In this document: positions 1 to 64,000 of the stretch, one piece after another
How the letters are laid out: the number at the start of each line of letters is the position of its first letter
Position numbering within the stretch: the stretch's first letter is position 1
Source: Nesterenkonia sedimenti
GTDB lineage: Bacteria; Actinomycetota; Actinomycetes; Actinomycetales; Micrococcaceae
Assembly (NCBI RefSeq): GCF_012641515.1
Contig: NZ_JABAHY010000004.1
Location: 145,989-209,988, forward strand
Length of the DNA stretch: 64,000 nt
Direction: 5' to 3'
Made by a program: the position numbers and the translations under genes
Notes under the pieces: generated by a model
Database searches by the model: none
What the model saw: only the letters and a program-made list of their open reading frames with translations
Told to the model about the DNA's origin: nothing

Positions 1-1
1 A

Positions 2-814
2 TTCGATGATTACCGGGCGGGGGATCCCATTCCGGAGCTGGACTTCGAGAGGCTCTACCCCATGCTGGGCCCCATCATGGTCGAAGGGGCCGAGCCCGGT
101 GATGTGCTGGAACTGGAGCTGCTGGAGTATGAATCCCATGGCTGGGGCTGGACCGCGACCCTGCCCGGAATGGGACTTCTGGCTGAGGAGTTCGCCGATC
201 CCCACCTGCATATCTGGGACTTCAAGGGCAGCTCCGCTGCGGACTTCAAAGGTGTGGCTTCAGTGCCGGTGCGTCCCTTCCTCGGGGTCCTGGCCAGCAC
301 TCCCGACACCGATGAGCCCCAGGGTGTGATCCCGCCGGGGCATTTCGGCGGCAATATCGACTGCCGGGACCTCATCGCCGGAACCAAAGTCTTCCTTCCG
401 GTCCAGACCCCGGGTGCTCGGCTGATGCTCTCTGATCCACATGCGGCCCAGGGTGATGGTGAAGTCTGTGTCTCTGCCATTGAGGCTCCGCTGGGCGGGC
501 GGATGAAGGTGACCCTGCATAAGGGTTGGTCTATCCCTGCCCCGCAGTTCCAGACCCCCGGTCCGCTGCGTAGCGGGATCGAGGATAAGGGTTACTACGC
601 CACCATGGGTGTGGGGCCTGATTTGATGGGCGCGGCGAAAGATGCCGTGCGCTACATGATCGACCATATGAGCAGGCGCTACGGTCTGGATCCCCTGGAT
701 GCCTATGTTCTCTCCAGTGTGGCAGTGGATCTGAAGATCAGTGAGGTCGTCGACGCCCCCAACTGGGTGGTCAGCGCCTATCTGCCCCTGTCGATTATGA
801 ACGAGGAGCGTTGA
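2..814 (+). CDS. Acetamidase/formamidase family protein, 5' end outside the window
   Basis: The frame is open from base 2, so the gene starts before the window and only about 270 C-terminal residues are seen. The family (FmdA/AmdA) hydrolyses formamide or short amides to ammonia and the acid in the cytoplasm. The typical stretch VEGAEPGDVLELEL is present, followed by PGHFGGNIDCRDL and a long AxxGDGEVC-like segment (AQGDGEVCVSAIE), all hallmarks of the family. The ATG at 62 is internal to the conserved fold and is not the true start. It ends 28 bases before the convergent surface-protein gene. The substrate cannot be told from sequence. Confidence 0.85.
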   Translation, partial: FDDYRAGDPIPELDFERLYPMLGPIMVEGAEPGDVLELELLEYESHGWGWTATLPGMGLLAEEFADPHLHIWDFKGSSAADFKGVASVPVRPFLGVLASTPDTDEPQGVIPPGHFGGNIDCRDLIAGTKVFLPVQTPGARLMLSDPHAAQGDGEVCVSAIEAPLGGRMKVTLHKGWSIPAPQFQTPGPLRSGIEDKGYYATMGVGPDLMGAAKDAVRYMIDHMSRRYGLDPLDAYVLSSVAVDLKISEVVDAPNWVVSAYLPLSIMNEER

Positions 815-841
815 GGATCAGCTGAGCCTGCCGCCGAGGGC

Positions 842-2065
842 TCAGTCCTCGGTGGCGCGGCGGAGGCCGACGAGATAGGCGATACCGGCAGCGATCAGGG
901 CACCGCCGACAATTGCCAGAACGACCACCCAGCCGTTGAGCCCATTGCCGTCACCTTCACCCTCTGCGGTGGCATCGGTCTCTGCGGGGTCTTCACCCTC
1001 GGAACCCTCAGGCTCTGAGGTGGCCTCTTCGGTGGCGTCGTCGTCGTTGTCTTCCTCTGAGTCCTCTTCAGAGGTCTGGCCTTCCTCGGGACCCGGGACA
1101 TCATCGGGGATGGGCCAGATGTTTCGGTCCGAATACCCGGCCTCACTCTCATGGACCCCGGGATCTCCAGGTTCCAGGGACTCACCGTTCAGGCTCAGCG
1201 CGAAGGGCGTCCAACCGAGGACATTGTCCTCCTCATCGGTGGCCACCAGACCGTAAATGCCGCTGTAGTCCACATCTTCGCTGGCCACCAGAGTGTTCCA
1301 GCGTGGGCTCTCAGCACTGGCGCCCGTACCGTCAGTCAGCAGCTCGGCCGGCAGGAAGACTGCCTCCTCGCCTCCGGGAGGCAGCAGCCAGAGATCAGCC
1401 TCAGCTGCCTCGGCCTGCAGTTCCACGGTGAACTCCTGGTCCAGCGGGATAGTGGGCTCATCCTCGAAGATGCTGATCAGGCCGTAGGTCTCCTCGGTTA
1501 GGGACTCCAGGGTCGGGGCCTGGCTGGAGGGATCAGAGTTCTCCCCATTGGAGGGAACCGGCCAGAGCTCCTCGGCCTCGCTGCCATCGAATTCACGGTC
1601 ATCGCCTTCTACCATCACGGGGTAGGGGGTCCAGGTGATGATCTCCCCGCTGGTGCCGTCCACGGCGGTGAAGGCATACCAGTCGGAGCCTTCGAAGTCA
1701 TCGCTGGAGAGCAGGACCTCGATCAGTTCGACTTCCTGCTCGGGATAGGTCGGGGAACCGGGATTCTGATAAGTATCGGACTCCGTCTCTCCGGAGCCGA
1801 TGAGGATATCGTCCCCCTCAGCGGAGAGCGCCCAGATCTCCACGGTCTCGGGGATATCGAAGTTCTCCGAGGCCAGCATCAGGTCAAACTCGGTATCTAC
1901 CGGGAAGATGCCTTCACCCTCACCCAGGGAGAGGCCACCGTAGGTGTCCTCTGACAGTTCATCCTGTTGGGGTGCGGCATAGGCCGCGGGGCCGGTTGCC
2001 AGCACCAGTGCACTCACTGCGCCCAGGGACGTGACCGTACGGAGTAACCTCACGGTGCTAGTCAT
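842..2065 (-). CDS. Acidic secreted membrane-anchored protein with a duplicated unknown domain
   Basis: A 407-residue protein with a signal peptide (residues 1 to about 31, cleaved near AAYA-AP), two similar segments of about 130 residues, an Asp/Glu-rich stalk (about 325-370) and one C-terminal membrane helix followed by a short basic tail (LRRATED). The first segment starts LSEDTYGGLSL and ends TWTPYPVMVEG...LWPVP; the second starts LTEETYGLISI and ends GWTPFALSLNG...IWPIP. No LPxTG or LAxTG motif precedes the helix, so it is probably held by the membrane. An AAAGGAG ribosome site lies before the ATG. I recognise no known domain; a role in surface binding is only a guess. Confidence 0.75.
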   Translation of the reverse strand: MTSTVRLLRTVTSLGAVSALVLATGPAAYAAPQQDELSEDTYGGLSLGEGEGIFPVDTEFDLMLASENFDIPETVEIWALSAEGDDILIGSGETESDTYQNPGSPTYPEQEVELIEVLLSSDDFEGSDWYAFTAVDGTSGEIITWTPYPVMVEGDDREFDGSEAEELWPVPSNGENSDPSSQAPTLESLTEETYGLISIFEDEPTIPLDQEFTVELQAEAAEADLWLLPPGGEEAVFLPAELLTDGTGASAESPRWNTLVASEDVDYSGIYGLVATDEEDNVLGWTPFALSLNGESLEPGDPGVHESEAGYSDRNIWPIPDDVPGPEEGQTSEEDSEEDNDDDATEEATSEPEGSEGEDPAETDATAEGEGDGNGLNGWVVVLAIVGGALIAAGIAYLVGLRRATED

Positions 2066-2291
2066 GGTGAAACAGCTCCTTTGAAATGTCAGTTCTTCAG
2101 AGACTATCTACACTCATCTGGACAAACAGTGAGCGCACTGGTGATGCTGGCTGAGAGTTCCCTAGGACACAGTGGAGCCCGGCTCCTGGTCCTCACAGAC
2201 GTAACCATAGGTGGGGTCTTCACAGAGGATAGCGATGGCAGTTCCCTCCTCCCCATTGGCAACTAGCTCCCATTAAGCCCCTGAAGTGCAG

Positions 2292-2333
2292 AAGTTTCCC
2301 CGTTCGGCGGCATGATGCGGAACAGGGGAACTT
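2292..2333. terminator. Imperfect hairpin between the surface protein gene and the GDPD remnant
   Basis: The arms AAGTTTCCCCGTTC and GAACAGGGGAACTT pair over about 13 bases with two one-base bulges around a 14-base loop. It lies just downstream of the GDPD pseudogene read on the minus strand, so it may be that gene's terminator. The rest of 2066-2362 shows no gene. Confidence 0.35.
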
Positions 2334-2362
2334 TGCGTGCGTGAACGCTCCGTGCGTATCAG

Positions 2363-3216
2363 CTATTCGCTCGCTGCGTCCCTCTTGCGGTGGGAACGGT
2401 AGAGAACCAGGCCGCCGAGCCAGGGGGATGCCCCGGGCTCGCCGATCTGCAGGAAGTCGTGATTGGTCAGGGCAACCCACGGCAGATCCGGATTCAGCTC
2501 GGCCACCACCTGCAGGGCGCCCCAGTCGAAACTCTGAATCGTGGACTGCTCGACCATGCCATGTTTCTCGATCTCCGAGACAACAGCCGGCACGAAGACA
2601 TCCCGGGGCTGGGTCTCCTAGGGAGCTCCGGCCTCTACCTTGGTCTCGATATTCAGCGTCACATCGTAGGCCTCATGCTCATGGATGAGTTCAAAGACCT
2701 CATGCAGTTCGATGATGGGCTGCGGGTGGACCTCCTGATCGGGCCAATTCTGGTGTGCTTGGTAATTGCACTCCAGAGTCTGGACCTGTTCCAGGGTGAG
2801 GTCGGCAATGTATTGATCGACATAGGGGAAGTCTGGGTCCCCTTCGAATGCCGGCTCGGTGTCACGGCAGAGGTGGTCGAAGATCTGCCGGTCGTGCCAG
2901 ACCAGAACGGCGCCATCGGCTGTGACATGGGTGTCCAGCTCCAGGGTTGTCACGCCCATCTCCAGGGCATTGGCAAAGGCCTCCGGAGTGCTCTCCGAGA
3001 TCAGCGCCAACCCACCCCGGTGGGCCTGCAGGTCGAATGTCCCTGCAGGCCCACCGGGGTGACATCGTAGGCCGGGACCTCGAAACCACACTCCGGCTGA
3101 TCCGGTTCCTCAGTCTCGGTGGCCAGGGCAGCCGAGGGGCCGGCCACCCCCAGTGCGGCGGCCAGACCCGTGGAGAGCAGTCCGCGTGGGGTCACCAGGT
3201 CACGATGCATGGTCAT
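2363..3216 (-). pseudogene. Broken secreted glycerophosphodiester phosphodiesterase
   Basis: Three reading frames on the minus strand together make a GDPD-family enzyme, which would cleave glycerophosphodiesters outside the membrane. The first part (about 3216-3060) gives a signal peptide and CGFEVPAYDV. The second (about 3037-2621) gives FDLQAHRGG, ELDTHVTADGAVLVWHD and LNIETKVEAGAP, the normal catalytic core. A TAG at 2618-2620 then stops it in the same frame as the next part, which reads TQPRDVFVPAVVSEIEKHG through FDWGALQVV to GEPGASPWLGGL. After that the usual C-terminal residues are missing and an unrelated tail leads to a stop at 2363. The first break is a frameshift at the inverted repeat. 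The start is the ATG at 3216, just after the stop of the nucleotidase gene, so the two were probably one operon. Confidence 0.85.
3013..3061. repeat. Perfect 20-bp inverted repeat inside the GDPD remnant
   Basis: Bases 3013-3032 and 3042-3061 are exact reverse complements around a 9-base loop. The arm at 3013-3032 encodes, on the minus strand, the conserved LQAHRGG of the GDPD active site. The other arm looks like an inverted copy of it. Removing about 20 bases (near 3039-3058) restores one frame reading YDVTFDLQAHRGG, so the repeat is the likely cause of the frameshift. Confidence 0.9.
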
Positions 3217-3226
3217 CACCTGTGCC

Positions 3227-6200
3227 TCAGCCGATGTTCTCTGCACGCTGGCGAGAGGCCCGCAGCACCAGGGCGCCGAGGCCGACCAGGACTAGGGCAG
3301 CCAGCAGGATCCAGCCGATGGTGGCACCGGTGGCGGCCAGGCCGTCCTCGTCAGTTCCCGAGGTTCCTGCGGGATCGGTGTCATCCTCATCGTCATCGTC
3401 AGCACCGGGTGAACCGGCATCAGCCGGCAGCACCGTCAGCTCCGCGGAGCCCTCACCGGAGGTGCCGGTGACCGTGAGCTCATACTCGCCGGGTTCAGTT
3501 TCAGCCGGGATGGTGACCTCTGCAGTCAGCGCCCCGTCGTCGTCGGTGGTGAACTCGCCCAGGGTGGGATTGAGCTCGACGACGACGTCTTCTTCAGCGC
3601 CGAACCCGGAGGCTGTGACGGTGACATCCTCACCGGCTTCGACTTCCTGGGGGTCCACGCTCACTGAGATGCCGGTGGGATCCTCGTCATCGTCGTCGCC
3701 CGGGGGAGGGAACTCACTGTCGGCGAAGACGATATCGGCCACGATGGGATCGTGGTCAGAGGAACGCCACTGGTCCAGGCGGAAGATATCGCTGGCGGTG
3801 TAGTTGTGGCGGGAGTACTCCAGGGCAATCGGCTCCACTGCGTTGATCTGCCAGATCTCGGTCTGGGCCACCGTTTCAGTTGCGGCCGGGGAGGAGATCA
3901 GGTGGTCCAGGGAGCCGACCTCGGCCTGGAACATGTAGCTGAAGTCCCCGGTGGCAGCCGAGAGGTTGGTGTAGTCCTGATCGAAGAAGACCTGCAGGGG
4001 GTCCTCATTCTCATAGGAGTTGAAGTCGCCCATGAGGTGGACGTTCTCGGTGCCGGTCTCCTCGACCAGGGCATCGGCGAATGCCTGCAGACCCTGGGCC
4101 TGGTAGACCCGGTCATAGTTCCAGGGTGACTGGCCATCGCCCTGGTCGGCATTGGGGTCATCGTCCTCAACACCGGAGGCGCCCTTGGACTTGAAGTGGT
4201 TCACGATGGCGATGAACCGGTCCTCCTCTGTACCGTCTACCGGCTGAAACTCCACAGCGAAGGGTTCGCGGGCATTGGAGTAGATATCCGCCAGCTCGCG
4301 GTCAAGGGACTCGAAGTGCTCGGGGTTCAGCTCAGAGACACCCTCATCGAAGAGGATCCAGCTGTCGACCACTTCGAGGGCCTCAGGCTTGTAGATGTAA
4401 CCGTTGCGGATGACATCCTCATTCTCCAGATCAGGCACGGCCGCCGGTTCGGAGACATAGTCCCAGGCCTCGTAGCCGAGGTCCTCGTTCAGGGCCTCGA
4501 CCAGGCGGGCGTGAGCGTAGTCGCGGTCGCCCTCAGGGTGGAAGTGACCGGAGTTCTCCACCTCCTGCAGGGCCACCATATCGGCGTCCATATTGTTGAT
4601 CGCCTCGACGATCTTGGCCTGCTGACGCTCGAAGGCTTCCTCACTCCATGCCCCGCGCACATCGCACCAGTCAGCGGTTGTGGGGTTGCCCTCACGGTCG
4701 GGGTAGTACTCGCAACCTTCCTCGTCCTCACCGAGGTGGACGAAGTAGTTCAGAACGTTGAACCCGGCGATCCGGAGGTCCCCGGCGCGATCAGCGGGTG
4801 TTTCGTTGCCGATCCGGGTGTTCTCGAAGCTGGCCGGTGTGGCCTCGTCCTCGGGGCCGTCGAGCCGGCTGGTGGGCTGCAGACGGTACTCGCCGAAGTC
4901 ATAGTCGACGATCACCGGCTGTTCGAACTCCACAGCAGCGCCGACGCGCACGGGGTCATCTGCGGTGATGTAGGGCAGTTCGAGGTCGCTGCCGTCGAGA
5001 TCATCGCTGGCGCCGTCGTCGAGGTAGAAGAGGCGCTCGCGGTTCTCGGCCTCCAGCTCATTGGCGGGCTCACCGGGGTCCACCACGGAGGTGGGATTGA
5101 ACAGCGGGTCCTCACCGGCCACGATGCCGATCTCGCCGTAGCTGAGCAGATCGTAGTGGTCGGTGACGGTGTAGTCGCCCTGGGGGGCGATCAGCATGCC
5201 CATCAGGGAGTCGCGATCCTCGGGGTTCTCCGGGAACTCGATCTCGGCCGGCTCAACCGGGGCGAAATCCTCATCCTCGAGCAGGGTGAGCTCGTGGTGC
5301 TCTGCGGGGTCCTCGCCCTCCTCATCGGCGAAGAGGTTCAGCTGTTTGGATCCCTCGAAGTGGGTGGCATCACCGGTGATCTCGACGTAGTCGCCGATCT
5401 CCACCTCAGCCTCGCCGGGCTCTTCACCGACGAACTCGGGGGCGTAGACGAAGATCGCATCGGAGACATCATGCTCATCGAGGTCCAGCTCCCCGCCGGT
5501 GCCTTCGGTCTGGATGTAGAAACCGCCGAAGCTGCGTTCGGTGGGGTAGACCGCGGTGACCACACCGCGGGTGGTCACACGGATCTCACCCTCGTCCTCG
5601 TGGTCCTCCAGCAGAGCGTTGAGCTCGCTGATCTCATACTCATCGGCCTCGTCCGCCTCATCCTCGATCGGAACGGAGAGGGTGACCTCGGTACCGGTGA
5701 CCGGCTCACTGAGCACCAGGGGAAGCTCGCCGTCCTCGCCGGTCTCCTCAGGGATCTCCAGGCGGATCTCGGCCTGGCCACGCTCATCGGACTCATCGGT
5801 CCAGGCGGTGTCGATGCTGAACTCTTCGCTGACCGTCTCGCCCAGTTCCACCTCAAGGGTGTCACCGACCGGCACATCCTCATGGGCCCAGGCCAGGGAG
5901 GAGACATCGATGGCGAGTTCATCGCCGGGGGAGTAGGTGGTGTCCTCATCGGTGACCCAGTGGACACCGATTCCGCCGCGCTCCAGCTCCGGCTGCAGGG
6001 TCTGCTGCTCCTCGGCGTAGTCGACGATGGCCTCGAGGTCGTTCTGGCCGGTGTCGTGCATCTCCAGAGCTTCGGGGGCGATATCCAGTCCGCCACCGCC
6101 GCCTGCCATATGGCTGTTCAGCGCGACCTCGTAGGTCTCCTCGGGGTCAACTGGTTCACCGTCGATCCAGATTCCGGTGATCCGCTCACCGGCACCGGCT

Positions 6201-7768
6201 TCTGGGTCATAGGTGTAGAAGACATTGCTGGACTGCCCGTGCCGGGAGAACCGGTCCTCATCCTCGCGCCACTGCTGCTCGAAGATGGTGTAGACCTGCT
6301 CGCCGGTGAAGCTGCCGACCATCAGGGTGTTGGCGAAGGGCTGGGCATCGCCGAGGTCGCGGATGCTGATATCACCCAGTGGGAGATCGGCGCGCAGGCC
6401 ACCGGAGTTGGTCAGCGCGAAATCAGCCTCGGGGTTGGTACGGTGGACTGCCCAGAGCTGGGCGTCGGCAACCAGTTCACCGAGGGTGGAGGCTGCAGCG
6501 CGGTTATCGCTCTCCCCGGATTCCACATAGGCCCGGGCGAAGGGGACTTCACCCGCCACGCTGGCGACTACCTCGGCACCGAGTTCCTCGGCGACCTCAA
6601 CTGCATCGGCCACGATGGCGTCCACCTCGGGGTGGGAATCGCAGGCCAGCTCCTCGCTGCTGAGATCCACCAGCCGGGCAGAGGAGTCCACGAGCTCACC
6701 GGAGCCGGTGTCGAAGGAGAGCTCCAGGTGAGAGAGGTACTCCCCGTATTCACCACCCTGGGCGACCCAGAGGGCACCTTCCTGCTCCACATAGGCCTGG
6801 TGGGTGTGCCCGGAGAAGACTACATCGATGGCCGGATGCGCGTTCTCTACGAGGTCAGCGAAGCCGGTTCCCCCGTAGCCCTCATGGACCAGAACGGCGA
6901 CGACGTCGGCGCCCTCCTCTTCCACAAGGTGTTCGGCGTAGTAATTGGCCTCCTCGGATAGGGCGGTCCACTCAATATGGTCGATGCCGTCAGGGCTGAC
7001 CAGCCGCGGCATATCCATTGTGTTCAGCCCGATGAAACCGACTGCGACGCCGTCGACCTCATGGATCTCATAGGGCTCGTAGAGGTGCTCGCCGGTGTCC
7101 ACATGGCGGGCGTTAGCGCCCAGCCAGGTGAAGTCTGAGAGTGGGATGACCCGGTCGTCGAAGTCATCGGCGCCCTGATCGAATTCGTGGTTGCCCAGGC
7201 TGGTGACATCCAGGCCCATGGCGTTGAGCGCCTCGATGGAGGGCTCGTCCTGCTGGATGAAGCTGGTGAAGGTCGACGCGCCGATATGGTCGCCGGAACC
7301 GGTGAACAGGGTGTTGGGGTTCTGCTCGCGGTAGGCATCGACAGTGCAGGCGATGGCGGAGGCGGATTCCTCTAGCCGTCCGTGGAAGTCGTTGGTGTTG
7401 AGGATCTGCAGATCGACGACCTCGCCGTCAGCCTCAGTCTCTTCGGTGACCTCCGAGTCCTCTTCAGTGGGAGCCTCGTCCTCTTCAGCTTCGTCGGTGT
7501 CGCCTTCGTCCTCGGAGGTGTCCTCCTCACCGGTTTCCTCTTCGGAGGTTTCGTCCTCCTCTGAGGTGAGCTCGTCCTCGTCGTCGCCGGCTTCGTCCTC
7601 GGCGATTTCGGTGGGGTCTGCTTCCTCTGTGGGCTCAGCCTCGGTATCGGCCCAGGCGGCGGGGGAGATGCCGATCAGGGCCAGAGCGAGACCTCCGGCA
7701 GTGATGGCTTTGGCGAGTTTCGGTGCCCTGAGCTGGTCGGGCACAGGGACGTGGTCGTCACGAGTCAT
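3227..7768 (-). CDS. Cell-wall 5'-nucleotidase fused to an extracellular nuclease
   Basis: A 1513-residue surface enzyme. In order: signal peptide (1 to about 40), an Asp/Glu-rich stretch (about 41-118), a calcineurin-type phosphoesterase with NTNDFHG (124-130), GNHEFDQG and SGHTHQ, the 5'-nucleotidase C-terminal domain, an acidic linker and OB-like segment (about 720-830), an endonuclease/exonuclease/phosphatase domain (about 1000-1370) with ALQEVEN, MGDFNSYENEDPL and SDHDPIVADI, an Ig-like domain (about 1395-1460), then LAATG, a membrane helix and a positive tail. The LAxTG motif is the class E sortase signal of actinobacteria. Known relatives are UshA and ExeM/NucH. Together the domains could degrade extracellular DNA to nucleosides and phosphate, fitting the neighbouring GDPD. 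The high acid content suggests salt tolerance (inference). Confidence 0.88.
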   Translation of the reverse strand: MTRDDHVPVPDQLRAPKLAKAITAGGLALALIGISPAAWADTEAEPTEEADPTEIAEDEAGDDEDELTSEEDETSEEETGEEDTSEDEGDTDEAEEDEAPTEEDSEVTEETEADGEVVDLQILNTNDFHGRLEESASAIACTVDAYREQNPNTLFTGSGDHIGASTFTSFIQQDEPSIEALNAMGLDVTSLGNHEFDQGADDFDDRVIPLSDFTWLGANARHVDTGEHLYEPYEIHEVDGVAVGFIGLNTMDMPRLVSPDGIDHIEWTALSEEANYYAEHLVEEEGADVVAVLVHEGYGGTGFADLVENAHPAIDVVFSGHTHQAYVEQEGALWVAQGGEYGEYLSHLELSFDTGSGELVDSSARLVDLSSEELACDSHPEVDAIVADAVEVAEELGAEVVASVAGEVPFARAYVESGESDNRAAASTLGELVADAQLWAVHRTNPEADFALTNSGGLRADLPLGDISIRDLGDAQPFANTLMVGSFTGEQVYTIFEQQWREDEDRFSRHGQSSNVFYTYDPEAGAGERITGIWIDGEPVDPEETYEVALNSHMAGGGGGLDIAPEALEMHDTGQNDLEAIVDYAEEQQTLQPELERGGIGVHWVTDEDTTYSPGDELAIDVSSLAWAHEDVPVGDTLEVELGETVSEEFSIDTAWTDESDERGQAEIRLEIPEETGEDGELPLVLSEPVTGTEVTLSVPIEDEADEADEYEISELNALLEDHEDEGEIRVTTRGVVTAVYPTERSFGGFYIQTEGTGGELDLDEHDVSDAIFVYAPEFVGEEPGEAEVEIGDYVEITGDATHFEGSKQLNLFADEEGEDPAEHHELTLLEDEDFAPVEPAEIEFPENPEDRDSLMGMLIAPQGDYTVTDHYDLLSYGEIGIVAGEDPLFNPTSVVDPGEPANELEAENRERLFYLDDGASDDLDGSDLELPYITADDPVRVGAAVEFEQPVIVDYDFGEYRLQPTSRLDGPEDEATPASFENTRIGNETPADRAGDLRIAGFNVLNYFVHLGEDEEGCEYYPDREGNPTTADWCDVRGAWSEEAFERQQAKIVEAINNMDADMVALQEVENSGHFHPEGDRDYAHARLVEALNEDLGYEAWDYVSEPAAVPDLENEDVIRNGYIYKPEALEVVDSWILFDEGVSELNPEHFESLDRELADIYSNAREPFAVEFQPVDGTEEDRFIAIVNHFKSKGASGVEDDDPNADQGDGQSPWNYDRVYQAQGLQAFADALVEETGTENVHLMGDFNSYENEDPLQVFFDQDYTNLSAATGDFSYMFQAEVGSLDHLISSPAATETVAQTEIWQINAVEPIALEYSRHNYTASDIFRLDQWRSSDHDPIVADIVFADSEFPPPGDDDDEDPTGISVSVDPQEVEAGEDVTVTASGFGAEEDVVVELNPTLGEFTTDDDGALTAEVTIPAETEPGEYELTVTGTSGEGSAELTVLPADAGSPGADDDDEDDTDPAGTSGTDEDGLAATGATIGWILLAALVLVGLGALVLRASRQRAENIG

Positions 7769-8030
7769 GGGGCGTTCCGGTCCTCATCTGAAGCTGCGTA
7801 CAGTGATTCCTCAGCATGCTGGCCGAAGTGGCACAGCACACGATCACCACCTTAGCCAGGTCCAGGTAAACGGGGTGCAAACACCGCTTTACAAGACCAT
7901 GGCTGCAGTCAGGGATGAGTTCAGAACGGCGGGAGAGAGGTTATCCACAGGGCCGGACGGAATGTCGGCTCAGCGCCATAGGGTAGAAGCGCCGGCCGGA
8001 TAGCCCGGCCGACATGGTTAGGAGGTAAAT

Positions 8031-8117
8031 ATGGTTGAGATCATATTTATCGCCGCCGCTCTTGTGACCATAGTCGCCGGAATGGACCAGTTCGTTTATC
8101 GGCGGCGAAAACAATAA
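8031..8117 (+). CDS. Small single-helix membrane peptide, 28 residues
   Basis: An ATG preceded by a strong TAGGAGG ribosome site (8020-8026) opens a 28-codon frame. The product begins MVEIIFIAAALVTIVAG, one membrane helix, and ends with a positive tail (YRRRKQ). A GC-rich hairpin (7993-8011, arms CGGCCGG and CCGGCCG) lies in the leader, and a terminator-like hairpin follows 11 bases after the stop, so this is a self-contained transcription unit. I do not recognise the family. It could be a small membrane regulator or a toxin-like peptide; nothing in the sequence decides. Confidence 0.6.
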   Translation: MVEIIFIAAALVTIVAGMDQFVYRRRKQ

Positions 8118-8127
8118 GAGTAGCGGC

Positions 8128-8173
8128 GGCCCCGTTGGGAATGAAGGTTAGGGCCTGATCTCCCAACGGGGCC
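8128..8173. terminator. Hairpin after the 28-residue peptide gene
   Basis: A perfect 13-bp stem (GGCCCCGTTGGGA and TCCCAACGGGGCC) with a 20-base loop. The bases after it are AT-rich but not a clean T run. It separates the small gene from the convergent tRNA and may serve both strands. Confidence 0.65.
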
Positions 8174-8193
8174 ATTCGCTATTCATTATATTG

Positions 8194-8282
8194 CGGAGAC
8201 GGAGGGATTTGAACCCTCGGCAGAGAATTAACCCTGCACCACCATTCCAGGGTGGCTCCTTCGGCCGCTCGGTCACGTCTCC
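8194..8282 (-). tRNA. tRNA-Ser (anticodon GGA)
   Basis: On the minus strand the gene starts GGAGACG and ends CGTCTCC plus discriminator G, giving a 7-bp acceptor stem. The anticodon stem CCACC/GGTGG holds the loop CTGGAAT, so the anticodon is GGA, reading UCC and UCU. A long variable arm (TGCAGGG...CTCTGC), typical of serine tRNA, and a T arm with GGTTCAAAT follow. CCA is not encoded. Confidence 0.95.
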
Positions 8283-8338
8283 TGAAGGTGTCCCCTCCGG
8301 GGAGGAGGACCGATCCATCGTAGCTGAAAAATCCGCAG

Positions 8339-9151
8339 TCAGCCAACTAGCTTGGTGTGCAGGTGCTCACTGAGGATCCCGGGGTCAGTCTCAGTCTTCA
8401 AAATATCCCGCAGTCCAGGGGCTCCCCCCAGCTCGGTCAGCATCGAATCCATGGAATCCGCAGTGGCTGACAGTAGCGGATGGTTGGAGGCGAAGAAGGC
8501 TGCGGCACGTTGGGCGCCGTCGTCGTTCTTCTTCGACTGGGTATAGGCCGCAGCCCTCAGGCGCAGGAAGATCTGTTCAAGGTTCTCCTGGGTGCGGGCG
8601 TAATCGGCCACAATGTCATTGCGGTCCGCGCCCAGCAGGCTCAGCACCACAGCGGCCAGAATCCCAGTCCGGTCCTTACCTGCGGCACAGTGGAACAGCA
8701 CCCCGCCCTCGGTAGTGCCGATGACCTCCAGTCCCTGGGAGACCTCGTGGACATGGCTGCGCACCAGGCCCGCGTACCAGCGGCCCACATCCGCAGGGGA
8801 ACGCATGCTGGGTGCGGCTTCCACCAATGCCAGAGGGTTGACCGCTGCCTCGGCCAGCGGCAGGTGATGGTGCCTCACTCCCAGCTCGGCAGCGCTGTGG
8901 TGCGGGGAGGCATTCACCTCGGGCGTCGATCGCAGGTCCAATACCGCGCTCAGGCCGCGGTCGAATAGGCTCTGGATCTCCTCGCGTGGGGAAATGGTGG
9001 GGTCATCGGAGCGCCACAGTAGCTCCGGTTTGACCCGCCCCCCTTCTACGGCAATGTCGCCGAGATCGCGAATATTGACCAAGGGGTGAGCGGGCAGAGG
9101 GCTGGCAGTAAGCTCTAGGGCTTCTGCCGAAGAGGAGGCCTGTGACGTCAT
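8339..9151 (-). CDS. Tyrosine/serine protein phosphatase, Y_phosphatase3 type
   Basis: The product has 270 residues if it starts at the ATG at 9151. That start is chosen because a TAGGAT -10 box ends 7 bases before it, as expected of a leaderless mRNA; an ATG at 9193 is in frame upstream. The signature HCAAGKDRTG carries the catalytic cysteine and P-loop, and NIRDLGDIAVEGGRVKPELLWRS-like sequence near the N-terminus is typical of the family that includes MptpB of Mycobacterium tuberculosis. It dephosphorylates phosphotyrosine or phosphoinositides. No signal peptide is seen. It is divergent from the metallopeptidase gene. Its substrate is unknown. Confidence 0.85.
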   Translation of the reverse strand: MTSQASSSAEALELTASPLPAHPLVNIRDLGDIAVEGGRVKPELLWRSDDPTISPREEIQSLFDRGLSAVLDLRSTPEVNASPHHSAAELGVRHHHLPLAEAAVNPLALVEAAPSMRSPADVGRWYAGLVRSHVHEVSQGLEVIGTTEGGVLFHCAAGKDRTGILAAVVLSLLGADRNDIVADYARTQENLEQIFLRLRAAAYTQSKKNDDGAQRAAAFFASNHPLLSATADSMDSMLTELGGAPGLRDILKTETDPGILSEHLHTKLVG

Positions 9152-9158
9152 CTCACCC

Positions 9159-9164
9159 ATCCTA
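9159..9164 (-). promoter_or_regulatory. -10 box of the phosphatase gene
   Basis: TAGGAT on the minus strand lies 7 bases before the ATG at 9151, suggesting a leaderless transcript. The -35 region is weak. Confidence 0.45.
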
Positions 9165-9241
9165 AGTCCCCGCCAAGATGCACATTGAGGCATTCAGGTA
9201 GTTCTCGGAAAACAGTCAGCAAAGAGGCAAACAGGTTCAGA

Positions 9242-9247
9242 TAGTCT
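9242..9247 (+). promoter_or_regulatory. -10 box of the metallopeptidase gene
   Basis: TAGTCT lies 7 bases before the GTG at 9255. There is no ribosome site, so a leaderless start at that GTG is likely. Confidence 0.4.
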
Positions 9248-9254
9248 CTTGACC

Positions 9255-10835
9255 GTGACATCGCACGGGGATCCCGACGCCCAGGGATACGAACCAGACG
9301 GATACAGGGCTGAAACGCAAAATCCGCAGCCGAACCCTGCCCAGCCGAACCCTGACCAACAGCACTCTGGTCAGATGGATCAGGGCCCGCTGCCAAGCGC
9401 CCAGGACCTCTGGCAGCACCAATCTGGTCAGAACCTTCCGGGGCAGCAGCCGGAATATCCCTCAGCTGGGGCAGCCCCCTATCAACAACAGCAGCCGCCA
9501 TACGGTCCACCGGTGAATGCGCCGAACTATCCGAACTACTCTGCGCCACCCCACCAGCCCTACCCGCAGGCACCTGGGGGCTACGGTGCCCCGGTGCCGC
9601 ATCAACCAGGGGAGCAGCAGAAGGAGAAGAAGGGATTCGGTCCCGGTGCCGTGATCGGCGGAATCGGTGTGCTGGTCCTGCTCTTTGCCATCTTCTTCGC
9701 CCTGACCTACTGGATTTTCAGCGGCCGGGCAGGAGATGCCTCCAGTACTGCGGGGGATCCCGTCGAAGCAGGCGAGGATACCGAGGAGCAGGAGGAATCC
9801 GAATCGGAGGACGAGCCGGAGGATCTGCTCGAGGAAGAAGGCTTCGACGACGATCTTCTGGAGGACTTCGACTACGAGGAACTCTCCGATACTGACTCCG
9901 ACTCCCTCGGAGTCCCCACCGATGATGAGGGCCGGGAGTTGCACTGGCCCGGCGAGCAGCCCGAGGGTTCCTACCACATCGAAGAGCGTGAGCTCTATCC
10001 GGTGATGGAGGAGCACATCATCGAAAAATATGAGTTCTGGCAGGACCACTGGCAGAACGGCACTCTTCTGGAGGAAGCCGGGCTGGAGGAGACCGAAGAG
10101 AACCTGGACTACGCCCAGGCCTTCATGTACATCATCACCGACCACCGCAATGCGCTGCTCTTCGGCTCATTCCAAACCTCCACCAACCCCGGGGAGCTCG
10201 ACGCGATCATCCAGTCGAGGATGGATGCAGTCGATGACTACGAGGAGCGGTTCCTCAACGGGGAGGACCTCGGAGTCACTGTGACCGTGGTGCAGTCCGA
10301 CGGGGAGGTGTTCGAATATGAGGAAAGCGAGGCGACCCAGCAGGAGAACCCCGAGGAGTTCGCCGAGACTTTTGAGCCGGCGATCGGAGAAGACGGCACC
10401 TACCGAGACTCCGCACAGGAACTGGCCGAGGCATTCGGTCTCTATGTCACTTATGACTTCGAGTCGATCTATGAGGGGTGCACAATGCACCCCGATCAAG
10501 ACACCACTCAGGTGATAGCTGCTTACTGCATCGCCACCCCAGAGCTCATCTATGTCAATAATGAGTTTGCTCTCTACCCCGACTACCTTGAGGACCTCGA
10601 TTTCATCGAGACGATCCGTCACGAGATTGCCCACCATCAGATCGGTGAGATCTGCGGTGCGGTGGCCCCCAGTATCGCCGGGGATCTCGTCGAAGGGGTG
10701 ACCAACTCCTATGCGGTGCTCTACCTCGGTGCAGACCGGGATCTGCTTGAGCTCCACGCGCCACCGGAGTACCTCACCAGTGACGAAACAGATGAGATCG
10801 CCCAGGCCATCGCCGAAGAGGGTCGCTGCTCCTGA
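9255..10835 (+). CDS. Membrane-bound neutral zinc metallopeptidase, YpfJ-like
   Basis: About 526 residues. A Pro/Gln/Tyr-rich cytoplasmic part (1 to about 125) is followed by one membrane helix (about 131-157), an Asp/Glu-rich spacer and an extracellular domain ending with RHEIAHHQIGE, which contains the HExxH zinc site. This is the architecture of the YpfJ/KPN_02809 neutral zinc metallopeptidase family in actinobacteria. The GTG at 9255 is preferred over the TTG at 9249 because of the spacing to the -10 box; both are in frame. The acidic spacer matches the composition of the other surface proteins here. The peptidase substrate is unknown. Confidence 0.82.
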   Translation: MTSHGDPDAQGYEPDGYRAETQNPQPNPAQPNPDQQHSGQMDQGPLPSAQDLWQHQSGQNLPGQQPEYPSAGAAPYQQQQPPYGPPVNAPNYPNYSAPPHQPYPQAPGGYGAPVPHQPGEQQKEKKGFGPGAVIGGIGVLVLLFAIFFALTYWIFSGRAGDASSTAGDPVEAGEDTEEQEESESEDEPEDLLEEEGFDDDLLEDFDYEELSDTDSDSLGVPTDDEGRELHWPGEQPEGSYHIEERELYPVMEEHIIEKYEFWQDHWQNGTLLEEAGLEETEENLDYAQAFMYIITDHRNALLFGSFQTSTNPGELDAIIQSRMDAVDDYEERFLNGEDLGVTVTVVQSDGEVFEYEESEATQQENPEEFAETFEPAIGEDGTYRDSAQELAEAFGLYVTYDFESIYEGCTMHPDQDTTQVIAAYCIATPELIYVNNEFALYPDYLEDLDFIETIRHEIAHHQIGEICGAVAPSIAGDLVEGVTNSYAVLYLGADRDLLELHAPPEYLTSDETDEIAQAIAEEGRCS

Positions 10836-10903
10836 ATCGACACCTCTGCGAGGGGGTGCTCAGTTCGCGTGAGGAGGCAGCTCCGCGATATGCTGGAGTC
10901 TGG

Positions 10904-10987
10904 CCCCACGCGTGGTGTCATCCTGCTGAACTCCCCCAGGACCGGAAGGTAGCAAGGGTAGGTGGGCTCTGGCAGGTGCGCGTGGGG
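10904..10987 (+). ncRNA. ffs: Signal recognition particle RNA, small bacterial type
   Basis: The conserved tip CCCAGGACCGGAAGGTAGCA (with the GGAA tetraloop and the asymmetric internal loop) is closed by a long helix that pairs CCCCACGCG at 10904 with CGCGTGGGG ending at 10987. This is the 4.5S-type RNA that binds Ffh for co-translational membrane targeting. The ends are set from the helix; a short T-rich stretch follows. Confidence 0.93.
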
Positions 10988-11004
10988 TTTCTAATTCCCT
11001 CATT

Positions 11005-11021
11005 TTCTACACAATGTAGAA
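11005..11021. promoter_or_regulatory. Palindrome before the 132-residue membrane protein gene
   Basis: TTCTACA and TGTAGAA form a perfect 7-bp inverted repeat around CAA. A possible -10 box, TAGACT, lies 9 bases downstream (11031-11036), so the palindrome falls in the promoter and could be a repressor site. No regulator gene is beside it. Confidence 0.45.
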
Positions 11022-11075
11022 CTCATCGGTAGACTGGGCAGTGCGAGCACCATACCTCACTCTCAAAGGAGCACC

Positions 11076-11474
11076 ATGACTGCCGAATACTCGACCTCTC
11101 CGATGCCTAAGCTGACTTTCATCTTCGGTGCGATCCTCGTGGTCGTCGGGGGCGGAGGGTACGTTTTCTCCCTGACCAATAACACCGATCACTGGACTGC
11201 CCTGATCCCTGCGATCATCGGCGTGCTGCTGCTGATCAGCGGCGCGATCGCCCTGAAGAACCTCATGGCGGGTATCCACATCGCACTGCTGATCGCCCTG
11301 GTCGGAGCCTTGGGCATGTTCATGCCGCTGATGAACCTGGGTGAACTCTTCGCAGGTGAGGCCGAGCGCCCGGCAGCGATCATCTCCGCGCTGATCTCCC
11401 TGATCGTGCTGGTGGTCTACATCATCCTTGGTGTGCGCAGCTTCCTGGCTGCCCGCCGCTGGAAGAAGGGCTGA
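11076..11474 (+). CDS. Four-helix membrane protein of unknown function
   Basis: A 132-residue protein with four clear membrane helices (about 11-31, 41-60, 67-85 and 102-124) and a positive C-terminus (RRWKKG). An AAAGGAGC ribosome site lies before the ATG. Resembles small conserved actinobacterial membrane proteins, but I do not recognise a named family. It is probably a single-gene unit following the SRP RNA and ends before a hairpin inside the convergent nuclease gene. Confidence 0.8.
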   Translation: MTAEYSTSPMPKLTFIFGAILVVVGGGGYVFSLTNNTDHWTALIPAIIGVLLLISGAIALKNLMAGIHIALLIALVGALGMFMPLMNLGELFAGEAERPAAIISALISLIVLVVYIILGVRSFLAARRWKKG

Positions 11475-11487
11475 AGCCCCGCCCCGT

Positions 11488-12129
11488 TCAACACAGCGTA
11501 AAGACGCCTGCGCCCTCGGATTCCGCCTGGGCCCAGGCGTCTTCTATTTGGTCGAGAAACCTGTCATTAGGCGCATAGTATGCCGGCTCTGCCCAGCCCT
11601 GACGGGCCAGCTCCTCATTGACGAAGACTTCATCGGCGAAGACACCGGCCAAGAGGCGGTCATACTGGTCCCGGCGCTCCTGGTCGAATTCCAGGACAAG
11701 CTCATCACCAGGGCTGATCATCTCGCTGATCGCCTCCGAGGCCTCCGGTCCGCCGCATTCAACGGGCTCTTCCGGGTGAACTGTCTCCGGGGTGTCGATA
11801 TTTAACAGGCGTACCCGCTCCTCCTGACCGGAGAGCTCGACGACGATCGTATCGCCGTCGATGATGCGGACCAGTTCAGCGGCAGCGGCATCCTCTGAGA
11901 AACCATCTGGCACCGAAGGTTCACGGTCCTGCCACCAACTGAACACCGCAGCCAACACAATCACCACCGCGATCATGCCCAGCCAGCCGCCGAGGCCGCC
12001 GGCTAAGGATCGACGGCGACCACGGCGAGGCACAGAGCCCCTCCATCCGGGTCTACGGCCAGTGGCCCGCCGGATATGGCGCCTGGCCCCACGGCGGACT
12101 GCTCGTTGGACATACCTATTTCTGCTCAT
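11488..12129 (-). CDS. Membrane-anchored thermonuclease-like nuclease
   Basis: A 213-residue protein with a very basic N-terminus (RRGARRHIRRATGRRPGWRG), one membrane helix (about 49-67) and a staphylococcal-nuclease-like domain (about 83-213). RIIDGDTIVV, RVRLLNIDTPET, DRLLAGVFADEVFVNEEL and the closing GWAEPAYY fit the TNase fold, including the calcium-binding Asp and active-site Arg residues. It should cut single-stranded nucleic acid outside the cell. The basic N-terminus could hold it to the membrane or to nucleic acid. It is divergent from aceA. Confidence 0.88.
   Translation of the reverse strand: MSRNRYVQRAVRRGARRHIRRATGRRPGWRGSVPRRGRRRSLAGGLGGWLGMIAVVIVLAAVFSWWQDREPSVPDGFSEDAAAAELVRIIDGDTIVVELSGQEERVRLLNIDTPETVHPEEPVECGGPEASEAISEMISPGDELVLEFDQERRDQYDRLLAGVFADEVFVNEELARQGWAEPAYYAPNDRFLDQIEDAWAQAESEGAGVFTLC
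11501..11543. terminator. Hairpin at the 3' end of the convergent nuclease gene
   Basis: AAGACGCCTG and CAGGCGTCTT form a perfect 10-bp stem with a 23-base loop, followed on the plus strand by CTATTTGG. It lies within the last codons of the minus-strand nuclease gene and could end transcription of the plus-strand membrane protein gene. Confidence 0.5.
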
Positions 12130-12255
12130 CTGCGTTCTTCTCGCCCCGGTCCGGTCTCTGCGTTATCCATTCCATCTTCCCAGCAGGGGAGGACATGCTG
12201 AGCCACCCCTGTGGATGTGATCTGGGTCCAGTTCTGAGATTTCTTCGAATCCGCG

Positions 12256-12271
12256 AAGATTTGCAAATCTT
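12256..12271. promoter_or_regulatory. 16-bp palindrome upstream of aceA, candidate RamB-type operator
   Basis: AAGATTTGCAAATCTT is a perfect palindrome 112 bases before the aceA ATG. It contains TTTGCAAA, the core of the binding site known for RamB of Corynebacterium glutamicum. A RamB-like gene lies 5 kb downstream. Whether it acts on aceA, on the divergent nuclease, or on both is open. Confidence 0.55.
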
Positions 12272-12382
12272 TTGTCGAGTTGAGGTGGATTAGGGGTTGC
12301 AGAGTGCCCAAAACTGGGAATGTCCCCAAGAAAACGCCAGACCGATCCCGCCGGGGCGGTAAGGGAATCAAAGGAGATTCAG

Positions 12383-13741
12383 ATGACCGAGACACTCGCC
12401 AACGCCCAGGAGACCCAGAACGGCACTACGGGCTTCCAGCCGGAGACCCGGGACGTGTTCGAAGAGAAGGTCCAGGCACTGCAGAAGGACTGGGACACCA
12501 ACCCCCGCTGGGCTCAGACCACCCGTGACTACAGCGCCGAAGAGGTCATCAAGCTCCAGGGCACGGTGCAGGAGGAGAACACCCTCGCCAAGCGCGGCTC
12601 CGAGAAGCTTTGGGCACAGCTGACTGAGGAGCATGCAGCCGGGAAGTTCACCAACTCTCTGGGTGCGCTGACCGGGAACATGGCAGTCCAGCAGGTCAAG
12701 GCCGGACTGCGGGCCATCTACCTCTCCGGCTGGCAGGTTGCCGGTGACGCAAATATGGCCGGTCAGACCTACCCCGATCAGTCCCTCTACCCGGCCAACT
12801 CCGTGCCGAATGTGGTCCGGCGGATCAATAATGCTTTGCTGCGTGCCGACCAGATCGAGTACCTTGAGGGCAAGCGCACCGTAGAGGACTGGCTGGTGCC
12901 GATCGTCGCCGATGCCGAGGCCGGATTCGGCGGTCCGCTGAATGCCTATGAGCTGATGAAGTCGATGATCGCCGCCGGTGCAGCGGGTGTGCACTGGGAG
13001 GACCAGCTGGCCTCGGAGAAGAAGTGCGGCCACCTCGGCGGCAAGGTGCTGATCCCCACCGGCCAGCACATCCGGACCCTGCAGTCAGCCCGGCTGGCAG
13101 CAGATGTCTCCAACACCCCCAGTGTTGTCATCGCCCGCACCGATGCCGAGGCAGCCACTCTGATCACCTCCGATGTCGATGAGCGTGACGCCGAGTTCAT
13201 CACCGGCGAGCGCACCGCCGAGGGCTTCTACAAGGTGCGCAACGGCATCGAGCCCTGCATCGCCCGGGCCAAGGCCTACGCTCCCTACTCCGATCTGATC
13301 TGGATGGAGACCGGAACCCCGGATCTGGAGGTGGCCAAGCAGTTCGCCGAGGCCGTGAAGTCCGAGTACCCCGACCAGATGCTGGCCTATAACTGCAGCC
13401 CCTCCTTCAACTGGAGGAAGCACCTCGATGACGCCACCATCGAGAAGTTCCAGCGCGAACTGGGCAAGATGGGCTTCACCTTCCAGTTCATCACCCTGGC
13501 CGGATTCCATGCCCTGAACTACTCCATGTTCGAGCTGGCCAAGGGTTACAACACCAACCAGATGAAGGCCTATGTCGAACTGCAGGAGAAGGAGTTCGCC
13601 GCAGAGGCCGCTGGGTACACCGCCACTAAGCACCAGCGCGAAGTCGGCACAGGCTACTTCGACGCCGTTTCCACCACCCTGAACCCCGAGTCCTCCACAG
13701 TGGCCCTGCGCGGTTCCACTGAAGAGGGACAGTTCCACTAA
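12383..13741 (+). CDS. aceA: Isocitrate lyase
   Basis: A 452-residue enzyme of the glyoxylate shunt, splitting isocitrate to glyoxylate and succinate for growth on acetate or fatty acids. The active-site motif [10 protein letters not shown] and the upstream DAEAGFGG and VHWEDQL are intact. The ATG at 12383 is chosen because AAAGGAG lies just before it; an ATG 63 bases upstream is in frame but has no ribosome site. Malate synthase is not in this window. The palindrome at 12256-12271 is a plausible control site, and a 43-residue frame follows after 33 bases. Confidence 0.97.
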
Positions 13742-13774
13742 AAAGGGGCCATCTGCCCCACTGAGGAGTTTGCT

Positions 13775-13906
13775 ATGACCAACGCCATCGAGATCAACGG
13801 CCAGCCGGTGACCACTCAGACATCCAGTCTCAATGTGGTCAGCAAAATTGAGAACGACGACGAGGGCGCCGCAGAGCAGGAGAAGGTGGCGATCCGCCGC
13901 AAATAG
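13775..13906 (+). CDS. Small protein of 43 residues downstream of aceA
   Basis: An ATG with a GAGGAG ribosome site 8 bases upstream opens a 43-codon frame beginning MTNAIEINGQPVTT and ending with AIRRK. It lies 33 bases after aceA and before a strong terminator, so it is probably cotranscribed with isocitrate lyase. The product is hydrophilic and mixed in charge, with no membrane helix or known motif. Function unknown. Confidence 0.6.
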   Translation: MTNAIEINGQPVTTQTSSLNVVSKIENDDEGAAEQEKVAIRRK

Positions 13907-13926
13907 TCAGTAGGGCAATCACAGAC

Positions 13927-13974
13927 AACTGTGCCCCCGGGAGTTTTCGAGGTCCTCTCGGGGGCACAGTTTTG
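13927..13974. terminator. Strong bidirectional terminator between aceA and the betaine importer
   Basis: AACTGTGCCCCCG and CGGGGGCACAGTT form a 13-bp stem; the inner bases GGAG/CTCT extend the pairing. A T-rich tail follows on the plus strand and AGTTGTC on the minus strand. It ends the aceA unit and probably the minus-strand importer operon. Confidence 0.85.
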
Positions 13975-14001
13975 TGTTCAGTTATATGTGGTGCTGATGT
14001 A

Positions 14002-14916
14002 TCAGCCGATCAGGTCGTCGATGACGTCCTGGTTGTTCTCAGCCCACTCGACAGCACCCTCGGGGCCGTCGTCGTACTCGTTGACCACGAGGTCCTCGAG
14101 TTCGGCGTACTGCTCGTCGGTGAGATCGAAGTCGGCCATCCACTCAGCTACCTCCGGGAACTCCTCGGAGAAACCGTCATGAGTGACGATGTTCAGGGTC
14201 TCCTCAGCGCCGAGCAGTCCATCAGGATCCTCGAGGTCCTTCAGGTCCCAGTTTCCGTAGGCCCAGAAGGGGCGCCACAGGGTGACGACAATGTCCTCTT
14301 CGGCGTCGATGGCATTATCCAGTTCGGAGAGCATCGCGGCGGTGGAGGACTCGACCAGGTCGAATTCCTCATCCAGGCCGTACTCAGGGAAGACGGTGTT
14401 GGAGGTGACATCCATATGGCCGGAGCCAGCCTCAATGCCGACCACCCGGTTGTCGAAGGCCGCGGGGTCATCCAGCAACTCGGGGATGGAATCGATATCG
14501 GTGTACTCCGGCACGGCGAAGGTCAGCACTGCGCCCTCGTAGTAGGAGCCGAGGTCCTCGAGGTCGTCACCGAACTGTTCGAGGTAACTCTCGTGGGTCA
14601 CCGGCAGCCAGGCGGAGGTGTAGACATCGATATCGCCATCGGCCAGGCCCTGGTAGACCGGGGCTGCGTCGCCGAGGGCCTCGATCTCTACGTCGTAGCC
14701 CTGCTCCTCGAGGATGTGTTGCCACAGGAAGGTGGTGGAGGAACCGTCAGTCCAGCCCTCGATGTAGCCGAGGGTGATGGTGCCGCCCTCTTCACCATTT
14801 TCACCATTGCCGTTTCCGTTGCCATTGCCACCCTCGTCATCGCCGCAGGCGGTCAGGGTCAGACCCAGCACAGACAGTAGGGCGGTGGATTTCAGGAATT
14901 TCGATGAGGTACTCAT
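14002..14916 (-). CDS. opuAC: Glycine betaine/proline-type ABC importer, substrate-binding lipoprotein
   Basis: A 304-residue lipoprotein: lipobox LTAC puts the acylated Cys at residue 24, followed by a flexible Asp/Gly/Asn-rich linker and an OpuAC domain. YIEGWTDGSSTTFLW, LADGDIDVYTSAWLPVTH and TLWRPFWAYG are typical, including aromatic residues that form the cation-pi cage for quaternary amines. It is the last gene of the minus-strand operon, separated from the permease by a small hairpin. The ligand is probably glycine betaine or a related osmolyte. Confidence 0.88.
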   Translation of the reverse strand: MSTSSKFLKSTALLSVLGLTLTACGDDEGGNGNGNGNGENGEEGGTITLGYIEGWTDGSSTTFLWQHILEEQGYDVEIEALGDAAPVYQGLADGDIDVYTSAWLPVTHESYLEQFGDDLEDLGSYYEGAVLTFAVPEYTDIDSIPELLDDPAAFDNRVVGIEAGSGHMDVTSNTVFPEYGLDEEFDLVESSTAAMLSELDNAIDAEEDIVVTLWRPFWAYGNWDLKDLEDPDGLLGAEETLNIVTHDGFSEEFPEVAEWMADFDLTDEQYAELEDLVVNEYDDGPEGAVEWAENNQDVIDDLIG

Positions 14917-14966
14917 GAGGTTCCAGTTCCTTTCACTTCAGTTAGGTGCGAATAATTCAGTTACAA

Positions 14967-14990
14967 CTCCCGCCCGCCAGGGGCGGGGAG
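14967..14990 (-). promoter_or_regulatory. Intercistronic hairpin between permease and binding-protein genes
   Basis: CTCCCGCCC and GGGCGGGGAG pair with one bulged base around a 5-base loop. It sits in the 78-base gap within the operon. Such hairpins often protect or reduce mRNA segments so that binding protein and membrane parts are made in unequal amounts (inference). Confidence 0.45.
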
Positions 14991-14994
14991 GTCT

Positions 14995-15966
14995 TTACCC
15001 AGTCTTAGTGCTGGCCTCAGCGGCCTCAGCTTCATCGGGTTCGGTCTGTTGCTGCTGGGGCTTGCGGCGCCGCAGCAGCTTGTACAGGGTGCTTTCCTCG
15101 GTGGCCCCCAGGGCAGCGGTGACTCGGTCGAGGTAGATGGCGAACATGACCACACAGAGGCCGGCCTCCAGTCCCCGTTCGAGGTCGATGGTGTTGATCG
15201 CACCGCTGACCTCGTTGCCCAGACCGCCTGCGCCGACGAAACCGCCGAAGACGGCCATGGACAGGGCCAGCATGATCACCTGGTTGACACCGGCCATGAT
15301 GGTCTTGGTGGCCAGCGGCAGCTGGATCCCGAAGAGGATCTGCCAGCCGGTGGAGCCGAAGGCATGGCCGGCTTCCACCACCTCGGAATCCACCTGTCGG
15401 ATGGCCAGTTCGGTGAACCGCACACCCGGGGGCAGGGCGAAGATGATGGTGGCCAGAATGCCGGCGGGCATACCCAGGCCGAACATCGCCAGGGTGGGGA
15501 TCAGCCAGACCAGCGCGGGCATAGTCTGCATGAGGTCCAGTACTGGTCTGACTGCCCGTGAGACGAACTGGCTCTTGGCGGCTAGGACGCCCAGTGGAAT
15601 GGCTATCACCAAAGCCACCACAGTGGCCACGGCGACCAGGGCCAGAGTTTCCAAGGCCTCTTCCCAGAGGTCGACAGAGACGATGAAGAGCATCAGCGGC
15701 ACTGTCAGCAGGGCCAGTTTCCAATCGCGCATCAGGAAGGCGATCAGGGCGAAGATGGCGGTGAGCACCAGTGCATCTGGGGCCGCCAGGATCTCGGCGA
15801 GTCCCTCGGACGTGGTCTCGAAGGCGATCTCCACGCCTCGGATGAGTCCACTGAACTGGTCCTGGAACCAGTCGAAGCCTTCCTCAAGCTTTTCGCCCAC
15901 AGGCAGGCGGGGGATGAAGGCGCCGTCGGTCTCTTCGTCTGCCAGCAACATACCGGGGGAGTTCAT
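14995..15966 (-). CDS. opuAB: Glycine betaine/proline-type ABC importer, permease
   Basis: A 323-residue membrane protein with several helices and the permease signature with the EAA-like loop (EVVEAGHAFGSTGWQILFGIQLP), which contacts the ATPase. It resembles ProW/OpuAB. Its start overlaps the end of the ATPase gene by 4 bases (ATGA), so the two are translationally coupled. Confidence 0.9.
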   Translation of the reverse strand: MNSPGMLLADEETDGAFIPRLPVGEKLEEGFDWFQDQFSGLIRGVEIAFETTSEGLAEILAAPDALVLTAIFALIAFLMRDWKLALLTVPLMLFIVSVDLWEEALETLALVAVATVVALVIAIPLGVLAAKSQFVSRAVRPVLDLMQTMPALVWLIPTLAMFGLGMPAGILATIIFALPPGVRFTELAIRQVDSEVVEAGHAFGSTGWQILFGIQLPLATKTIMAGVNQVIMLALSMAVFGGFVGAGGLGNEVSGAINTIDLERGLEAGLCVVMFAIYLDRVTAALGATEESTLYKLLRRRKPQQQQTEPDEAEAAEASTKTG

Positions 15967-17198
15967 GAGGTGGCCTCCTGGGGGATGGTCTTGAGGGCGG
16001 CGGAGCTGGGGTCCGCCAGGGAGCTCAGCAGCGTGACCCGGGGGATAACCCCCAGCAGCCGGCCGTCGTCGTCGACCACGGCCAAACCGGCGGCATGTTC
16101 AGCGGCTGCATTGAGCAGCTCTGCCAGCACGGTGGTGGAGCTGGTGGTCGGCATCGGACGGATGAGCCCCTCCAAAGTGTCCTGACCTGAGGCCACACCC
16201 TCAGCGGCGTCGGTCTCATAGACCACACCCAGAAGGTGCTTTGCCTGATCGACTACACAGAGGGCAGTGGTCTGGTTCTCACGCATCAGTCGGTGGGCAG
16301 CGCGGGGGCCCTGCTCGGCGCCCAGCAGTGCCACCGGCGGCTCTTTGACATCCCCGGCAGTCAGCACCCGGGTGCGGTCCACATCCTGGATGAACTGCGC
16401 GACATAGTCATTGGCGGGATCATTGAGGATCTGCTCGGTGGTTCCGTTCTGCACGATGCGGCCATCGCGCATCACCGCGATCCGGTTGCCCAGACGCATC
16501 GCCTCATTGAGGTCGTGGGTGATGAAAACAATCGTCTTGCCCAACTCCTGCTGCAGCTCCAGCAACTGGTCCTGCATCTCCTTACGGATCAGCGGATCCA
16601 GGGCGGAGAAGGCCTCATCCATGAGCATCAGCTCAGTCTCGGCTGCCAGGGCGCGGGCCAAGCCCACACGCTGGCGCATACCGCCGGAGAGCTCATGGGG
16701 ATAGTAGTACTCATAGCCCTTCAGGCCCACCAGCTCCAGGGACTCCTTGGCCTTCTTCTCCCGGTCACTGCGATTGACCCCACGAGTCTCCAGGGCATAG
16801 GCGGCGTTCTGGCCCACTGTGCGGTGCGGCAGCAGGGCGAAATGCTGGAAGACCATCGAAATCTTCTCCCGCCGGATCTGGCGCAGTCGTTTGGCGTTGA
16901 CCGTGGTGATGTCCTGGCCGAAGATCTCCACTGTCCCCTCAGTGGGCGGCTGAATTCCGTTCAGCGTACGGATCAGCGTGGATTTGCCGGAGCCGGAGAG
17001 GCCCATGACCACGAAGATTTCACCGCGGGCGACTTCAAAACTGGCATCAATAACAGCCGCAGTTCCTAGGGATTTCACCTCATCTCGGGTGGCCCCTGCT
17101 TTGAGTTTACGAACTACGGTCTCGGGCCGTTTGCCGAATGCCTTATAGACATTGCGCACACTGACCGCGGATTGTGAATTATTCGAATTGTCAGGCAA
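15963..17198 (-). CDS. opuAA: Glycine betaine/proline-type ABC importer, ATPase with CBS domains
   Basis: The product has about 411 residues if it starts at the TTG at 17198, chosen because GAGGAG lies 9 bases before it; a TTG at 17243 is in frame upstream. Walker A is GLSGSGKST, the signature is LSGGMRQRVGLARAL, and Walker B is LMLMDEAFSALDP. About 120 C-terminal residues form two CBS domains, which in OpuA sense ionic strength and gate transport. It is the first gene of the operon and is divergent from the RamB-like regulator. Confidence 0.9.
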   Translation of the reverse strand: MPDNSNNSQSAVSVRNVYKAFGKRPETVVRKLKAGATRDEVKSLGTAAVIDASFEVARGEIFVVMGLSGSGKSTLIRTLNGIQPPTEGTVEIFGQDITTVNAKRLRQIRREKISMVFQHFALLPHRTVGQNAAYALETRGVNRSDREKKAKESLELVGLKGYEYYYPHELSGGMRQRVGLARALAAETELMLMDEAFSALDPLIRKEMQDQLLELQQELGKTIVFITHDLNEAMRLGNRIAVMRDGRIVQNGTTEQILNDPANDYVAQFIQDVDRTRVLTAGDVKEPPVALLGAEQGPRAAHRLMRENQTTALCVVDQAKHLLGVVYETDAAEGVASGQDTLEGLIRPMPTTSSTTVLAELLNAAAEHAAGLAVVDDDGRLLGVIPRVTLLSSLADPSSAALKTIPQEATS

Positions 17199-17305
17199 CC
17201 CTCTGAACTCCTCATGCGCGTGATTGAGCTCCAAAACTATCAAACTTGAGTGACATCACTTGGGGCCTGTGGTAGCAGGTGCGACCTATGCCACATTTTT
17301 GGCTT

Positions 17306-17311
17306 TAGACT
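17306..17311 (+). promoter_or_regulatory. -10 box of the RamB-like regulator gene
   Basis: TAGACT ends 6 bases before the ATG at 17318, with no ribosome site, so transcription probably starts at the start codon. Confidence 0.45.
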
Positions 17312-17317
17312 GGGGCA

Positions 17318-18775
17318 ATGCGTGCAATGGAGCAGGCCGCAGAGGACCCCCTGGATCTCATCGCCCTAGGCCGGCGGGTCCGGCATCTGCGGAAGAAACA
17401 GGGGAAGACCCTCGATGATCTGGCTGCCGAGCTGGGCACTGCCCCCTCACAGCTTTCCCTGCTGGAAAACGGCAAACGTGAGCCCAAACTCTCCCAGCTC
17501 CAGCAGTTGGGCAGCATCTTCGGGGTGAGCCTTGATGACCTCTTCGGCGCAGAGCCCCCATCCAAGCGGGCTGCCTTAGAGATCGAGCTGGAGAAGACTC
17601 AGCGGGGTCCGCTCTATGCCGCCCTGGGACTGCCCACGGTGCGAATCTCCAACCGGCTGCCGATGGATGTCCTGGAATCATTGGTGGCCTTGCAGCGTGA
17701 ACTCAAACGCCGACTCGAGGAACAGGCTGCCACCCCGGAGGAGGCTCGGCGGGCAAATACTGAGCTGCGCGAGGAGATGAAGTCCCGCAATAACTACTAC
17801 CCGGAGATAGAATCCGAGGCCGCCGCACTGCTGGAGGCAGTCGGTTATACCGGAGGTCCGCTGGGGCATCACATCGCCGCCCAGGTGGCCGAGCATCTCG
17901 GCTTCGCCATCCGGTTCGTGCCGAATCTGCCCAATTCCACGAGGTCAGTGACCGATCAGCGCAACCGGATCATCTACCTCACCCAGGGGAGGTCCCGGGA
18001 CTGGGATGCCCGCAGTGTGCTGTTACAAGCCCTGGGGCATCACGTGCTGGGACACCAGGAACCGGCCGATTATTCGGAGTTCCTCAAACAGCGGGTGGAC
18101 ACCAATTATTTTGCCGCCGCACTGCTGATGCCGGAACAGGCAGCAGTGGATTTTCTCAGCCGTGCCAAGGGTGCCAAAGAGCTGGCAATTGAGGATCTCC
18201 GCGATGCCTTCGCCGTCTCCTATGAATCTGCCGCCCACCGGTTCACAAATCTGGCCACAGAGCATCTGGGCATCACCTGTCATTTTCAGAAGGTCCACGA
18301 AACCGGGATCATCCACAAGGCCTATGAGAACGACGGCGTGAGCTTCCCGGCCGACCACTCCGGAGCCATTGAGGGCCAGACTGTCTGCCGACGCTGGACC
18401 TCCCGGGAGGTCTTCGACGTCGAGGACAAATTCCGATCCTTCAACCAGTACACCGACACTCCGGCCGGAACCTATTGGTGCACCGCCCGGACAGAGGGGC
18501 ATTCCTCGGGGATGTACTCGCTGTCCATCGGAGTGCCCTTTGAACACGCAAAATGGTTCCGCGGCAAGGACACCACCTCACGTTCGGTCTCACGCTGCCC
18601 CGATGACCTCACCTGCTGCCGGACACCACCGGAGGAACTGGCCCAGACTTGGGAAGGGCACGCCTGGCCGGCAGCCCGAGCCAATACCCACCTTCTGGCA
18701 GCAATGCCCGATGGCGCTTTCCCCGGTGTCGACACCACCGAGGTCTACCGGTTCCTGCAGCAGCACAGCGAGTAG
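17318..18775 (+). CDS. ramB: RamB/ScfR-family transcription regulator
   Basis: A 485-residue regulator. An Xre-type helix-turn-helix (about residues 13-68, LDDLAAELGTAPSQLSLLENGKREP) is followed by an IrrE/M78-like region with LQALGHHVLGHQE (a metallopeptidase-like motif missing the catalytic Glu) and a cysteine-bearing C-terminal ScfR domain. This is the domain order of RamB of Corynebacterium glutamicum, which represses acetate genes including aceA and aceB. Its own gene lies 5 kb from aceA here, and the aceA palindrome has the RamB core. The start is probably leaderless. Specificity for short-chain acyl-CoA signals is inferred. Confidence 0.82.
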   Translation: MRAMEQAAEDPLDLIALGRRVRHLRKKQGKTLDDLAAELGTAPSQLSLLENGKREPKLSQLQQLGSIFGVSLDDLFGAEPPSKRAALEIELEKTQRGPLYAALGLPTVRISNRLPMDVLESLVALQRELKRRLEEQAATPEEARRANTELREEMKSRNNYYPEIESEAAALLEAVGYTGGPLGHHIAAQVAEHLGFAIRFVPNLPNSTRSVTDQRNRIIYLTQGRSRDWDARSVLLQALGHHVLGHQEPADYSEFLKQRVDTNYFAAALLMPEQAAVDFLSRAKGAKELAIEDLRDAFAVSYESAAHRFTNLATEHLGITCHFQKVHETGIIHKAYENDGVSFPADHSGAIEGQTVCRRWTSREVFDVEDKFRSFNQYTDTPAGTYWCTARTEGHSSGMYSLSIGVPFEHAKWFRGKDTTSRSVSRCPDDLTCCRTPPEELAQTWEGHAWPAARANTHLLAAMPDGAFPGVDTTEVYRFLQQHSE

Positions 18776-18796
18776 GGAACTCCCGGTCAGGCAGGT

Positions 18797-18807
18797 TTGT
18801 TGAACAA
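18797..18807. promoter_or_regulatory. GntR-type operator candidate upstream of pxpA
   Basis: TTGTTGAACAA, an imperfect TTGTNNNACAA palindrome of the FCD/FadR class, lies 62 bases before the pxpA GTG and overlaps a possible -35 region. Two more copies stand before the NRAMP-like gene. Confidence 0.6.
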
Positions 18808-18868
18808 TCCTGTGAACTGCGGCATGCTGGAGAAAAGTTCATCCATCCCGGCAGGAAGGATCCCCAAC

Positions 18869-19630
18869 GTGGCCGCAGCCATTGATCTCAACAGCGATGT
18901 CGGAGAGTCTTTCGGCAATTGGACACTGCCCGATGCACAGATGCTCGAGGTCGTCTCCAGTGCCAATATCGCCTGCGGCTTCCACGCCGGAGACCCCATC
19001 ACCATCCGCTCCACAGCGGCCACTGCTGCCGCAAACGGTGTGGCCATCGGGGCTCATATCGGCTACCGGGATCTGGCCGGATTCGGCCGCCGGTTCATCG
19101 ACTACGACCTCAATGAACTCTCCGCCGACATCCTCTACCAGCTCGGGGCACTCGAAGCCATGGCCCAGGCAGCTGGTTCAAAGATCAGTTACGTCAAACC
19201 CCATGGCGCCCTCTACAACACCATCGTGACCCACCAGGACCAGGCCAAGACGGTTATCGACACGATCGCCGAGTACAACCCCAAACTGCCGGTACTGCTG
19301 CTGCCCGGGGGCTACGCGCTGGAATACGCCCGCAGCCAGGGCCTACGCGGGGTGGCCGAGGCATTCGCCGACCGCGCCTATAACCCCGACGGCTCCCTGG
19401 TCTCCCGCCGGGAGGAGGGCGCAGTCCTGCATGACACCGACCAAGTCGTTGAAAACATGCTCCGGCTGGCCCAGGACGGTGTACTCATCGCCCGCGACGG
19501 CACCCGCATCGAGACCGAAGCCGAGAGCATCTGCACCCACGGCGACACCCAAGGATCCTTCCAGATGGCCCAGGCAGTCCGTGAGGCCCTGACCCAGGCC
19601 GGTATCGAGATTCGCAGCTTCGCAGCATGA
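18869..19630 (+). CDS. pxpA: 5-oxoprolinase subunit A (LamB/YcsF family)
   Basis: A 253-residue protein starting at the GTG at 18869, preceded by AGGAAGG; a TTG at 18797 is in frame but lies in the operator. IDLNSDVGESFG, SANIACGFHAGDP and VKPHGALYN are strong family signatures, and the length is normal. With PxpB and PxpC it forms the ATP-dependent prokaryotic 5-oxoprolinase, converting 5-oxoproline to glutamate. Its stop overlaps the next start by 4 bases (ATGA). Confidence 0.95.
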   Translation: MAAAIDLNSDVGESFGNWTLPDAQMLEVVSSANIACGFHAGDPITIRSTAATAAANGVAIGAHIGYRDLAGFGRRFIDYDLNELSADILYQLGALEAMAQAAGSKISYVKPHGALYNTIVTHQDQAKTVIDTIAEYNPKLPVLLLPGGYALEYARSQGLRGVAEAFADRAYNPDGSLVSRREEGAVLHDTDQVVENMLRLAQDGVLIARDGTRIETEAESICTHGDTQGSFQMAQAVREALTQAGIEIRSFAA

Positions 19631-21279
19631 TCACCGGCATCCGGCCCGCCGGGCGCCTCGGTCTGCTGCTGGAACTGGCCAGCCTCGACGACGTCCTCGC
19701 CCTTCACCAGTACCTCAAGGCCAACCCATTGGCTGGGCAGATCGATGCAGTGGCCGCAGCCCGCACCATCATGGTCACCTTCAGCCACCGTGACCATGTG
19801 CGCAGCGCCCGCCAGGAAGTCACCGCACTGACCGACCTCGAGTTCACCACCGGCGACAGCTCCTCGAAGACCATTGAAGTGGTCTACGACGGCGAGGACC
19901 TCGCCTCCCTGGCAGAGACCCTGCAGATGAGCACCGAGGCGCTTATCGCCTGGCACTCCGGTCAGAAATGGCGCGGGGCCTTCGGCGGATTCGCCCCCGG
20001 ATTCACCTACTGCACCCCCTTGGAGAGCGCACAGGCGATTCCCCGGCGCAGCTCCCCACGGACCCAAGTACCGGAGAAATCCGTGGCAGTGGCCGGTGAG
20101 TTCTCTGCCGTCTACCCCCGCGTCTCCCCGGGAGGCTGGCAGCTGATCGGCCGGACCTCGGCTCAGATGTGGGACCTCAGCCGCGAACACCCCGGTCTGG
20201 TAGCACCCGGCGACACGGTGGAATACGTTCCGGTCCCCGCCGAGAGACTGACCCTCAGTTCGGCCACCGAACACAGTGGGGGACCAGAGCCCGACGACGC
20301 CGCAGAAGCACAGCAGCCCCAGCCAGGCAGCAGCCCCGGACTCAGTGTTGAGCAGCCGGGGATGCAACTGCTCATCCAGGACCTAGGACGCCCCGGCTAC
20401 AGCGACCTCGGAGTCTCCCGGGCAGGAGTCGCCGATGAGGCTGCGGCTCGGCAGGCCAACCGACTGGTCGGCAATCCCGAAGATGCCGCCGTGCTCGAAG
20501 CCCTCCAGGGCGGAGCCGCACTGCGGGCAACAGGGACCCTGGTCATGGCGGCAACGGGTGCGGAGCTTCCACTGAGTGTCACAGCCGAGGAGGGCAGCAC
20601 CCGAAACCTGCAGATGCGCACACCCTTCGTGCTGACAGCAGGGGACCTCCTGCAGCTGGGCCAGGCGGACCGTGGGCTGCGCACTGTCCTCGCCATCCGC
20701 GGCGGAATCACCGGCCAGAGTGAACTGGGCAGTCTCAGCAGCGACACCATGTCCGGACTGGGACCGGCGGCACTGAGCCCAGGGAACACCATCACCGCCG
20801 GTAACGCTGCCGGCCGAAACCCGGTGGGGGAACCCGAGCCCAGCACTCTGGCATCACCGGATGAGACCGGTGCTCTGACCCTACGGTTCACCTATGGCCC
20901 CCGCGAGGACTGGTTCGAAGCCGCCGAGCAGCAGAGGCTGGCCACCCAGGCCTGGAAGGTCACCCAGCAGGCCAATCGCATCGGAATACGGCTGGAACCA
21001 GCGGTCACCGCAGAAGAAGGGGACCAGCCACGCCCCCTGCAGCGGGCCCGCAACGAGGAACTGCCCAGCGAAGGAGTAGCACGGGGCTCGCTGCAGATGC
21101 CCCCGCAAGGCAACCCCGTCCTCTTCCTCAACGATCACCCCGTAACCGGCGGATACCCCGTCATCGGGGTCATCATCCCCCAAGACCTCCCCGCCGCGGC
21201 CCAACTGCGCCCCGGTGAGACCCTCCGGCTGCGCCCGGTGGACCCCGATACGCTCACCCCACTGACCCTCGGAGACTGA
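19627..21279 (+). CDS. Fused 5-oxoprolinase subunits B and C
   Basis: A 550-residue fusion. Residues 1 to about 215 match PxpB/KipI (allophanate hydrolase subunit 1), with GLLLELASLDDVLALHQYL, AFGGFAPGFTYC and PGGWQLIGRT. From about 240 it matches PxpC/KipA (subunit 2), with LLIQDLGRPGYSDLGVSRAG, AIRGGI and FLNDHPVTGGYPVIG. In most bacteria these are two genes; fusions do occur. The same domain pair forms the carboxyltransferase part of urea carboxylase. It is translationally coupled to pxpA and lies 3 bases before the biotin carboxylase gene. Confidence 0.93.
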   Translation: MITGIRPAGRLGLLLELASLDDVLALHQYLKANPLAGQIDAVAAARTIMVTFSHRDHVRSARQEVTALTDLEFTTGDSSSKTIEVVYDGEDLASLAETLQMSTEALIAWHSGQKWRGAFGGFAPGFTYCTPLESAQAIPRRSSPRTQVPEKSVAVAGEFSAVYPRVSPGGWQLIGRTSAQMWDLSREHPGLVAPGDTVEYVPVPAERLTLSSATEHSGGPEPDDAAEAQQPQPGSSPGLSVEQPGMQLLIQDLGRPGYSDLGVSRAGVADEAAARQANRLVGNPEDAAVLEALQGGAALRATGTLVMAATGAELPLSVTAEEGSTRNLQMRTPFVLTAGDLLQLGQADRGLRTVLAIRGGITGQSELGSLSSDTMSGLGPAALSPGNTITAGNAAGRNPVGEPEPSTLASPDETGALTLRFTYGPREDWFEAAEQQRLATQAWKVTQQANRIGIRLEPAVTAEEGDQPRPLQRARNEELPSEGVARGSLQMPPQGNPVLFLNDHPVTGGYPVIGVIIPQDLPAAAQLRPGETLRLRPVDPDTLTPLTLGD

Positions 21280-21282
21280 CCC

Positions 21283-23037
21283 ATGAAGAAGATCCTCATC
21301 GCCAACCGCGGGGAGATCGCCGTCCGTGTGATCCGCAGTGCCCGTGAGGCCGGATACAGCACGGTAGCCGCCTATGCCGATCAGGACGCAGATGCCCTGC
21401 ATGTCCAGCTGGCCGATGAAGCAGTGGGCCTGACCGGCAGCAGCGCCGCGGATACCTACCTCAACAGTCAGGCCCTGCTGAAGGCCGCCGAGCAGACCCA
21501 AGCCGATGCGATCCACCCTGGCTACGGATTCCTCTCCGAGAACGCCGGTTTCGCCCAGGAGGTCAAAGACGCCGGGCTGACCTGGATCGGCCCGAAGCCC
21601 GAGACGATCCGCCGCCTCGGCAATAAAGTCACAGCCCGTGAGATCGCCGTGGCCGTCGGTGCGCCTCTGGTCCCCGGCACCGACGCCCCGGTGGCCAACG
21701 CCGAGGAGGTCCGCAGCTTCGCCGAAGAGCATGGCCTGCCCGTTGCGGTCAAAGCCGCCCATGGCGGAGGCGGCCGCGGCATGCGTGTCATCCGCGAACT
21801 CGATCAGATCGAATCAGGATTCCAAGCCGCCGTCCGGGAGGCCGAGGCGGCCTTCGGAGCCGGTGAATGCTTCGTGGAACGCTTCCTGGACAGGCCCCGG
21901 CATATTGAGGCGCAGGTCATCGCAGACACCCACGGCAATGTCGTCGTCGTGGGTACTCGAGACTGCTCCCTGCAGCGGCGCAACCAGAAGCTGGTCGAAG
22001 AAGCCCCGGCGCCCTTCCTCACCGATGAGCAGCGACGCAGGGTCCACGATTCGGCCCGCGCCATCTGTGCTGAGGCCGGCTATATCGGCGCCGGGACCGT
22101 GGAATACCTGCTCAGCCCCGATGGTGTGCTCAGCTTCCTCGAGGTCAACACCCGGCTGCAGGTCGAACACCCCGTCACCGAAGAGACCACTGGGGTGGAC
22201 CTCGTGGCAGAACAGCTGCGCATCGCCGAAGGTCAGCCGCTGAGCATCACCGAAGATCCCCAGCCGCGAGGTCACGCAATCGAATTCCGCATCAACGCAG
22301 AGGACCCCGCACTGGGCTTCATCCCCACCCCCGGCCCGGTGGAGATTTTCACGCCACCCACAGGCCCCGGAGTGCGGGTGGACACCGGAGTCCACAGCGG
22401 CGGAGAGGTCTCCGGTGCCTTTGACTCCATGTTCGCCAAGATCATCATCAGCGCCCCGGATCGGGCCACCGCCCTCAGGCGGGCTGAGCTCGCATTGGCC
22501 GAAACCCGGATCCAAGGGCTTCCGACTGTGCTGCCCTTCCACCGCGAGGTCCTGAAGGCTGCCGATTTCCGGGCCGAGAACGAGACCGGGGCACAGGCGG
22601 CAGAAAACTTCGCTGTGTACACCCGGTGGATCGAGACCGACTTCGCCGCCGACCTCGAGGAATCCGAATACCTCGCCTCTGCAGTCCGCCACCGGGAGCA
22701 GTCCATGCATAGGCTCACCCTTGAAGTGGACGGTAAACCCGTGGCCCTCGGGATCCCCGCTGCCCTGGCAGCAGTCCTAGGATCCCCCGGTGAAGCCGGA
22801 CTGCCCGAAACCCGGACACAGGAGGAGGGCGCGGTGACCGCCGAGTTCGCCGGAACTCTGGTCCGCTGGGAAGCCGAGGACGGAGCCGAGGTCTCAGCGG
22901 GCGACCCCCTGGTGGTAGTCGAGGCGATGAAGATGGAATCCACTATCAGCGCCCCGGCCGGCGGAACCTTCAGCCGTTCCGCCCTGGAACCGGGGGAGGG
23001 GATCTCAGCCGGCCAGCAACTGGGCCGGATCAGCTGA
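21283..23037 (+). CDS. Biotin carboxylase fused to biotin carboxyl carrier domain
   Basis: A 584-residue protein. The N-terminal half is an ATP-grasp biotin carboxylase ([53 protein letters not shown]), ending near 445. The C-terminal 75 residues are a biotinyl domain with EAMKME, the lysine near residue 549 being the biotin site. It resembles the alpha subunit of acyl-CoA carboxylases but has no carboxyltransferase beside it; the fused PxpB-PxpC next to it carries the domains that do this job in urea carboxylase. Either it supports 5-oxoproline use or it serves a carboxylation not yet known. Confidence 0.92.
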
Positions 23038-23066
23038 ACGGGCAGATCAACACCCCGGTCATCGAC

Positions 23067-23072
23067 TAGATT
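23067..23072 (+). promoter_or_regulatory. -10 box of the GntR regulator gene
   Basis: TAGATT lies 8 bases before the ATG at 23081; no ribosome site is present. Confidence 0.4.
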
Positions 23073-23080
23073 GGGTTGCT

Positions 23081-23815
23081 ATGGTCAGCCGCCCACTCCA
23101 ACGCCTCCGGGAACCACAACATGACGAGACCGCCTCCCCGGCGGATATCTGGGATCAGCTGCTGACCCCCTTGGAGGCCGCTGACCACGCCTCTGTGCCC
23201 GACCGGGTGGCCACCGTGCTGCGCAATGCCATCTCGGCCGGTCAGGTCCTGCCCGGAACAAAACTCCCCGAGGTCAAGATCACCGACAGGCTCGGGGTCT
23301 CCCGGCATACTCTGCGCAGTGCCTTCCAACTGCTGGCAGCCGATGGGCTGGTCGAACGCCGGCCCAATCGAGGGGTCTTCGTGCATGAGCCCACTGAGGA
23401 GGATATCCGGGAGATCTACCGCATCCGGCGCATCCTCGAAACCGGTGCGGTCAGGGCCGCGGTCTTCAGCTCAGAGGCCATTGAGGAACTCCGGGGGATC
23501 ACCGCCCGGGCCGAGCGCTCCCGGGCTGCTGAGGATATCGCTGCGATGGCTCAGGCCAACCAGGAGTTCCACCAGTGCATTGTCGCCCAGGCCCGCAGCA
23601 GCATGCTCGATGAGCTGATGTCCAAAGTCCTGGCCCGGATGCGCTTGGTCTTCGCGGGTATGCGCAGCTACCCGGACTTCCACTCCGGCTATGTCACCGG
23701 CAATGTGCAGCTGGCCGAACTGCTGGCCCAGCAGAAGCGGCAGGAGGCGGAGGATCACCTCATCAATTACCTCCTGGAGGCCGAGCAGGACCTCCTGCGA
23801 CATCTGACTCTCTGA
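23081..23815 (+). CDS. GntR-family regulator, FCD (FadR) type
   Basis: A 244-residue regulator with a winged helix (about residues 45-110: LRNAISAGQVLPGTKLPEVKI, LGVSRHTLRSAFQLL, GLVERRPNRGVFV) and an all-helical FCD ligand-binding domain. It lies inside the 5-oxoproline locus between the biotin carboxylase and the permease gene. FCD regulators bind TTGTNNNACAA-type sites; three such sites lie before pxpA and the permease. It therefore probably represses the locus until a carboxylic acid, perhaps 5-oxoproline, binds (inference). The start seems leaderless. Confidence 0.88.
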   Translation: MVSRPLQRLREPQHDETASPADIWDQLLTPLEAADHASVPDRVATVLRNAISAGQVLPGTKLPEVKITDRLGVSRHTLRSAFQLLAADGLVERRPNRGVFVHEPTEEDIREIYRIRRILETGAVRAAVFSSEAIEELRGITARAERSRAAEDIAAMAQANQEFHQCIVAQARSSMLDELMSKVLARMRLVFAGMRSYPDFHSGYVTGNVQLAELLAQQKRQEAEDHLINYLLEAEQDLLRHLTL

Positions 23816-23852
23816 GCCCTGCGGTTTGTGAATTCTCTGTAACAGTCGCCGT

Positions 23853-23863
23853 TTGTTGCACAA
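23853..23863. promoter_or_regulatory. GntR-type operator candidate 1 upstream of the NRAMP-like gene
   Basis: TTGTTGCACAA fits TTGTNNNACAA. It lies 24 bases (centre to centre) from the next copy, just before the predicted -35 box. Confidence 0.6.
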
Positions 23864-23867
23864 TCTC

Positions 23868-23897
23868 TTGAGTCGATTGTTCAACAACCCGTAGGCT
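23868..23897 (+). promoter_or_regulatory. Promoter of the NRAMP-like operon
   Basis: TTGAGT (23868-23873) and TAGGCT (23892-23897) are 18 bases apart. An operator copy fills the spacer, so binding would block RNA polymerase. Confidence 0.5.
23877..23887. promoter_or_regulatory. GntR-type operator candidate 2 upstream of the NRAMP-like gene
   Basis: TTGTTCAACAA fits TTGTNNNACAA and lies between the -35 and -10 boxes. Confidence 0.65.
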
Positions 23898-23945
23898 ACG
23901 TCACATCATCACTCGCTACGAGACCCTGAGAACCAGGAGCGCACT

Positions 23946-25244
23946 GTGACAGAAGAACATACCGCCGGCAGCACAGAGACCCAGGCGGATGCCAAGCCCT
24001 CAGGGCCCACCTTCATCGCCACCCGCCGGACCGCGATGCTCGGAGCCATGTTCCTCATGGCGGTCTCCGCCGTCGGTCCCGGGTTCATCACCCAGACCTC
24101 CGAGTTCACCATGCAGCTGGGGGCAGCCTTCGCCGCAGCCATCCTGATCTCGGTCATCGTCGATATCGCCATCCAGATGAATGTCTGGCGCACCCTCGGA
24201 GTCTCCGGCCTCTACGCCCAGGAGCTGGGCAATAAGATCCTCCCCGGGCTCGGCTGGGCCCTGGCGGCACTGATCTTCTTCGGCGGCATCGTCTTCAACG
24301 TCGGAAATATCGCCGGCGCCGGTATGGGCATGAACGCCATGCTCGATATCGACCCACAGTGGGGTGGGGTCATCTCAGTGGCCATCGCCATCGCGATCTT
24401 CCTGTCCAAGAAGGCCGGGGTCGCCCTGGACCGCATTGTGGTCGGCTGCGGTGCAGTGCTCATCCTGCTGATGACCTATATGGCCATTGCCACCTCCCCG
24501 CCAGTGGGGGAGGCGGCCGTGCAGACCTTCGTGCCCACCCTGCCCCAGGGCGAGGATCTGGGGACCTTCTTCTTCGTGACCACCACCCTGATCGGCGGCA
24601 CTGTCGGCGGCTACATCACCTACGCCGGAGCACACCGCGTCATCGCCTCAGGGCACACCGGTCCGGAGAACGCCAAGACCATCGCCCGGACCTCGGTGAT
24701 GGGCATCATCGTCGCCAGCGTCATCCGCTACCTGCTGTTCCTGGCCATCCTCGGTGTGGTCACCACCTACTCGGTCACCCAGATCCAGGAGACCGGCCAG
24801 GAGAACGTGGCAGCCTCAGCCTTCCTGCTGGTCCTGGGCGAATGGGGACTGCGGGTCTTCGGCATCGCCTTCTGGGTCGCGGCAATCACCTCCATCCTCG
24901 GAGCTACCTACACCTCGGTCTCCTTCATCACCACCCAGAAGACCTCCCCACGGGTCAGGGCCTGGCTCTTCGTCGGATTCCTGGTGCTGACCTGCACTGT
25001 CTTCCTGGTCCTCGGCCAGGCGCCGGCGACCCTGCTGATCATGGCCGGTGCCTTCAACGGAGCAGTGCTGCCTCTGGGCTTCGCGGTGATCCTGATCGCC
25101 GCCTGGTTCAAACGCGGAAGCCTCCTGGGCGGATACAACTACCCCAAATGGCTGCTGGTGGCCGGAACCCTGGTCTGGCTGCTAACCATCTACATGGGAA
25201 TCAACTCGCTGACCGGTATCGCTGAACTCTGGCAGGAAGGCTAA
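23946..25244 (+). CDS. NRAMP-related permease, YcsG-like
   Basis: A 432-residue protein with about 11 membrane helices, related to NRAMP metal transporters (FNVGNIAGAGMGMNAMLDI, TYAGAHRVIASG). Helix 1 reads GPGFITQTSEF, lacking the DPGN metal-binding motif of true NRAMPs. In Bacillus subtilis the NRAMP-like gene ycsG stands beside ycsF (pxpA), ycsI and kipI-kipA, matching this locus. It may carry 5-oxoproline or another solute rather than metal ions (inference). The GTG start at 23946 follows CAGGAG. Confidence 0.85.
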   Translation: MTEEHTAGSTETQADAKPSGPTFIATRRTAMLGAMFLMAVSAVGPGFITQTSEFTMQLGAAFAAAILISVIVDIAIQMNVWRTLGVSGLYAQELGNKILPGLGWALAALIFFGGIVFNVGNIAGAGMGMNAMLDIDPQWGGVISVAIAIAIFLSKKAGVALDRIVVGCGAVLILLMTYMAIATSPPVGEAAVQTFVPTLPQGEDLGTFFFVTTTLIGGTVGGYITYAGAHRVIASGHTGPENAKTIARTSVMGIIVASVIRYLLFLAILGVVTTYSVTQIQETGQENVAASAFLLVLGEWGLRVFGIAFWVAAITSILGATYTSVSFITTQKTSPRVRAWLFVGFLVLTCTVFLVLGQAPATLLIMAGAFNGAVLPLGFAVILIAAWFKRGSLLGGYNYPKWLLVAGTLVWLLTIYMGINSLTGIAELWQEG

Positions 25245-25247
25245 GAA

Positions 25248-26048
25248 ATGACGACGACGGCGCACACACCTCCGGCTGAGACACCTCCGGCCCAGGCCCG
25301 GGAGCAGTTCCGGGCCGGACTGCGCCGACCGACCTCCGGGTACAGCCCCGGCTATGCCCAGGTCAATCTCATCGCTGTGCCCCAGGCCCAGGCCTTCGAC
25401 ATGCTGCTCTTCGCCCAGCGAAACCCCAAATCCTGCCCTGTCCTCGGGGTCCTGGAGGCCGGCCAGTACAGCTCTGAGCTGCTCTCCGGCGGAGATATCC
25501 GCACCGATATCCCCGCCTACCGGGTCTACCGGGACGGGGAGCTGGTGGCCGAACCCGATGAGGTCACCGACTACTGGCGTGCGGACCTCGTAGCCTTCCT
25601 CATCGGCTGCAGCTTCACCTTCGAGGCGCCCATGCTGGAGGCCGGGCTGCCGGTGGCCCATATCGACCAGCGTGTGAATGTGCCGATGTATGTCACAGGC
25701 ACTGACTGTGCACCGGCAGGATCCATCTCGGGGCCATTGGTGGTCTCGATGCGGCCACTGCCGCCGGATCGGATTGCCGATGCCGTACGGATCACCTCCC
25801 GCTATCCCGGAGTCCACGGGGCACCGATTCATATCGGCAACCCCGAGGAACTGGGCATCCGGGATATCAACAGCCCAGACTTCGGGGACCCCGTGGAGAT
25901 ACCGGAGGGCTGGATTCCGGTCTTCTGGGCCTGTGGGGTGACCCCTCAGGCGGCGGTGATGCAGTCCGCACCGGAACTGGCGATCAGCCATGCCCCCGGC
26001 CATATGTTGGTCACCGATCTCCCCAATGACCAGCTGCAGGTTCCCTGA
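25248..26048 (+). CDS. YcsI / D-glutamate cyclase-like family protein (DUF1445)
   Basis: A 266-residue cytoplasmic protein. [55 protein letters not shown] and [11 protein letters not shown] are the family's conserved stretches. Relatives are called putative hydro-lyases; the mammalian relative is D-glutamate cyclase, which interconverts D-glutamate and 5-oxo-D-proline. That fits a 5-oxoproline locus, perhaps feeding the D isomer into it (inference). It starts 3 bases after the permease stop and is clearly in its operon. Confidence 0.88.
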
Positions 26049-26109
26049 AGGATCATGAGAGGCTGAACCCACTGACCTCGTTGCAGCTACTGATACTGGG
26101 GGAGAGCGC

Positions 26110-27117
26110 ATGACCCGAGTGGCCATCACCGGTGCCGGAAACGTCGGCCAACGCATCATCGGGATGCTGCACCAGCGCCAGGACCACTATCGCAGGCGCT
26201 TCGGCACCGGGGTGCGCGTCACCGGGATCTGCGGCAGTCAGGCTGGTCTGATCGACCCCGCGGGCATCACCGCCGAACGGGCCCAGCAGCGCGCTGACTT
26301 CACCCCAGGGCTCACCGGCGCAGCCTTTATGGAGCAGCTTGAGGCAGATGTGCTCATCGACGCCGGCCCCAGCGACTATGACAGCGGTGGGCCGGCACTG
26401 GGCTATTTCCGCGCCGGACTGGATGCGGGCATGCATCTGATTGCCGTCTCCAAAGGAGCCCTGGTCACCCATGCCCCTGAGCTGCTGAAACGGGCCGCCG
26501 AAGAGGGCGTTGAACTGAAGATGAGCGGCGCGGCAGCCTCAGCCCTGCCCACTATCGACTTCCTGACCCATAACCTGGCCGGTGCCCAGGTGCAGAAGAT
26601 CGAAGCGATCCTCACCGGAACCACCACCTTCGTTCTGGATGCAATGACCACCCAAGGGCTGTCCCTGCAGGAGGCCCTGGGCCAGGCCCGGGAACGCGGT
26701 ATCGCCGAACCCGATCCCAGTTTTGATATCGACGGCTGGGACACCGCAGCCAAAGTCGTGGTGATAGTCAATGCCGTCTTCGGCCAACACATGGACCTGC
26801 ACAGCCTGCCCAAAACCTCCCTGAGCGAAGTCACCGAGACCGCCCGCGCCCAGTGGGCAGATCAGGGACTGACCCCACGACTGGTGGGATATATCGAACA
26901 GCGGGAGGGGAAACTGGCAGCCGGTGTGGAGCTGCGGACCTACCCCAGCAGCCACGCATTCTCCCTGACCCAGGGCAGCACCAAAGCCCTCTATGCGGCC
27001 ACCGATGTGCTCGGGGAATTCACTCTCCTGGGTGGGGCCTCCAATCCCGATGCCACAGCTGCTGCAGCACTGAAAGACCTCGAACAGATCCTCACCGCGC
27101 ACCCATCTAACGTCTGA
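26110..27117 (+). CDS. Homoserine dehydrogenase-like oxidoreductase without ACT domain
   Basis: A 335-residue protein with an N-terminal Rossmann fold (AITGAGNVGQRIIGML) and a homoserine-dehydrogenase catalytic part (SKGALVTH, GTTTFVLDAMT, EPDPSFDIDGWDTAAKV). The length and lack of an ACT domain suggest an unregulated or altered enzyme rather than the biosynthetic one. Its place in the 5-oxoproline operon, 61 bases after the YcsI gene, suggests an acidic amino-acid-like substrate, but the substrate is not clear. It could be a paralogue with a new reaction. Confidence 0.8.
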   Translation: MTRVAITGAGNVGQRIIGMLHQRQDHYRRRFGTGVRVTGICGSQAGLIDPAGITAERAQQRADFTPGLTGAAFMEQLEADVLIDAGPSDYDSGGPALGYFRAGLDAGMHLIAVSKGALVTHAPELLKRAAEEGVELKMSGAAASALPTIDFLTHNLAGAQVQKIEAILTGTTTFVLDAMTTQGLSLQEALGQARERGIAEPDPSFDIDGWDTAAKVVVIVNAVFGQHMDLHSLPKTSLSEVTETARAQWADQGLTPRLVGYIEQREGKLAAGVELRTYPSSHAFSLTQGSTKALYAATDVLGEFTLLGGASNPDATAAAALKDLEQILTAHPSNV

Positions 27118-27135
27118 CGAAAGGCAAACTTTCCT

Positions 27136-28014
27136 GTGAGACAGAAGACCTACTCCCAGCCAGCTGCATACCAATCACTCCCCGGCGGGCCACTGGACCC
27201 AGACCGTGCCATCTATGACCGTGTAGCCGCAGCCGAGCGAGAGTTGGTTGAAGAGTTTGAGATCCCGATCCGCTCTGGCCGAGCCTGGGAAATCCCAGCC
27301 GGGCACATCGCAAGAATCGAATCGGTAGAAGGCCCCCAGGTGGGGGATCTGAATCTATGGAACCGGCACAACCCCAGGGAACGGTTCTGGGCTGCCCGGA
27401 CAAGGCAGCTCCAAAGGTCTTCAATGACTACCTACGATCGGTTCTGGTCAACACTGCCGGCCCTGCGACCACTGGCGACCATCATCGCTGACTCATTGGC
27501 TGACCACCCGGATGCGATGGTGATTCATGACCTGCTGGGTACCCGGTGCGACCCCTACGTCAATCGCATGCTGGCCGGATACGACTTTGACTACCACTGC
27601 CACTCCAACCTCACCCGAGCAGTCCAACCGTTCGGACTCACAGAGTTTGATGTCCACGATGTTCTCAACGTCTTCCAATTCGCCGGGCTCAATGCCAACG
27701 GTGAATACTTCATGGACACCTGCCCAGCACGCCCGGCACAGGGCGACCGGGAAGCAGACCACCTGGAGTTCTTCGCAGAGATCGACCTCCTGGCGGCACT
27801 GTCCACCTGCCCCGGTGGTGACCTCTCGGTGCATATGTGGGGGCAGGAGGCGGCGTCTACGGAAGAGCAGCTGAAGCACTGTCATCCCTTGTCCGTAAAG
27901 GTCTACAGGGTCGACGAGACAGCCCTGGAGGGCTGGTCCTCACCACCGGTGGCTGCCTATCAGGGAGCCGCCGGCCTCCATGGCCTCAAGCCGCAGCCAT
28001 TCGGCGAAGGATGA
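27136..28014 (+). CDS. DUF1989 / urea carboxylase-associated family protein
   Basis: A 292-residue protein starting at a GTG. EIPAGHIARIESVEGPQVGDLNLWN, YDFDYHCHSNL and LNVFQFAGLNANGEYFMDTCPA are typical of DUF1989, usually found beside urea carboxylase or amine-degrading genes. Conserved His and Cys residues suggest a metal site. Here the partner would be the split carboxylase-like pair at 19627-23037. It ends 21 bases before the convergent MFS gene. Confidence 0.85.
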   Translation: MRQKTYSQPAAYQSLPGGPLDPDRAIYDRVAAAERELVEEFEIPIRSGRAWEIPAGHIARIESVEGPQVGDLNLWNRHNPRERFWAARTRQLQRSSMTTYDRFWSTLPALRPLATIIADSLADHPDAMVIHDLLGTRCDPYVNRMLAGYDFDYHCHSNLTRAVQPFGLTEFDVHDVLNVFQFAGLNANGEYFMDTCPARPAQGDREADHLEFFAEIDLLAALSTCPGGDLSVHMWGQEAASTEEQLKHCHPLSVKVYRVDETALEGWSSPPVAAYQGAAGLHGLKPQPFGEG

Positions 28015-28035
28015 TCCACAACTCAGCCAGGGCTC

Positions 28036-29421
28036 TCAGAGACTCGGAGTCTTAGCGCTGGGGGCGTCGTCGTCGTTCTTCTTCTCCCGTGGCGGAACCA
28101 TCGGCATCACCCCGGTGGCGTCATTGACCCAGCGATGAGCGCGTTTGCGGGCAACCCCCTGGCGGACGCTGTACTTACCGTGCATCCACCAGTAACTGAC
28201 CAGGGTGAAGACCACCAGGCCCACACAGCCGGCGTACATGATCTGATACCCGAAGGCCTCCACCAATGGCCCCAAGAACAGTGGGGCGAAGCCGAAGCCG
28301 ATATCCATCATGATGAAGAACGTTGAGATTCCGATGCTGATCCGGTGAGTGCGCAGCTTCGAGGCGATAATCGCCTGCATCGCCGGCAGCAGGGACCCAA
28401 ACCCGAAACCGGCCAAGACCCCGGAGGTGACCAGAACTGCGGCATTCGGCGCCCATGCCAACAATGTCATCGACACGGTGAACGCCGTCAGCGCCGGGTA
28501 GATCACCGCATTATCGCCGAAGCGGTCCTGGATCTTGCCCATCACCAGGCGAGCCAGAAGCATGGTGGCCGAATACACCACGAAATAGAGGCTGGCGGCC
28601 TCCACCATCCCTTTGGAGTGGGCATAACCATTGAGGAAGGTCATCACCGAGGCGAAGGAGATGCCCAACAGCATCGCGACAAACGCGATCGAAAAAGCCC
28701 CCGGCTCAATGACATCCTTCGGCCGCAGTATCAACCTGTCCCGAAGCCGCACCCCAATCGGCTTGACCTCCGGGGTCTGCATCAGACAGGCCGCCAAAAA
28801 GGCCAGGGCCGAAATGATGGTGACCATATGGAACATGCCCTCATAGCCGTAATGCTCCGAGAGCTGAATCGCGGCCAAAGGCCCCAGGGCAGGAGGCAGC
28901 GAATTGGCCAGCATGTAATACCCCGAACCCTCACCGCGACGGGTGCGGGGAATGATGTCGAAAACAGCAGCAGTCAGCGCTGTCTGACCGAAGCCCAGGG
29001 CCACACCATGGAGGGCACGCAGCACCAGCAGGCCCTCAAAACTGCCCACCATCGGATAGGCGATCCCCGCTGCGGCATAGGCCCCCAGGCAGATCACCAG
29101 AATCCGTTTCCGGCCGAAGACATTGACGTACTTCCCGGCGAAGAAGCGGGCGAAAAGCGCCCCGACCACGAATGCGCTGGCGGCGAAACCAGCGGCGGTC
29201 TCTCCGGCGCCGAACTCATCAGCGGCATAGACCGCCATACCGGTGACCAACGTGAAGAAAACCGTGGTGATCAGCAGGTTGACCACCACAGCAAGCAGGA
29301 AACTGGGCGTAAACAGCCGAGGCTTGGTCGAAGGGGTCTCCGCCTGCGCCTCGGCCGACCTCTCCGGACCAGGCGCGGACTGATCTGCGCTGTCGCTCTC
29401 CGGGGAAGTATCCTGACTCAC
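28036..29421 (-). CDS. Major facilitator superfamily transporter
   Basis: About 461 residues from the GTG at 29421, with GAAAG 12 bases upstream; an in-frame extension to 29628 overlaps the divergent gene and is not used. An acidic N-terminal tail is followed by 12 membrane helices. The A-type MFS motif appears as GALFARFFAGKYVNVFGRKR and again as RLVMGKIQDRFGD, and the family is that of staphylopine/drug or sugar exporters. Substrate not clear. It is divergent from the second PxpB-PxpC gene and may be cofunctional with it. Confidence 0.85.
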   Translation of the reverse strand: MSQDTSPESDSADQSAPGPERSAEAQAETPSTKPRLFTPSFLLAVVVNLLITTVFFTLVTGMAVYAADEFGAGETAAGFAASAFVVGALFARFFAGKYVNVFGRKRILVICLGAYAAAGIAYPMVGSFEGLLVLRALHGVALGFGQTALTAAVFDIIPRTRRGEGSGYYMLANSLPPALGPLAAIQLSEHYGYEGMFHMVTIISALAFLAACLMQTPEVKPIGVRLRDRLILRPKDVIEPGAFSIAFVAMLLGISFASVMTFLNGYAHSKGMVEAASLYFVVYSATMLLARLVMGKIQDRFGDNAVIYPALTAFTVSMTLLAWAPNAAVLVTSGVLAGFGFGSLLPAMQAIIASKLRTHRISIGISTFFIMMDIGFGFAPLFLGPLVEAFGYQIMYAGCVGLVVFTLVSYWWMHGKYSVRQGVARKRAHRWVNDATGVMPMVPPREKKNDDDAPSAKTPSL

Positions 29422-29534
29422 AGACTTGATTCTTTCACGACCTGGGAACGAAGGGAGCGCGGTGCCTGAATCGCAGCGGCTGAGCCCATCACAGACACAT
29501 CGATTCCAGCCCAGCACAGGCGATAAAGACACCG

Positions 29535-29540
29535 TAGGCT
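29535..29540 (+). promoter_or_regulatory. -10 box of the second fused PxpB-PxpC gene
   Basis: TAGGCT ends 7 bases before the ATG at 29548, suggesting a leaderless transcript. Confidence 0.4.
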
Positions 29541-29547
29541 TTCCCGA

Positions 29548-31266
29548 ATGAGTGAGAGCATTCGCTGGATGGGCCAACGGGCCCTCATGCTGGATCTCGA
29601 GAGTCTCGCCGAGGTCCTGGCCTACCACCAGCAGCTCAACAGCGAACCGCTGCCCGGACAGGTCGAAGCCACCCCCGCAGCCAGCAACCTGCTGATCGAC
29701 TTCCGCTCCCGGCGCGATGCCGCGGCGGCCCCACGCCGACTGCGCCGGATCAAACCTAAACCCTTCACCCCCGCCCCGGCCGAACCCATCGACCTAGAGG
29801 TCAACTACACCGGTGCGGACCTCCACGCGGTGGCCGAAGCAGTCGGAATGAGCGTCGAAGCCCTCATCAACTGGCACAGCAGCACCACCTGGATCGCCGC
29901 CTACGCCGGAACCCGCCCCGGCCTGGTCGCAGCAACACCGGAACAGCTCATCGGGCGCAAACGCCTCCGCAAAGCCGAAATCCCCCCGATGGTGCCGCGA
30001 AAGACCGAGGCCGCAGCCCTGCCGGCAGGTTCGGTGGCCTTAGCCGATCAGCTGTCCACCAGCTGCCCCATGGAGCACACCGCCGACTGGCAGATCATCG
30101 GCCACACCAACGCCGCGCTCTGGGACCCCCACCGCAGCCAACCGGCACTCCTGTACCCAGGAGACCGCATCCGCTACCGGGCGGTGACCGAGACCATCAC
30201 AGTGTCCCCACCCAGCTGCCCCGCACCCCCTAAGCTGGCCGATACTGACGCCGTCATCGAAGTCCTCAACACCGGAGCCCAAACCCTCATCCAGGACCTC
30301 GGCCGACCAGGACGCCGCCACCAGGGACTGAGCCGATCCGGAGCCGCAGACACCCCCGCACTGCGGCAGGCCAACCAACTGGTCGGCAATGACGACGCCG
30401 CCGCAGGCTTCGAAGTCCTCTACGGCGGACTCGAACTCACCGTCCACCAAACCTCAGTACTGGCCGTCACCGGGGCCGAGGCACCGCTGACCGTCCACAG
30501 CCGGCAGCCGAACGAACACCGCTCCAATATGGCCCTCAACGGCACCGGCGGCGGACCCAGCGAAGAAGAGACCGGTATACCCGCAGCCGAAGACACCCGC
30601 GAGGTCCCCCTGCGCGCCCCCTTCTGGATGTTCCCCGGGGAACGGCTGCGGCTGGGCACCCCCGCCACCGGGATCCGCAACTATCTCGCCATCTCCGGGG
30701 GACTGGCAGCACCGACCGCCTTGGGCAGCTCAGCCACCGATATCCGCTCCGGAATGGGCCCAGCCCCAGTTGCGGCAGGGGACAGGTTCGGACTGCTGGG
30801 CGCACCCTCAGGCTTCGTAGGAATCGCCGACGTCGCCCCCACCTCACTGCCTGCCGCGCAGGGACCCACGACCCTGCGGTTCATACCCGGACCCCATGAT
30901 CACCTCTTCGCCGCCAAGAACACCCCCACCGGTATCGCGACCCTGCAGACCGGCTGCTGGGAAGTCGACACCGACTCCAACCGGGTGGGACTGAGACTCA
31001 ACCGCCCCGAAACCGAGTCCTCCCCGCGGCTGAGCCCACCGGCGGAGATCCCCCAACAGGCTGAACCACTGGTGCGCGGAGCCATCCAGATCCAGCCTGA
31101 GGCAGGACCCCTGCTGTTTCTGACCGACCACCCGGTCACCGGCGGCTACCCCGTCCTGGGTGTGGTGGTGCGCGAAGACCTCGGCCTCGCCGCCCAACTG
31201 CCCCCAGGAACCGGCATCCGCTTCCAAGCAGTCGACCCCGACACCCTAGAGCCGATCTCCGGATAA
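29548..31266 (+). CDS. Second fused PxpB-PxpC (KipI-KipA) protein
   Basis: A 572-residue fusion with the same order as the product of 19627-21279: a PxpB part (ALMLDLESLAEVLAYHQQL) and a PxpC part (LIQDLGRPGRRHQGLSRSG, FLTDHPVTGGYPVLGV). The two paralogues differ at many positions, so this is not a recent copy. No pxpA or biotin carboxylase stands beside it, so it may share them with the first locus or act on another substrate. Its 3' end overlaps the PucR gene by 21 bases. The last shared line of the fold is intact. Confidence 0.9.
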   Translation: MSESIRWMGQRALMLDLESLAEVLAYHQQLNSEPLPGQVEATPAASNLLIDFRSRRDAAAAPRRLRRIKPKPFTPAPAEPIDLEVNYTGADLHAVAEAVGMSVEALINWHSSTTWIAAYAGTRPGLVAATPEQLIGRKRLRKAEIPPMVPRKTEAAALPAGSVALADQLSTSCPMEHTADWQIIGHTNAALWDPHRSQPALLYPGDRIRYRAVTETITVSPPSCPAPPKLADTDAVIEVLNTGAQTLIQDLGRPGRRHQGLSRSGAADTPALRQANQLVGNDDAAAGFEVLYGGLELTVHQTSVLAVTGAEAPLTVHSRQPNEHRSNMALNGTGGGPSEEETGIPAAEDTREVPLRAPFWMFPGERLRLGTPATGIRNYLAISGGLAAPTALGSSATDIRSGMGPAPVAAGDRFGLLGAPSGFVGIADVAPTSLPAAQGPTTLRFIPGPHDHLFAAKNTPTGIATLQTGCWEVDTDSNRVGLRLNRPETESSPRLSPPAEIPQQAEPLVRGAIQIQPEAGPLLFLTDHPVTGGYPVLGVVVREDLGLAAQLPPGTGIRFQAVDPDTLEPISG

Positions 31267-33024
31267 CCCCCAGGCCCGCAGGCTCAGATGCACATCCAAG
31301 GCACGCGGGGCGCAGTCCCAGCCCTCACCGAGCAGACGAGTGATACTGCCTAGCCGCTGCTTGACCGTATTGCGATGCACGAAAAGCGCCTCAGCGGTGC
31401 GGTCGATCCGCCGATCAGTGTCGAAATACCGCAGGGCCGTGGCAGTCAGTGAGGTGCCACGCTCGGCGTCGTAATCCAGCAGCGGCTGAATCTCCCGGGT
31501 CAGCTCCGCGGCATCGGAGTCGGCCATAAGGTGAACCACCGTTCCGACCACACCGATCGAAGCAGCATCCACCAGACCGGTCCGAGCTGAATACCGCAGT
31601 GCCGATAGCGCCGTCAGCGCTCGCCGGTGGAACCCTGGCAGCTGGGTGATTGATTCCATCGGCCCACAGAAGGCAGCCCGCACCCCCGCGCTGGCCGAGT
31701 CCATCGCCTGGAACTGATCGATCCACGCCTCCTCGGTGAACATCACACAGAGGTGGCCCTCCACCTCAGCCAGCAGAGAGGTCCCGGGCAGGCTGCGGAA
31801 CTGCCGCTGAACGTCACGGTCATGGCCGGCCGGATGATCGATCAGCGCAACCCAAGCCCGGTCACTGGAAGTCATACCCCAATGCCGCAGTCGCCGGTCC
31901 AACCGGGACCGCGGGACCACCTCCCCGGAGAGCAGCTCATCGAGCACATCCAACTGGGTGCGGTACTGCGCGTCCTCATCGGCCTGCAGGAACAGCAGGG
32001 CCAATGCACAATGGGCAGCCGCACGACTCAGCAGCGTCTGCTGGGCGGGAATGACCTGGGGCAGACCGTTCACCTGCGCCAGACCGCCGACCACCAGATA
32101 ACCCAGGGCCGAACGCCCTGAGCGCACCGGGGCCAAGAGGCCCGTCTCAACTGCCCCAGCCTGGGTTCGGCTCAGCTCCACAGGCTGAGGGGTGCCTAGG
32201 TCATCGGCGGCGCTCATCGCCTGCTGCACTGCCTGGTCGTTGAAAACCGACGACGACGCCCCCGGAGTGGCAGCAATGACCTCACCTCGCTCATTGAGCA
32301 GGGTCACCGCAGCCCCCAACCGCCCGGCAGTGACCTCCAGGACCCCCTCAGGGGAGGGGTTCTCCAGAATGGCCTGCATCAGATCCTCATCGAACTGCGC
32401 GACCTCAGTGACCGAGAGCAGTTCCTGCTGACTGCGGGCATTCTTCACACTCAGCTGCTCCGCATCGCGCAGGGCCTGGGCATACTTCTCCGCATTATCC
32501 AGGGCCACCGCGGCATGTTTGCCCAGGGAGTCGACAGTCTCAACCTCCTCCGGGCTGAAGACCCGGTGACTGCGCTCAGCCACCATCAGAGCACCGATCA
32601 CCTGCCCGGTCATCACCAGGGGCACACCCATAATGGTGCGCACCCCCTCCTGGGCCACCGTCCGGTCGATCTTCGGGATATGGGTCACCGACTCATCCCG
32701 CAGATAATCAGTGGTCTGATAGGCAGCCTCACCGGAGGCCACCAGGCCCAGAATCCCGGTGCCGATCGGCATCCGAATAGTCCGGTAGGCATTGGTCAGC
32801 ACCCCATCGGACTGACGGATATAGGTGATGCCCTCCTGATGGTCATTGAGGCTGATATAGGCCATATCCGAACGCAACAGCTGCCGGGTCCGTCGCACAA
32901 TCGAGAGCAGCACAGCCTCCACATCATGCAGGCTGGAAAGCTCTGTCGCAGAGTCTAAAAGCGCCCGTAGCAGCGCCTCCCGGTTCGGCGCTGTCCAATC
33001 AGTCATGTCCGATCTGTCAGTCAT
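31246..33024 (-). CDS. GAF-domain PucR/CdaR-type regulator
   Basis: About 592 residues from the ATG at 33024, placed there because TATGAT ends 6 bases upstream. A GAF domain (about residues 20-170: GTGILGLVASGEAAYQT, MGVPLVMTGQVIGALMVAE) is followed by a coiled region, a degenerate sensor part, and a C-terminal PucR helix-turn-helix (RTAEALFVHRNTVKQRLGSI). Such proteins activate catabolic genes on a small ligand. It is divergent from the alcohol dehydrogenase gene and probably controls it. Confidence 0.87.
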   Translation of the reverse strand: MTDRSDMTDWTAPNREALLRALLDSATELSSLHDVEAVLLSIVRRTRQLLRSDMAYISLNDHQEGITYIRQSDGVLTNAYRTIRMPIGTGILGLVASGEAAYQTTDYLRDESVTHIPKIDRTVAQEGVRTIMGVPLVMTGQVIGALMVAERSHRVFSPEEVETVDSLGKHAAVALDNAEKYAQALRDAEQLSVKNARSQQELLSVTEVAQFDEDLMQAILENPSPEGVLEVTAGRLGAAVTLLNERGEVIAATPGASSSVFNDQAVQQAMSAADDLGTPQPVELSRTQAGAVETGLLAPVRSGRSALGYLVVGGLAQVNGLPQVIPAQQTLLSRAAAHCALALLFLQADEDAQYRTQLDVLDELLSGEVVPRSRLDRRLRHWGMTSSDRAWVALIDHPAGHDRDVQRQFRSLPGTSLLAEVEGHLCVMFTEEAWIDQFQAMDSASAGVRAAFCGPMESITQLPGFHRRALTALSALRYSARTGLVDAASIGVVGTVVHLMADSDAAELTREIQPLLDYDAERGTSLTATALRYFDTDRRIDRTAEALFVHRNTVKQRLGSITRLLGEGWDCAPRALDVHLSLRAWGLSGDRL

Positions 33025-33030
33025 ACACAC

Positions 33031-33036
33031 ATCATA
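33031..33036 (-). promoter_or_regulatory. -10 box of the PucR-type gene
   Basis: TATGAT on the minus strand ends 6 bases before the ATG at 33024. Confidence 0.45.
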
Positions 33037-33044
33037 AAGATAAC

Positions 33045-33057
33045 TATGGTGTCCATA
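33045..33057. promoter_or_regulatory. Palindrome between the PucR and alcohol dehydrogenase genes
   Basis: TATGG and CCATA flank TGT. It lies in the -35/-10 spacer of the PucR promoter and 111 bases before the dehydrogenase start, so it is a candidate for autoregulation or divergent control. Confidence 0.4.
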
Positions 33058-33167
33058 AACATGTCCTCCGCTGGCCTCCACGGGCACAGGGCTGATTCAA
33101 TCGCTAGGTCTGTCCTGTGACACCTGTCACCGAAGAACCACCTACGCTCATGGAGGGCAACCCAAGA

Positions 33168-34286
33168 ATGAAGATCACCGGTGCCGTGCTGGAGGAAATC
33201 GGCCGCGAAGCACCCTATGCCCAGTCCGAACCAATCAGCATCAGCGAACTGGAGCTGGCCGCCCCCGGCGGCACCGAGCTGCTGGTCCGGATGGAGGCAG
33301 CAGGGGTATGCCACTCCGATCTCTCCGTGGTCAACGGAGACCGCGCACGCCCAGTGCCGATGCTGCTGGGCCATGAGGCCGCCGGCGTCGTCGAATCTGT
33401 AGGCCCCGAGGTCACCGGGATCGAACCCGGACAGCGCGTGGTGATGACCTTCCTGCCCCGCTGCGAGAACTGCGATCACTGCGCCGAGGACGGCCGGCTG
33501 CCCTGCAGCGCCGGCAGTGTGGCCAATACTGAAGGCCGCATGCTCGCCGGCGGCCGACGGCTGACCCGAGACGGTGAGGAAGTCCACCACCACCTCGGAG
33601 TCTCCGGTTTCGCCGACTACGCGGTGGTCGACCAGGCCAGCGTGGTGCCGGTGGGCTCCGATGTCCCACCTGAGGTTGCCGCAGTTCTGGGCTGCGCCGT
33701 CCTGACCGGCGGAGGTGCTCTGCTCAATGCCGCCGAACCCCGCCCTAAGGACACCGTCATGGTCATCGGTCTCGGCGGAGTCGGTATGGCCGCCCTGCTG
33801 ACCGCAGTCGCCCAGGGCTACCACCGTGTCATCGGTGTGGATATGGCCGAGGACAAACTCACCATGGCCCGTGAATTCGGCGCCGATGAGGTCTACACCC
33901 CCGAACAGCTCGAGGCCGAGGGCATCAAAGCCCACCGGGTCGTCGAATGCGCCGGACACCCCAAAGCTTTCGAGACCGCATTCAAAGCCACCGCTGTGGG
34001 CGGACGCACGGTGACCATCGGCTTCCCCCACCCCGAGTCCACCTCCGCGATCCCACCGGCCATCATCACCGGTGAGGCCCGCTCCATCATCGGCTCCTAC
34101 CTGGGCTCATCCGTTCCCAAACGCGATATCCCCCGCTACGAGCAGCTCTGGCGCGAAGGCCGGCTGCCGGTGGACAAACTGATCACCTCGCGGATCGGAC
34201 TCTCCGAGATCAACCAGGCCATGGATGACCTCGCCGCCGGCCGTGCCGTGCGCCAGATTATCGAATTCGACCACCAGGAGAGCTGA
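33168..34286 (+). CDS. Zinc-binding alcohol dehydrogenase
   Basis: A 372-residue medium-chain dehydrogenase from the ATG at 33168, preceded by GGAGGG. GVCHSDLSVVNG, GHEAAGVVESVG, the structural zinc cysteines (CENCDHC...C) and the Rossmann motif VIGLGGVGMAAL are all present. It oxidises alcohols with NAD. The best match is the class III/MSH-like group, but the alcohol is not clear. Only 2 bases separate it from the permease gene, so they form one operon. The adjacent PucR gene is a likely regulator. Confidence 0.9.
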   Translation: MKITGAVLEEIGREAPYAQSEPISISELELAAPGGTELLVRMEAAGVCHSDLSVVNGDRARPVPMLLGHEAAGVVESVGPEVTGIEPGQRVVMTFLPRCENCDHCAEDGRLPCSAGSVANTEGRMLAGGRRLTRDGEEVHHHLGVSGFADYAVVDQASVVPVGSDVPPEVAAVLGCAVLTGGGALLNAAEPRPKDTVMVIGLGGVGMAALLTAVAQGYHRVIGVDMAEDKLTMAREFGADEVYTPEQLEAEGIKAHRVVECAGHPKAFETAFKATAVGGRTVTIGFPHPESTSAIPPAIITGEARSIIGSYLGSSVPKRDIPRYEQLWREGRLPVDKLITSRIGLSEINQAMDDLAAGRAVRQIIEFDHQES

Positions 34287-34288
34287 GC

Positions 34289-35683
34289 ATGGCACAGACC
34301 ACCGACAGCGCCGGCACCGGGGGAGAAGAGGAGCCGAAGGGCCCCCAAACCTCTCCGCATTGGAAACTCGGCCCCTTCCAGGTCCGCCTGCCCTTTGTGC
34401 ACTACCGCTTCGAATGGGCCGACTACACCCAGGGCCTATTCATGTGTGCGGTGGACCTCGCCGCCATCCCCCTGATGGTCAGCCTGCTGGGCATGCCCTT
34501 CGAGGTGGCCCTGGCCGTGATCCTGATCAACGGTCTGCTCTATCTGACCCACCACATGCTGGGCGACCCCGTGGTCCCCGGTTGGATCACCCCGGCCATC
34601 CCCCTAGTGATGGCCTACTGTGAGACCTTCCCCGAAGGAGAGGAACGAATACACGCGCTGATCTCCTTCCAGATCCTGCTGGGACTCTTCTCCATCATGC
34701 TCGGGGTCACCGGACTAGCCAGACGCGTGGTCAAAGCCATCCCGGCAGCCATCAAAGCCGGTGTGCTCATCGGTGCCGGTATTGCCGCAGTGCAGCGGAT
34801 CTTCGACGAGGGCGGGGAATTCCACGAGTTCCCGATCACCATCACCATCGCGGTGGGCCTAGCCTTCTTCCTGATGTACTCCAGGGCATTCTCCTCATGG
34901 CGCAGCCGCAACCGCTTCGCCATGCAGATCGCCAAACTCGGCGTGCTGCCCTGCATCCTCCTGGCCGTCATCGTCGCGCCCCTGGCCGGGGAAGCCGAAT
35001 GGTCCGAGGTGGAATGGGGCATCATCCAGCCCGACTTCATCACCCTCTGGCAGGAGTACACCATCTTCGGCCTCGGCCTGCCTCCGCTGGAGATGTTCCT
35101 GGCCGCCATCCCCACCGTGCTGGCCACCTATATCGTGGTCTTCGGCGACTCCCTGCAGGCCGACAGCCTCATCAAGGAGGGCAATAAGGCCCGCCCCGAT
35201 GAGCACATCGAATACGACCCCAACCGGGCCCACATCATCTTCGGCGGACGTAACACCCTCATGGGCGTCATCGGACCTGATGTGGCCATGGCAGGACCGG
35301 TCTGGGCCGCCATGCAGGCCGTCGTCGTCGAGCGTTATAAAGAGGGCAAGAAGGCGATGAAGTCCCTCTTCGGCGGGATGGGCTCCTTCCGCTGGGGAAC
35401 CAACACCGGACTGCTCCTGCTGCCGATTGTGACTCTTGTCGAACCCATCCTCGGGGTGGCCATGGCACTGACTCTGCTCATCCAGGCATTCGTCAGTGTC
35501 CGCATCGGCATTATGGAGACCCGCAGCCAGCGCGATCTCGGCATCGCCGGTATCACCGCCGGAACCCTGGCCCTGATGGGTGCGGCCTGGGGCCTCGGCG
35601 TCGGCGTGCTGCTGACCCTGATCATCTACGGCCGCCACTTCTTCAAGGGCGAGGATGACGGGACCTTCGCAGCACGGGACTGA
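34289..35683 (+). CDS. Multi-pass membrane permease, possibly NCS2-like
   Basis: A 464-residue protein with about 12 membrane helices, starting 2 bases after the dehydrogenase stop. IPAAIKAGVLIGAGIAAVQR, LGLPPLEMFLAAIPTVLATYIVVFGDSLQADSLI and FGGRNTLMGVIGPDVAMAGPVWAA look like the nucleobase/xanthine-type (SLC23/NCS2-like) fold, but I could not place it firmly. A carrier for the alcohol used by the dehydrogenase is another possibility from context. Confidence 0.6.
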   Translation: MAQTTDSAGTGGEEEPKGPQTSPHWKLGPFQVRLPFVHYRFEWADYTQGLFMCAVDLAAIPLMVSLLGMPFEVALAVILINGLLYLTHHMLGDPVVPGWITPAIPLVMAYCETFPEGEERIHALISFQILLGLFSIMLGVTGLARRVVKAIPAAIKAGVLIGAGIAAVQRIFDEGGEFHEFPITITIAVGLAFFLMYSRAFSSWRSRNRFAMQIAKLGVLPCILLAVIVAPLAGEAEWSEVEWGIIQPDFITLWQEYTIFGLGLPPLEMFLAAIPTVLATYIVVFGDSLQADSLIKEGNKARPDEHIEYDPNRAHIIFGGRNTLMGVIGPDVAMAGPVWAAMQAVVVERYKEGKKAMKSLFGGMGSFRWGTNTGLLLLPIVTLVEPILGVAMALTLLIQAFVSVRIGIMETRSQRDLGIAGITAGTLALMGAAWGLGVGVLLTLIIYGRHFFKGEDDGTFAARD

Positions 35684-35708
35684 CGGGACTGTGCACATCT
35701 TCACCGAG

Positions 35709-35714
35709 TATGCT
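35709..35714 (+). promoter_or_regulatory. -10 box of the DUF368 gene
   Basis: TATGCT ends 9 bases before the ATG at 35724; no ribosome site is visible. Confidence 0.35.
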
Positions 35715-35723
35715 TAGGTCGCT

Positions 35724-36725
35724 ATGAGTGACCAGGGACAGACCCACGACGACGCCGACCGCCCCGGCGAGAACAGCACCGCAGACCAGGCGGAGATCAC
35801 CGCCGAATACCGCAGCACCTCGCTAGGCGGAAATGTGGTCCGCGGCGGACTCATCGGCGTAGTCGAAACTGTCCCCGGGGTCTCCGGAGGCACCGTCGCC
35901 CTGGTCACCGGGATCTACCGGCAGCTGATCGACTCAGCCTCCCATCTGGTCTCAGCGGTACGGGCACTGGTCACCGGCCCCGACCGGGCAGCCAGCTTCC
36001 GTGAGCATCTGCGGGCAGTCCAATGGGCTGTGGTCATCCCAGTGATGATCGGTATGCCCATCGGACTGTTCACCGCAGTGCAGTTCATCGGCGACTGGGT
36101 GGAGAACCATCCCGAGCTGACCCGCGCAGCCTTCTTTGGCATGGTGGCCGTGTCCATCGCCGTGCCGCTACGGATGGCCACCGAATCCGCCGGTGGCAGG
36201 TTGCGGACCAAACACTGGATCAGCGGACTGGCTGCAGCAGTGGTGACCTATGTGCTGGTCTCGCTGCCGCCTGGGCATGTGGAACCGCATTGGTGGATCC
36301 TGATCCCGGCGGCCGCCATCGCGGTCTCCGCCCTGCTGCTGCCTGGGCTCTCTGGTTCCTTCCTGCTGCTGACCTTCGGGCTCTATGAGCCCACAATCGA
36401 GGCCGCCAGCGACTTCGACCTCGGCTACCTCGGGATCTTCTTCCTGGGACTACTGATCGGTCTGGTTACTATCGTCAAGGGTCTGCAATGGCTGCTGGAT
36501 CACCACCACACCGCCACGATGATCATCCTGGCCGGAGTGATGCTCGGAGCCCTGCGCACCCTCTGGCCCTGGCAGGACGAGGACCGCGGGCTGCAGGCCC
36601 CCGATGAGCTGCTGCCCGGTGCGCTGGGGCTGGCAGCTGCAGGGGCCGTCGTCGTCGGTCTTTTGGTTCTGGTCGATGCCCGGATGGCCCGCAAGCACCA
36701 GCTTGATAAGATGCACCACAACTAA
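35724..36725 (+). CDS. DUF368 membrane protein (undecaprenyl-phosphate translocase type)
   Basis: A 333-residue protein with about 8 helices. The N-terminal GGLIGVVETVPGVSGGTVALVTGIYRQL is the hallmark of DUF368. PopT, a member of the family, returns undecaprenyl phosphate to the inner leaflet for cell wall synthesis. It ends just before the glycine riboswitch and is probably its own unit. Confidence 0.88.
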   Translation: MSDQGQTHDDADRPGENSTADQAEITAEYRSTSLGGNVVRGGLIGVVETVPGVSGGTVALVTGIYRQLIDSASHLVSAVRALVTGPDRAASFREHLRAVQWAVVIPVMIGMPIGLFTAVQFIGDWVENHPELTRAAFFGMVAVSIAVPLRMATESAGGRLRTKHWISGLAAAVVTYVLVSLPPGHVEPHWWILIPAAAIAVSALLLPGLSGSFLLLTFGLYEPTIEAASDFDLGYLGIFFLGLLIGLVTIVKGLQWLLDHHHTATMIILAGVMLGALRTLWPWQDEDRGLQAPDELLPGALGLAAAGAVVVGLLVLVDARMARKHQLDKMHHN

Positions 36726-36746
36726 ACGAATACAGGCCAGAACCCA

Positions 36747-36962
36747 GATGCGGGAGAGTCCGGCAGCGGCAGACCTCCGCAGCCCGGCGCCGAAGGAGCA
36801 AGATTCCCCTTCGAATCTCTCAGGCCCAGGTACCGCATCCGGGTGGCGACTCTGGAAAGCAGACCGGTGCGCCGGTCTCACCCAAGGTGCAAGCCGGGAA
36901 ATCCCGGTGAATCTCTCAGGTCAGATTACAGAGCAAGGGGTATATGACCGTGAATCACCCCT
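36747..36962 (+). ncRNA. Tandem glycine riboswitch in front of gcvP
   Basis: Two aptamers follow one another. The first has P1 from GATGCGG (36747) to CCGCATC (36839) with GCCGAAGGAGCAA and AATCTCTCAGGC. The second (about 36845-36940) has GACTCTGGAAAGCAG, CCAAGGTGCAAG and AATCTCTCAGGT, ending ACAGAGCAAGGGG. The paired GGGG end can pair with ACCCC at 36957-36961, giving a possible expression platform that frees or hides the gcvP start. No T run is seen, so control is more likely at translation (inference). Glycine should switch the genes on. Confidence 0.95.
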
Positions 36963-36980
36963 GCCCGTAAGGTTGGCTGT

Positions 36981-39887
<2,907 letters not shown>

Positions 39888-39891
39888 TCAA

Positions 39892-39959
39892 TTCTGCATA
39901 GACCTATTCGAAGTGCATAGAGCTATAGCCATCTGCAGACTCAATAGCTCTATGCAGAA
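39892..39959. repeat. Triple TGCATAGAGCTAT repeat between gcvP and gcvT
   Basis: TGCATAGACCTAT (39895-39907), TGCATAGAGCTAT (39914-39926) and its reverse complement (39944-39956) occupy the 83-base gap. The outer copies form a 17-bp stem with one mismatch (TTCTGCATAGA...TCTATGCAGAA). It may be an operator array or a processing/attenuation hairpin controlling gcvT and sdaA separately from gcvP. Confidence 0.8.
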
Positions 39960-39970
39960 CGGAGACCCCG

Positions 39971-41089
39971 ATGACTGAACTGAAGCAGACAGCACTGGCG
40001 GCCGAACATGAGGCCCTAGGCGCATCCTTCACCGACTTCGGCGGCTGGAAGATGCCCCTGAAGTACACCTCCGAACTGGAGGAGCATAAAGCGGTGCGCA
40101 GCAAGGCCGGTATCTTCGACCTCTCCCATATGGGGGAGGTCCGGGTGGTCGGTGAGGATGCCGCCGTCTTCCTCAACACTGCCCTGGTGGGAAACCTCGC
40201 CAAGATCGTGCCCGGTAAGGCGAAGTACTCGCTGATCGTCAACGAGGCCGGCGGCATCCTGGATGATCTGATCACCTACCGAATCGGTGAGCAGGAGTAC
40301 CTGGTCATCCCCAATGCCGCCAACCGGCACACTGTGGTGGAGGCCCTGCAGCAGCGGACCGAAGGTTTCGACGTCGAAATCTGGGACGAAACTGAGGGGA
40401 TCAGCCTCATCGCCGTGCAGGGTCCGGCCAGTCAGGCCATCATCTCCTCAGTGGTCCGGGCCACCGAGGTGGAACTGGTCGAGGAGGTCGGCTATTACGC
40501 CCACACCACGGTGACCATCGGCGGCCAGGAGATCCTGTTGGCCCGCACCGGCTACACCGGGGAGGACGGATTCGAGCTCTACCTGCCCAATGAGAAGGCC
40601 GGTGCCCTCTGGCGTGCCCTGCTGGAGGCCGGTGTCGATTTCGGCCTGACCCCCTGCGGACTGGCCTCCCGGGACTCCCTGCGCCTGGAGGCCGGAATGC
40701 CCCTCTACGGCAATGAGCTCAGCACCGGGCGCAAGCCTCAGGAAGCCGGCCTGCCGGTGGTGGCCTTCTCCAAGGAGGAGGACTTCGTGGGCCGCGCAGC
40801 CCTGGAAGAGGCCAAGGCCGATGGTCTGGGCAAGACCACCGGTCAGCGACTGGTCGGACTCAAAGCCGCAGGCAAGCGGGCAGCCCGTTCCGGCTACACC
40901 ATCACCGACGACGCCGGAACACCCGTTGGTGAGATCACCTCGGGTGCTCCCAGCCCCACTCTGGGGCACGCCATCGCCATGGGATACGTGGAGGTGGCCC
41001 ATTCAGAGCCCGGCACCCAGCTTCAGGTGGATGTCCGCGGCAAACCGATACCTTTTGAGGTAGTGAAGCTGCCGTTCTACCGGCGGTAG
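39971..41089 (+). CDS. gcvT: Aminomethyltransferase, T protein of the glycine cleavage system
   Basis: A 372-residue enzyme that moves the methylene group from aminomethyl-H protein to tetrahydrofolate, releasing ammonia. TDFGGWKMPLKY, DLSHMGEVRV, ARTGYTGEDGFELYLP and LRLEAGMPLYG fit the family, and length is normal. GGAG precedes the ATG. It is separated from gcvP by the triple repeat and is followed by sdaA after 16 bases. Confidence 0.96.
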   Translation: MTELKQTALAAEHEALGASFTDFGGWKMPLKYTSELEEHKAVRSKAGIFDLSHMGEVRVVGEDAAVFLNTALVGNLAKIVPGKAKYSLIVNEAGGILDDLITYRIGEQEYLVIPNAANRHTVVEALQQRTEGFDVEIWDETEGISLIAVQGPASQAIISSVVRATEVELVEEVGYYAHTTVTIGGQEILLARTGYTGEDGFELYLPNEKAGALWRALLEAGVDFGLTPCGLASRDSLRLEAGMPLYGNELSTGRKPQEAGLPVVAFSKEEDFVGRAALEEAKADGLGKTTGQRLVGLKAAGKRAARSGYTITDDAGTPVGEITSGAPSPTLGHAIAMGYVEVAHSEPGTQLQVDVRGKPIPFEVVKLPFYRR

Positions 41090-41105
41090 GAGAAAGGACC
41101 CGGCC

Positions 41106-42578
41106 ATGGCCCTCGGAGTCTTCGACCTGTTCAGTGTGGGAGTGGGCCCGTCATCCTCCCACACAGTAGGACCAATGCGGGCGGCCCGACGGTTCGTCGC
41201 CGAACACCTGCTGGGCCTGAATCCGGGAGAGGAGCCAGCCCCGCGGGAGCACCAGGGCAAGGCCGAGGAGGCCGCCCTGGCCAAGGTTCCGGTCATCGAT
41301 GAGGTCGCCGGAATCCAGGTGGAACTCTTCGGCTCCCTCTCAGCCACCGGAGCAGGACACGGAACCTTCGATGCGATCCTGCTGGGGCTGGAAGGCTGGG
41401 CGGCCGAGGAGATCCTGCCCGAGGAGGTCGACGAGCGTAAAGCCGATCTTGAGGCCACCGGAGTGGTCCAGGTGGCCGCGCAGCTGGGTCAGCGCAGGGA
41501 TATCACCCTGCGAGTCTCGGACTTCATCCAACGGCCCCTGACCCACCTGGAGCGGCACTCCAATGCTATGACCCTGCGTGCCGTAGGCGCCGAGGATGAG
41601 CTGCTGGCCGAGGAGACCTACTACTCCGTGGGCGGGGGCTTCGTTCTGGCCGACTCCGAGGACCCCGAGGCGATCGCCACCGGTGAAGTGGAGGTTCCCT
41701 ATCCCTTCACCACCTCAGCCGAGCTGATGGGCCACTGCCGGGAGACCGGACTCTCGGTCTCCGAGGTGATGCTGGCCAATGAACTCGCCCGTCGGCCTGA
41801 GGAAGAAGTTATGGACGGCATCTGGCACCTCTGGGAGGTTATGGAAGCCTGTAAGGACTCCGCCTTGAAGCGGGAGGGGCCGCTGCCCGGAGGACTCAAG
41901 GTGCGCCGTCGTGCCCCGGACTGGCATGCCAAAATGTGGCGTGATGACCCCGAACGCTCCCATGCCTACTGGCAGGAATGGGTCAACCTCGTGGCCTTGG
42001 CGGTCAATGAGGAGAACGCCTCCGGTGGTCGAGTGGTCACCGCCCCCACCAATGGGGCAGCCGGGATCATCCCCGCCGTCGGGTTCTATGCCACCCACTA
42101 CGGGCCTGGGGCCAGCTTCGCGGATAAGGAGAACATCCGCCAGATCGTGACGACCTTCCTGCTCACCGCTGCAGCGGTGGGCGTGCTCTATAAGGAACAG
42201 GCCTCGATCTCCGGGGCTGAGGTCGGCTGTCAAGGTGAGGTGGGTTCGGCCTCATCAATGGCCGCCGCCGGACTCTGCGAGGTCCTCGGCGGGACACCGG
42301 CACAGGTGGAGAACGCTGCCGAGATCGCCATGGAACACAACCTGGGGCTGACCTGCGACCCCATCAGCGGCCTGGTTCAGGTCCCCTGCATCGAACGCAA
42401 TGCGATCGCTGCGACCAAAGCGGTCAATGCCGCCCGGATGGCGCTGATGGGCGATGGCGAACACCGGGTCTCCCTGGATGAGGTCATCACCACCATGCGG
42501 GAGACCGGCAAAGATATGTCCACCAAATACAAGGAAACTGCCCTGGGCGGGCTGGCGGTCAACGTCGTCGAATGCTGA
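41106..42578 (+). CDS. sdaA: L-serine ammonia-lyase, iron-sulfur type
   Basis: A 490-residue single-chain enzyme converting L-serine to pyruvate and ammonia. The N-terminal [18 protein letters not shown] and C-terminal cysteine-bearing stretches [16 protein letters not shown] and [18 protein letters not shown] hold the [4Fe-4S] cluster and active site. It is coupled to gcvT in the glycine-controlled operon, so glycine turned into serine can flow to pyruvate. It ends 24 bases before the convergent SDR gene. Confidence 0.96.
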
Positions 42579-42602
42579 AGCCGCCAACCGGCCCGGACCG
42601 GA

Positions 42603-43409
42603 TCACAGGGGAGTGACGTAGGCCCCGGTGATACCGCCGTCGACCACAAAGGCATTGGCGGTCATGAATGAGGAATCGTCACTGGCCAGGAAGGCCACTG
42701 CTGCAGCCAGTTCCTCCGGTTCGGCGAAGCGTCCCTTGGGCACATGCACCAGACGCCGCTGGGCCTTCTCCGGCTCCTTCGCGAAGAGTTCCTGCAGCAG
42801 GGGAGTGTTCACCGGCCCGGGGCAGAGCGCGTTGACCCGGATGCCCTCCCGGGCGAATTCCACACCCAGTTCCCGGGTCATCGACAGCACCCCGCCCTTG
42901 GAGGCTGAGTAGGAGATCTGCGAGGTCGCAGCGCCCATCAGTGCCACAAATGAGGCGGTGTTGATGATGGAGCCGGACTTCGCCGGACGCATATGCTCCA
43001 GGGCGTATTTAGAGCAGAGGTAGACCGAGGTGAGGTTGATCTCCTGGACCTTTCGCCAGGTCTCGAGATCGGTCTCGGTGATTGAGGCATCGGCCTCCGG
43101 GGAGACCCCGGCGTTGTTGAAGGCGATATCCACCCCGCCGTAGGTCTGCGCGGCAGTATCGAAGAGGTTCTTGACCTGCTGCTCATCGGCAACATCCACG
43201 GAGACGAAGCTGCCGCCGACCTCCTCGGCCACCTGCTCACCGGCCTCGGCGTTGAGATCTCCGATGACGATCTTCGCGCCCTCGGAGGCCATTCGGATGG
43301 CGGTGGCCTTGCCGATGCCTGAGCTGCCACCGGTGATCACGGCGACTTTGCCGGCCAGGCGATTGGATTCCAGCCGGGCCGGGGCGATGTTCTGCGGTTT
43401 TTCCGACAT
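42603..43409 (-). CDS. Short-chain dehydrogenase/reductase of the amine operon
   Basis: A 268-residue SDR with TGGSSGIGKATA for NAD(P), NNAGVSPEA and the YSASK catalytic tetrad. It is the last gene of the minus-strand amine operon. The matching gene in Mycobacterium tuberculosis (Rv2857c) is next to aldC, an amidotransferase gene and glnA4 in the same order. In the proposed route it would oxidise the alcohol of gamma-glutamylethanolamide to an aldehyde (inference). Confidence 0.87.
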   Translation of the reverse strand: MSEKPQNIAPARLESNRLAGKVAVITGGSSGIGKATAIRMASEGAKIVIGDLNAEAGEQVAEEVGGSFVSVDVADEQQVKNLFDTAAQTYGGVDIAFNNAGVSPEADASITETDLETWRKVQEINLTSVYLCSKYALEHMRPAKSGSIINTASFVALMGAATSQISYSASKGGVLSMTRELGVEFAREGIRVNALCPGPVNTPLLQELFAKEPEKAQRRLVHVPKGRFAEPEELAAAVAFLASDDSSFMTANAFVVDGGITGAYVTPL

Positions 43410-43433
43410 GAGTGTCCTTTCGTGGGACCCGGA

Positions 43434-44798
43434 TCAGCCCCGGGTTGCGTAGAAAACGGTCTTGGTCTCGGTGAATGCCTCGGCGGCATCGGGACCCAGT
43501 TCCCGGCCCAGGCCGGACTGTTTGAACCCGCCGAAGGGAGCGGAGTAACGCACTGAGGAATGCGAGTTCACCGCGAGATTGCCTGCCTGAACCTTCCGGG
43601 AGACCCGCAGCGCGCGGTCCATATTGTCGGTCCAGATGGACCCTGAGAGCCCGTATTCGGTGTCATTGGCAATCCTGATGGCCTCCTCCTCGGTGCTGAA
43701 GGGCACCACCGAGACCACCGGTCCGAAGATCTCCTCGGTGAAATCCGGAGTTGTGGTGGCACCGGGAGTCAGCACGGTCGGCGGGAACCAGAAGCCGGGG
43801 CCCTCAGGGGTGGTGCCGCGGAAGGCAAGCTGCCCGCCCTCGACATACCGGGCCACCGAATCGCGGTGCTCGGCGGTGATCAGCGGGCCCATCTCGTTCT
43901 GCGACTGGGCGGGGTCACCGACCCGGAAGGCCTTGACCGCCTGCTCGAAGTGGCCCATGAACTCCTCGTAGACGTTTTGCTGAACCAGCAGACGCGACCG
44001 GGAGCAGCAGTCCTGACCGGAGTTGTCGAAGACACCGCCTGGGGCAGCAGCTGCCGCCTCGGCGAGGTCGGCGTCGTCGAAGATGATGTTGGAGTTCTTC
44101 CCGCCCAGTTCCAAGGTGACCTGCTTGACCTGATCAGCGCAGCCGGCCATGATCTGCTTGCCCACCTCGGTGGATCCGGTGAAGACCACTTTGCGTACCC
44201 CCGGGTGAGTCACGAACCGGTTGCCCACCACCGAACCCTTACCGGGCAGCACGGTCACCACACCCTCGGGCAGACCGGCCTCCAGGGCCAGTTCACCCAG
44301 GCGGATTGCGGTCAGCGGGGTGACCTCGGCGGGTTTGATCACTACCGTGTTCCCAGCGGCCAGGGCCGGGGCCATACCCCAGCCGGTGATCGGCATGGGG
44401 AAGTTCCAGGGGACAATGATTCCGACGACGCCCACCGGCTCCTGATAGGTGATGTTGATCCCGCCCTCGACCGGGATCTGCCGACCGAAGAGCCGCTCGG
44501 GAGCTGCCGCGTAGTAGCGCAGCACATCCCGAACATTGCCGGCCTCGCCGCGGGCACTGCCGATAGTGTGACCGGCGTTCTTGACCTCCAGCTGGGCCAG
44601 ATTCTCCAAATCCGCGTCCACTGCATCGGCGAAGCGGTGCAGCAGCCGGGCGCGGTCAGCGGGGCTTACCTCACGCCAGGTCTCGAAGGCCTGCTGCGCT
44701 TTGGCGATGGCGGCATCAGCTGCAGCCTCATCGGCCAGCTCGACCCTCTGGATGACTTCTTCAGTTGCGGGATTGATGACCTCGTGAAACTCGCTCAT
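43434..44798 (-). CDS. Aldehyde dehydrogenase of the amine operon
   Basis: A 454-residue NAD-dependent aldehyde dehydrogenase starting at the ATG at 44798, preceded by GAAAGGAG; an extension to 44888 lies inside the upstream gene. VPWNFPMPI, LELGGKNSNIIFDDAD and the catalytic Cys in NSGQDCCSRSRLL are present. It resembles PuuC/AldC-type enzymes oxidising gamma-glutamylated or amino aldehydes. Its start overlaps the amidotransferase stop by 4 bases (ATGA), and the operon order matches mycobacterial aldC. Confidence 0.92.
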   Translation of the reverse strand: MSEFHEVINPATEEVIQRVELADEAAADAAIAKAQQAFETWREVSPADRARLLHRFADAVDADLENLAQLEVKNAGHTIGSARGEAGNVRDVLRYYAAAPERLFGRQIPVEGGINITYQEPVGVVGIIVPWNFPMPITGWGMAPALAAGNTVVIKPAEVTPLTAIRLGELALEAGLPEGVVTVLPGKGSVVGNRFVTHPGVRKVVFTGSTEVGKQIMAGCADQVKQVTLELGGKNSNIIFDDADLAEAAAAAPGGVFDNSGQDCCSRSRLLVQQNVYEEFMGHFEQAVKAFRVGDPAQSQNEMGPLITAEHRDSVARYVEGGQLAFRGTTPEGPGFWFPPTVLTPGATTTPDFTEEIFGPVVSVVPFSTEEEAIRIANDTEYGLSGSIWTDNMDRALRVSRKVQAGNLAVNSHSSVRYSAPFGGFKQSGLGRELGPDAAEAFTETKTVFYATRG

Positions 44799-45571
44799 GC
44801 TCGGCCGCTCCTTTCTCGGTGCTGATGGGCTGCCTCGGTAAAGCCGCGAAACAGCCTGAGATCTTCGATTCTGCGCTCGGGGTGCCACTGCACTGCCAGC
44901 ATCCAGCCCGGGAACTGGGACTGAGCCTCATCGGTGAGCTCCAGGGCCTGGATGACACCGTCGTCACTGCGGGCAGTGACCTTGAGGCCCGCACCGATAC
45001 GGTCAACGGCCTGGTGGTGATAGACCGAAACCTCGGGGCGCTGACCCAAGAGGGAGGCCACCCGGCTGCCGGGGTCGGTGGTCACTGGGATCCGGCCGAA
45101 CTCACCGGGTGCCGGCTGGTAGGTCTTGGAGTCGACCACCTCGGGAAGATGCTGGATGAGGCTTCCTCCGCGCAGCACATTGAGCACCTGCAAGCCCCGG
45201 CAGATCGCAAACAGTGGCAGACCGTGATGCAGAGCCGCCTGGGTCAGGGCGAAATCATGGTCATCGCGGTGTGACTGTGGCTGGGTGAGCGGATGTGCTT
45301 CGGCCCCATACCGCTGAGCGTCGACATCGGAGCCGCCTGCGATGATCAGCCCATCGAGGTCCTCGACGATCGAGACATCGGTGCCGGCCGGGGGCAGCAT
45401 CAGCGGAGTGCCGCCGGCGGCGATGATGCAGTTGATATAGGTGTCCGAGAGCAGGGCCGCTGATTCCTGCCAGACTCCCCATTGGGCCGGCTGGAGGTAG
45501 GTGGTAATACCGATCCGGGGGCGGGCCGCTTTCTCAGTGGGGCCGATGCCGATGAGATCAGAGCCGTTCAA
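44795..45571 (-). CDS. Class I glutamine amidotransferase-like gamma-glutamyl hydrolase (PuuD type)
   Basis: A 258-residue member of peptidase family C26. The nucleophile Cys is in FAICRGLQVLNV, and the His/Glu pair lies near the end (AVQWHPERR). LIIAGGSDVDAQRYG is typical of PuuD, which cleaves gamma-glutamyl-GABA. It would release glutamate from the gamma-glutamyl product of this operon. It overlaps the ligase gene by 14 bases. Confidence 0.9.
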   Translation of the reverse strand: MNGSDLIGIGPTEKAARPRIGITTYLQPAQWGVWQESAALLSDTYINCIIAAGGTPLMLPPAGTDVSIVEDLDGLIIAGGSDVDAQRYGAEAHPLTQPQSHRDDHDFALTQAALHHGLPLFAICRGLQVLNVLRGGSLIQHLPEVVDSKTYQPAPGEFGRIPVTTDPGSRVASLLGQRPEVSVYHHQAVDRIGAGLKVTARSDDGVIQALELTDEAQSQFPGWMLAVQWHPERRIEDLRLFRGFTEAAHQHRERSGRA

Positions 45572-46937
45572 ATCCGCGCTTCCTCTCCCAGTCGGTCACC
45601 GTCTGGTTGAAGGCCTCCAACTCGATCCACGCGGCGTTGACGTAGTGGTCGACCACCTCATCACCGAAGGCTGTCCGGGCGAACTCTGAGCCATCCAGCA
45701 GTTCGCTGGCCTCAGCGAGGGTGGTGGGCAGCTGCTGGACCTCAGCATCGTATGCACTTCCGGACACCGGTGGTGGGCATTCCAGTTTGTTCTCAATCCC
45801 GTGCAGGCCTCCGGCGATCAGTGCGGCGGTGGCCAGATAGGGGTTGAGGTCAGCGCCCCCGACCCTGATCTCAGTGCGCAGACTGGAACCATGCCCGACC
45901 ACGCGGACGGCACAGGAACGGTTGTCGAAACCCCAGGCGATGGCGGTGGGGGCGAAGCTGCCCTTGGCGAAACGTTTATAGGAGTTGATATTCGGTGCCA
46001 GGAAATAGGTCAGATCAGGCATCGTGGCCAAGAGCCCGGCGATGAACTGCTCCATGATCTCGGAGAAGCCGTGCTCGCCATCGCCGACCATAGCGGGTTT
46101 GCCCTCGGCGTCATTGAGGCTGAGGTGGATATGGCAGGAGTTGCCCTCCAGCTGGTTGTACTTGGCCATAAAGGTGATCGCCTGGTCCTCCTGGGCGGCG
46201 ATTGCCTTGGCTCCGTATTTGAAGATCGAGTGGTTATCGCAGGTTGCCAGAGCCTCCCGGTAGCGGAAGGTCAGCTCATGCTGGCCGGGGTTGCACTCAC
46301 CTTTGATGCCCTCCACGTAGAAGCCCGCCCCGGCCATTGAATTGCGGATCTTGCGCATCAGCGGTTCCACCCGGGTCGAGCCCAGCAGTGAATAGTCCAC
46401 GTTGTACCGGTTGCTGGGCTCCAGGTTCTGGTAGCCGAGGTCGAAGGCCTCCTCATAGCTGGTGTTGAAGGTGATGAACTCCAGCTCAGTGCCGATGAAT
46501 GCCTCCAGCCCCTGATCGGAGAGCCGGTTCATCTGTCGCTTGAGGATCTGCCGCGGAGACTGAACCACTGGCGAACCATCGGTCCAGAGCACATCGCAGA
46601 CCACTAGGGCAGTGGCCGGAAGCCAGGGGATCCGGCGCAGGGTGGAGATATCGGGGCTGAAGACCATATCCCCGTAGCCGGTCTCCCAGGAGCTCATGGA
46701 GTAGCCCTCCACGGTGTTCATCTCCACATCTACGGCCAGGAGGTAGTTGCAGCCTTCAGCGCCGTGGCTCAGCGCCTCATTGACGAAGAACTCCGCGCCC
46801 AGCAGCTTGCCCTGGAGCCGGCCCTGAACATCGGTGATGGCCACGATGACAGTGTCGATCTCTCCCTCTGTGGTCAGTCTGCGCAGCTCGTCGAGACTCA
46901 GCATGCCCCGGGTGGTCGGATCAGTGGGAGAGGTCAT
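45558..46937 (-). CDS. Glutamine synthetase-like gamma-glutamyl-amine ligase (GlnA4/PuuA type)
   Basis: A 459-residue member of the glutamine synthetase superfamily. Signatures for glutamate and metal binding are kept (GTELEFITFN, GIKGECNPGQHELTFRYREA, GNSCHIHLSLNDAEGKP, NINSYKRFAKGSFAPTAIAWGFDNRSCAVRV), while ammonia-specific features are not obvious. Streptomyces GlnA4 joins ethanolamine to glutamate and GlnA3 joins polyamines. The presence of an ethanolamine-permease-like neighbour favours the first (inference). It is the first gene of the operon, with a TTGACA promoter upstream and a GGATTACACC leader. Confidence 0.88.
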   Translation of the reverse strand: MTSPTDPTTRGMLSLDELRRLTTEGEIDTVIVAITDVQGRLQGKLLGAEFFVNEALSHGAEGCNYLLAVDVEMNTVEGYSMSSWETGYGDMVFSPDISTLRRIPWLPATALVVCDVLWTDGSPVVQSPRQILKRQMNRLSDQGLEAFIGTELEFITFNTSYEEAFDLGYQNLEPSNRYNVDYSLLGSTRVEPLMRKIRNSMAGAGFYVEGIKGECNPGQHELTFRYREALATCDNHSIFKYGAKAIAAQEDQAITFMAKYNQLEGNSCHIHLSLNDAEGKPAMVGDGEHGFSEIMEQFIAGLLATMPDLTYFLAPNINSYKRFAKGSFAPTAIAWGFDNRSCAVRVVGHGSSLRTEIRVGGADLNPYLATAALIAGGLHGIENKLECPPPVSGSAYDAEVQQLPTTLAEASELLDGSEFARTAFGDEVVDHYVNAAWIELEAFNQTVTDWERKRGFERL

Positions 46938-46952
46938 AGGTGTAATCCTCGG

Positions 46953-46993
46953 CTAAAGGTATTTTTTTAGGCCAAATGCACTGTCAATGTAAT
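46953..46993 (-). promoter_or_regulatory. Promoter of the amine operon, copy 1 of a shared 41-base element
   Basis: On the minus strand TTGACA (46987-46982) and AAATAC (46964-46959) are 17 bases apart. The element shares AAAGGT, a T-rich part, GGNCCAA and CAA(A)TGTAAT, in that order, with 48604-48644 before the permease gene. Confidence 0.6.
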
Positions 46994-47039
46994 TCAGCTC
47001 TCAGGGCCCGGTCAAGGCAACCTCGTGGTGGCCCCAGCC

Positions 47040-48506
47040 TCAGTTGAGTTCAGACTCCGCTTTGGTCAGGGCATCGAACTCCTCCTCTGGGGCCTGAGCC
47101 ACCAGCCGATGCCGGGAGTAGAACCAGAAATAGGCGATGGCCAGCAGGAAGATGATCGCGGTGATACCGGCGGCCAGGACGTCGACGAAGAATGTCGCGA
47201 TCACGGCGACCGTGGCAAGCACCAGGGCAATGCCGGTGGTGACCCGACCACCAGGGGTACGGTAGCCGCGCTCCAGTTCAGGTTCCCGAATCCTGAGCAT
47301 AATGTGGGAGAGATTCAGCAGGACATAGGAGACCGTGGCCCCGAAGACCGCGATATTGATCAGCAGCCCGCCATCCTTCAGCCAGGCTGCCAGTCCGAAG
47401 CCGATGGTGCCAGGGATCAGCAGGGCCAGATATGGGGTCTTGCGCCGACTGGTCAGTGACAGGGCGGTGGGGAGATAGCCGGCCCGGGAGAGCGCGAAGA
47501 GCTGCCGGGAGTAGGCGAAGACGATGGAGAAGAAGCTGGCCACCAGACCGAAGAGGCCCGCCCAGTTGACGAAGGTGGCCAGGCCCGAATTCTGACCATA
47601 GATATGCCGCAGTGCCTCAGGCAGCGGATTATCCGAGGTTCCCATCGCTTCTGCCCCTGCGGTGCCTGGGACCAGGACGAGTACGCAGGCGCCGAAGAAA
47701 AGCAGGATCACGATGGCGGTGATGATTCCCCGTGGCATATCCCGTTTGGGGTTGGCTGATTCCTCAGCGGCCAGCGGCACGCCTTCGACGGCCAGGAAGA
47801 ACCAGATGCCGAAGACCAGCGCGGCCAATGCTCCCGAGATGCCCAGAGGGAGGAACTCCGAGGAGCCCAGGGCCTCAATGGGGGCGATATCGAAGAGGTT
47901 GGCGGCGTCGAAATGTGGCACTGTGCCCACTACAAAGGCTAAAAGGGCGATGACGGCTACTGCAGTGATCACGAACATCACCTTCAATGCCTCGCCGACA
48001 CCCCATAAGTGCAGGCCGACGAAGATGGCATAGCAGACCAGGTAGACCACCCAGATCGGGATATCCTCTGGCAGTCCCAGGGCGCGAACATAGCCTCCGA
48101 TGAAGGTCACAATGGCTGCCGGGGCCACCGCATACTCGATGAGGATGGCCATACCGGTGGCAAAACCGCCCAGTGGTCCCAGCGCTCGGCGGGCGAATCC
48201 GTATCCTGCACCGGCCGTGGGCAGGGTGGAGGAGAGCTCGGCCAGGCCCAGGACCATGCAGGTGTACATCAGGCCCATCAGGAGGAAGGCGATGAGCAGT
48301 CCGCCCCATCCGCCCTCGGCCAATCCGAGGTTCCATCCGGAGAAGTCCCCGGAGATCACATATGCCACTCCGAGTCCGGCGAGCAGTACCCAGCCTGCGG
48401 CACCTTTCTTGAGCTGGCGGGCTGCGAGGTAATTGGAGCCGACATCGGTGTATTCGATGTTCGTGCTGGTGGCCTGTTTCTGACTGAGGGCTTTCCGCAA
48501 AGCCAT
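47040..48506 (-). CDS. APC-family amine permease, ethanolamine-permease-like
   Basis: A 488-residue amino acid/polyamine/organocation transporter with 12 helices. YVISGDFSGWNLGLAEGGWGGLLIAF, AELSSTLPTAGAGYGFARRALGP and IEYAVAPAAIVTFIGGY are typical of the ethanolamine permease branch. It lies just upstream of the ligase operon on the same strand but has its own promoter, and is divergent from a GntR regulator gene. The substrate is inferred from family and context. Confidence 0.85.
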   Translation of the reverse strand: MALRKALSQKQATSTNIEYTDVGSNYLAARQLKKGAAGWVLLAGLGVAYVISGDFSGWNLGLAEGGWGGLLIAFLLMGLMYTCMVLGLAELSSTLPTAGAGYGFARRALGPLGGFATGMAILIEYAVAPAAIVTFIGGYVRALGLPEDIPIWVVYLVCYAIFVGLHLWGVGEALKVMFVITAVAVIALLAFVVGTVPHFDAANLFDIAPIEALGSSEFLPLGISGALAALVFGIWFFLAVEGVPLAAEESANPKRDMPRGIITAIVILLFFGACVLVLVPGTAGAEAMGTSDNPLPEALRHIYGQNSGLATFVNWAGLFGLVASFFSIVFAYSRQLFALSRAGYLPTALSLTSRRKTPYLALLIPGTIGFGLAAWLKDGGLLINIAVFGATVSYVLLNLSHIMLRIREPELERGYRTPGGRVTTGIALVLATVAVIATFFVDVLAAGITAIIFLLAIAYFWFYSRHRLVAQAPEEEFDALTKAESELN

Positions 48507-48579
48507 GAGATTACCGCCGTTGCATCACGGTCCCAGCGCTGGTCGCTGCACTGTACAGGCGGCCAGGAGGTGCGGGGCC

Positions 48580-48591
48580 TGGTTCGAACCA
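48580..48591. promoter_or_regulatory. Palindrome TGGTTCGAACCA in the permease-regulator gap
   Basis: A perfect 12-bp palindrome on the permease side of the gap, within what would be the permease leader. It has the TGGTNNNNACCA shape bound by some FCD-type GntR proteins, so it may serve the adjacent regulator. Confidence 0.5.
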
Positions 48592-48603
48592 CAGGAGCCA
48601 CTT

Positions 48604-48644
48604 CAAAGGTGTATTTCTGGTCCAATGGCTGGCTCAAATGTAAT
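48604..48644 (-). promoter_or_regulatory. Promoter of the permease gene, copy 2 of the shared 41-base element
   Basis: On the minus strand TTGAGC (48637-48632) and ATACAC (48614-48609) are 17 bases apart. The layout matches 46953-46993 base by base in four blocks, so both units probably answer to the same regulator. Confidence 0.6.
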
Positions 48645-48697
48645 CTGCGCCTCACCGGGGGTCAAGAGTTTTGGTGGGAGAAATCTGGTCTTCGCGC

Positions 48698-48703
48698 TAT
48701 GTT
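48698..48703 (+). promoter_or_regulatory. -10 box of the amine-locus GntR gene
   Basis: TATGTT ends 6 bases before the ATG at 48710, again suggesting a leaderless start. Confidence 0.45.
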
Positions 48704-48709
48704 GAGGGC

Positions 48710-49522
48710 ATGGCAACCTCAGCAGGCCCCCCGGTATCGGTAGGCCCCCTCCTGGGCCCGGTGCGTTCGGGCAATGCATTCGAAGAGACGATGGCGCGGA
48801 TGCTGCAGCTGATTCGGCTGGGGTCCATACCGGTGGGTGAGCGGCTGCCCAGCGAGCGGGAGTTGGCCGAGCAGCTCGGGGTCTCTCGCAGCACCCTGCG
48901 CCAGGCCATCGCAGAACTGCAGAGTGCCGGCTATCTGGAAGTTCGGCGGGGACGCTATGGCGGCACCTTCGTCCGCAATCCAGAACCCAATCCAGTCCAG
49001 GAACAGAGCCGGGAGCCCGCACCACGGCCTGATCCGGAAGACCTCGAGGACGCACTGGAGTTCCGGGCCGTTGTCGAAATTGCTGCAGCCGAACGTGCCG
49101 CGGCTGCAGAGCTCACCCAGCGTCAGATCCACGCTCTGCAGGAGACTGTGGCCCAGAGCGCGGAGGCTGATCACTATTCCTATCGCCGCCTGGATTCGCG
49201 ACTGCATCTGCTCATCGCGGAGTTCTCCGGGGTGCCCAGTCTGCTGCGCGCGGTGGCCGATGTACGCACCCGGATCAATGATCTGCTGGACATGATTCCA
49301 CTGCTGCAGGTGAATCTGGACCACAGCGAGGATCAGCACAGGGTGCTGGTCTCAGCAATCATCGACGGCGATGTCCAGAGGGCAAAGGAGATCGCCGCCG
49401 AGCATATTGCAGGCACTGAAAGCCTGCTGCGCGGCTTCCTCGGCGAAGCGTCTACCGAAGCGCAGAAAGGTACCAAGACACACCAGGCGACCGAGAACAG
49501 AGAGGACGCTGATGCCGGATAA
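48710..49522 (+). CDS. GntR-family regulator, FCD (FadR) type, of the amine locus
   Basis: A 270-residue regulator from the ATG at 48710; the frame extends to a TTG at 48671, but the -10 box lies inside that stretch. A winged helix (about 22-85: LIRLGSIPVGERLPSERELA, LGVSRSTLRQAIAEL, GYLEVRRGRYGGTFV) precedes an FCD domain. It is divergent from the permease and likely controls both amine promoters. Confidence 0.87.
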   Translation: MATSAGPPVSVGPLLGPVRSGNAFEETMARMLQLIRLGSIPVGERLPSERELAEQLGVSRSTLRQAIAELQSAGYLEVRRGRYGGTFVRNPEPNPVQEQSREPAPRPDPEDLEDALEFRAVVEIAAAERAAAAELTQRQIHALQETVAQSAEADHYSYRRLDSRLHLLIAEFSGVPSLLRAVADVRTRINDLLDMIPLLQVNLDHSEDQHRVLVSAIIDGDVQRAKEIAAEHIAGTESLLRGFLGEASTEAQKGTKTHQATENREDADAG

Positions 49523-49594
49523 CGGGCAACAGCACACCATCGGCGGGCCCTTCCGGTGACTGGAGAACTTGGCAAGGCTTATCTTGAGGCTCTG

Positions 49595-49642
49595 GCCGGC
49601 CACCTCGCTGAGTACTTCTCAGCATCAGCGAGGATGGCCGGC
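49595..49642. terminator. Long hairpin between convergent regulator and M20 genes
   Basis: GCCGGCCACCTCGCTGA and TCAGCGAGGATGGCCGGC form a 17-bp stem with one bulge and a 13-base loop. It lies between the ends of two convergent genes and can serve both strands, although no strong T run follows. Confidence 0.75.
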
Positions 49643-49655
49643 TGAACATCTCAGC

Positions 49656-50885
49656 TCAACTGCGCCCGAGCCAGGCCAGAAGGGTGCTGACTGCCGCATC
49701 AGTGGCGGCGGTCAGGGTCGGTTCGATCACTGGGGCGAAATAGGGCGAGTGGTTCACCGGGCCCTCGGGGTCGCCGTCGGGGGTTCCGCCGAAGAACCAG
49801 AACACACTGGGCACGCCGATGGCTGAGCCCAGGAGCCCGAAATCTTCTGAGCCCATCCGAGGCTTGGACTCGGCAACATTCTGCGCGCCCACAGCCTTCT
49901 GCAGTGCGGGAAGCACCCGGTCCACGGCGGTCTCATCGTTGTAGTTGAGCGGGAAATGGTAGAGCCGCTCCATCTGGGGCTGTTCCAGCCCGGCAGCAGC
50001 TGCCTCCGCATTGATGATCCGCTCCACTGCGTTGAGCACGGTGCTGCGGACGTCTTCATCCAGGGACCGGATGTTGAGACTGAACTCGGCAGTCTCGGGG
50101 ATGATGTTCTCCTTCAGCCCGGCGTGGAAAGTCCCAACGGTCACCACTGCCGAATCCAAGGGGGAGAGCTCCCGGGAGACCACAGACTGCAGCCGGGTCA
50201 CCATGGCCGCAGCAGCCACAATGGGGTCTTTGCCGTTCTGCGGCTGGGAGCCGTGGGTCTGCCGACCAGTGACGGTGACCCTGAAGGAATCAGCCATCGC
50301 CATAGCTGGGCCGGCCGAGATATCCACAGTGCCGGCCTTGCCGGGGGAGACATGCTGACCCAGGACCACCTCCGGCCGCGGTGCCTTATCCCAGATGCCG
50401 TCCTCGATCATGGCGGCAGCACCTGCGGCAGTCTCCTCACCGGGCTGGAAGATCAGCACCAGGGTTCCAGACCATGTCTCACGATTGCGCAGCAGCACCT
50501 GGGCAGCCCCGAGCAGACCGGTGATATGGCTGTCGTGACCGCAGCCGTGCATCACCGGGACATCGGTGCCATCAGGCAGCGTCCCGGTGGCTTCGGAGGA
50601 ATACTCCAAGCCGGTGGCTTCCTCGATGGGAAGGGCATCGGTATCGGCCCGGAAGGCGACGACGGGGCCATCGCCGTTTTCGACAATCCCGACCACTCCG
50701 GTGCCGCCACAGCGGAAGCTGGAGATCCCCAGGGCGGTCAGCTCGCGCTCAATCCGCTCGGCAGTGCGGTGTTCCTGCATGGAGAGTTCCGGGTTCTGAT
50801 GGAACTCCTTGTAGAGGGTGTGCAGATGCTGGCGCTCCTGCTCGGTCAGCTGCCGTTCGGCTGTCAGTTCAGTGGTCAAGGTCAT
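49656..50885 (-). CDS. M20-family amidohydrolase
   Basis: A 409-residue metal-dependent hydrolase of the IAA-amino acid/hippurate hydrolase type. MHGCGHDSHITGLLGAA, GEETAAGAAAMIEDG and the C-terminal SEDFGLL carry metal ligands (Cys, His, Glu). GAAAGGTG precedes the ATG. It cleaves N-acyl amino acids or dipeptides. It is the third gene after two DUF5058-like membrane proteins on the same strand, which could import the substrate. Confidence 0.9.
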   Translation of the reverse strand: MTLTTELTAERQLTEQERQHLHTLYKEFHQNPELSMQEHRTAERIERELTALGISSFRCGGTGVVGIVENGDGPVVAFRADTDALPIEEATGLEYSSEATGTLPDGTDVPVMHGCGHDSHITGLLGAAQVLLRNRETWSGTLVLIFQPGEETAAGAAAMIEDGIWDKAPRPEVVLGQHVSPGKAGTVDISAGPAMAMADSFRVTVTGRQTHGSQPQNGKDPIVAAAAMVTRLQSVVSRELSPLDSAVVTVGTFHAGLKENIIPETAEFSLNIRSLDEDVRSTVLNAVERIINAEAAAAGLEQPQMERLYHFPLNYNDETAVDRVLPALQKAVGAQNVAESKPRMGSEDFGLLGSAIGVPSVFWFFGGTPDGDPEGPVNHSPYFAPVIEPTLTAATDAAVSTLLAWLGRS

Positions 50886-50935
50886 GGCACCTTTCGATGA
50901 CTCGATTCGGATAGTTCACCAGGTATAGCTCCAGG

Positions 50936-51652
50936 TTATGCCCCGGCAGTCGGCTTCCTGGCCTCACCGTTGGTTCCGCGGAGGAACCAGGAGGCCAGGA
51001 TCGTCACCAGCACGGCCAGGGCGATGTTGAATGCTCCCAAGGCAGGGAAGATCGGCAGGATGACGAACAGCACCAGCAGCGAGGAGAGGATCGCGAAGAT
51101 CGTGGGCCGGATCTGCTTCACTGTGGCCGCGGCCTGAACGAAGACGGCCCCCAGAATGGCCGGCAGGATATAGGTCTGGGCCACCTCAGTGATCTCCTCG
51201 GGAACCTGCCGCAGCACCCAAGTGCCCAGGATTCCGACAAAGAGCAGCAGTGAGGTCACATGGACGATGGCGGCACCGCAGATGGCCATCACTGAGACCA
51301 GATCACCCTGGCGGCTGCCTGGCTTGACCCCCACCCGGCTCTGCGCCACCACTGCGGCGGGAACCAGCTTATTGGCGATATTGCCGATCATGAAGGCCTG
51401 GTACATAGCCGCCTGCCCCAGGACCGGGAAGAAGCTGACCGGTTCCACCACCGCGAGGATGAGATAGACCGCAGCCACGGCGAGATAGGCGGTGAGCACC
51501 ATTGTGAAGCTGATATCGAAATCGGTCATCCAGATCAGGCCCAGTGGGGCGATCCAAGAGACCAGCAGGGTCGCCGCCATGGTGATGCGGCCCCACCGGG
51601 CAGTGGTCTTCTCGAAACCGTTCATTGCGGTATCGGCAGTCTGTGTCGTCAT
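50936..51652 (-). CDS. Membrane protein, second part of a DUF5058-linked pair
   Basis: A 238-residue protein from the ATG at 51652, with GGAGAG upstream; an extension to 51727 overlaps the previous gene. Six to seven membrane helices are seen (ISFTMVLTAYLAVAAVYLILAVV, FFPVLGQAAMYQAFMIGNIANKL, VVAQSRVGVKPG). It lies 37 bases after its partner and 50 before the M20 gene. The pair probably acts as a two-part transporter, but no known mechanism fits. Confidence 0.7.
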   Translation of the reverse strand: MTTQTADTAMNGFEKTTARWGRITMAATLLVSWIAPLGLIWMTDFDISFTMVLTAYLAVAAVYLILAVVEPVSFFPVLGQAAMYQAFMIGNIANKLVPAAVVAQSRVGVKPGSRQGDLVSVMAICGAAIVHVTSLLLFVGILGTWVLRQVPEEITEVAQTYILPAILGAVFVQAAATVKQIRPTIFAILSSLLVLFVILPIFPALGAFNIALAVLVTILASWFLRGTNGEARKPTAGA

Positions 51653-51689
51653 AGAAAACTCTCCGAACGGATTATCAATCGAGTCGAGA

Positions 51690-52421
51690 TCAGGCCAACG
51701 CTGAGTGGTGGTGAAGGAAATAGGCAACGGTCAGGGAGAGGAAGATCGCCAGTCCCAGGGCCCACTCCTTGAGCCAGGACATTCCCTTGAACCGGGAGAG
51801 ATAGAGCATCACCGCGAGGGACAGCCCCGAGATGAGGACTGTTATGGCGTGGATCGAGGACTCCGGCAGCTGATCGATGGAGAGAACGGCAAAGACACCC
51901 AGGAGTGCAGCACCTGGTACCAGCCGCATCACCTCCGGATTCACCCGTTCCATTTTGCTGCCGCCTCTTTTGAGAATTGGCGTCATAATGAGGGTGGAAA
52001 TCAGCCACATTCCGCCAGAAATACACATTGCGGCGAAGGCCACCACAAAGACTTCCTGGGTCCATGCCGAACCGCCCAGGCTGGCATCCATCGTTTCAGC
52101 CGCAACAGTTGCGGAGGTGGTCTCAGTTGCTGCGGAGCCGACCAGGCCGATGCGCATCAGAACGGCAGGGGTTGCGAAGACCGTCAGCAGGGCAACCGCC
52201 ACCAGCAGGACCGCCAGGGAGGGGCCGATGGAGGCAATCGCGCCTGATCGGAACGCTGTGGTAAGAGTCTTCTTATCCATCCCGATATCGCGACCGGCAG
52301 TCTTTGCCGCCCGCATATAGATCACTGACTGAATCGTGATAATGAGATAAACAGCCAAGGCGCAAGCCCATAAGAAAGGGTTTTGAGCCAAAGCCCAGAT
52401 ATCAGTGGACTGAGCATCCAT
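51690..52421 (-). CDS. DUF5058-like membrane protein
   Basis: A 243-residue protein with about six helices. FLWACALAVYLIITIQSVIYMRAAKTA near the N-terminus and FRSGAIASIGPSLAVLLVAVALL are the features that recall DUF5058. It opens the operon that ends with the M20 hydrolase. It is divergent from the carbamoylase-type gene across 143 bases, so shared control is likely. Confidence 0.7.
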   Translation of the reverse strand: MDAQSTDIWALAQNPFLWACALAVYLIITIQSVIYMRAAKTAGRDIGMDKKTLTTAFRSGAIASIGPSLAVLLVAVALLTVFATPAVLMRIGLVGSAATETTSATVAAETMDASLGGSAWTQEVFVVAFAAMCISGGMWLISTLIMTPILKRGGSKMERVNPEVMRLVPGAALLGVFAVLSIDQLPESSIHAITVLISGLSLAVMLYLSRFKGMSWLKEWALGLAIFLSLTVAYFLHHHSALA

Positions 52422-52564
52422 ATACGGTCAACCTTCCGCGATGTGGCAAAGTTATCGATTTGTCCCTGGGCAGTTAACGAGATCAATCTACAAGCCGGGC
52501 GTTAAATGAATGTTACGGGTCCTGCGGCATAATCGGAACAGCCCCGACCAGAAGAAAGGCCACC

Positions 52565-53815
52565 ATGACTGTTACCCCATACCTGGACCGCGTGGAATCC
52601 GAGCTCAAGGAACTGGCTGACATGGTCGATGCTGACCAGCCGGGCTGGACGCGGCAGGCGATGACCGAGACCGATCTCGCTGGGCGTCAGTGGGCGCTGA
52701 AGAGAATGCGCGAGGTCGGCCTCGATGCCCATATCGATGAGGCAGGCAATGTCATTGGTGTGCTCAAGGGCCGCCGCGGGGGCCGTCAGCTGATGACCGG
52801 GTCCCATACCGATACGGTCGAAGCCGGTGGGCGTTTCGACGGAATGATCGGCGTCGTCGGTGCTTTGGAGGCAGTGCGGCTGCTGAAGGAGACCGGCCAG
52901 CAGCTGGACCATGACCTGGTTGTGGTGGACTTTTTCAATGAGGAGCCCAATCGATTCGGGCTCAGCTGCGTAGGCTCCCGGGCGATGACCGGAACACTGA
53001 ACCCGCAGGCTTTCGGTGTCACCGACGAGACCGGGACCAGCTTTGCCCAGAGCCTGCAGATCGCTGGGATCGAGGCAGAAGCCATGCACCGCAGCCGGTG
53101 GGACTTCTCCCGCACAGATGCCTTCGTGGAGCTGCACATCGAACAGGGGCCCCGCTTGGAGGAGATGGGCACCGAGATCGGAATGGTCACCAGTATCACC
53201 GGAGTCTCCCGATTCAGGGCACTGTTCACCGGGCGGCGTGACCACGCCGGAACCACCGGAATGGAGGCACGGGTGGACGCCGGCTGCGCAGCTGCCGGCA
53301 CCGTGCTCGCAGTCGAACGCATCGCTGAGCAGGGCAACTCCGAGCTGCCCGGCAGCAAAGGGACCTCCGGGGGAGTGCGGTTCACGCCTGAGGCGATCAA
53401 TGTGGTCACCGAGCTGGCCGAGATTCGCGGAGAGTTCCGCAGTCCCCAGGGCAGCTGGCTGCGCGAGGCCGAGGAGCAGCTGAGCTCAGCCGCGGCTCAG
53501 GAGGCCGCCCGCAGGGGCGTCGACGTCGAAGTCGCCTGGCTGCCAACCCAGGATCCGCGGCCGATGAATGACCAGGTAGTCGCCCACTGCCGTGATGCCG
53601 TGGACCAGCTGGGGCTCAGCCGCGCCGAGCTTTTCAGCGGGGCCGAGCACGATGCCGCAGTTATCGCCGACCACGTGCCCACCGCCATGCTCTTTGTGCC
53701 CTCACATAAGGGGCGCAGCCACTGCCCGGAGGAATGGACAGACCTCGGCGATATCCAGAAGGGAATCGCCGCTCTGACCGAATCCCTGATCCGGCTCGAC
53801 CGGGTCGGCAGTTAG
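52565..53815 (+). CDS. N-carbamoyl-L-amino acid hydrolase / allantoate amidohydrolase-type M20 enzyme
   Basis: A 416-residue Zn-dependent hydrolase. GSHTDTVEAGGRFDGMIGVVGALEAV, DFFNEEPNRFG, ELHIEQGPRLEEMG and SGAEHDAAVIA carry the metal ligands and mark the hydantoinase/carbamoylase branch, not the peptidase branch. GAAAGG precedes the ATG. It releases ammonia and carbon dioxide from ureido compounds. It faces the DUF5058-M20 operon, suggesting one scavenging set. Confidence 0.9.
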   Translation: MTVTPYLDRVESELKELADMVDADQPGWTRQAMTETDLAGRQWALKRMREVGLDAHIDEAGNVIGVLKGRRGGRQLMTGSHTDTVEAGGRFDGMIGVVGALEAVRLLKETGQQLDHDLVVVDFFNEEPNRFGLSCVGSRAMTGTLNPQAFGVTDETGTSFAQSLQIAGIEAEAMHRSRWDFSRTDAFVELHIEQGPRLEEMGTEIGMVTSITGVSRFRALFTGRRDHAGTTGMEARVDAGCAAAGTVLAVERIAEQGNSELPGSKGTSGGVRFTPEAINVVTELAEIRGEFRSPQGSWLREAEEQLSSAAAQEAARRGVDVEVAWLPTQDPRPMNDQVVAHCRDAVDQLGLSRAELFSGAEHDAAVIADHVPTAMLFVPSHKGRSHCPEEWTDLGDIQKGIAALTESLIRLDRVGS

Positions 53816-53841
53816 CCAGCTGGCCCCCAGCCGCAGAGTGC

Positions 53842-55080
53842 TCAGGCGAAGGCGGAGAAGCCGGTGAGGTCGCGTCCGATGATCAGCGACTGCACCGATT
53901 CGGTGCCCTCATAGGTATGGATGGCCTCGATATCGGCCATATGGCGGGAGACCTTATTATTCAGCAGGATCCCGTTACCGCCGAGCATGTCTCGGGCTAC
54001 ATGGGCGATCTGCCGAGCCTTCCGGGTGTTGTGATACTTCGCCATCGAAGCCTGCGGACCGGAGAGCCTGCCGGCGGCGTCGAGCTCGGTGACATGCCGG
54101 ACATGCAGCTGCATGCTCGTCAGCTCTGAGACCATCCAGGTCAGCCGCTCCTGGACCAGCTGGTGGGCGCCGATCTGCTTGGAGAACTGTTTGCGCTGCT
54201 TTGCATAGCTCAGAGCAGCCTCCACACAGGCGGCGGCATGGCCCACTGCGGACCAGGCCACACCCAGGCGGGTGGCGAACAGCACGGTGGATGCGTCCTT
54301 GAAGGAGCGGGAGCCGGGCAGCACGGCATCGGCGGGAAGCTCTACATTGTCGTACTGGATCAACGCCTGGTGGATCGCGCGCAGGGAGCCCTTATGTTCG
54401 ATCACCTCAGCCTTATAGCCCGGGGTCTCCTGCGGAACCAGGAAACAGCGGACCTTGCCGTCGAACTCTCCGCCGACCACCCGGGCCCAGGTGAAGGTCA
54501 GTCCACCGGAGGCCCCATTGCCGATCCATTTCTTCGCGCCGTTGAGCACATAACTGCCGGTCTGCTCATCACCGGTGAGCTCCGCGGTGGTCTCCAGAGA
54601 CACGGAATCAGAACCATGTGTGGGCTCAGTCAGGGCGAAGGAGCCCAGGGTTTTTCCGGAGGCGACATCATTGAGGTGCTCGGCCTTCTGCTCATTCGAT
54701 CCGAAGAGCGCCAGAGTCCGCAGCGCCAGCCCACCCTGGACGGCCAGTGCTGTACCCAGGGAGCCGTCGATGCGAGAGGTTTCCATATTCACCAGGCCGG
54801 CGGCCATCGGGGAGAGGTTCTCCAGTCCGGCGGAGGAGACATCCACGCCGTCAGTGAACAGTCCCAGTTTCCCGGCCTCACGGATGAGATCTACCGGGTA
54901 CTCCGCCTTCTCCCAGGCCTCGACCATGCGGTCCTCGAGCCCGGAGCCGAACTCCCGGGCCCGCTTCCACCACTTCTGATCCTCCTCGGGGAGGTCAGCG
55001 AAAACCCCGTAGTAATCCAGATCGAGGGGAGTGGCGACGTCGTACTGCGGGTCAGTCACAGGATCAGGCGCTTGTGTCAT
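53842..55080 (-). CDS. Acyl-CoA dehydrogenase, glutaryl-CoA dehydrogenase-like
   Basis: A 412-residue flavoenzyme from the ATG at 55080, preferred over 55089 because TAACAT ends 7 bases before it. ALTEPTHGSDSVSLET, WIGNGASGGLTFTWARV, QLVQERLTWM and the C-terminal YEGTESVQSLIIGRDLTG are the hallmarks. Whether it decarboxylates glutaryl-CoA or acts on another short acyl-CoA cannot be told. It stands alone. Confidence 0.9.
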   Translation of the reverse strand: MTQAPDPVTDPQYDVATPLDLDYYGVFADLPEEDQKWWKRAREFGSGLEDRMVEAWEKAEYPVDLIREAGKLGLFTDGVDVSSAGLENLSPMAAGLVNMETSRIDGSLGTALAVQGGLALRTLALFGSNEQKAEHLNDVASGKTLGSFALTEPTHGSDSVSLETTAELTGDEQTGSYVLNGAKKWIGNGASGGLTFTWARVVGGEFDGKVRCFLVPQETPGYKAEVIEHKGSLRAIHQALIQYDNVELPADAVLPGSRSFKDASTVLFATRLGVAWSAVGHAAACVEAALSYAKQRKQFSKQIGAHQLVQERLTWMVSELTSMQLHVRHVTELDAAGRLSGPQASMAKYHNTRKARQIAHVARDMLGGNGILLNNKVSRHMADIEAIHTYEGTESVQSLIIGRDLTGFSAFA

Positions 55081-55087
55081 GCGACAC

Positions 55088-55093
55088 ATGTTA
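55088..55093 (-). promoter_or_regulatory. -10 box of the acyl-CoA dehydrogenase gene
   Basis: TAACAT on the minus strand ends 7 bases before the ATG at 55080. Confidence 0.4.
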
Positions 55094-55109
55094 CCCGATA
55101 GTCACTAAC

Positions 55110-55829
55110 TCAGGAATTCAGTGAAGGATGCACAATCCCCAGCTCGGTGGCACGGATCAGCAGCTGGACCCGGTCGCGGACCTCCAGTCGCTGCATCAGC
55201 CGGCCCATATAGACCTTCACTGTGGCCTCCGAGACCGACATCTGATCGGCGATCTCCGCATTGGAACAGCCCTTTGCCAGCAGGCGCAGTCCCTCCGCCT
55301 CCCGGGCCGGAACATGTGGAGCTTCGGGGAAGCGCTTCAGGGCTGATGCCACCTGGGCCGGGTCATTCTTGACCGAAACCATCAGCTGGTGGGCCACAGC
55401 GGGGGAGAAGGGTGCCAGGCCCTCGTTGACTTTGCGGACGGCATCGATGATCTGCTCGGGCTCGGCATCCTTGACGATATATCCGCCGGCGCCGGCGCGC
55501 AGGGCCGGAATCACAAAACCCTCAGTGGAGAAGGTGGTCACTGCCAGAACCGCCGTACCGGAGAACTTCTCGCGAATACTGCGGGTGGCCTCAATCCCGT
55601 CCATCGCCGGCATATGCAGATCCATAATGACCACATTGGGGCGCAGCTGTTCGCACATCTGCACCGCAGACTCACCATTGCGGGCCTCGCCCACGCAGCT
55701 CAACCCCGGGGATGAGTCGACATAGGTGCGCAGGGCGGTTGACATCACTGGGTGGTCATCGACAATGAGCACCTGTACCGTACCGTCCTCTGCGCCCTCA
55801 ATGTCAGCGCGCGGGTCCTCAATGGTCAT
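55110..55829 (-). CDS. Response regulator, NarL/LuxR type
   Basis: A 239-residue regulator: receiver domain with the phosphorylated Asp in VVIMDLHMPAMDG, then a LuxR helix-turn-helix (REAEGLRLLAKGCSNAEIADQMSVSEATVKVYMGRL-like). It is the partner of the divergent histidine kinase. Its ATG is 6 bases after TAGGAT, so the mRNA is probably leaderless. Target genes are unknown. Confidence 0.92.
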   Translation of the reverse strand: MTIEDPRADIEGAEDGTVQVLIVDDHPVMSTALRTYVDSSPGLSCVGEARNGESAVQMCEQLRPNVVIMDLHMPAMDGIEATRSIREKFSGTAVLAVTTFSTEGFVIPALRAGAGGYIVKDAEPEQIIDAVRKVNEGLAPFSPAVAHQLMVSVKNDPAQVASALKRFPEAPHVPAREAEGLRLLAKGCSNAEIADQMSVSEATVKVYMGRLMQRLEVRDRVQLLIRATELGIVHPSLNS

Positions 55830-55835
55830 GGAGTA

Positions 55836-55841
55836 ATCCTA
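55836..55841 (-). promoter_or_regulatory. -10 box of the response regulator gene
   Basis: TAGGAT on the minus strand ends 6 bases before the ATG at 55829. Confidence 0.45.
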
Positions 55842-55906
55842 GGCCCCCTACCCGGCATTTCCTGAATGGACCCTGTCTGCTTCCAGGGAGTATTGAGCAT
55901 CCCGCA

Positions 55907-55912
55907 TAGACT
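55907..55912 (+). promoter_or_regulatory. -10 box of the histidine kinase gene
   Basis: TAGACT ends 7 bases before the ATG at 55920, the preferred leaderless start. Confidence 0.45.
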
Positions 55913-55919
55913 CGTCTGC

Positions 55920-57137
55920 ATGTCCTCTGCAGACCAACAACAGGTCAGCCCTGTCGTCGAGACCTTTGAATCCGGCGGATTCTGGTCCTGCCGCCAGCTA
56001 AACAAATGGCTGCTGATCATCGTGACTCTCGCCGTGGGAATCGCATTGGGCGCCGATGTCATCTATGAGTCGCTGACCAGTGCAGCCTTCCCCTGGGGGC
56101 TGGTGCTCGCCGGTGCATTGTCAGTCGGCTGCGTGATCCTGCTCTGGGTCTGTGTCACCTATGCCGTCCCAGCGGGACTGGCCATTTTGGCATTGTCCCT
56201 GTTCGTCGACGGCATCGCCTATTCCATCATTCTGGCCCTGCTGCTGACCGCTCTGACCGCGCTGAGCTCCACCAAGCGCTTCCGCCGCGGGGCCCTGGCG
56301 ATGATGGTCGTCTGGGGTGCTGCCCTGGGGGCGACCATGCCGGATCCGGCCACCGGGACTCTGCTGTTCCTCAGTATCGGGGTCAGTCTCCTGGCGGCCT
56401 ACGGGATCGGCTCATCCTTCCGTCAGGCCACCACGGCCCGCCTGCAGTCCAAACAGGACCTCGAACAGGCGGAGGCCAATCACCGGAAATCGGTGGCGGC
56501 AGAGCGCAAATCCATCGCCCGGGACCTGCATGACATCGTTGCCCATGACATCACCATCATCGCCATGCAGTCCCGTGCTGCCCGTATGCGTGACACAGAG
56601 GATTCCTACCGGGAGGCAGTCAGCGTCATCGGAGACTCCTCACGGGCTGCGCTCAACGACCTCCGCCGAATGCTGGCGCTGCTGAAGGATGAGGACATCG
56701 TCGACGACGACGCCGATACCTCCTCGGCCAGCGAACTGGAGGTTTTCCGCGGTTGCGAGGCATTCGCCGCCCGACTCGAGAGTCTGGGGATCATCGTGGA
56801 GAAACAGATCACCGGAGACCTCAGCTCACTGTCCCGGTCCACCAGTGCCGCCCTGTACCGCATGCTGCAGGAGTGCACCACGAATGTGGCCAAATATGCC
56901 GATGAGGGCGATACCTGCTGGATCACCATTGACATCGGCATCGACCAGGTCAGCGTGGAGGTCACCAATACAGTGCGCAGGGCCCGACGCCGCGGTGCTG
57001 GGCCCTGGAGCGGATCCTCTGGTGCGGGTCTCATCGGTGTCCGGGACCGGGCCCAGGCATTCGGCGGAAACGCTACTTATGGGTATACCCGGGAGGGCCA
57101 CTGGCAGGTCAAGATCCACGGAGTGAAAAAGTCTTGA
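55920..57137 (+). CDS. Sensor histidine kinase, NarL-partner type (HisKA_3)
   Basis: About 405 residues with several N-terminal membrane helices and a cytoplasmic kinase. The phosphorylated His lies in ERKSIARDLHDIVAHDITII, and the ATP-binding part contains ECTTNVAKYADEGD and GSSGAGLIGVRDRAQAFGG. The 5' frame extends to 55866, but that start lies upstream of the -10 box. It is divergent from its regulator with 90 bases between the start codons. Confidence 0.9.
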   Translation: MSSADQQQVSPVVETFESGGFWSCRQLNKWLLIIVTLAVGIALGADVIYESLTSAAFPWGLVLAGALSVGCVILLWVCVTYAVPAGLAILALSLFVDGIAYSIILALLLTALTALSSTKRFRRGALAMMVVWGAALGATMPDPATGTLLFLSIGVSLLAAYGIGSSFRQATTARLQSKQDLEQAEANHRKSVAAERKSIARDLHDIVAHDITIIAMQSRAARMRDTEDSYREAVSVIGDSSRAALNDLRRMLALLKDEDIVDDDADTSSASELEVFRGCEAFAARLESLGIIVEKQITGDLSSLSRSTSAALYRMLQECTTNVAKYADEGDTCWITIDIGIDQVSVEVTNTVRRARRRGAGPWSGSSGAGLIGVRDRAQAFGGNATYGYTREGHWQVKIHGVKKS

Positions 57138-57141
57138 ACAA

Positions 57142-57155
57142 AAAGTGGACACTTT
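57142..57155. repeat. Small inverted repeat after the kinase gene
   Basis: AAAGTG and CACTTT flank GA, in an A-rich stretch with the near repeats AACAAAAAGT and GACAAAAGTT. It lies 4 bases after the kinase stop. Confidence 0.4.
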
Positions 57156-57250
57156 AGACAAAAGTTGACTATGCAGGGGCGCGTTGAGACCCCAGAATCT
57201 ATTGGTGCAGTGCAGTACGGTGCACTCTGAAAACAGGATGGATTGGAGCA

Positions 57251-57331
57251 TCTGGAGCTCTGGTGCAACGGCTCCAGAACGGCTCCTCCGTCCTGGGGGC
57301 TCGGGTGGTGAGAACGGCGCCGCCCGAGCCC
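57251..57331. terminator. Two hairpins between convergent genes
   Basis: TCTGGAGC/GCTCCAGA (57251-57278, loop 12) is followed by GGGCTCGGG/CCCGAGCCC (57297-57331, loop 17). The second is followed on the plus strand by a pyrimidine-rich tail (CTTCTTCT) and probably ends the kinase mRNA. Confidence 0.65.
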
Positions 57332-57338
57332 ACTTCTT

Positions 57339-57845
57339 CTACTCCTGGGAATCGCCTTCTGCCGGCTGATCGTCCTCAGAGGTGGGATCCAAGATGCTTG
57401 CCAGGGGTTGGGCGACCCAGCGTCCGGCACCGAGCAGAATTCCGGCGGGGAAGCCGATGATGGGAATCAGCATAGGCATCAGCCCTCCGGCTCCGGCGAT
57501 CAGGACCACCGGTCCGTAGAGCAGCCCGACCAGCACATAGCCCAGAACATGGGTTACTGGGTTGAGGTGGTGGCGCAGCAGCCAGCTCACCAGCAGCGTG
57601 CCGGGGATGCCGATGGCCACTGCCGCACCGCCCAGCAGGGGGATCAGCGGGGTGAGATAGCCCTCTCCATCCAGCCCGGGGACAAAGGACAGGCCCAAGA
57701 GGATGGCGCCCATCACGGCAGTGGGGATCAGCCAGGAGACAGTCCAGCCGACCAGCCCCAGTTTCAGCTGTGGCTTGGGGGCCGCGGCAGCAGCGGCTGA
57801 GCGGCGGCGTCGTCCGGTGGTTTTCTCTGGTGCGGGTGTGGTCAT
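57339..57845 (-). CDS. Membrane protein of unknown function
   Basis: A 168-residue protein with four membrane helices after a basic Ala-rich start (TTGRRRRSAAAAAAPKPQ). LVGWTVSWLIPTAVMGAILLG and ILLGAGRWVAQPLASIL are seen. It overlaps the NUDIX-like gene by 4 bases (ATGA), so they are coupled. I know no family. Confidence 0.75.
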   Translation of the reverse strand: MTTPAPEKTTGRRRRSAAAAAAPKPQLKLGLVGWTVSWLIPTAVMGAILLGLSFVPGLDGEGYLTPLIPLLGGAAVAIGIPGTLLVSWLLRHHLNPVTHVLGYVLVGLLYGPVVLIAGAGGLMPMLIPIIGFPAGILLGAGRWVAQPLASILDPTSEDDQPAEGDSQE

Positions 57846-58381
57846 CGGGTATGTCCTACATGGGCCATTGCTTGACGGATCAGCTGTTCGCGGCCGCCGA
57901 CGAACTCGGCCTCCACCTCGGGGGCCAGGGCCTCAGCGGGAGTCAGCCAGGAGAGCTCGAGGGCGTCCTGGCGGGGGGAGCATTCCCCGTTGACCGGCAC
58001 GATATAGGCCAGGGAGACCGCATGCTGGCGGTCATCGACCAATCCGGTTTCAGAGGGATAGGGGAAGTACTCGGCCACAGTGAACGGCGCCGGTGACGGC
58101 GGCAGCTGTGGCAGGGCAAGGGACCCCAGATCCTTCTCGATATGACGGATCAGGGCGGCCCGGATGGTCTCGCGGTACATAACCCGTCCGGAGACGACGG
58201 TGCGGTAGAAGCGGCCGTCGTCGTCGGCGGTGTAGAGCATGCCTACTTCGGTGACATATCCCAGGGCGTCAACGCGGACCGGAATCGCCTCCACGTACAC
58301 CATGGGCAGCCGCCGGCGGGCCTCGTACAGATCGTCCTCATTCAGCCACCCAGGATTGGGGTCAGGGGTACGCACAGACAT
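57842..58381 (-). CDS. NUDIX hydrolase-like protein (DUF4916)
   Basis: A 179-residue protein with a NUDIX-like fold: VYVEAIPVRVDALGYVTEVGML near the start and LELSWLTPAEAL near the end match the DUF4916 group. The standard NUDIX box (GX5EX7REUXEEXGU) is not clearly kept; RETIRAALIRHIEKDLG may be its remnant, so activity is uncertain. Confidence 0.8.
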   Translation of the reverse strand: MSVRTPDPNPGWLNEDDLYEARRRLPMVYVEAIPVRVDALGYVTEVGMLYTADDDGRFYRTVVSGRVMYRETIRAALIRHIEKDLGSLALPQLPPSPAPFTVAEYFPYPSETGLVDDRQHAVSLAYIVPVNGECSPRQDALELSWLTPAEALAPEVEAEFVGGREQLIRQAMAHVGHTR

Positions 58382-58462
58382 ATCCCAATCATCTCATGAC
58401 CAGCACCCCTCTGTTCTCGCCGTGAGCTGCCAGCGAAGCGAGCAGCGACTTCAAGGCGTGAT

Positions 58463-58508
58463 GTTCCGCGTCAGCGGAACGAGACGCGGCGCGACATGTG
58501 CGCGCCGC
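58463..58508. repeat. Paired palindromes upstream of the NUDIX-like gene
   Basis: GTTCCGC/GCGGAAC (58463-58480, loop 4) and GCGGCGCG/CGCGCCGC (58486-58508, loop 7) sit side by side in the 136-base gap. No T run follows either, and no gene is seen there. They may be a terminator cluster, a processing site or a repeat element. Confidence 0.55.
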
Positions 58509-58517
58509 CGGGACAAC

Positions 58518-60548
58518 TCAGATGATGTCTTCCAGGGGCCGGCCCATGGCGGCACGACGTTCGGCGTGGTTGATCCGGTGGCGTCGGGACTGAGTGGCCA
58601 GGATAACGATGAAGGCACCCATTGCAGCACCGATGGCGACCCATACGCTGGTGGCCTCACCGAGGATCCGCGGGAAGATCAGCCAGAACAGACCCCAGGC
58701 CAGACCCAGGGCGATGGTGATCCGGCCGCGTTCGGTCATCGAGTAGAACGCTGCGGTCCACACACAGCCCAACAGACCGATAAGCGCCCAGAGCAGGGCC
58801 GGGATCCCCGGGATATCCCAGCCGCGGGAGGTCAGCCAGGCGGAGATCGAGCTCATCGCCTGCACCAGGGCAAAGCCGTAGAACAGCCCGACGATCGCAT
58901 CGGTGAGCCGTCGTTCGGTGGTATTGCGGGCGGTGTAGAGATTGAACTGTCGGATCGCCTCGGTCAGCAGACCGGCGATTGCCAGGGAAGCCAACAGGCC
59001 CAGTGTGAAGTAGCCCAGGTAGAGCGAGGCGGTGACCACCAGCATCAGTGCACTGGAGCCGGCCACGAACCAACCGGTGCGCCGCTGACGCGGAGTGGAC
59101 TCCTGAGGCGCTCGCCATTGGAAGGCGCAGTGGGCGCCCAGGGCCAGGGTGATGGCAGGCCAGATCCAGTACCAGTTGTGGTCGGGGGTCAGCAGAGCGT
59201 AATCCCCGGAGAACCAGCCATCGGACTGGATCTCCTTCAGCCCGCTGCCGGAGAGGATGGCCGGGTTCTCCTCGCTGGAGCCGAACCAGCCCAGCATCCA
59301 CATCGTGGAGATCAGCGCCATCACCGCACCCACGGTGACCGCTATCCGACGGTAGAGGTCCCATTTATTGGGCTCCGGATCGGGGTCCCGGGAGGGCATG
59401 TTGTAGGGCGGGATATAGGTGTAGAGATCTTCCTCATCGTCAGCGAACTCATAGCCTGCCTCCGGGGTCCGAATATAGCCACGGGTCCGGTGGTTCACTG
59501 TGGGATTGTCGGTGGTGGCCGCCTCGATGGCAGCGGCCTTCTGAGCGATGAGGTTCCGTTTGCGCTCAGCGTCCTCGGGCTCGCGGCGACCGGGCCGGGG
59601 CAGCTTCGGTGCCTCATCCTGATCCCGATAGGCAGGCAGCACTGTGGTGGACTCAGGATCAGCGCCAAGGGCCGACGACGGCGCCTGGGCCTCACCATCC
59701 TCCGGCAGCGGTGGTTCGGTGAGCTGCGGTTCAGCGGCAGCCTCCGCGGACTGCGTGCCCGGAGGTGGCGGAACCACAGGGACCATGCCGGTGAATAACT
59801 GGGCGAAGGGACGCTGCTCCGCAGGTGGAGGCTCCGGGAAACTCACCGGTGAAGCCGGTGGAACCTCTGGGGCGGGGAGTTCTGTGGAATCGACAGGTGC
59901 TGGAGGCTCAGTGCCCTCAGCTTCGGCTGCGGCCTGGGCGAGCTTACCGGTTTTGCGCTCCTTGCGTCCCGACCACCATTTCTTGGCACGTTCATCCAGA
60001 GTGTCGAAGAAACCGCTGAGCCCACGCTCAGGTCCGGAGGATGTGGTGATGATCGGCGCCACGCCGGTGCTGGCAGGAGGTTCGGCCAGAACAACCGGAG
60101 TCTCCTGATCGGCCTCCTCGCTGTTCTCCTCGACGGGCTGCGCCTCGCTGTCCTGCGCGTCGTCGTCGGTGTTCTCGGCAGGGGAGTCCCCAGTGGTGAG
60201 CTGGCCCTCGGCCTCGTCGTCGGCGTCGCCATCCGGGGTATCCGCATCAGCAGATTCGGACTCCGGGGCCGCCTCAGCTGCCGGGGTATCGGGCTCCGCA
60301 TCGGGGCCAGCCTCAGCTTCGGGGGCCTGGGCTGCAACCTCGACGGGTTCCGCATCGGGATCCGCCGGTTCCGAATGGAGGGCGGTGTCCTCTAGCTCGG
60401 TGGTCTCATCCAGTGCTGAGACATCATCCCCTGAGGTCTCCTCGATCTCCGGTTCAGTTTCCGGTTCACGTGGTGGTTCGCCGTCCTCTTCCGCCAATAC
60501 AGGGGATTCGGCAGGCGCGTCGGCATCATGGCGTGACTGCTCAGACAC
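58518..60548 (-). CDS. Large acidic-tailed polytopic membrane protein of unknown function
   Basis: A 676-residue protein starting at a GTG with a GGGAGG ribosome site. The first 380 residues are low complexity: an Asp/Glu/Ala-rich part, a basic patch (RAKKWWSGRKERKTGK) and a Pro/Glu-rich part. The rest holds about eight membrane helices. The acidic part is likely cytoplasmic. No known domain is recognised; it is conserved-looking in layout with no informative neighbour. Confidence 0.7.
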   Translation of the reverse strand: MSEQSRHDADAPAESPVLAEEDGEPPREPETEPEIEETSGDDVSALDETTELEDTALHSEPADPDAEPVEVAAQAPEAEAGPDAEPDTPAAEAAPESESADADTPDGDADDEAEGQLTTGDSPAENTDDDAQDSEAQPVEENSEEADQETPVVLAEPPASTGVAPIITTSSGPERGLSGFFDTLDERAKKWWSGRKERKTGKLAQAAAEAEGTEPPAPVDSTELPAPEVPPASPVSFPEPPPAEQRPFAQLFTGMVPVVPPPPGTQSAEAAAEPQLTEPPLPEDGEAQAPSSALGADPESTTVLPAYRDQDEAPKLPRPGRREPEDAERKRNLIAQKAAAIEAATTDNPTVNHRTRGYIRTPEAGYEFADDEEDLYTYIPPYNMPSRDPDPEPNKWDLYRRIAVTVGAVMALISTMWMLGWFGSSEENPAILSGSGLKEIQSDGWFSGDYALLTPDHNWYWIWPAITLALGAHCAFQWRAPQESTPRQRRTGWFVAGSSALMLVVTASLYLGYFTLGLLASLAIAGLLTEAIRQFNLYTARNTTERRLTDAIVGLFYGFALVQAMSSISAWLTSRGWDIPGIPALLWALIGLLGCVWTAAFYSMTERGRITIALGLAWGLFWLIFPRILGEATSVWVAIGAAMGAFIVILATQSRRHRINHAERRAAMGRPLEDII

Positions 60549-60597
60549 CTGGGCCTCCCTTTATGCTGTAGGTTTTCCCGCGGTGGGGACAAAGCCT

Positions 60598-61215
60598 CTA
60601 ATCAGCAGATGATGTTTGCACCCGTTCCTGAATGCGAGCACCACGCCGCCTTGCCACCAGCACCGCAATAATCAACCCCACTAGCGTACCGACACCTATG
60701 CCCATCAGGGTGCTTGCCCACGGGGGTAAGCCGGTAGTTGTTCCCGTAATGTAACCTAATCCGACCAACCAGGCGCTCCAGATCACAGCTCCGAGGATCG
60801 CCAGGGTGCTCAGTTGGGGCCAGGCCAGGCGCATAAGCCCCGCTGTGGCCATTGACGCGGCCCGACCGCCGGGGATCCACCGGATCAGCAGAAGGCCCAC
60901 CCAGGTGGTCTTCCCGCCGGCCCGAATGGAGGCGCGCAGCATGGATCGGTGCAGTCTCCGGCCCCAGCGCCAGCGGTAGAGCACGCGGATCAGCTGGTAC
61001 CGGAAAAGGGCGTAGAGCAGGAGGTCACCGGCGAGGCAGCCGCCGATCGTTGCGATCATCACCCAGGTCAGGGAGAGATCACCGGCGGAGGCGAAGGCAC
61101 CTGAGGCGATCACCATCACCTCGGAGGGGAATGGCGGAATCAGTGCGGTCAGCGCAACGAATATCGCCTGCAGCGGCAGGAACCACACGCCCCACTCATC
61201 CAACAGCTCAACCAT
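60598..61215 (-). CDS. DedA-family membrane protein (VTT domain)
   Basis: A 205-residue protein with about five helices. LTALIPPFPSEVMVIASGAF, GCLAGDLLLYALFRY and RWIPGGRAASMATAG (the conserved Arg/Gly motif) are typical of DedA. The family moves undecaprenyl phosphate or other lipids and affects membrane stress. GAGGGG precedes the ATG. Confidence 0.88.
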   Translation of the reverse strand: MVELLDEWGVWFLPLQAIFVALTALIPPFPSEVMVIASGAFASAGDLSLTWVMIATIGGCLAGDLLLYALFRYQLIRVLYRWRWGRRLHRSMLRASIRAGGKTTWVGLLLIRWIPGGRAASMATAGLMRLAWPQLSTLAILGAVIWSAWLVGLGYITGTTTGLPPWASTLMGIGVGTLVGLIIAVLVARRRGARIQERVQTSSAD

Positions 61216-61251
61216 GTATCCCCTCGTGCTCTTGAGCTCTGCCGGCCCCGA

Positions 61252-62295
61252 TTAGTGCGGATTCGGAGCTTCGACCAGTTTACGCGCTGAGGTGAACTGG
61301 CGTTCCTCACCGGTGAGGGGGTCGATGAAACTCAGTGACTTTGCCAGCAGTTGCAGGGGTTCGCCGAAGTCATCGGGTCCGTCACTTTCCAGCACGGGGT
61401 AGAAACGGTCATGCATTATCCCGAGCCCTAAAAGGGCCATATGCACCCGCAGTTGGTGAGTCTTGCCGGTGTGTGGGGTCAGCCGGAAGAGACCGGTGAG
61501 CTGCCCATGGTGGTTCTTCCCGGTCTCCAGCAGCTCCACCCGGGAGGATGAGTTGGCGCCCGGCACGGCTTGGGTACGCCGCTTGCCCCGTGCGGCACGC
61601 CTGCGCTCATGTGGGCGGCGTCCGGAATCCTCAACGTCATAGGGAACTGACTGGGTGATCACAATCCCCTTGGTCTTCTCCAGTCTGTTCCTGACCACCA
61701 GCGGGAACCGGGCATGGGCCGCTGCGTCGGGATCGAGATCGGAGGCTGCGGGGCTGAGCCGGCTGATGCATTCATAGCTCTTCTCCACCTGTCGGTTCTC
61801 GAACAGCAGCTGATATTTACCCCGGGTCTGCGGGTTCTTAGCCAGCAGCACCAGCCCGGCAGTTCCGCGGTCCAGCCGGTGAATGGGCACTAGATCGGGG
61901 TTGTTCAGCCGGTTGCGCAGCCGCACCAGCAGAGTCTGCTGGACATACCGTCCGGCGGGGGTGGTGGGCAGAAAATGCGGCTTATCGGCGACGACGAGAT
62001 GCTCATCCTCGTAGAGGATCTCCTCCTGGACCGGCAGTTGGGGCTCATCAGGCAGGGTCCGGTAATACCAGATGACCGAGCAGCTGCCGAGGGGATCCTC
62101 GGGGCTCAGCGGGCGGCCGGCGCCGTCGACGACCTCACCGGCGGTGAACCGGCGAGTGATTCCAGCAGGATCCAGATGCCCGAAGCGCTGCTGGACATAT
62201 TCATGCACTGTCGCCCAGGGGCCAGTGGTCGGCACCCGCAGCCGGGTGGCGTTGACACCGTTGCGCACCGGCAACGGGGAGGTCTGCTCGGCCAT
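61252..62295 (-). CDS. RluA-type pseudouridine synthase
   Basis: A 347-residue enzyme. HRLDRGTAGLVLLAKN contains the catalytic Asp of the RluA family, and HTGKTHQLRVHM follows. The N-terminus has an S4-like RNA-binding part. It changes uridine to pseudouridine in rRNA or tRNA. Its start shares one base with the VOC gene's stop (TAATG). Confidence 0.92.
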   Translation of the reverse strand: MAEQTSPLPVRNGVNATRLRVPTTGPWATVHEYVQQRFGHLDPAGITRRFTAGEVVDGAGRPLSPEDPLGSCSVIWYYRTLPDEPQLPVQEEILYEDEHLVVADKPHFLPTTPAGRYVQQTLLVRLRNRLNNPDLVPIHRLDRGTAGLVLLAKNPQTRGKYQLLFENRQVEKSYECISRLSPAASDLDPDAAAHARFPLVVRNRLEKTKGIVITQSVPYDVEDSGRRPHERRRAARGKRRTQAVPGANSSSRVELLETGKNHHGQLTGLFRLTPHTGKTHQLRVHMALLGLGIMHDRFYPVLESDGPDDFGEPLQLLAKSLSFIDPLTGEERQFTSARKLVEAPNPH

Positions 62296-62861
62296 TAACT
62301 CCAGTCAGGTGCTTTGGCCTCGGTGGGCTTCGGCTCCGAAGCTGCCCCGGGGGCATTCAGCGGCTGATTGATCTGCCAGGTCATGCCGAATTTATCCTGC
62401 ACCCAGGCGAAGTTCTTGGCGAACTCATAGTCGCCGGGCTCCATGAGATACCCGCCGCCCTGAAAGAGCCCATGGACGATCTGGTCGAACTCATTCTCAG
62501 TCTCGACCACAACTGCCACCGATACTGAGGGCGTGAAGTCGAAATCCTGCTTCACCAGGGAGTCCTGGATCATTAGCACCTGGCCGCCGATCCGCAGCTG
62601 GGCGGTGGCCACCAGGGTCTGCTCCCAGTCCACCACAGCCTCCATGGCGGCAGTGTCGGGGGCGGTGATGGGGCCGGTGGGGTAGCTGGCCGGCTGTGCC
62701 GGGGCGCCGCCGTCGTCGTTCTGGTCAGGGTCGAAGACCTCGGTGCCCTCCGGATGGTGCAGGATCTCCAGCAGCTCCGCGTCGGGGAAAGTCTCCAAGT
62801 AATGGTCGATGGCCTCCTGGGCGCGGCCCTGGAACATCAGAAACGGCAGACACAGAATCAT
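62295..62861 (-). CDS. VOC-family (PhnB/3-demethylubiquinone-type) protein
   Basis: A 188-residue protein of the glyoxalase-like superfamily. MILCLPFLMFQGRAQEAIDHYL is the typical start, and GGYLMEPGDYEFAKNFAWVQDKFGMTWQI the typical end. The family includes PhnB-like proteins of mostly unknown activity. A TAGGCT box lies 6 bases before the ATG. Confidence 0.88.
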   Translation of the reverse strand: MILCLPFLMFQGRAQEAIDHYLETFPDAELLEILHHPEGTEVFDPDQNDDGGAPAQPASYPTGPITAPDTAAMEAVVDWEQTLVATAQLRIGGQVLMIQDSLVKQDFDFTPSVSVAVVVETENEFDQIVHGLFQGGGYLMEPGDYEFAKNFAWVQDKFGMTWQINQPLNAPGAASEPKPTEAKAPDWS

Positions 62862-62867
62862 GGGGCT

Positions 62868-62873
62868 AGCCTA
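62868..62873 (-). promoter_or_regulatory. -10 box of the VOC gene
   Basis: TAGGCT on the minus strand ends 6 bases before the ATG at 62861. Confidence 0.4.
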
Positions 62874-62914
62874 GCGGGTATCCCGCGGTGCTGCCGCGAA
62901 GGTGGCTGATCCTC

Positions 62915-64000
62915 TCACGGTGCGAAACGCAGTCCCGAGGGCGAGGAGTGGAATCCGGCATTGCGAAGTGCCTGGCCGAACCGGTGTCCCAGAACCGGGG
63001 CGCCGTTGATCGTCTCAGTGGCCAGCCGAGGCGTGCGTGCCCGGCGAAGAGCGGCCACCAGCGCCGTGGCCGCAGCCTCCATGAGGCGTTCATCCTCGGT
63101 ATAGAGCAGCATGGTGCGCCCACCGCGTTCCATATAGAGCAGCAGCTCACCGGCACAGAGCACGACGACGGCCCCGGCCTTCCTGCCCGGGCGTGCCGAA
63201 GGTGCCTGCTCACCCTCAGCCACCGGAACCTGCGGCCAGTCCAGTGCCGCCCCATAGGGATTGGCCGGATCAGTGGCAGCCAGCGCCACAGCCTCCCGGG
63301 GAACCTGCTGATGATGCGGATCGGCCTGGGCGGTCTCGGCCGCGCGTTCCAACTGCTCCTCGACCTCACGCAGCCGGTCGATAGTCGCCGAGGTGGTGAA
63401 CTGGGCGGCTCCGAGCTTCTCGATGAAGTACCCCCGCCGGATCTGACCGGCCTCCTCAGCCGCCGAGAGCACTTTGTACACCCCGGCGAAACCACCGGGG
63501 GTCTGCTCCGCAGTGACCGAGCCCCTGGTCAGCACCCCGTAGCGGTCCAACAGGATCTCCGCCCGGGCATAGGCGGCCTCCGTGGCCTCTGCCGGGGGCT
63601 GAGTGCCGGTGGGAACCAACTGCCAGCGGCCGTCATTGGATGCACTGGTGGTCCCACGCGCTGCTGCCGCGGCCTGGCGCAGAGCCATCCGTCGGCTGGT
63701 GCGGCGGCTGCGGGCCTGGCCCTGTTTGGAGCTCTTATGCGCGGTGGACCCGGAGTTCATGAACTCACGCAGGGCAGCGAAACTGTCTGGGTAGACCACA
63801 CCCGACCAGAAGAGCTCCCAGAGTTGCTGCCGTATTGCGGTGGCGGGCAGATCCTCGGTGGCAGCTGCCACAGCCTCCGGGAACCAGGCCCCGCCCCGGG
63901 AGAGCACCTCGATGATCTGCTGGGCAGTTGGATTTTCGGCATCAGGACTTCCACCGCGGGGGCCGATCAGCTCGGCATCCTCAGCCGGGTAGAAGGCCAC
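62915..64000 (-). CDS. C-terminal part of an Lhr-type ATP-dependent helicase, 5' end outside the window
   Basis: The frame is open to the end of the window, so only the last 361 residues or so of a long helicase are present; relatives reach about 1500 residues. PGRKAGAVVVLCAGELLLYMERGGRTMLLY and the closing NAGFHSSPSGLRFAP match the C-terminal module of bacterial Lhr DNA-repair helicases. ATP-binding motifs would lie upstream of the window. A basic stretch (SRRTSRRMALRQ) is present. Confidence 0.85.
   Translation of the reverse strand: MAFYPAEDAELIGPRGGSPDAENPTAQQIIEVLSRGGAWFPEAVAAATEDLPATAIRQQLWELFWSGVVYPDSFAALREFMNSGSTAHKSSKQGQARSRRTSRRMALRQAAAAARGTTSASNDGRWQLVPTGTQPPAEATEAAYARAEILLDRYGVLTRGSVTAEQTPGGFAGVYKVLSAAEEAGQIRRGYFIEKLGAAQFTTSATIDRLREVEEQLERAAETAQADPHHQQVPREAVALAATDPANPYGAALDWPQVPVAEGEQAPSARPGRKAGAVVVLCAGELLLYMERGGRTMLLYTEDERLMEAAATALVAALRRARTPRLATETINGAPVLGHRFGQALRNAGFHSSPSGLRFAP

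Follow-up and report, generated by a model that had tools for sequence, protein, structure and literature searches.

Recurrent joining of a GlnA4-type ethanolamine cassette with riboswitch-preceded glycine cleavage genes suggests a two-step route from ethanolamine to pyruvate in actinobacteria

In Nesterenkonia sedimenti, a cassette of genes for amine utilization lies tail to tail with an operon for glycine cleavage and serine deamination, gcvP-gcvT-sdaA, and the coding stretches of sdaA and the SDR gene are 24 bases apart. Are these two gene sets parts of one pathway, or neighbors by chance? The actinobacterial ethanolamine route, as far as described in the sources available, ends at glycine and glutamate. 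An initial annotation, made from the sequence alone, had proposed that glycine ties the two operons together. In this work, profile searches, gene order comparisons and motif analysis were applied to the window, the whole analyzed stretch of 64,000 nucleotides, and to GlnA4 loci of other actinobacteria.

Pfam and NCBIfam profile matches confirmed the coordinates and identities of the amine operon genes (Table 1). The ligase gene stands beside SDR, aldehyde dehydrogenase (ALDH) and amidotransferase genes, with a GntR-type regulator and an ethanolamine permease, as in GlnA4-type pathway clusters, and its product is 62-64% identical to the ligases of named Streptomyces loci, whose clusters contain the same partners (SDR, ALDH, amidotransferase). 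Its earlier description as a GlnA4/PuuA-type ligase is retained for GlnA4 and abandoned for PuuA, together with the Puu putrescine pathway: the ligase reaches 202 of 650 bits and the hydrolase, with the PuuD model, 91 of 266 bits, both far below the curated cut-offs. The SDR also matches the equivalog model NF004713, named 3-oxoacyl-ACP reductase (467 bits, cut-off 404), a match that is neutral on the proposed role, neither supporting nor excluding it. For the GntR/FCD regulator, the ATG at 48710 is by eye the likelier start. The glycine riboswitch claimed ahead of gcvP, gcvT and the serine dehydratase gene passes the Rfam gathering score twice, and all three genes score above their NCBIfam cut-offs; gcvP is the single match in this genome at E <= 1e-100. 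The gcvH and glyA genes are located elsewhere in the genome, which encodes the predicted enzymes of the route proposed below.

Table 1. Features of the cassette, the gcv-sda operon and their control regions (positions in the window)
Feature	Position	Strand	Evidence or remark
Tandem glycine riboswitch, two aptamers	36741-36845, 36850-36933	+	Rfam RF00504 68.7 and 42.6 bits, cut-off 32; own model R1
gcvP, glycine decarboxylase	36981-39887	+	TIGR00461 1282 bits, cut-off 859
gcvT, aminomethyltransferase	39971-41089	+	TIGR00528 349 bits, cut-off 236
sdaA, L-serine ammonia-lyase	41106-42578	+	TIGR00720 611 bits, cut-off 345
Segment with amine cassette, regulator, M20 hydrolases and membrane proteins	42579-53841		flanked by sdaA and an acyl-CoA dehydrogenase gene (PF00441)
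SDR, predicted gamma-glutamylethanolamide dehydrogenase	42603-43409	-	PF13561; YxxxK read by eye
Aldehyde dehydrogenase, predicted gamma-glutamylglycine-forming	43434-44801	-	PF00171 545 bits; a longer variant with GTG start extends to 44888
C26 hydrolase, predicted gamma-glutamylglycine hydrolase	44795-45571	-	PF07722 179 bits; Cys and His-Pro-Glu motifs seen on inspection
GlnA4-type ligase, predicted gamma-glutamylethanolamide synthetase	45558-46937	-	PF00120 330 bits
Candidate operator upstream of glnA4	46954-46977	-	19.5 bits, matrix built without window sites
Ethanolamine permease	47040-48506	-	TIGR00908 518 bits, cut-off 382
Candidate operator just downstream of a putative promoter	48604-48627	-	22.8 bits, matrix built without window sites
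GntR/FCD regulator, divergent, EpuRI-like by position and domains	48671-49522	+	PF00392, PF07729

The route as far as glycine is the part already known, from Streptomyces work (PMC6529630). The initial annotation had noted that Streptomyces GlnA4 glutamylates ethanolamine, and this ligase step has indeed been shown in S. coelicolor, where GlnA4 is reported to act neither as glutamine synthetase nor as polyamine synthetase, and where loss of glnA4 impairs growth on ethanolamine; for the same cluster, the ethanolamine-to-glycine route that the annotation put forward had already been proposed (PMC6529630). In N. sedimenti, ethanolamine would be imported by the permease and ligated to glutamate by GlnA4, gamma-glutamylglycine would arise from oxidation of the alcohol by the SDR and ALDH, and its cleavage by the C26 hydrolase would yield glycine and glutamate. 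The GntR/FCD protein is a putative repressor; from a palindromic operator that lies just behind the promoter, it would hold the cassette off as long as both ethanolamine and its glutamyl derivative are absent. The glycine product would then switch on gcvP-gcvT-sdaA via the tandem riboswitch: one glycine would be split by GcvPTH to CO2, ammonia and methylene-THF, SHMT would combine methylene-THF with a second glycine to form serine, and SdaA would convert serine to pyruvate. We consider this two-step catabolic relay, from ethanolamine through glycine to pyruvate, the best explanation of the locus and a probable one. The analysis shows the genes, the riboswitch, the orthology to the Streptomyces cluster and the repeated joining of the two gene sets; the substrates, the effector, the direction of the switch and the relay as a whole are inferred.

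The co-occurrence search in relatives proposed with the initial annotation was carried out on 178 GlnA4 loci (176 distinct; L162 repeats L022 and L179 repeats L070, both unlinked). A locus was called linked when gcvP, gcvH or sdaA at no less than 45% identity, or gcvT at no less than 42%, was found within the flank; more distant GcvT relatives (27-33% identity), present near some clusters, were left out of the count, and links can be missed where a locus ends at a contig end. In total, 32 loci were linked: 18 of the 44 named Pseudonocardiaceae, 11 of 21 in one family (f33), two single loci and the window. Every one of the 21 named Streptomycetaceae loci and of the 12 further loci from the window's genus falls among the 146 unlinked ones. 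The named set consists of the best 80 of 587 confirmed loci and is thereby biased toward high identity; the class sample was hand-picked for genus coverage as 80 of the 205 genomes with a match, including 21 of the 24 f33 genomes, and lacks genera whose matches are weaker than E of about 1e-175.

The linked loci differ in architecture. The order glnA4-C26-ALDH-SDR-riboswitch-gcvP-gcvT-gcvH-glyA was found in 14 of the 18 linked Pseudonocardiaceae, and its first part, glnA4-C26-ALDH-SDR, also occurs in Rhodococcus (L024) and Nocardia (L079). Family f33 has glnA4-ALDH-SDR-C26-riboswitch-gcvT-gcvH-sdaA, with a gap of 1.3 to 4.5 kb between the C26 and gcvT genes in 6 of the 11 loci, which in one locus (L207) contains an FtsX-like gene on the opposite strand; locus G041 combines permease, sdaA, gcvH and gcvT genes with a divergent riboswitch-gcvP. 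The joining of the same two gene sets in different ways suggests one two-step, self-triggering route, and the proposed connection through glycine gains support from the presence of gcv, glyA or sdaA and the riboswitch beside glnA4 in several actinobacterial groups. As a control, relatives of 35 other window genes, chosen by length, were sought in the 177 other glnA4 loci; 29 had none, two were represented near GlnA4 in 11 and 8 loci, and four in one locus each. The comparison is a lenient one, since the compared genomes may lack some of these genes entirely. On a quick tree of the loci, the link requires 10 changes versus 25-32 in 300 shuffles, which reflects inheritance within groups and is no count of origins.

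The glycine riboswitch follows the same distribution. Our own model R1 detects it in 31 of the 32 linked loci versus 1 of the 146 unlinked ones, a contrast for which Fisher's test ignores relatedness; the single unlinked case lies ahead of glyA-sdaA. Among linked loci outside its building set, model R1 matches 18 of 19, and the Rfam model matches all 15 linked loci scanned. Glycine-dependent ON control of gcv is inferred from the precedents of S. griseus and B. subtilis, because the window's leader shows no better folding than shuffled sequences (z -0.48) and the start-codon pairing present in its fold is, by eye, not kept in relatives. A conserved helix masking the start codon was accordingly rejected as the expression platform, since inspection by eye did not reveal it in 19 same-genus leaders.

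In the window's own lineage, the segment of roughly 11 kb that carries the cassette is missing from 12 of 19 same-genus gcvP loci, and in the quick tree the window's GlnA4 groups with Sediminivirga luteola, not with its own genus. None of the 12 other same-genus glnA4 clusters shows the window's arrangement or any gcv or sdaA link. The neighborhood looks like one insertion behind sdaA and its adjacency could be due to chance; as a single event, seen in none of the 12 same-genus relatives with the ligase, this adjacency proves little. Foreign base composition of the insert was rejected, its G+C content (0.59-0.66 in 1.5-kb windows) being only slightly lower than that upstream (0.64-0.68). The empty sites, the placement of GlnA4 and the unlinked same-genus clusters, together with the predominance of unlinked loci, speak for a rival explanation in which the cassette is real and the relay is not: glycine and glutamate would be used mainly for nitrogen, and the cassette would have landed beside gcv-sda by chance here. 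Such an explanation nevertheless appears unlikely, since the same partners and the riboswitch recur beside the cluster elsewhere in other gene orders, whereas most control genes have no relative at the glnA4 loci.

Regulation of the cassette was approached through its promoters. A palindromic operator candidate at cluster promoters was read by eye from 13 intergenic stretches, and the derived matrix recovers two sites in the window (Table 1), compared with a maximum of 19.1 bits over 100 random 64-kb sequences. The site at 48604-48627 lies just downstream of a putative promoter read by eye, with -35 TTGACC (48660-48665), -10 TACATT (48637-48642) and a 17-base spacer. A FadR-like operator pattern gave scattered matches only and was discarded. 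In Streptomyces, band shifts have demonstrated binding of EpuRI to the glnA4 promoter (PMC8998196), and no published description of its binding site was found in the literature available; the palindrome is offered as a candidate operator for a regulator with published promoter binding. At the gcv promoter of the window, the best score is 8.5 bits, within the random range, and direct control of gcv by GntR in the window was dropped.

The two gene sets might also be linked by a shared one-carbon and nitrogen balance rather than by substrate flow, with glycine from other sources as the signal and ethanolamine as a minor contributor. In all 22 linked genomes searched, no gcvT besides that of the cluster was matched at E <= 1e-60, and gcvP has a single match in 19 of the 22, so that a dedicated second gcv copy was rejected; the sole gcvT fits the relay, but it would serve general glycine balance too, which counts against the relay. 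Moreover, gcv riboswitches of S. griseus have been tied to glycine detoxification (PMC5666159). However, the gcv operons of Prauserella, Qaidamihabitans and two Amycolatopsis loci end with a GntR gene homologous to the ethanolamine regulator, and G041 has a candidate operator between the regulator and gcvP. We regard the balance explanation as improbable.

Ligases with this fold accept many amines, and the putrescine-pathway ligase and hydrolase models do match, though below cut-offs. Still, it is very improbable that the true substrate is a different small amine (putrescine, isopropylamine or some other amino alcohol) and the end product a compound other than glycine, given the ethanolamine permease model well above its cut-off, the S. 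coelicolor orthologue, which works on ethanolamine and is no polyamine synthetase (PMC6529630), and the repeated pairing with glycine-consuming genes and the glycine riboswitch. The eut ethanolamine ammonia-lyase pathway was dropped, as EutB (PF06751) has no match in this genome; among 14 control genomes it matched that of E. coli only.

The proposed ethanolamine-to-pyruvate relay combines elements with separate precedents. The S. coelicolor cluster SCO1610-SCO1615 (PMC6529630, PMC8998196) likewise contains SDR, aldehyde dehydrogenase, glnA4, regulator and glutamine amidotransferase genes, although in another order, and a putative permease is described in streptomycetes other than S. coelicolor. 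Unlike the window, the 21 named Streptomycetaceae loci, some cut by contig ends, have no gcv, sdaA or glycine riboswitch in their flanks. The same chemistry to glycine, via an ethanolamine gamma-glutamylase, was proposed for an operon of Phaeobacter MED193 and Chromohalobacter salexigens, where the transporter is the TRAP system EtoX instead of a permease (PMC10132767); in C. salexigens, an iron-dependent dehydrogenase and a PF05013 hydrolase (PMC9397018) correspond to the SDR and C26 hydrolase of the window. The Streptomyces gcvT-gcvH-glyA-sdhA operon (sdhA encoding L-serine dehydratase; PMC12452182) resembles the second half in its tandem glycine riboswitch and downstream genes, whereas the available text of that work has no mention of ethanolamine or glutamine synthetase and does not describe a joining to the glnA4 cluster. 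We found no published description of a coupling of the glnA4 cluster with gcv/sda genes.

Through its repeated joining to gcv, glyA and sdaA under riboswitch control, the ethanolamine route would gain a carbon exit to pyruvate. Its regulatory logic would pair a protein sensor for the substrate with an RNA sensor for the intermediate, and the joining suggests a physiological source of the glycine sensed by actinobacterial glycine riboswitches. More tentatively, with slightly less than even confidence, we propose that several actinobacterial lineages separately built an ethanolamine-to-pyruvate unit whose first half responds to its substrate through a repressor and whose second half responds, through a glycine riboswitch, to the product of the first; in these lineages, the glycine cleavage system may largely serve the catabolism of ethanolamine, a phospholipid head group.

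Gene calls and profile searches bear out the arrangement proposed in the initial annotation, in which an amine cassette and its GntR regulator face a riboswitch-led gcvP-gcvT-sdaA operon: the permease scores above the TIGR00908 cut-off, the riboswitch precedes gcvP, and 24 bases separate the ends of the cassette and the operon. The solved structures closest to the GlnA4-type ligase are 5dm3 (E 7e-128) and 11zs (E 6e-126). In the 3.11-Mb genome carrying the window, gcvH and the gene for SHMT are located at places other than this operon, so that parts for conversion of glycine via serine to pyruvate are present; no EutB was found in this genome.

Features of the amine and glycine loci in the window
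Feature	Position	Strand	Remarks
Tandem glycine riboswitch	36741-36933		5' of gcvP-gcvT-sdaA
gcvP, gcvT, sdaA	36981-42578	plus	downstream of the tandem glycine riboswitch
Amine cassette	48506 to 42603	minus	permease, GlnA4-type ligase, C26 hydrolase, aldehyde dehydrogenase (ALDH), SDR, in that order
Ethanolamine permease		minus	TIGR00908, 518 bits vs cut-off 382
Candidate operator	46954-46977		19.5 bits, matrix without window sites
Candidate operator	48604-48627		22.8 bits, matrix without window sites
GntR/FCD regulator	48671-49522		divergent from the amine cassette

Genes around GlnA4 were mapped in 178 loci (176 distinct), namely the window, 80 named loci (the best 80 of 587), 17 loci from 57 relatives searched, and 80 loci from among the 205 genomes that encode GlnA4 out of 393 drawn class-wide. 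The two operons had been expected to sit together in relatives, and co-occurrence was indeed found in several groups: with the named loci being the best 80 of 587, gcvP, gcvT, gcvH, or sdaA was present in the flank in 32 of the 178 loci. The linked loci comprise 18 of the 44 named Pseudonocardiaceae (from the same best 80 of 587), 11 of the 21 loci of family f33, one locus each in families f7 and f51, and the window; the other groups contributed none (0/110). Part or all of the glycine set is downstream of and co-directional with glnA4 in 30 of the 32, the exceptions being the convergent window and L236, a linked locus with a co-directional sdaA 1.15 kb upstream. As a control, relatives of 35 other window genes were sought at a minimum of 45% identity across the other 177 loci; 29 had none, four had one each, and two had 8 and 11, as compared with 30 for gcvT, 26 for gcvH, 19 for gcvP, and 11 for sdaA, a control that is lenient in that some of its genes may be missing altogether from the compared genomes. 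The two exceptional control genes are an ABC transporter pair at 14998-17243, an inner-membrane protein (PF00528) and an ATPase with CBS domains (relatives close to GlnA4 at 11 and 8 loci out of 177), which we take to serve perhaps an osmolyte, e.g. glycine betaine.

The linked Pseudonocardiaceae carry glnA4-C26-ALDH-SDR, followed by gcvP-gcvT-gcvH-glyA in 14 of 18 loci among the best 80 of 587 (Amycolatopsis, Prauserella, and Qaidamihabitans); in Prauserella and Qaidamihabitans, a GntR gene of the window regulator's family comes after this set. The corresponding genes are gcvP-gcvT-sdaA-GntR in Amycolatopsis sacchari, gcvP-gcvT-GntR in locus L065, and gcvP-gcvT in A. deserti (L072) and A. thermalba (L076); in the latter two, the interval from C26 to SDR lacks an ALDH match. 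In family f33, a divergent GntR gene and glnA4-ALDH-SDR-C26 are followed by gcvT-gcvH, with sdaA also reaching the threshold in 8 of 11 loci and C26 and gcvT lying 1.3 to 4.5 kb apart in 6 of 11. One genome (G041, locus L152) unites glnA4-ALDH-SDR-C26-gcvT-gcvH-sdaA-permease and GntR with a divergent gcvP in a single 19.9-kb stretch, within which glyA is the sole route gene without a match; the domains of six of its cluster genes were confirmed. A single gcvT match was found in all 22 linked genomes searched, and a single gcvP match in 19 of 22, away from the cluster in f33. Separately, proteins that resemble GcvT at just 27-33% identity and may be aminomethyltransferases acting on other amines flank glnA4 in L176, L180, L184, L212, L227, L230, L234, L237, L245, L247, L249, and L254.

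The Rfam glycine model matches the window and all 14 other linked loci scanned. Our own model, derived from 15 aptamers (13 of linked loci and two of same-genus gcvP leaders), matched 31 of 32 linked loci (all except L236) and 1 of 146 unlinked loci, with the named loci again the best 80 of 587 (Fisher's exact p = 2e-32, relatedness ignored). The unlinked match, in Kibdelosporangium (L061), is 5' of glyA-sdaA, 5.5 kb downstream of SDR. At least two aptamer cores are present in each of 19 same-genus leaders. The window leader folds no differently from shuffled sequences, and the start-codon pairing of its fold was, by eye, not conserved in these 19 leaders.

The amine cassette very probably came into the window locus as an insert, because the site is empty in many same-genus relatives and its GlnA4 groups outside its own genus. 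An acyl-CoA dehydrogenase gene (PF00441) directly follows gcvT or sdaA in 12 of 19 same-genus gcvP loci, the other seven having a different order or an end of sequence; in the window this gene is at 53842, and about 11.3 kb intervenes. In a quick tree, the window GlnA4 pairs with that of Sediminivirga luteola (79% identity) and not with the 55-58% identical proteins that 11 of the 12 GlnA4-bearing genomes of the same genus carry. No transposase or integrase was detected among ten insert genes run through Pfam. The window adjacency thus represents one event, and the case for function rests on other lineages. By parsimony on the GlnA4 tree, linkage requires 10 changes vs 25-32 in shuffles and is therefore inherited within groups; since orders and gene subsets differ between groups, these comparisons suggest that the two gene sets were joined independently at least three times, in Pseudonocardiaceae, in f33, and in the window. 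The part of the same insert that separates the regulator from the acyl-CoA dehydrogenase gene (49656-53815) encodes two M20 hydrolases, one DUF5058 membrane protein, and one protein without a Pfam match, which may form a separate module for amide uptake and hydrolysis; M20 relatives (56% and 31% identity) also neighbour the glnA4 cluster of genome G040 (L166).

Reading of 13 intergenic stretches suggested a candidate operator palindrome, approximately CAATGGACTGAAAACAGTCCATTG. With a matrix made without window sites, the third-best window score was 12.9 bits, and the maximum on 100 random 64-kb sequences was 19.1 bits. Of 165 loci outside the matrix set, 87 reach 14 bits or more and the remaining 78 do not; in 82 of these 87, the best site is close to the 5' start of a cluster gene or no more than 450 bases upstream of it. 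The stronger window site begins just downstream of a -35/-10 pair spaced by 17 bases, where a repressor would be expected to bind. In G041, a candidate site of 18.0 bits (matrix including the window site) is located between the regulator and gcvP. EpuRI, the S. coelicolor regulator of the glnA4 cluster, gave band shifts with the glnA4 and epuRI promoters and has eight reported targets including other amine genes (PMC8998196, in part); neither PMC6529630 nor PMC8998196 uses the words operator, palindrome, or consensus in its main text.

In the proposed route, ethanolamine would first be ligated to glutamate, and two oxidations followed by hydrolysis would yield glycine and glutamate. Parts of PMC6529630 identify GlnA4 of S. 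coelicolor as a gamma-glutamylethanolamide synthetase, report defective growth on ethanolamine when it is lost, and propose the remaining steps for the same gene set; excerpts of PMC10132767 describe an analogous Phaeobacter operon whose proteins are raised on phosphorylethanolamine, and the route is reviewed in PMC9397018 and PMC11356490 (excerpts). Glycine is reported to turn gcv on via glycine riboswitches in B. subtilis and S. griseus (PMC5666159, in part). The pathway and the riboswitch operon are thus each already known. In the literature searched, mostly outside subscription papers, no description of coupling between an ethanolamine cluster and a glycine riboswitch or glycine cleavage was found, including the available parts of PMC12674515 and PMC11477304, both of which mention ethanolamine and the glycine riboswitch. 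For the window organism, we infer the catalysis, the regulator's effector, and glycine-triggered induction; the recurrent union of the ethanolamine pathway and the riboswitch operon as a proposed two-sensor unit is new.
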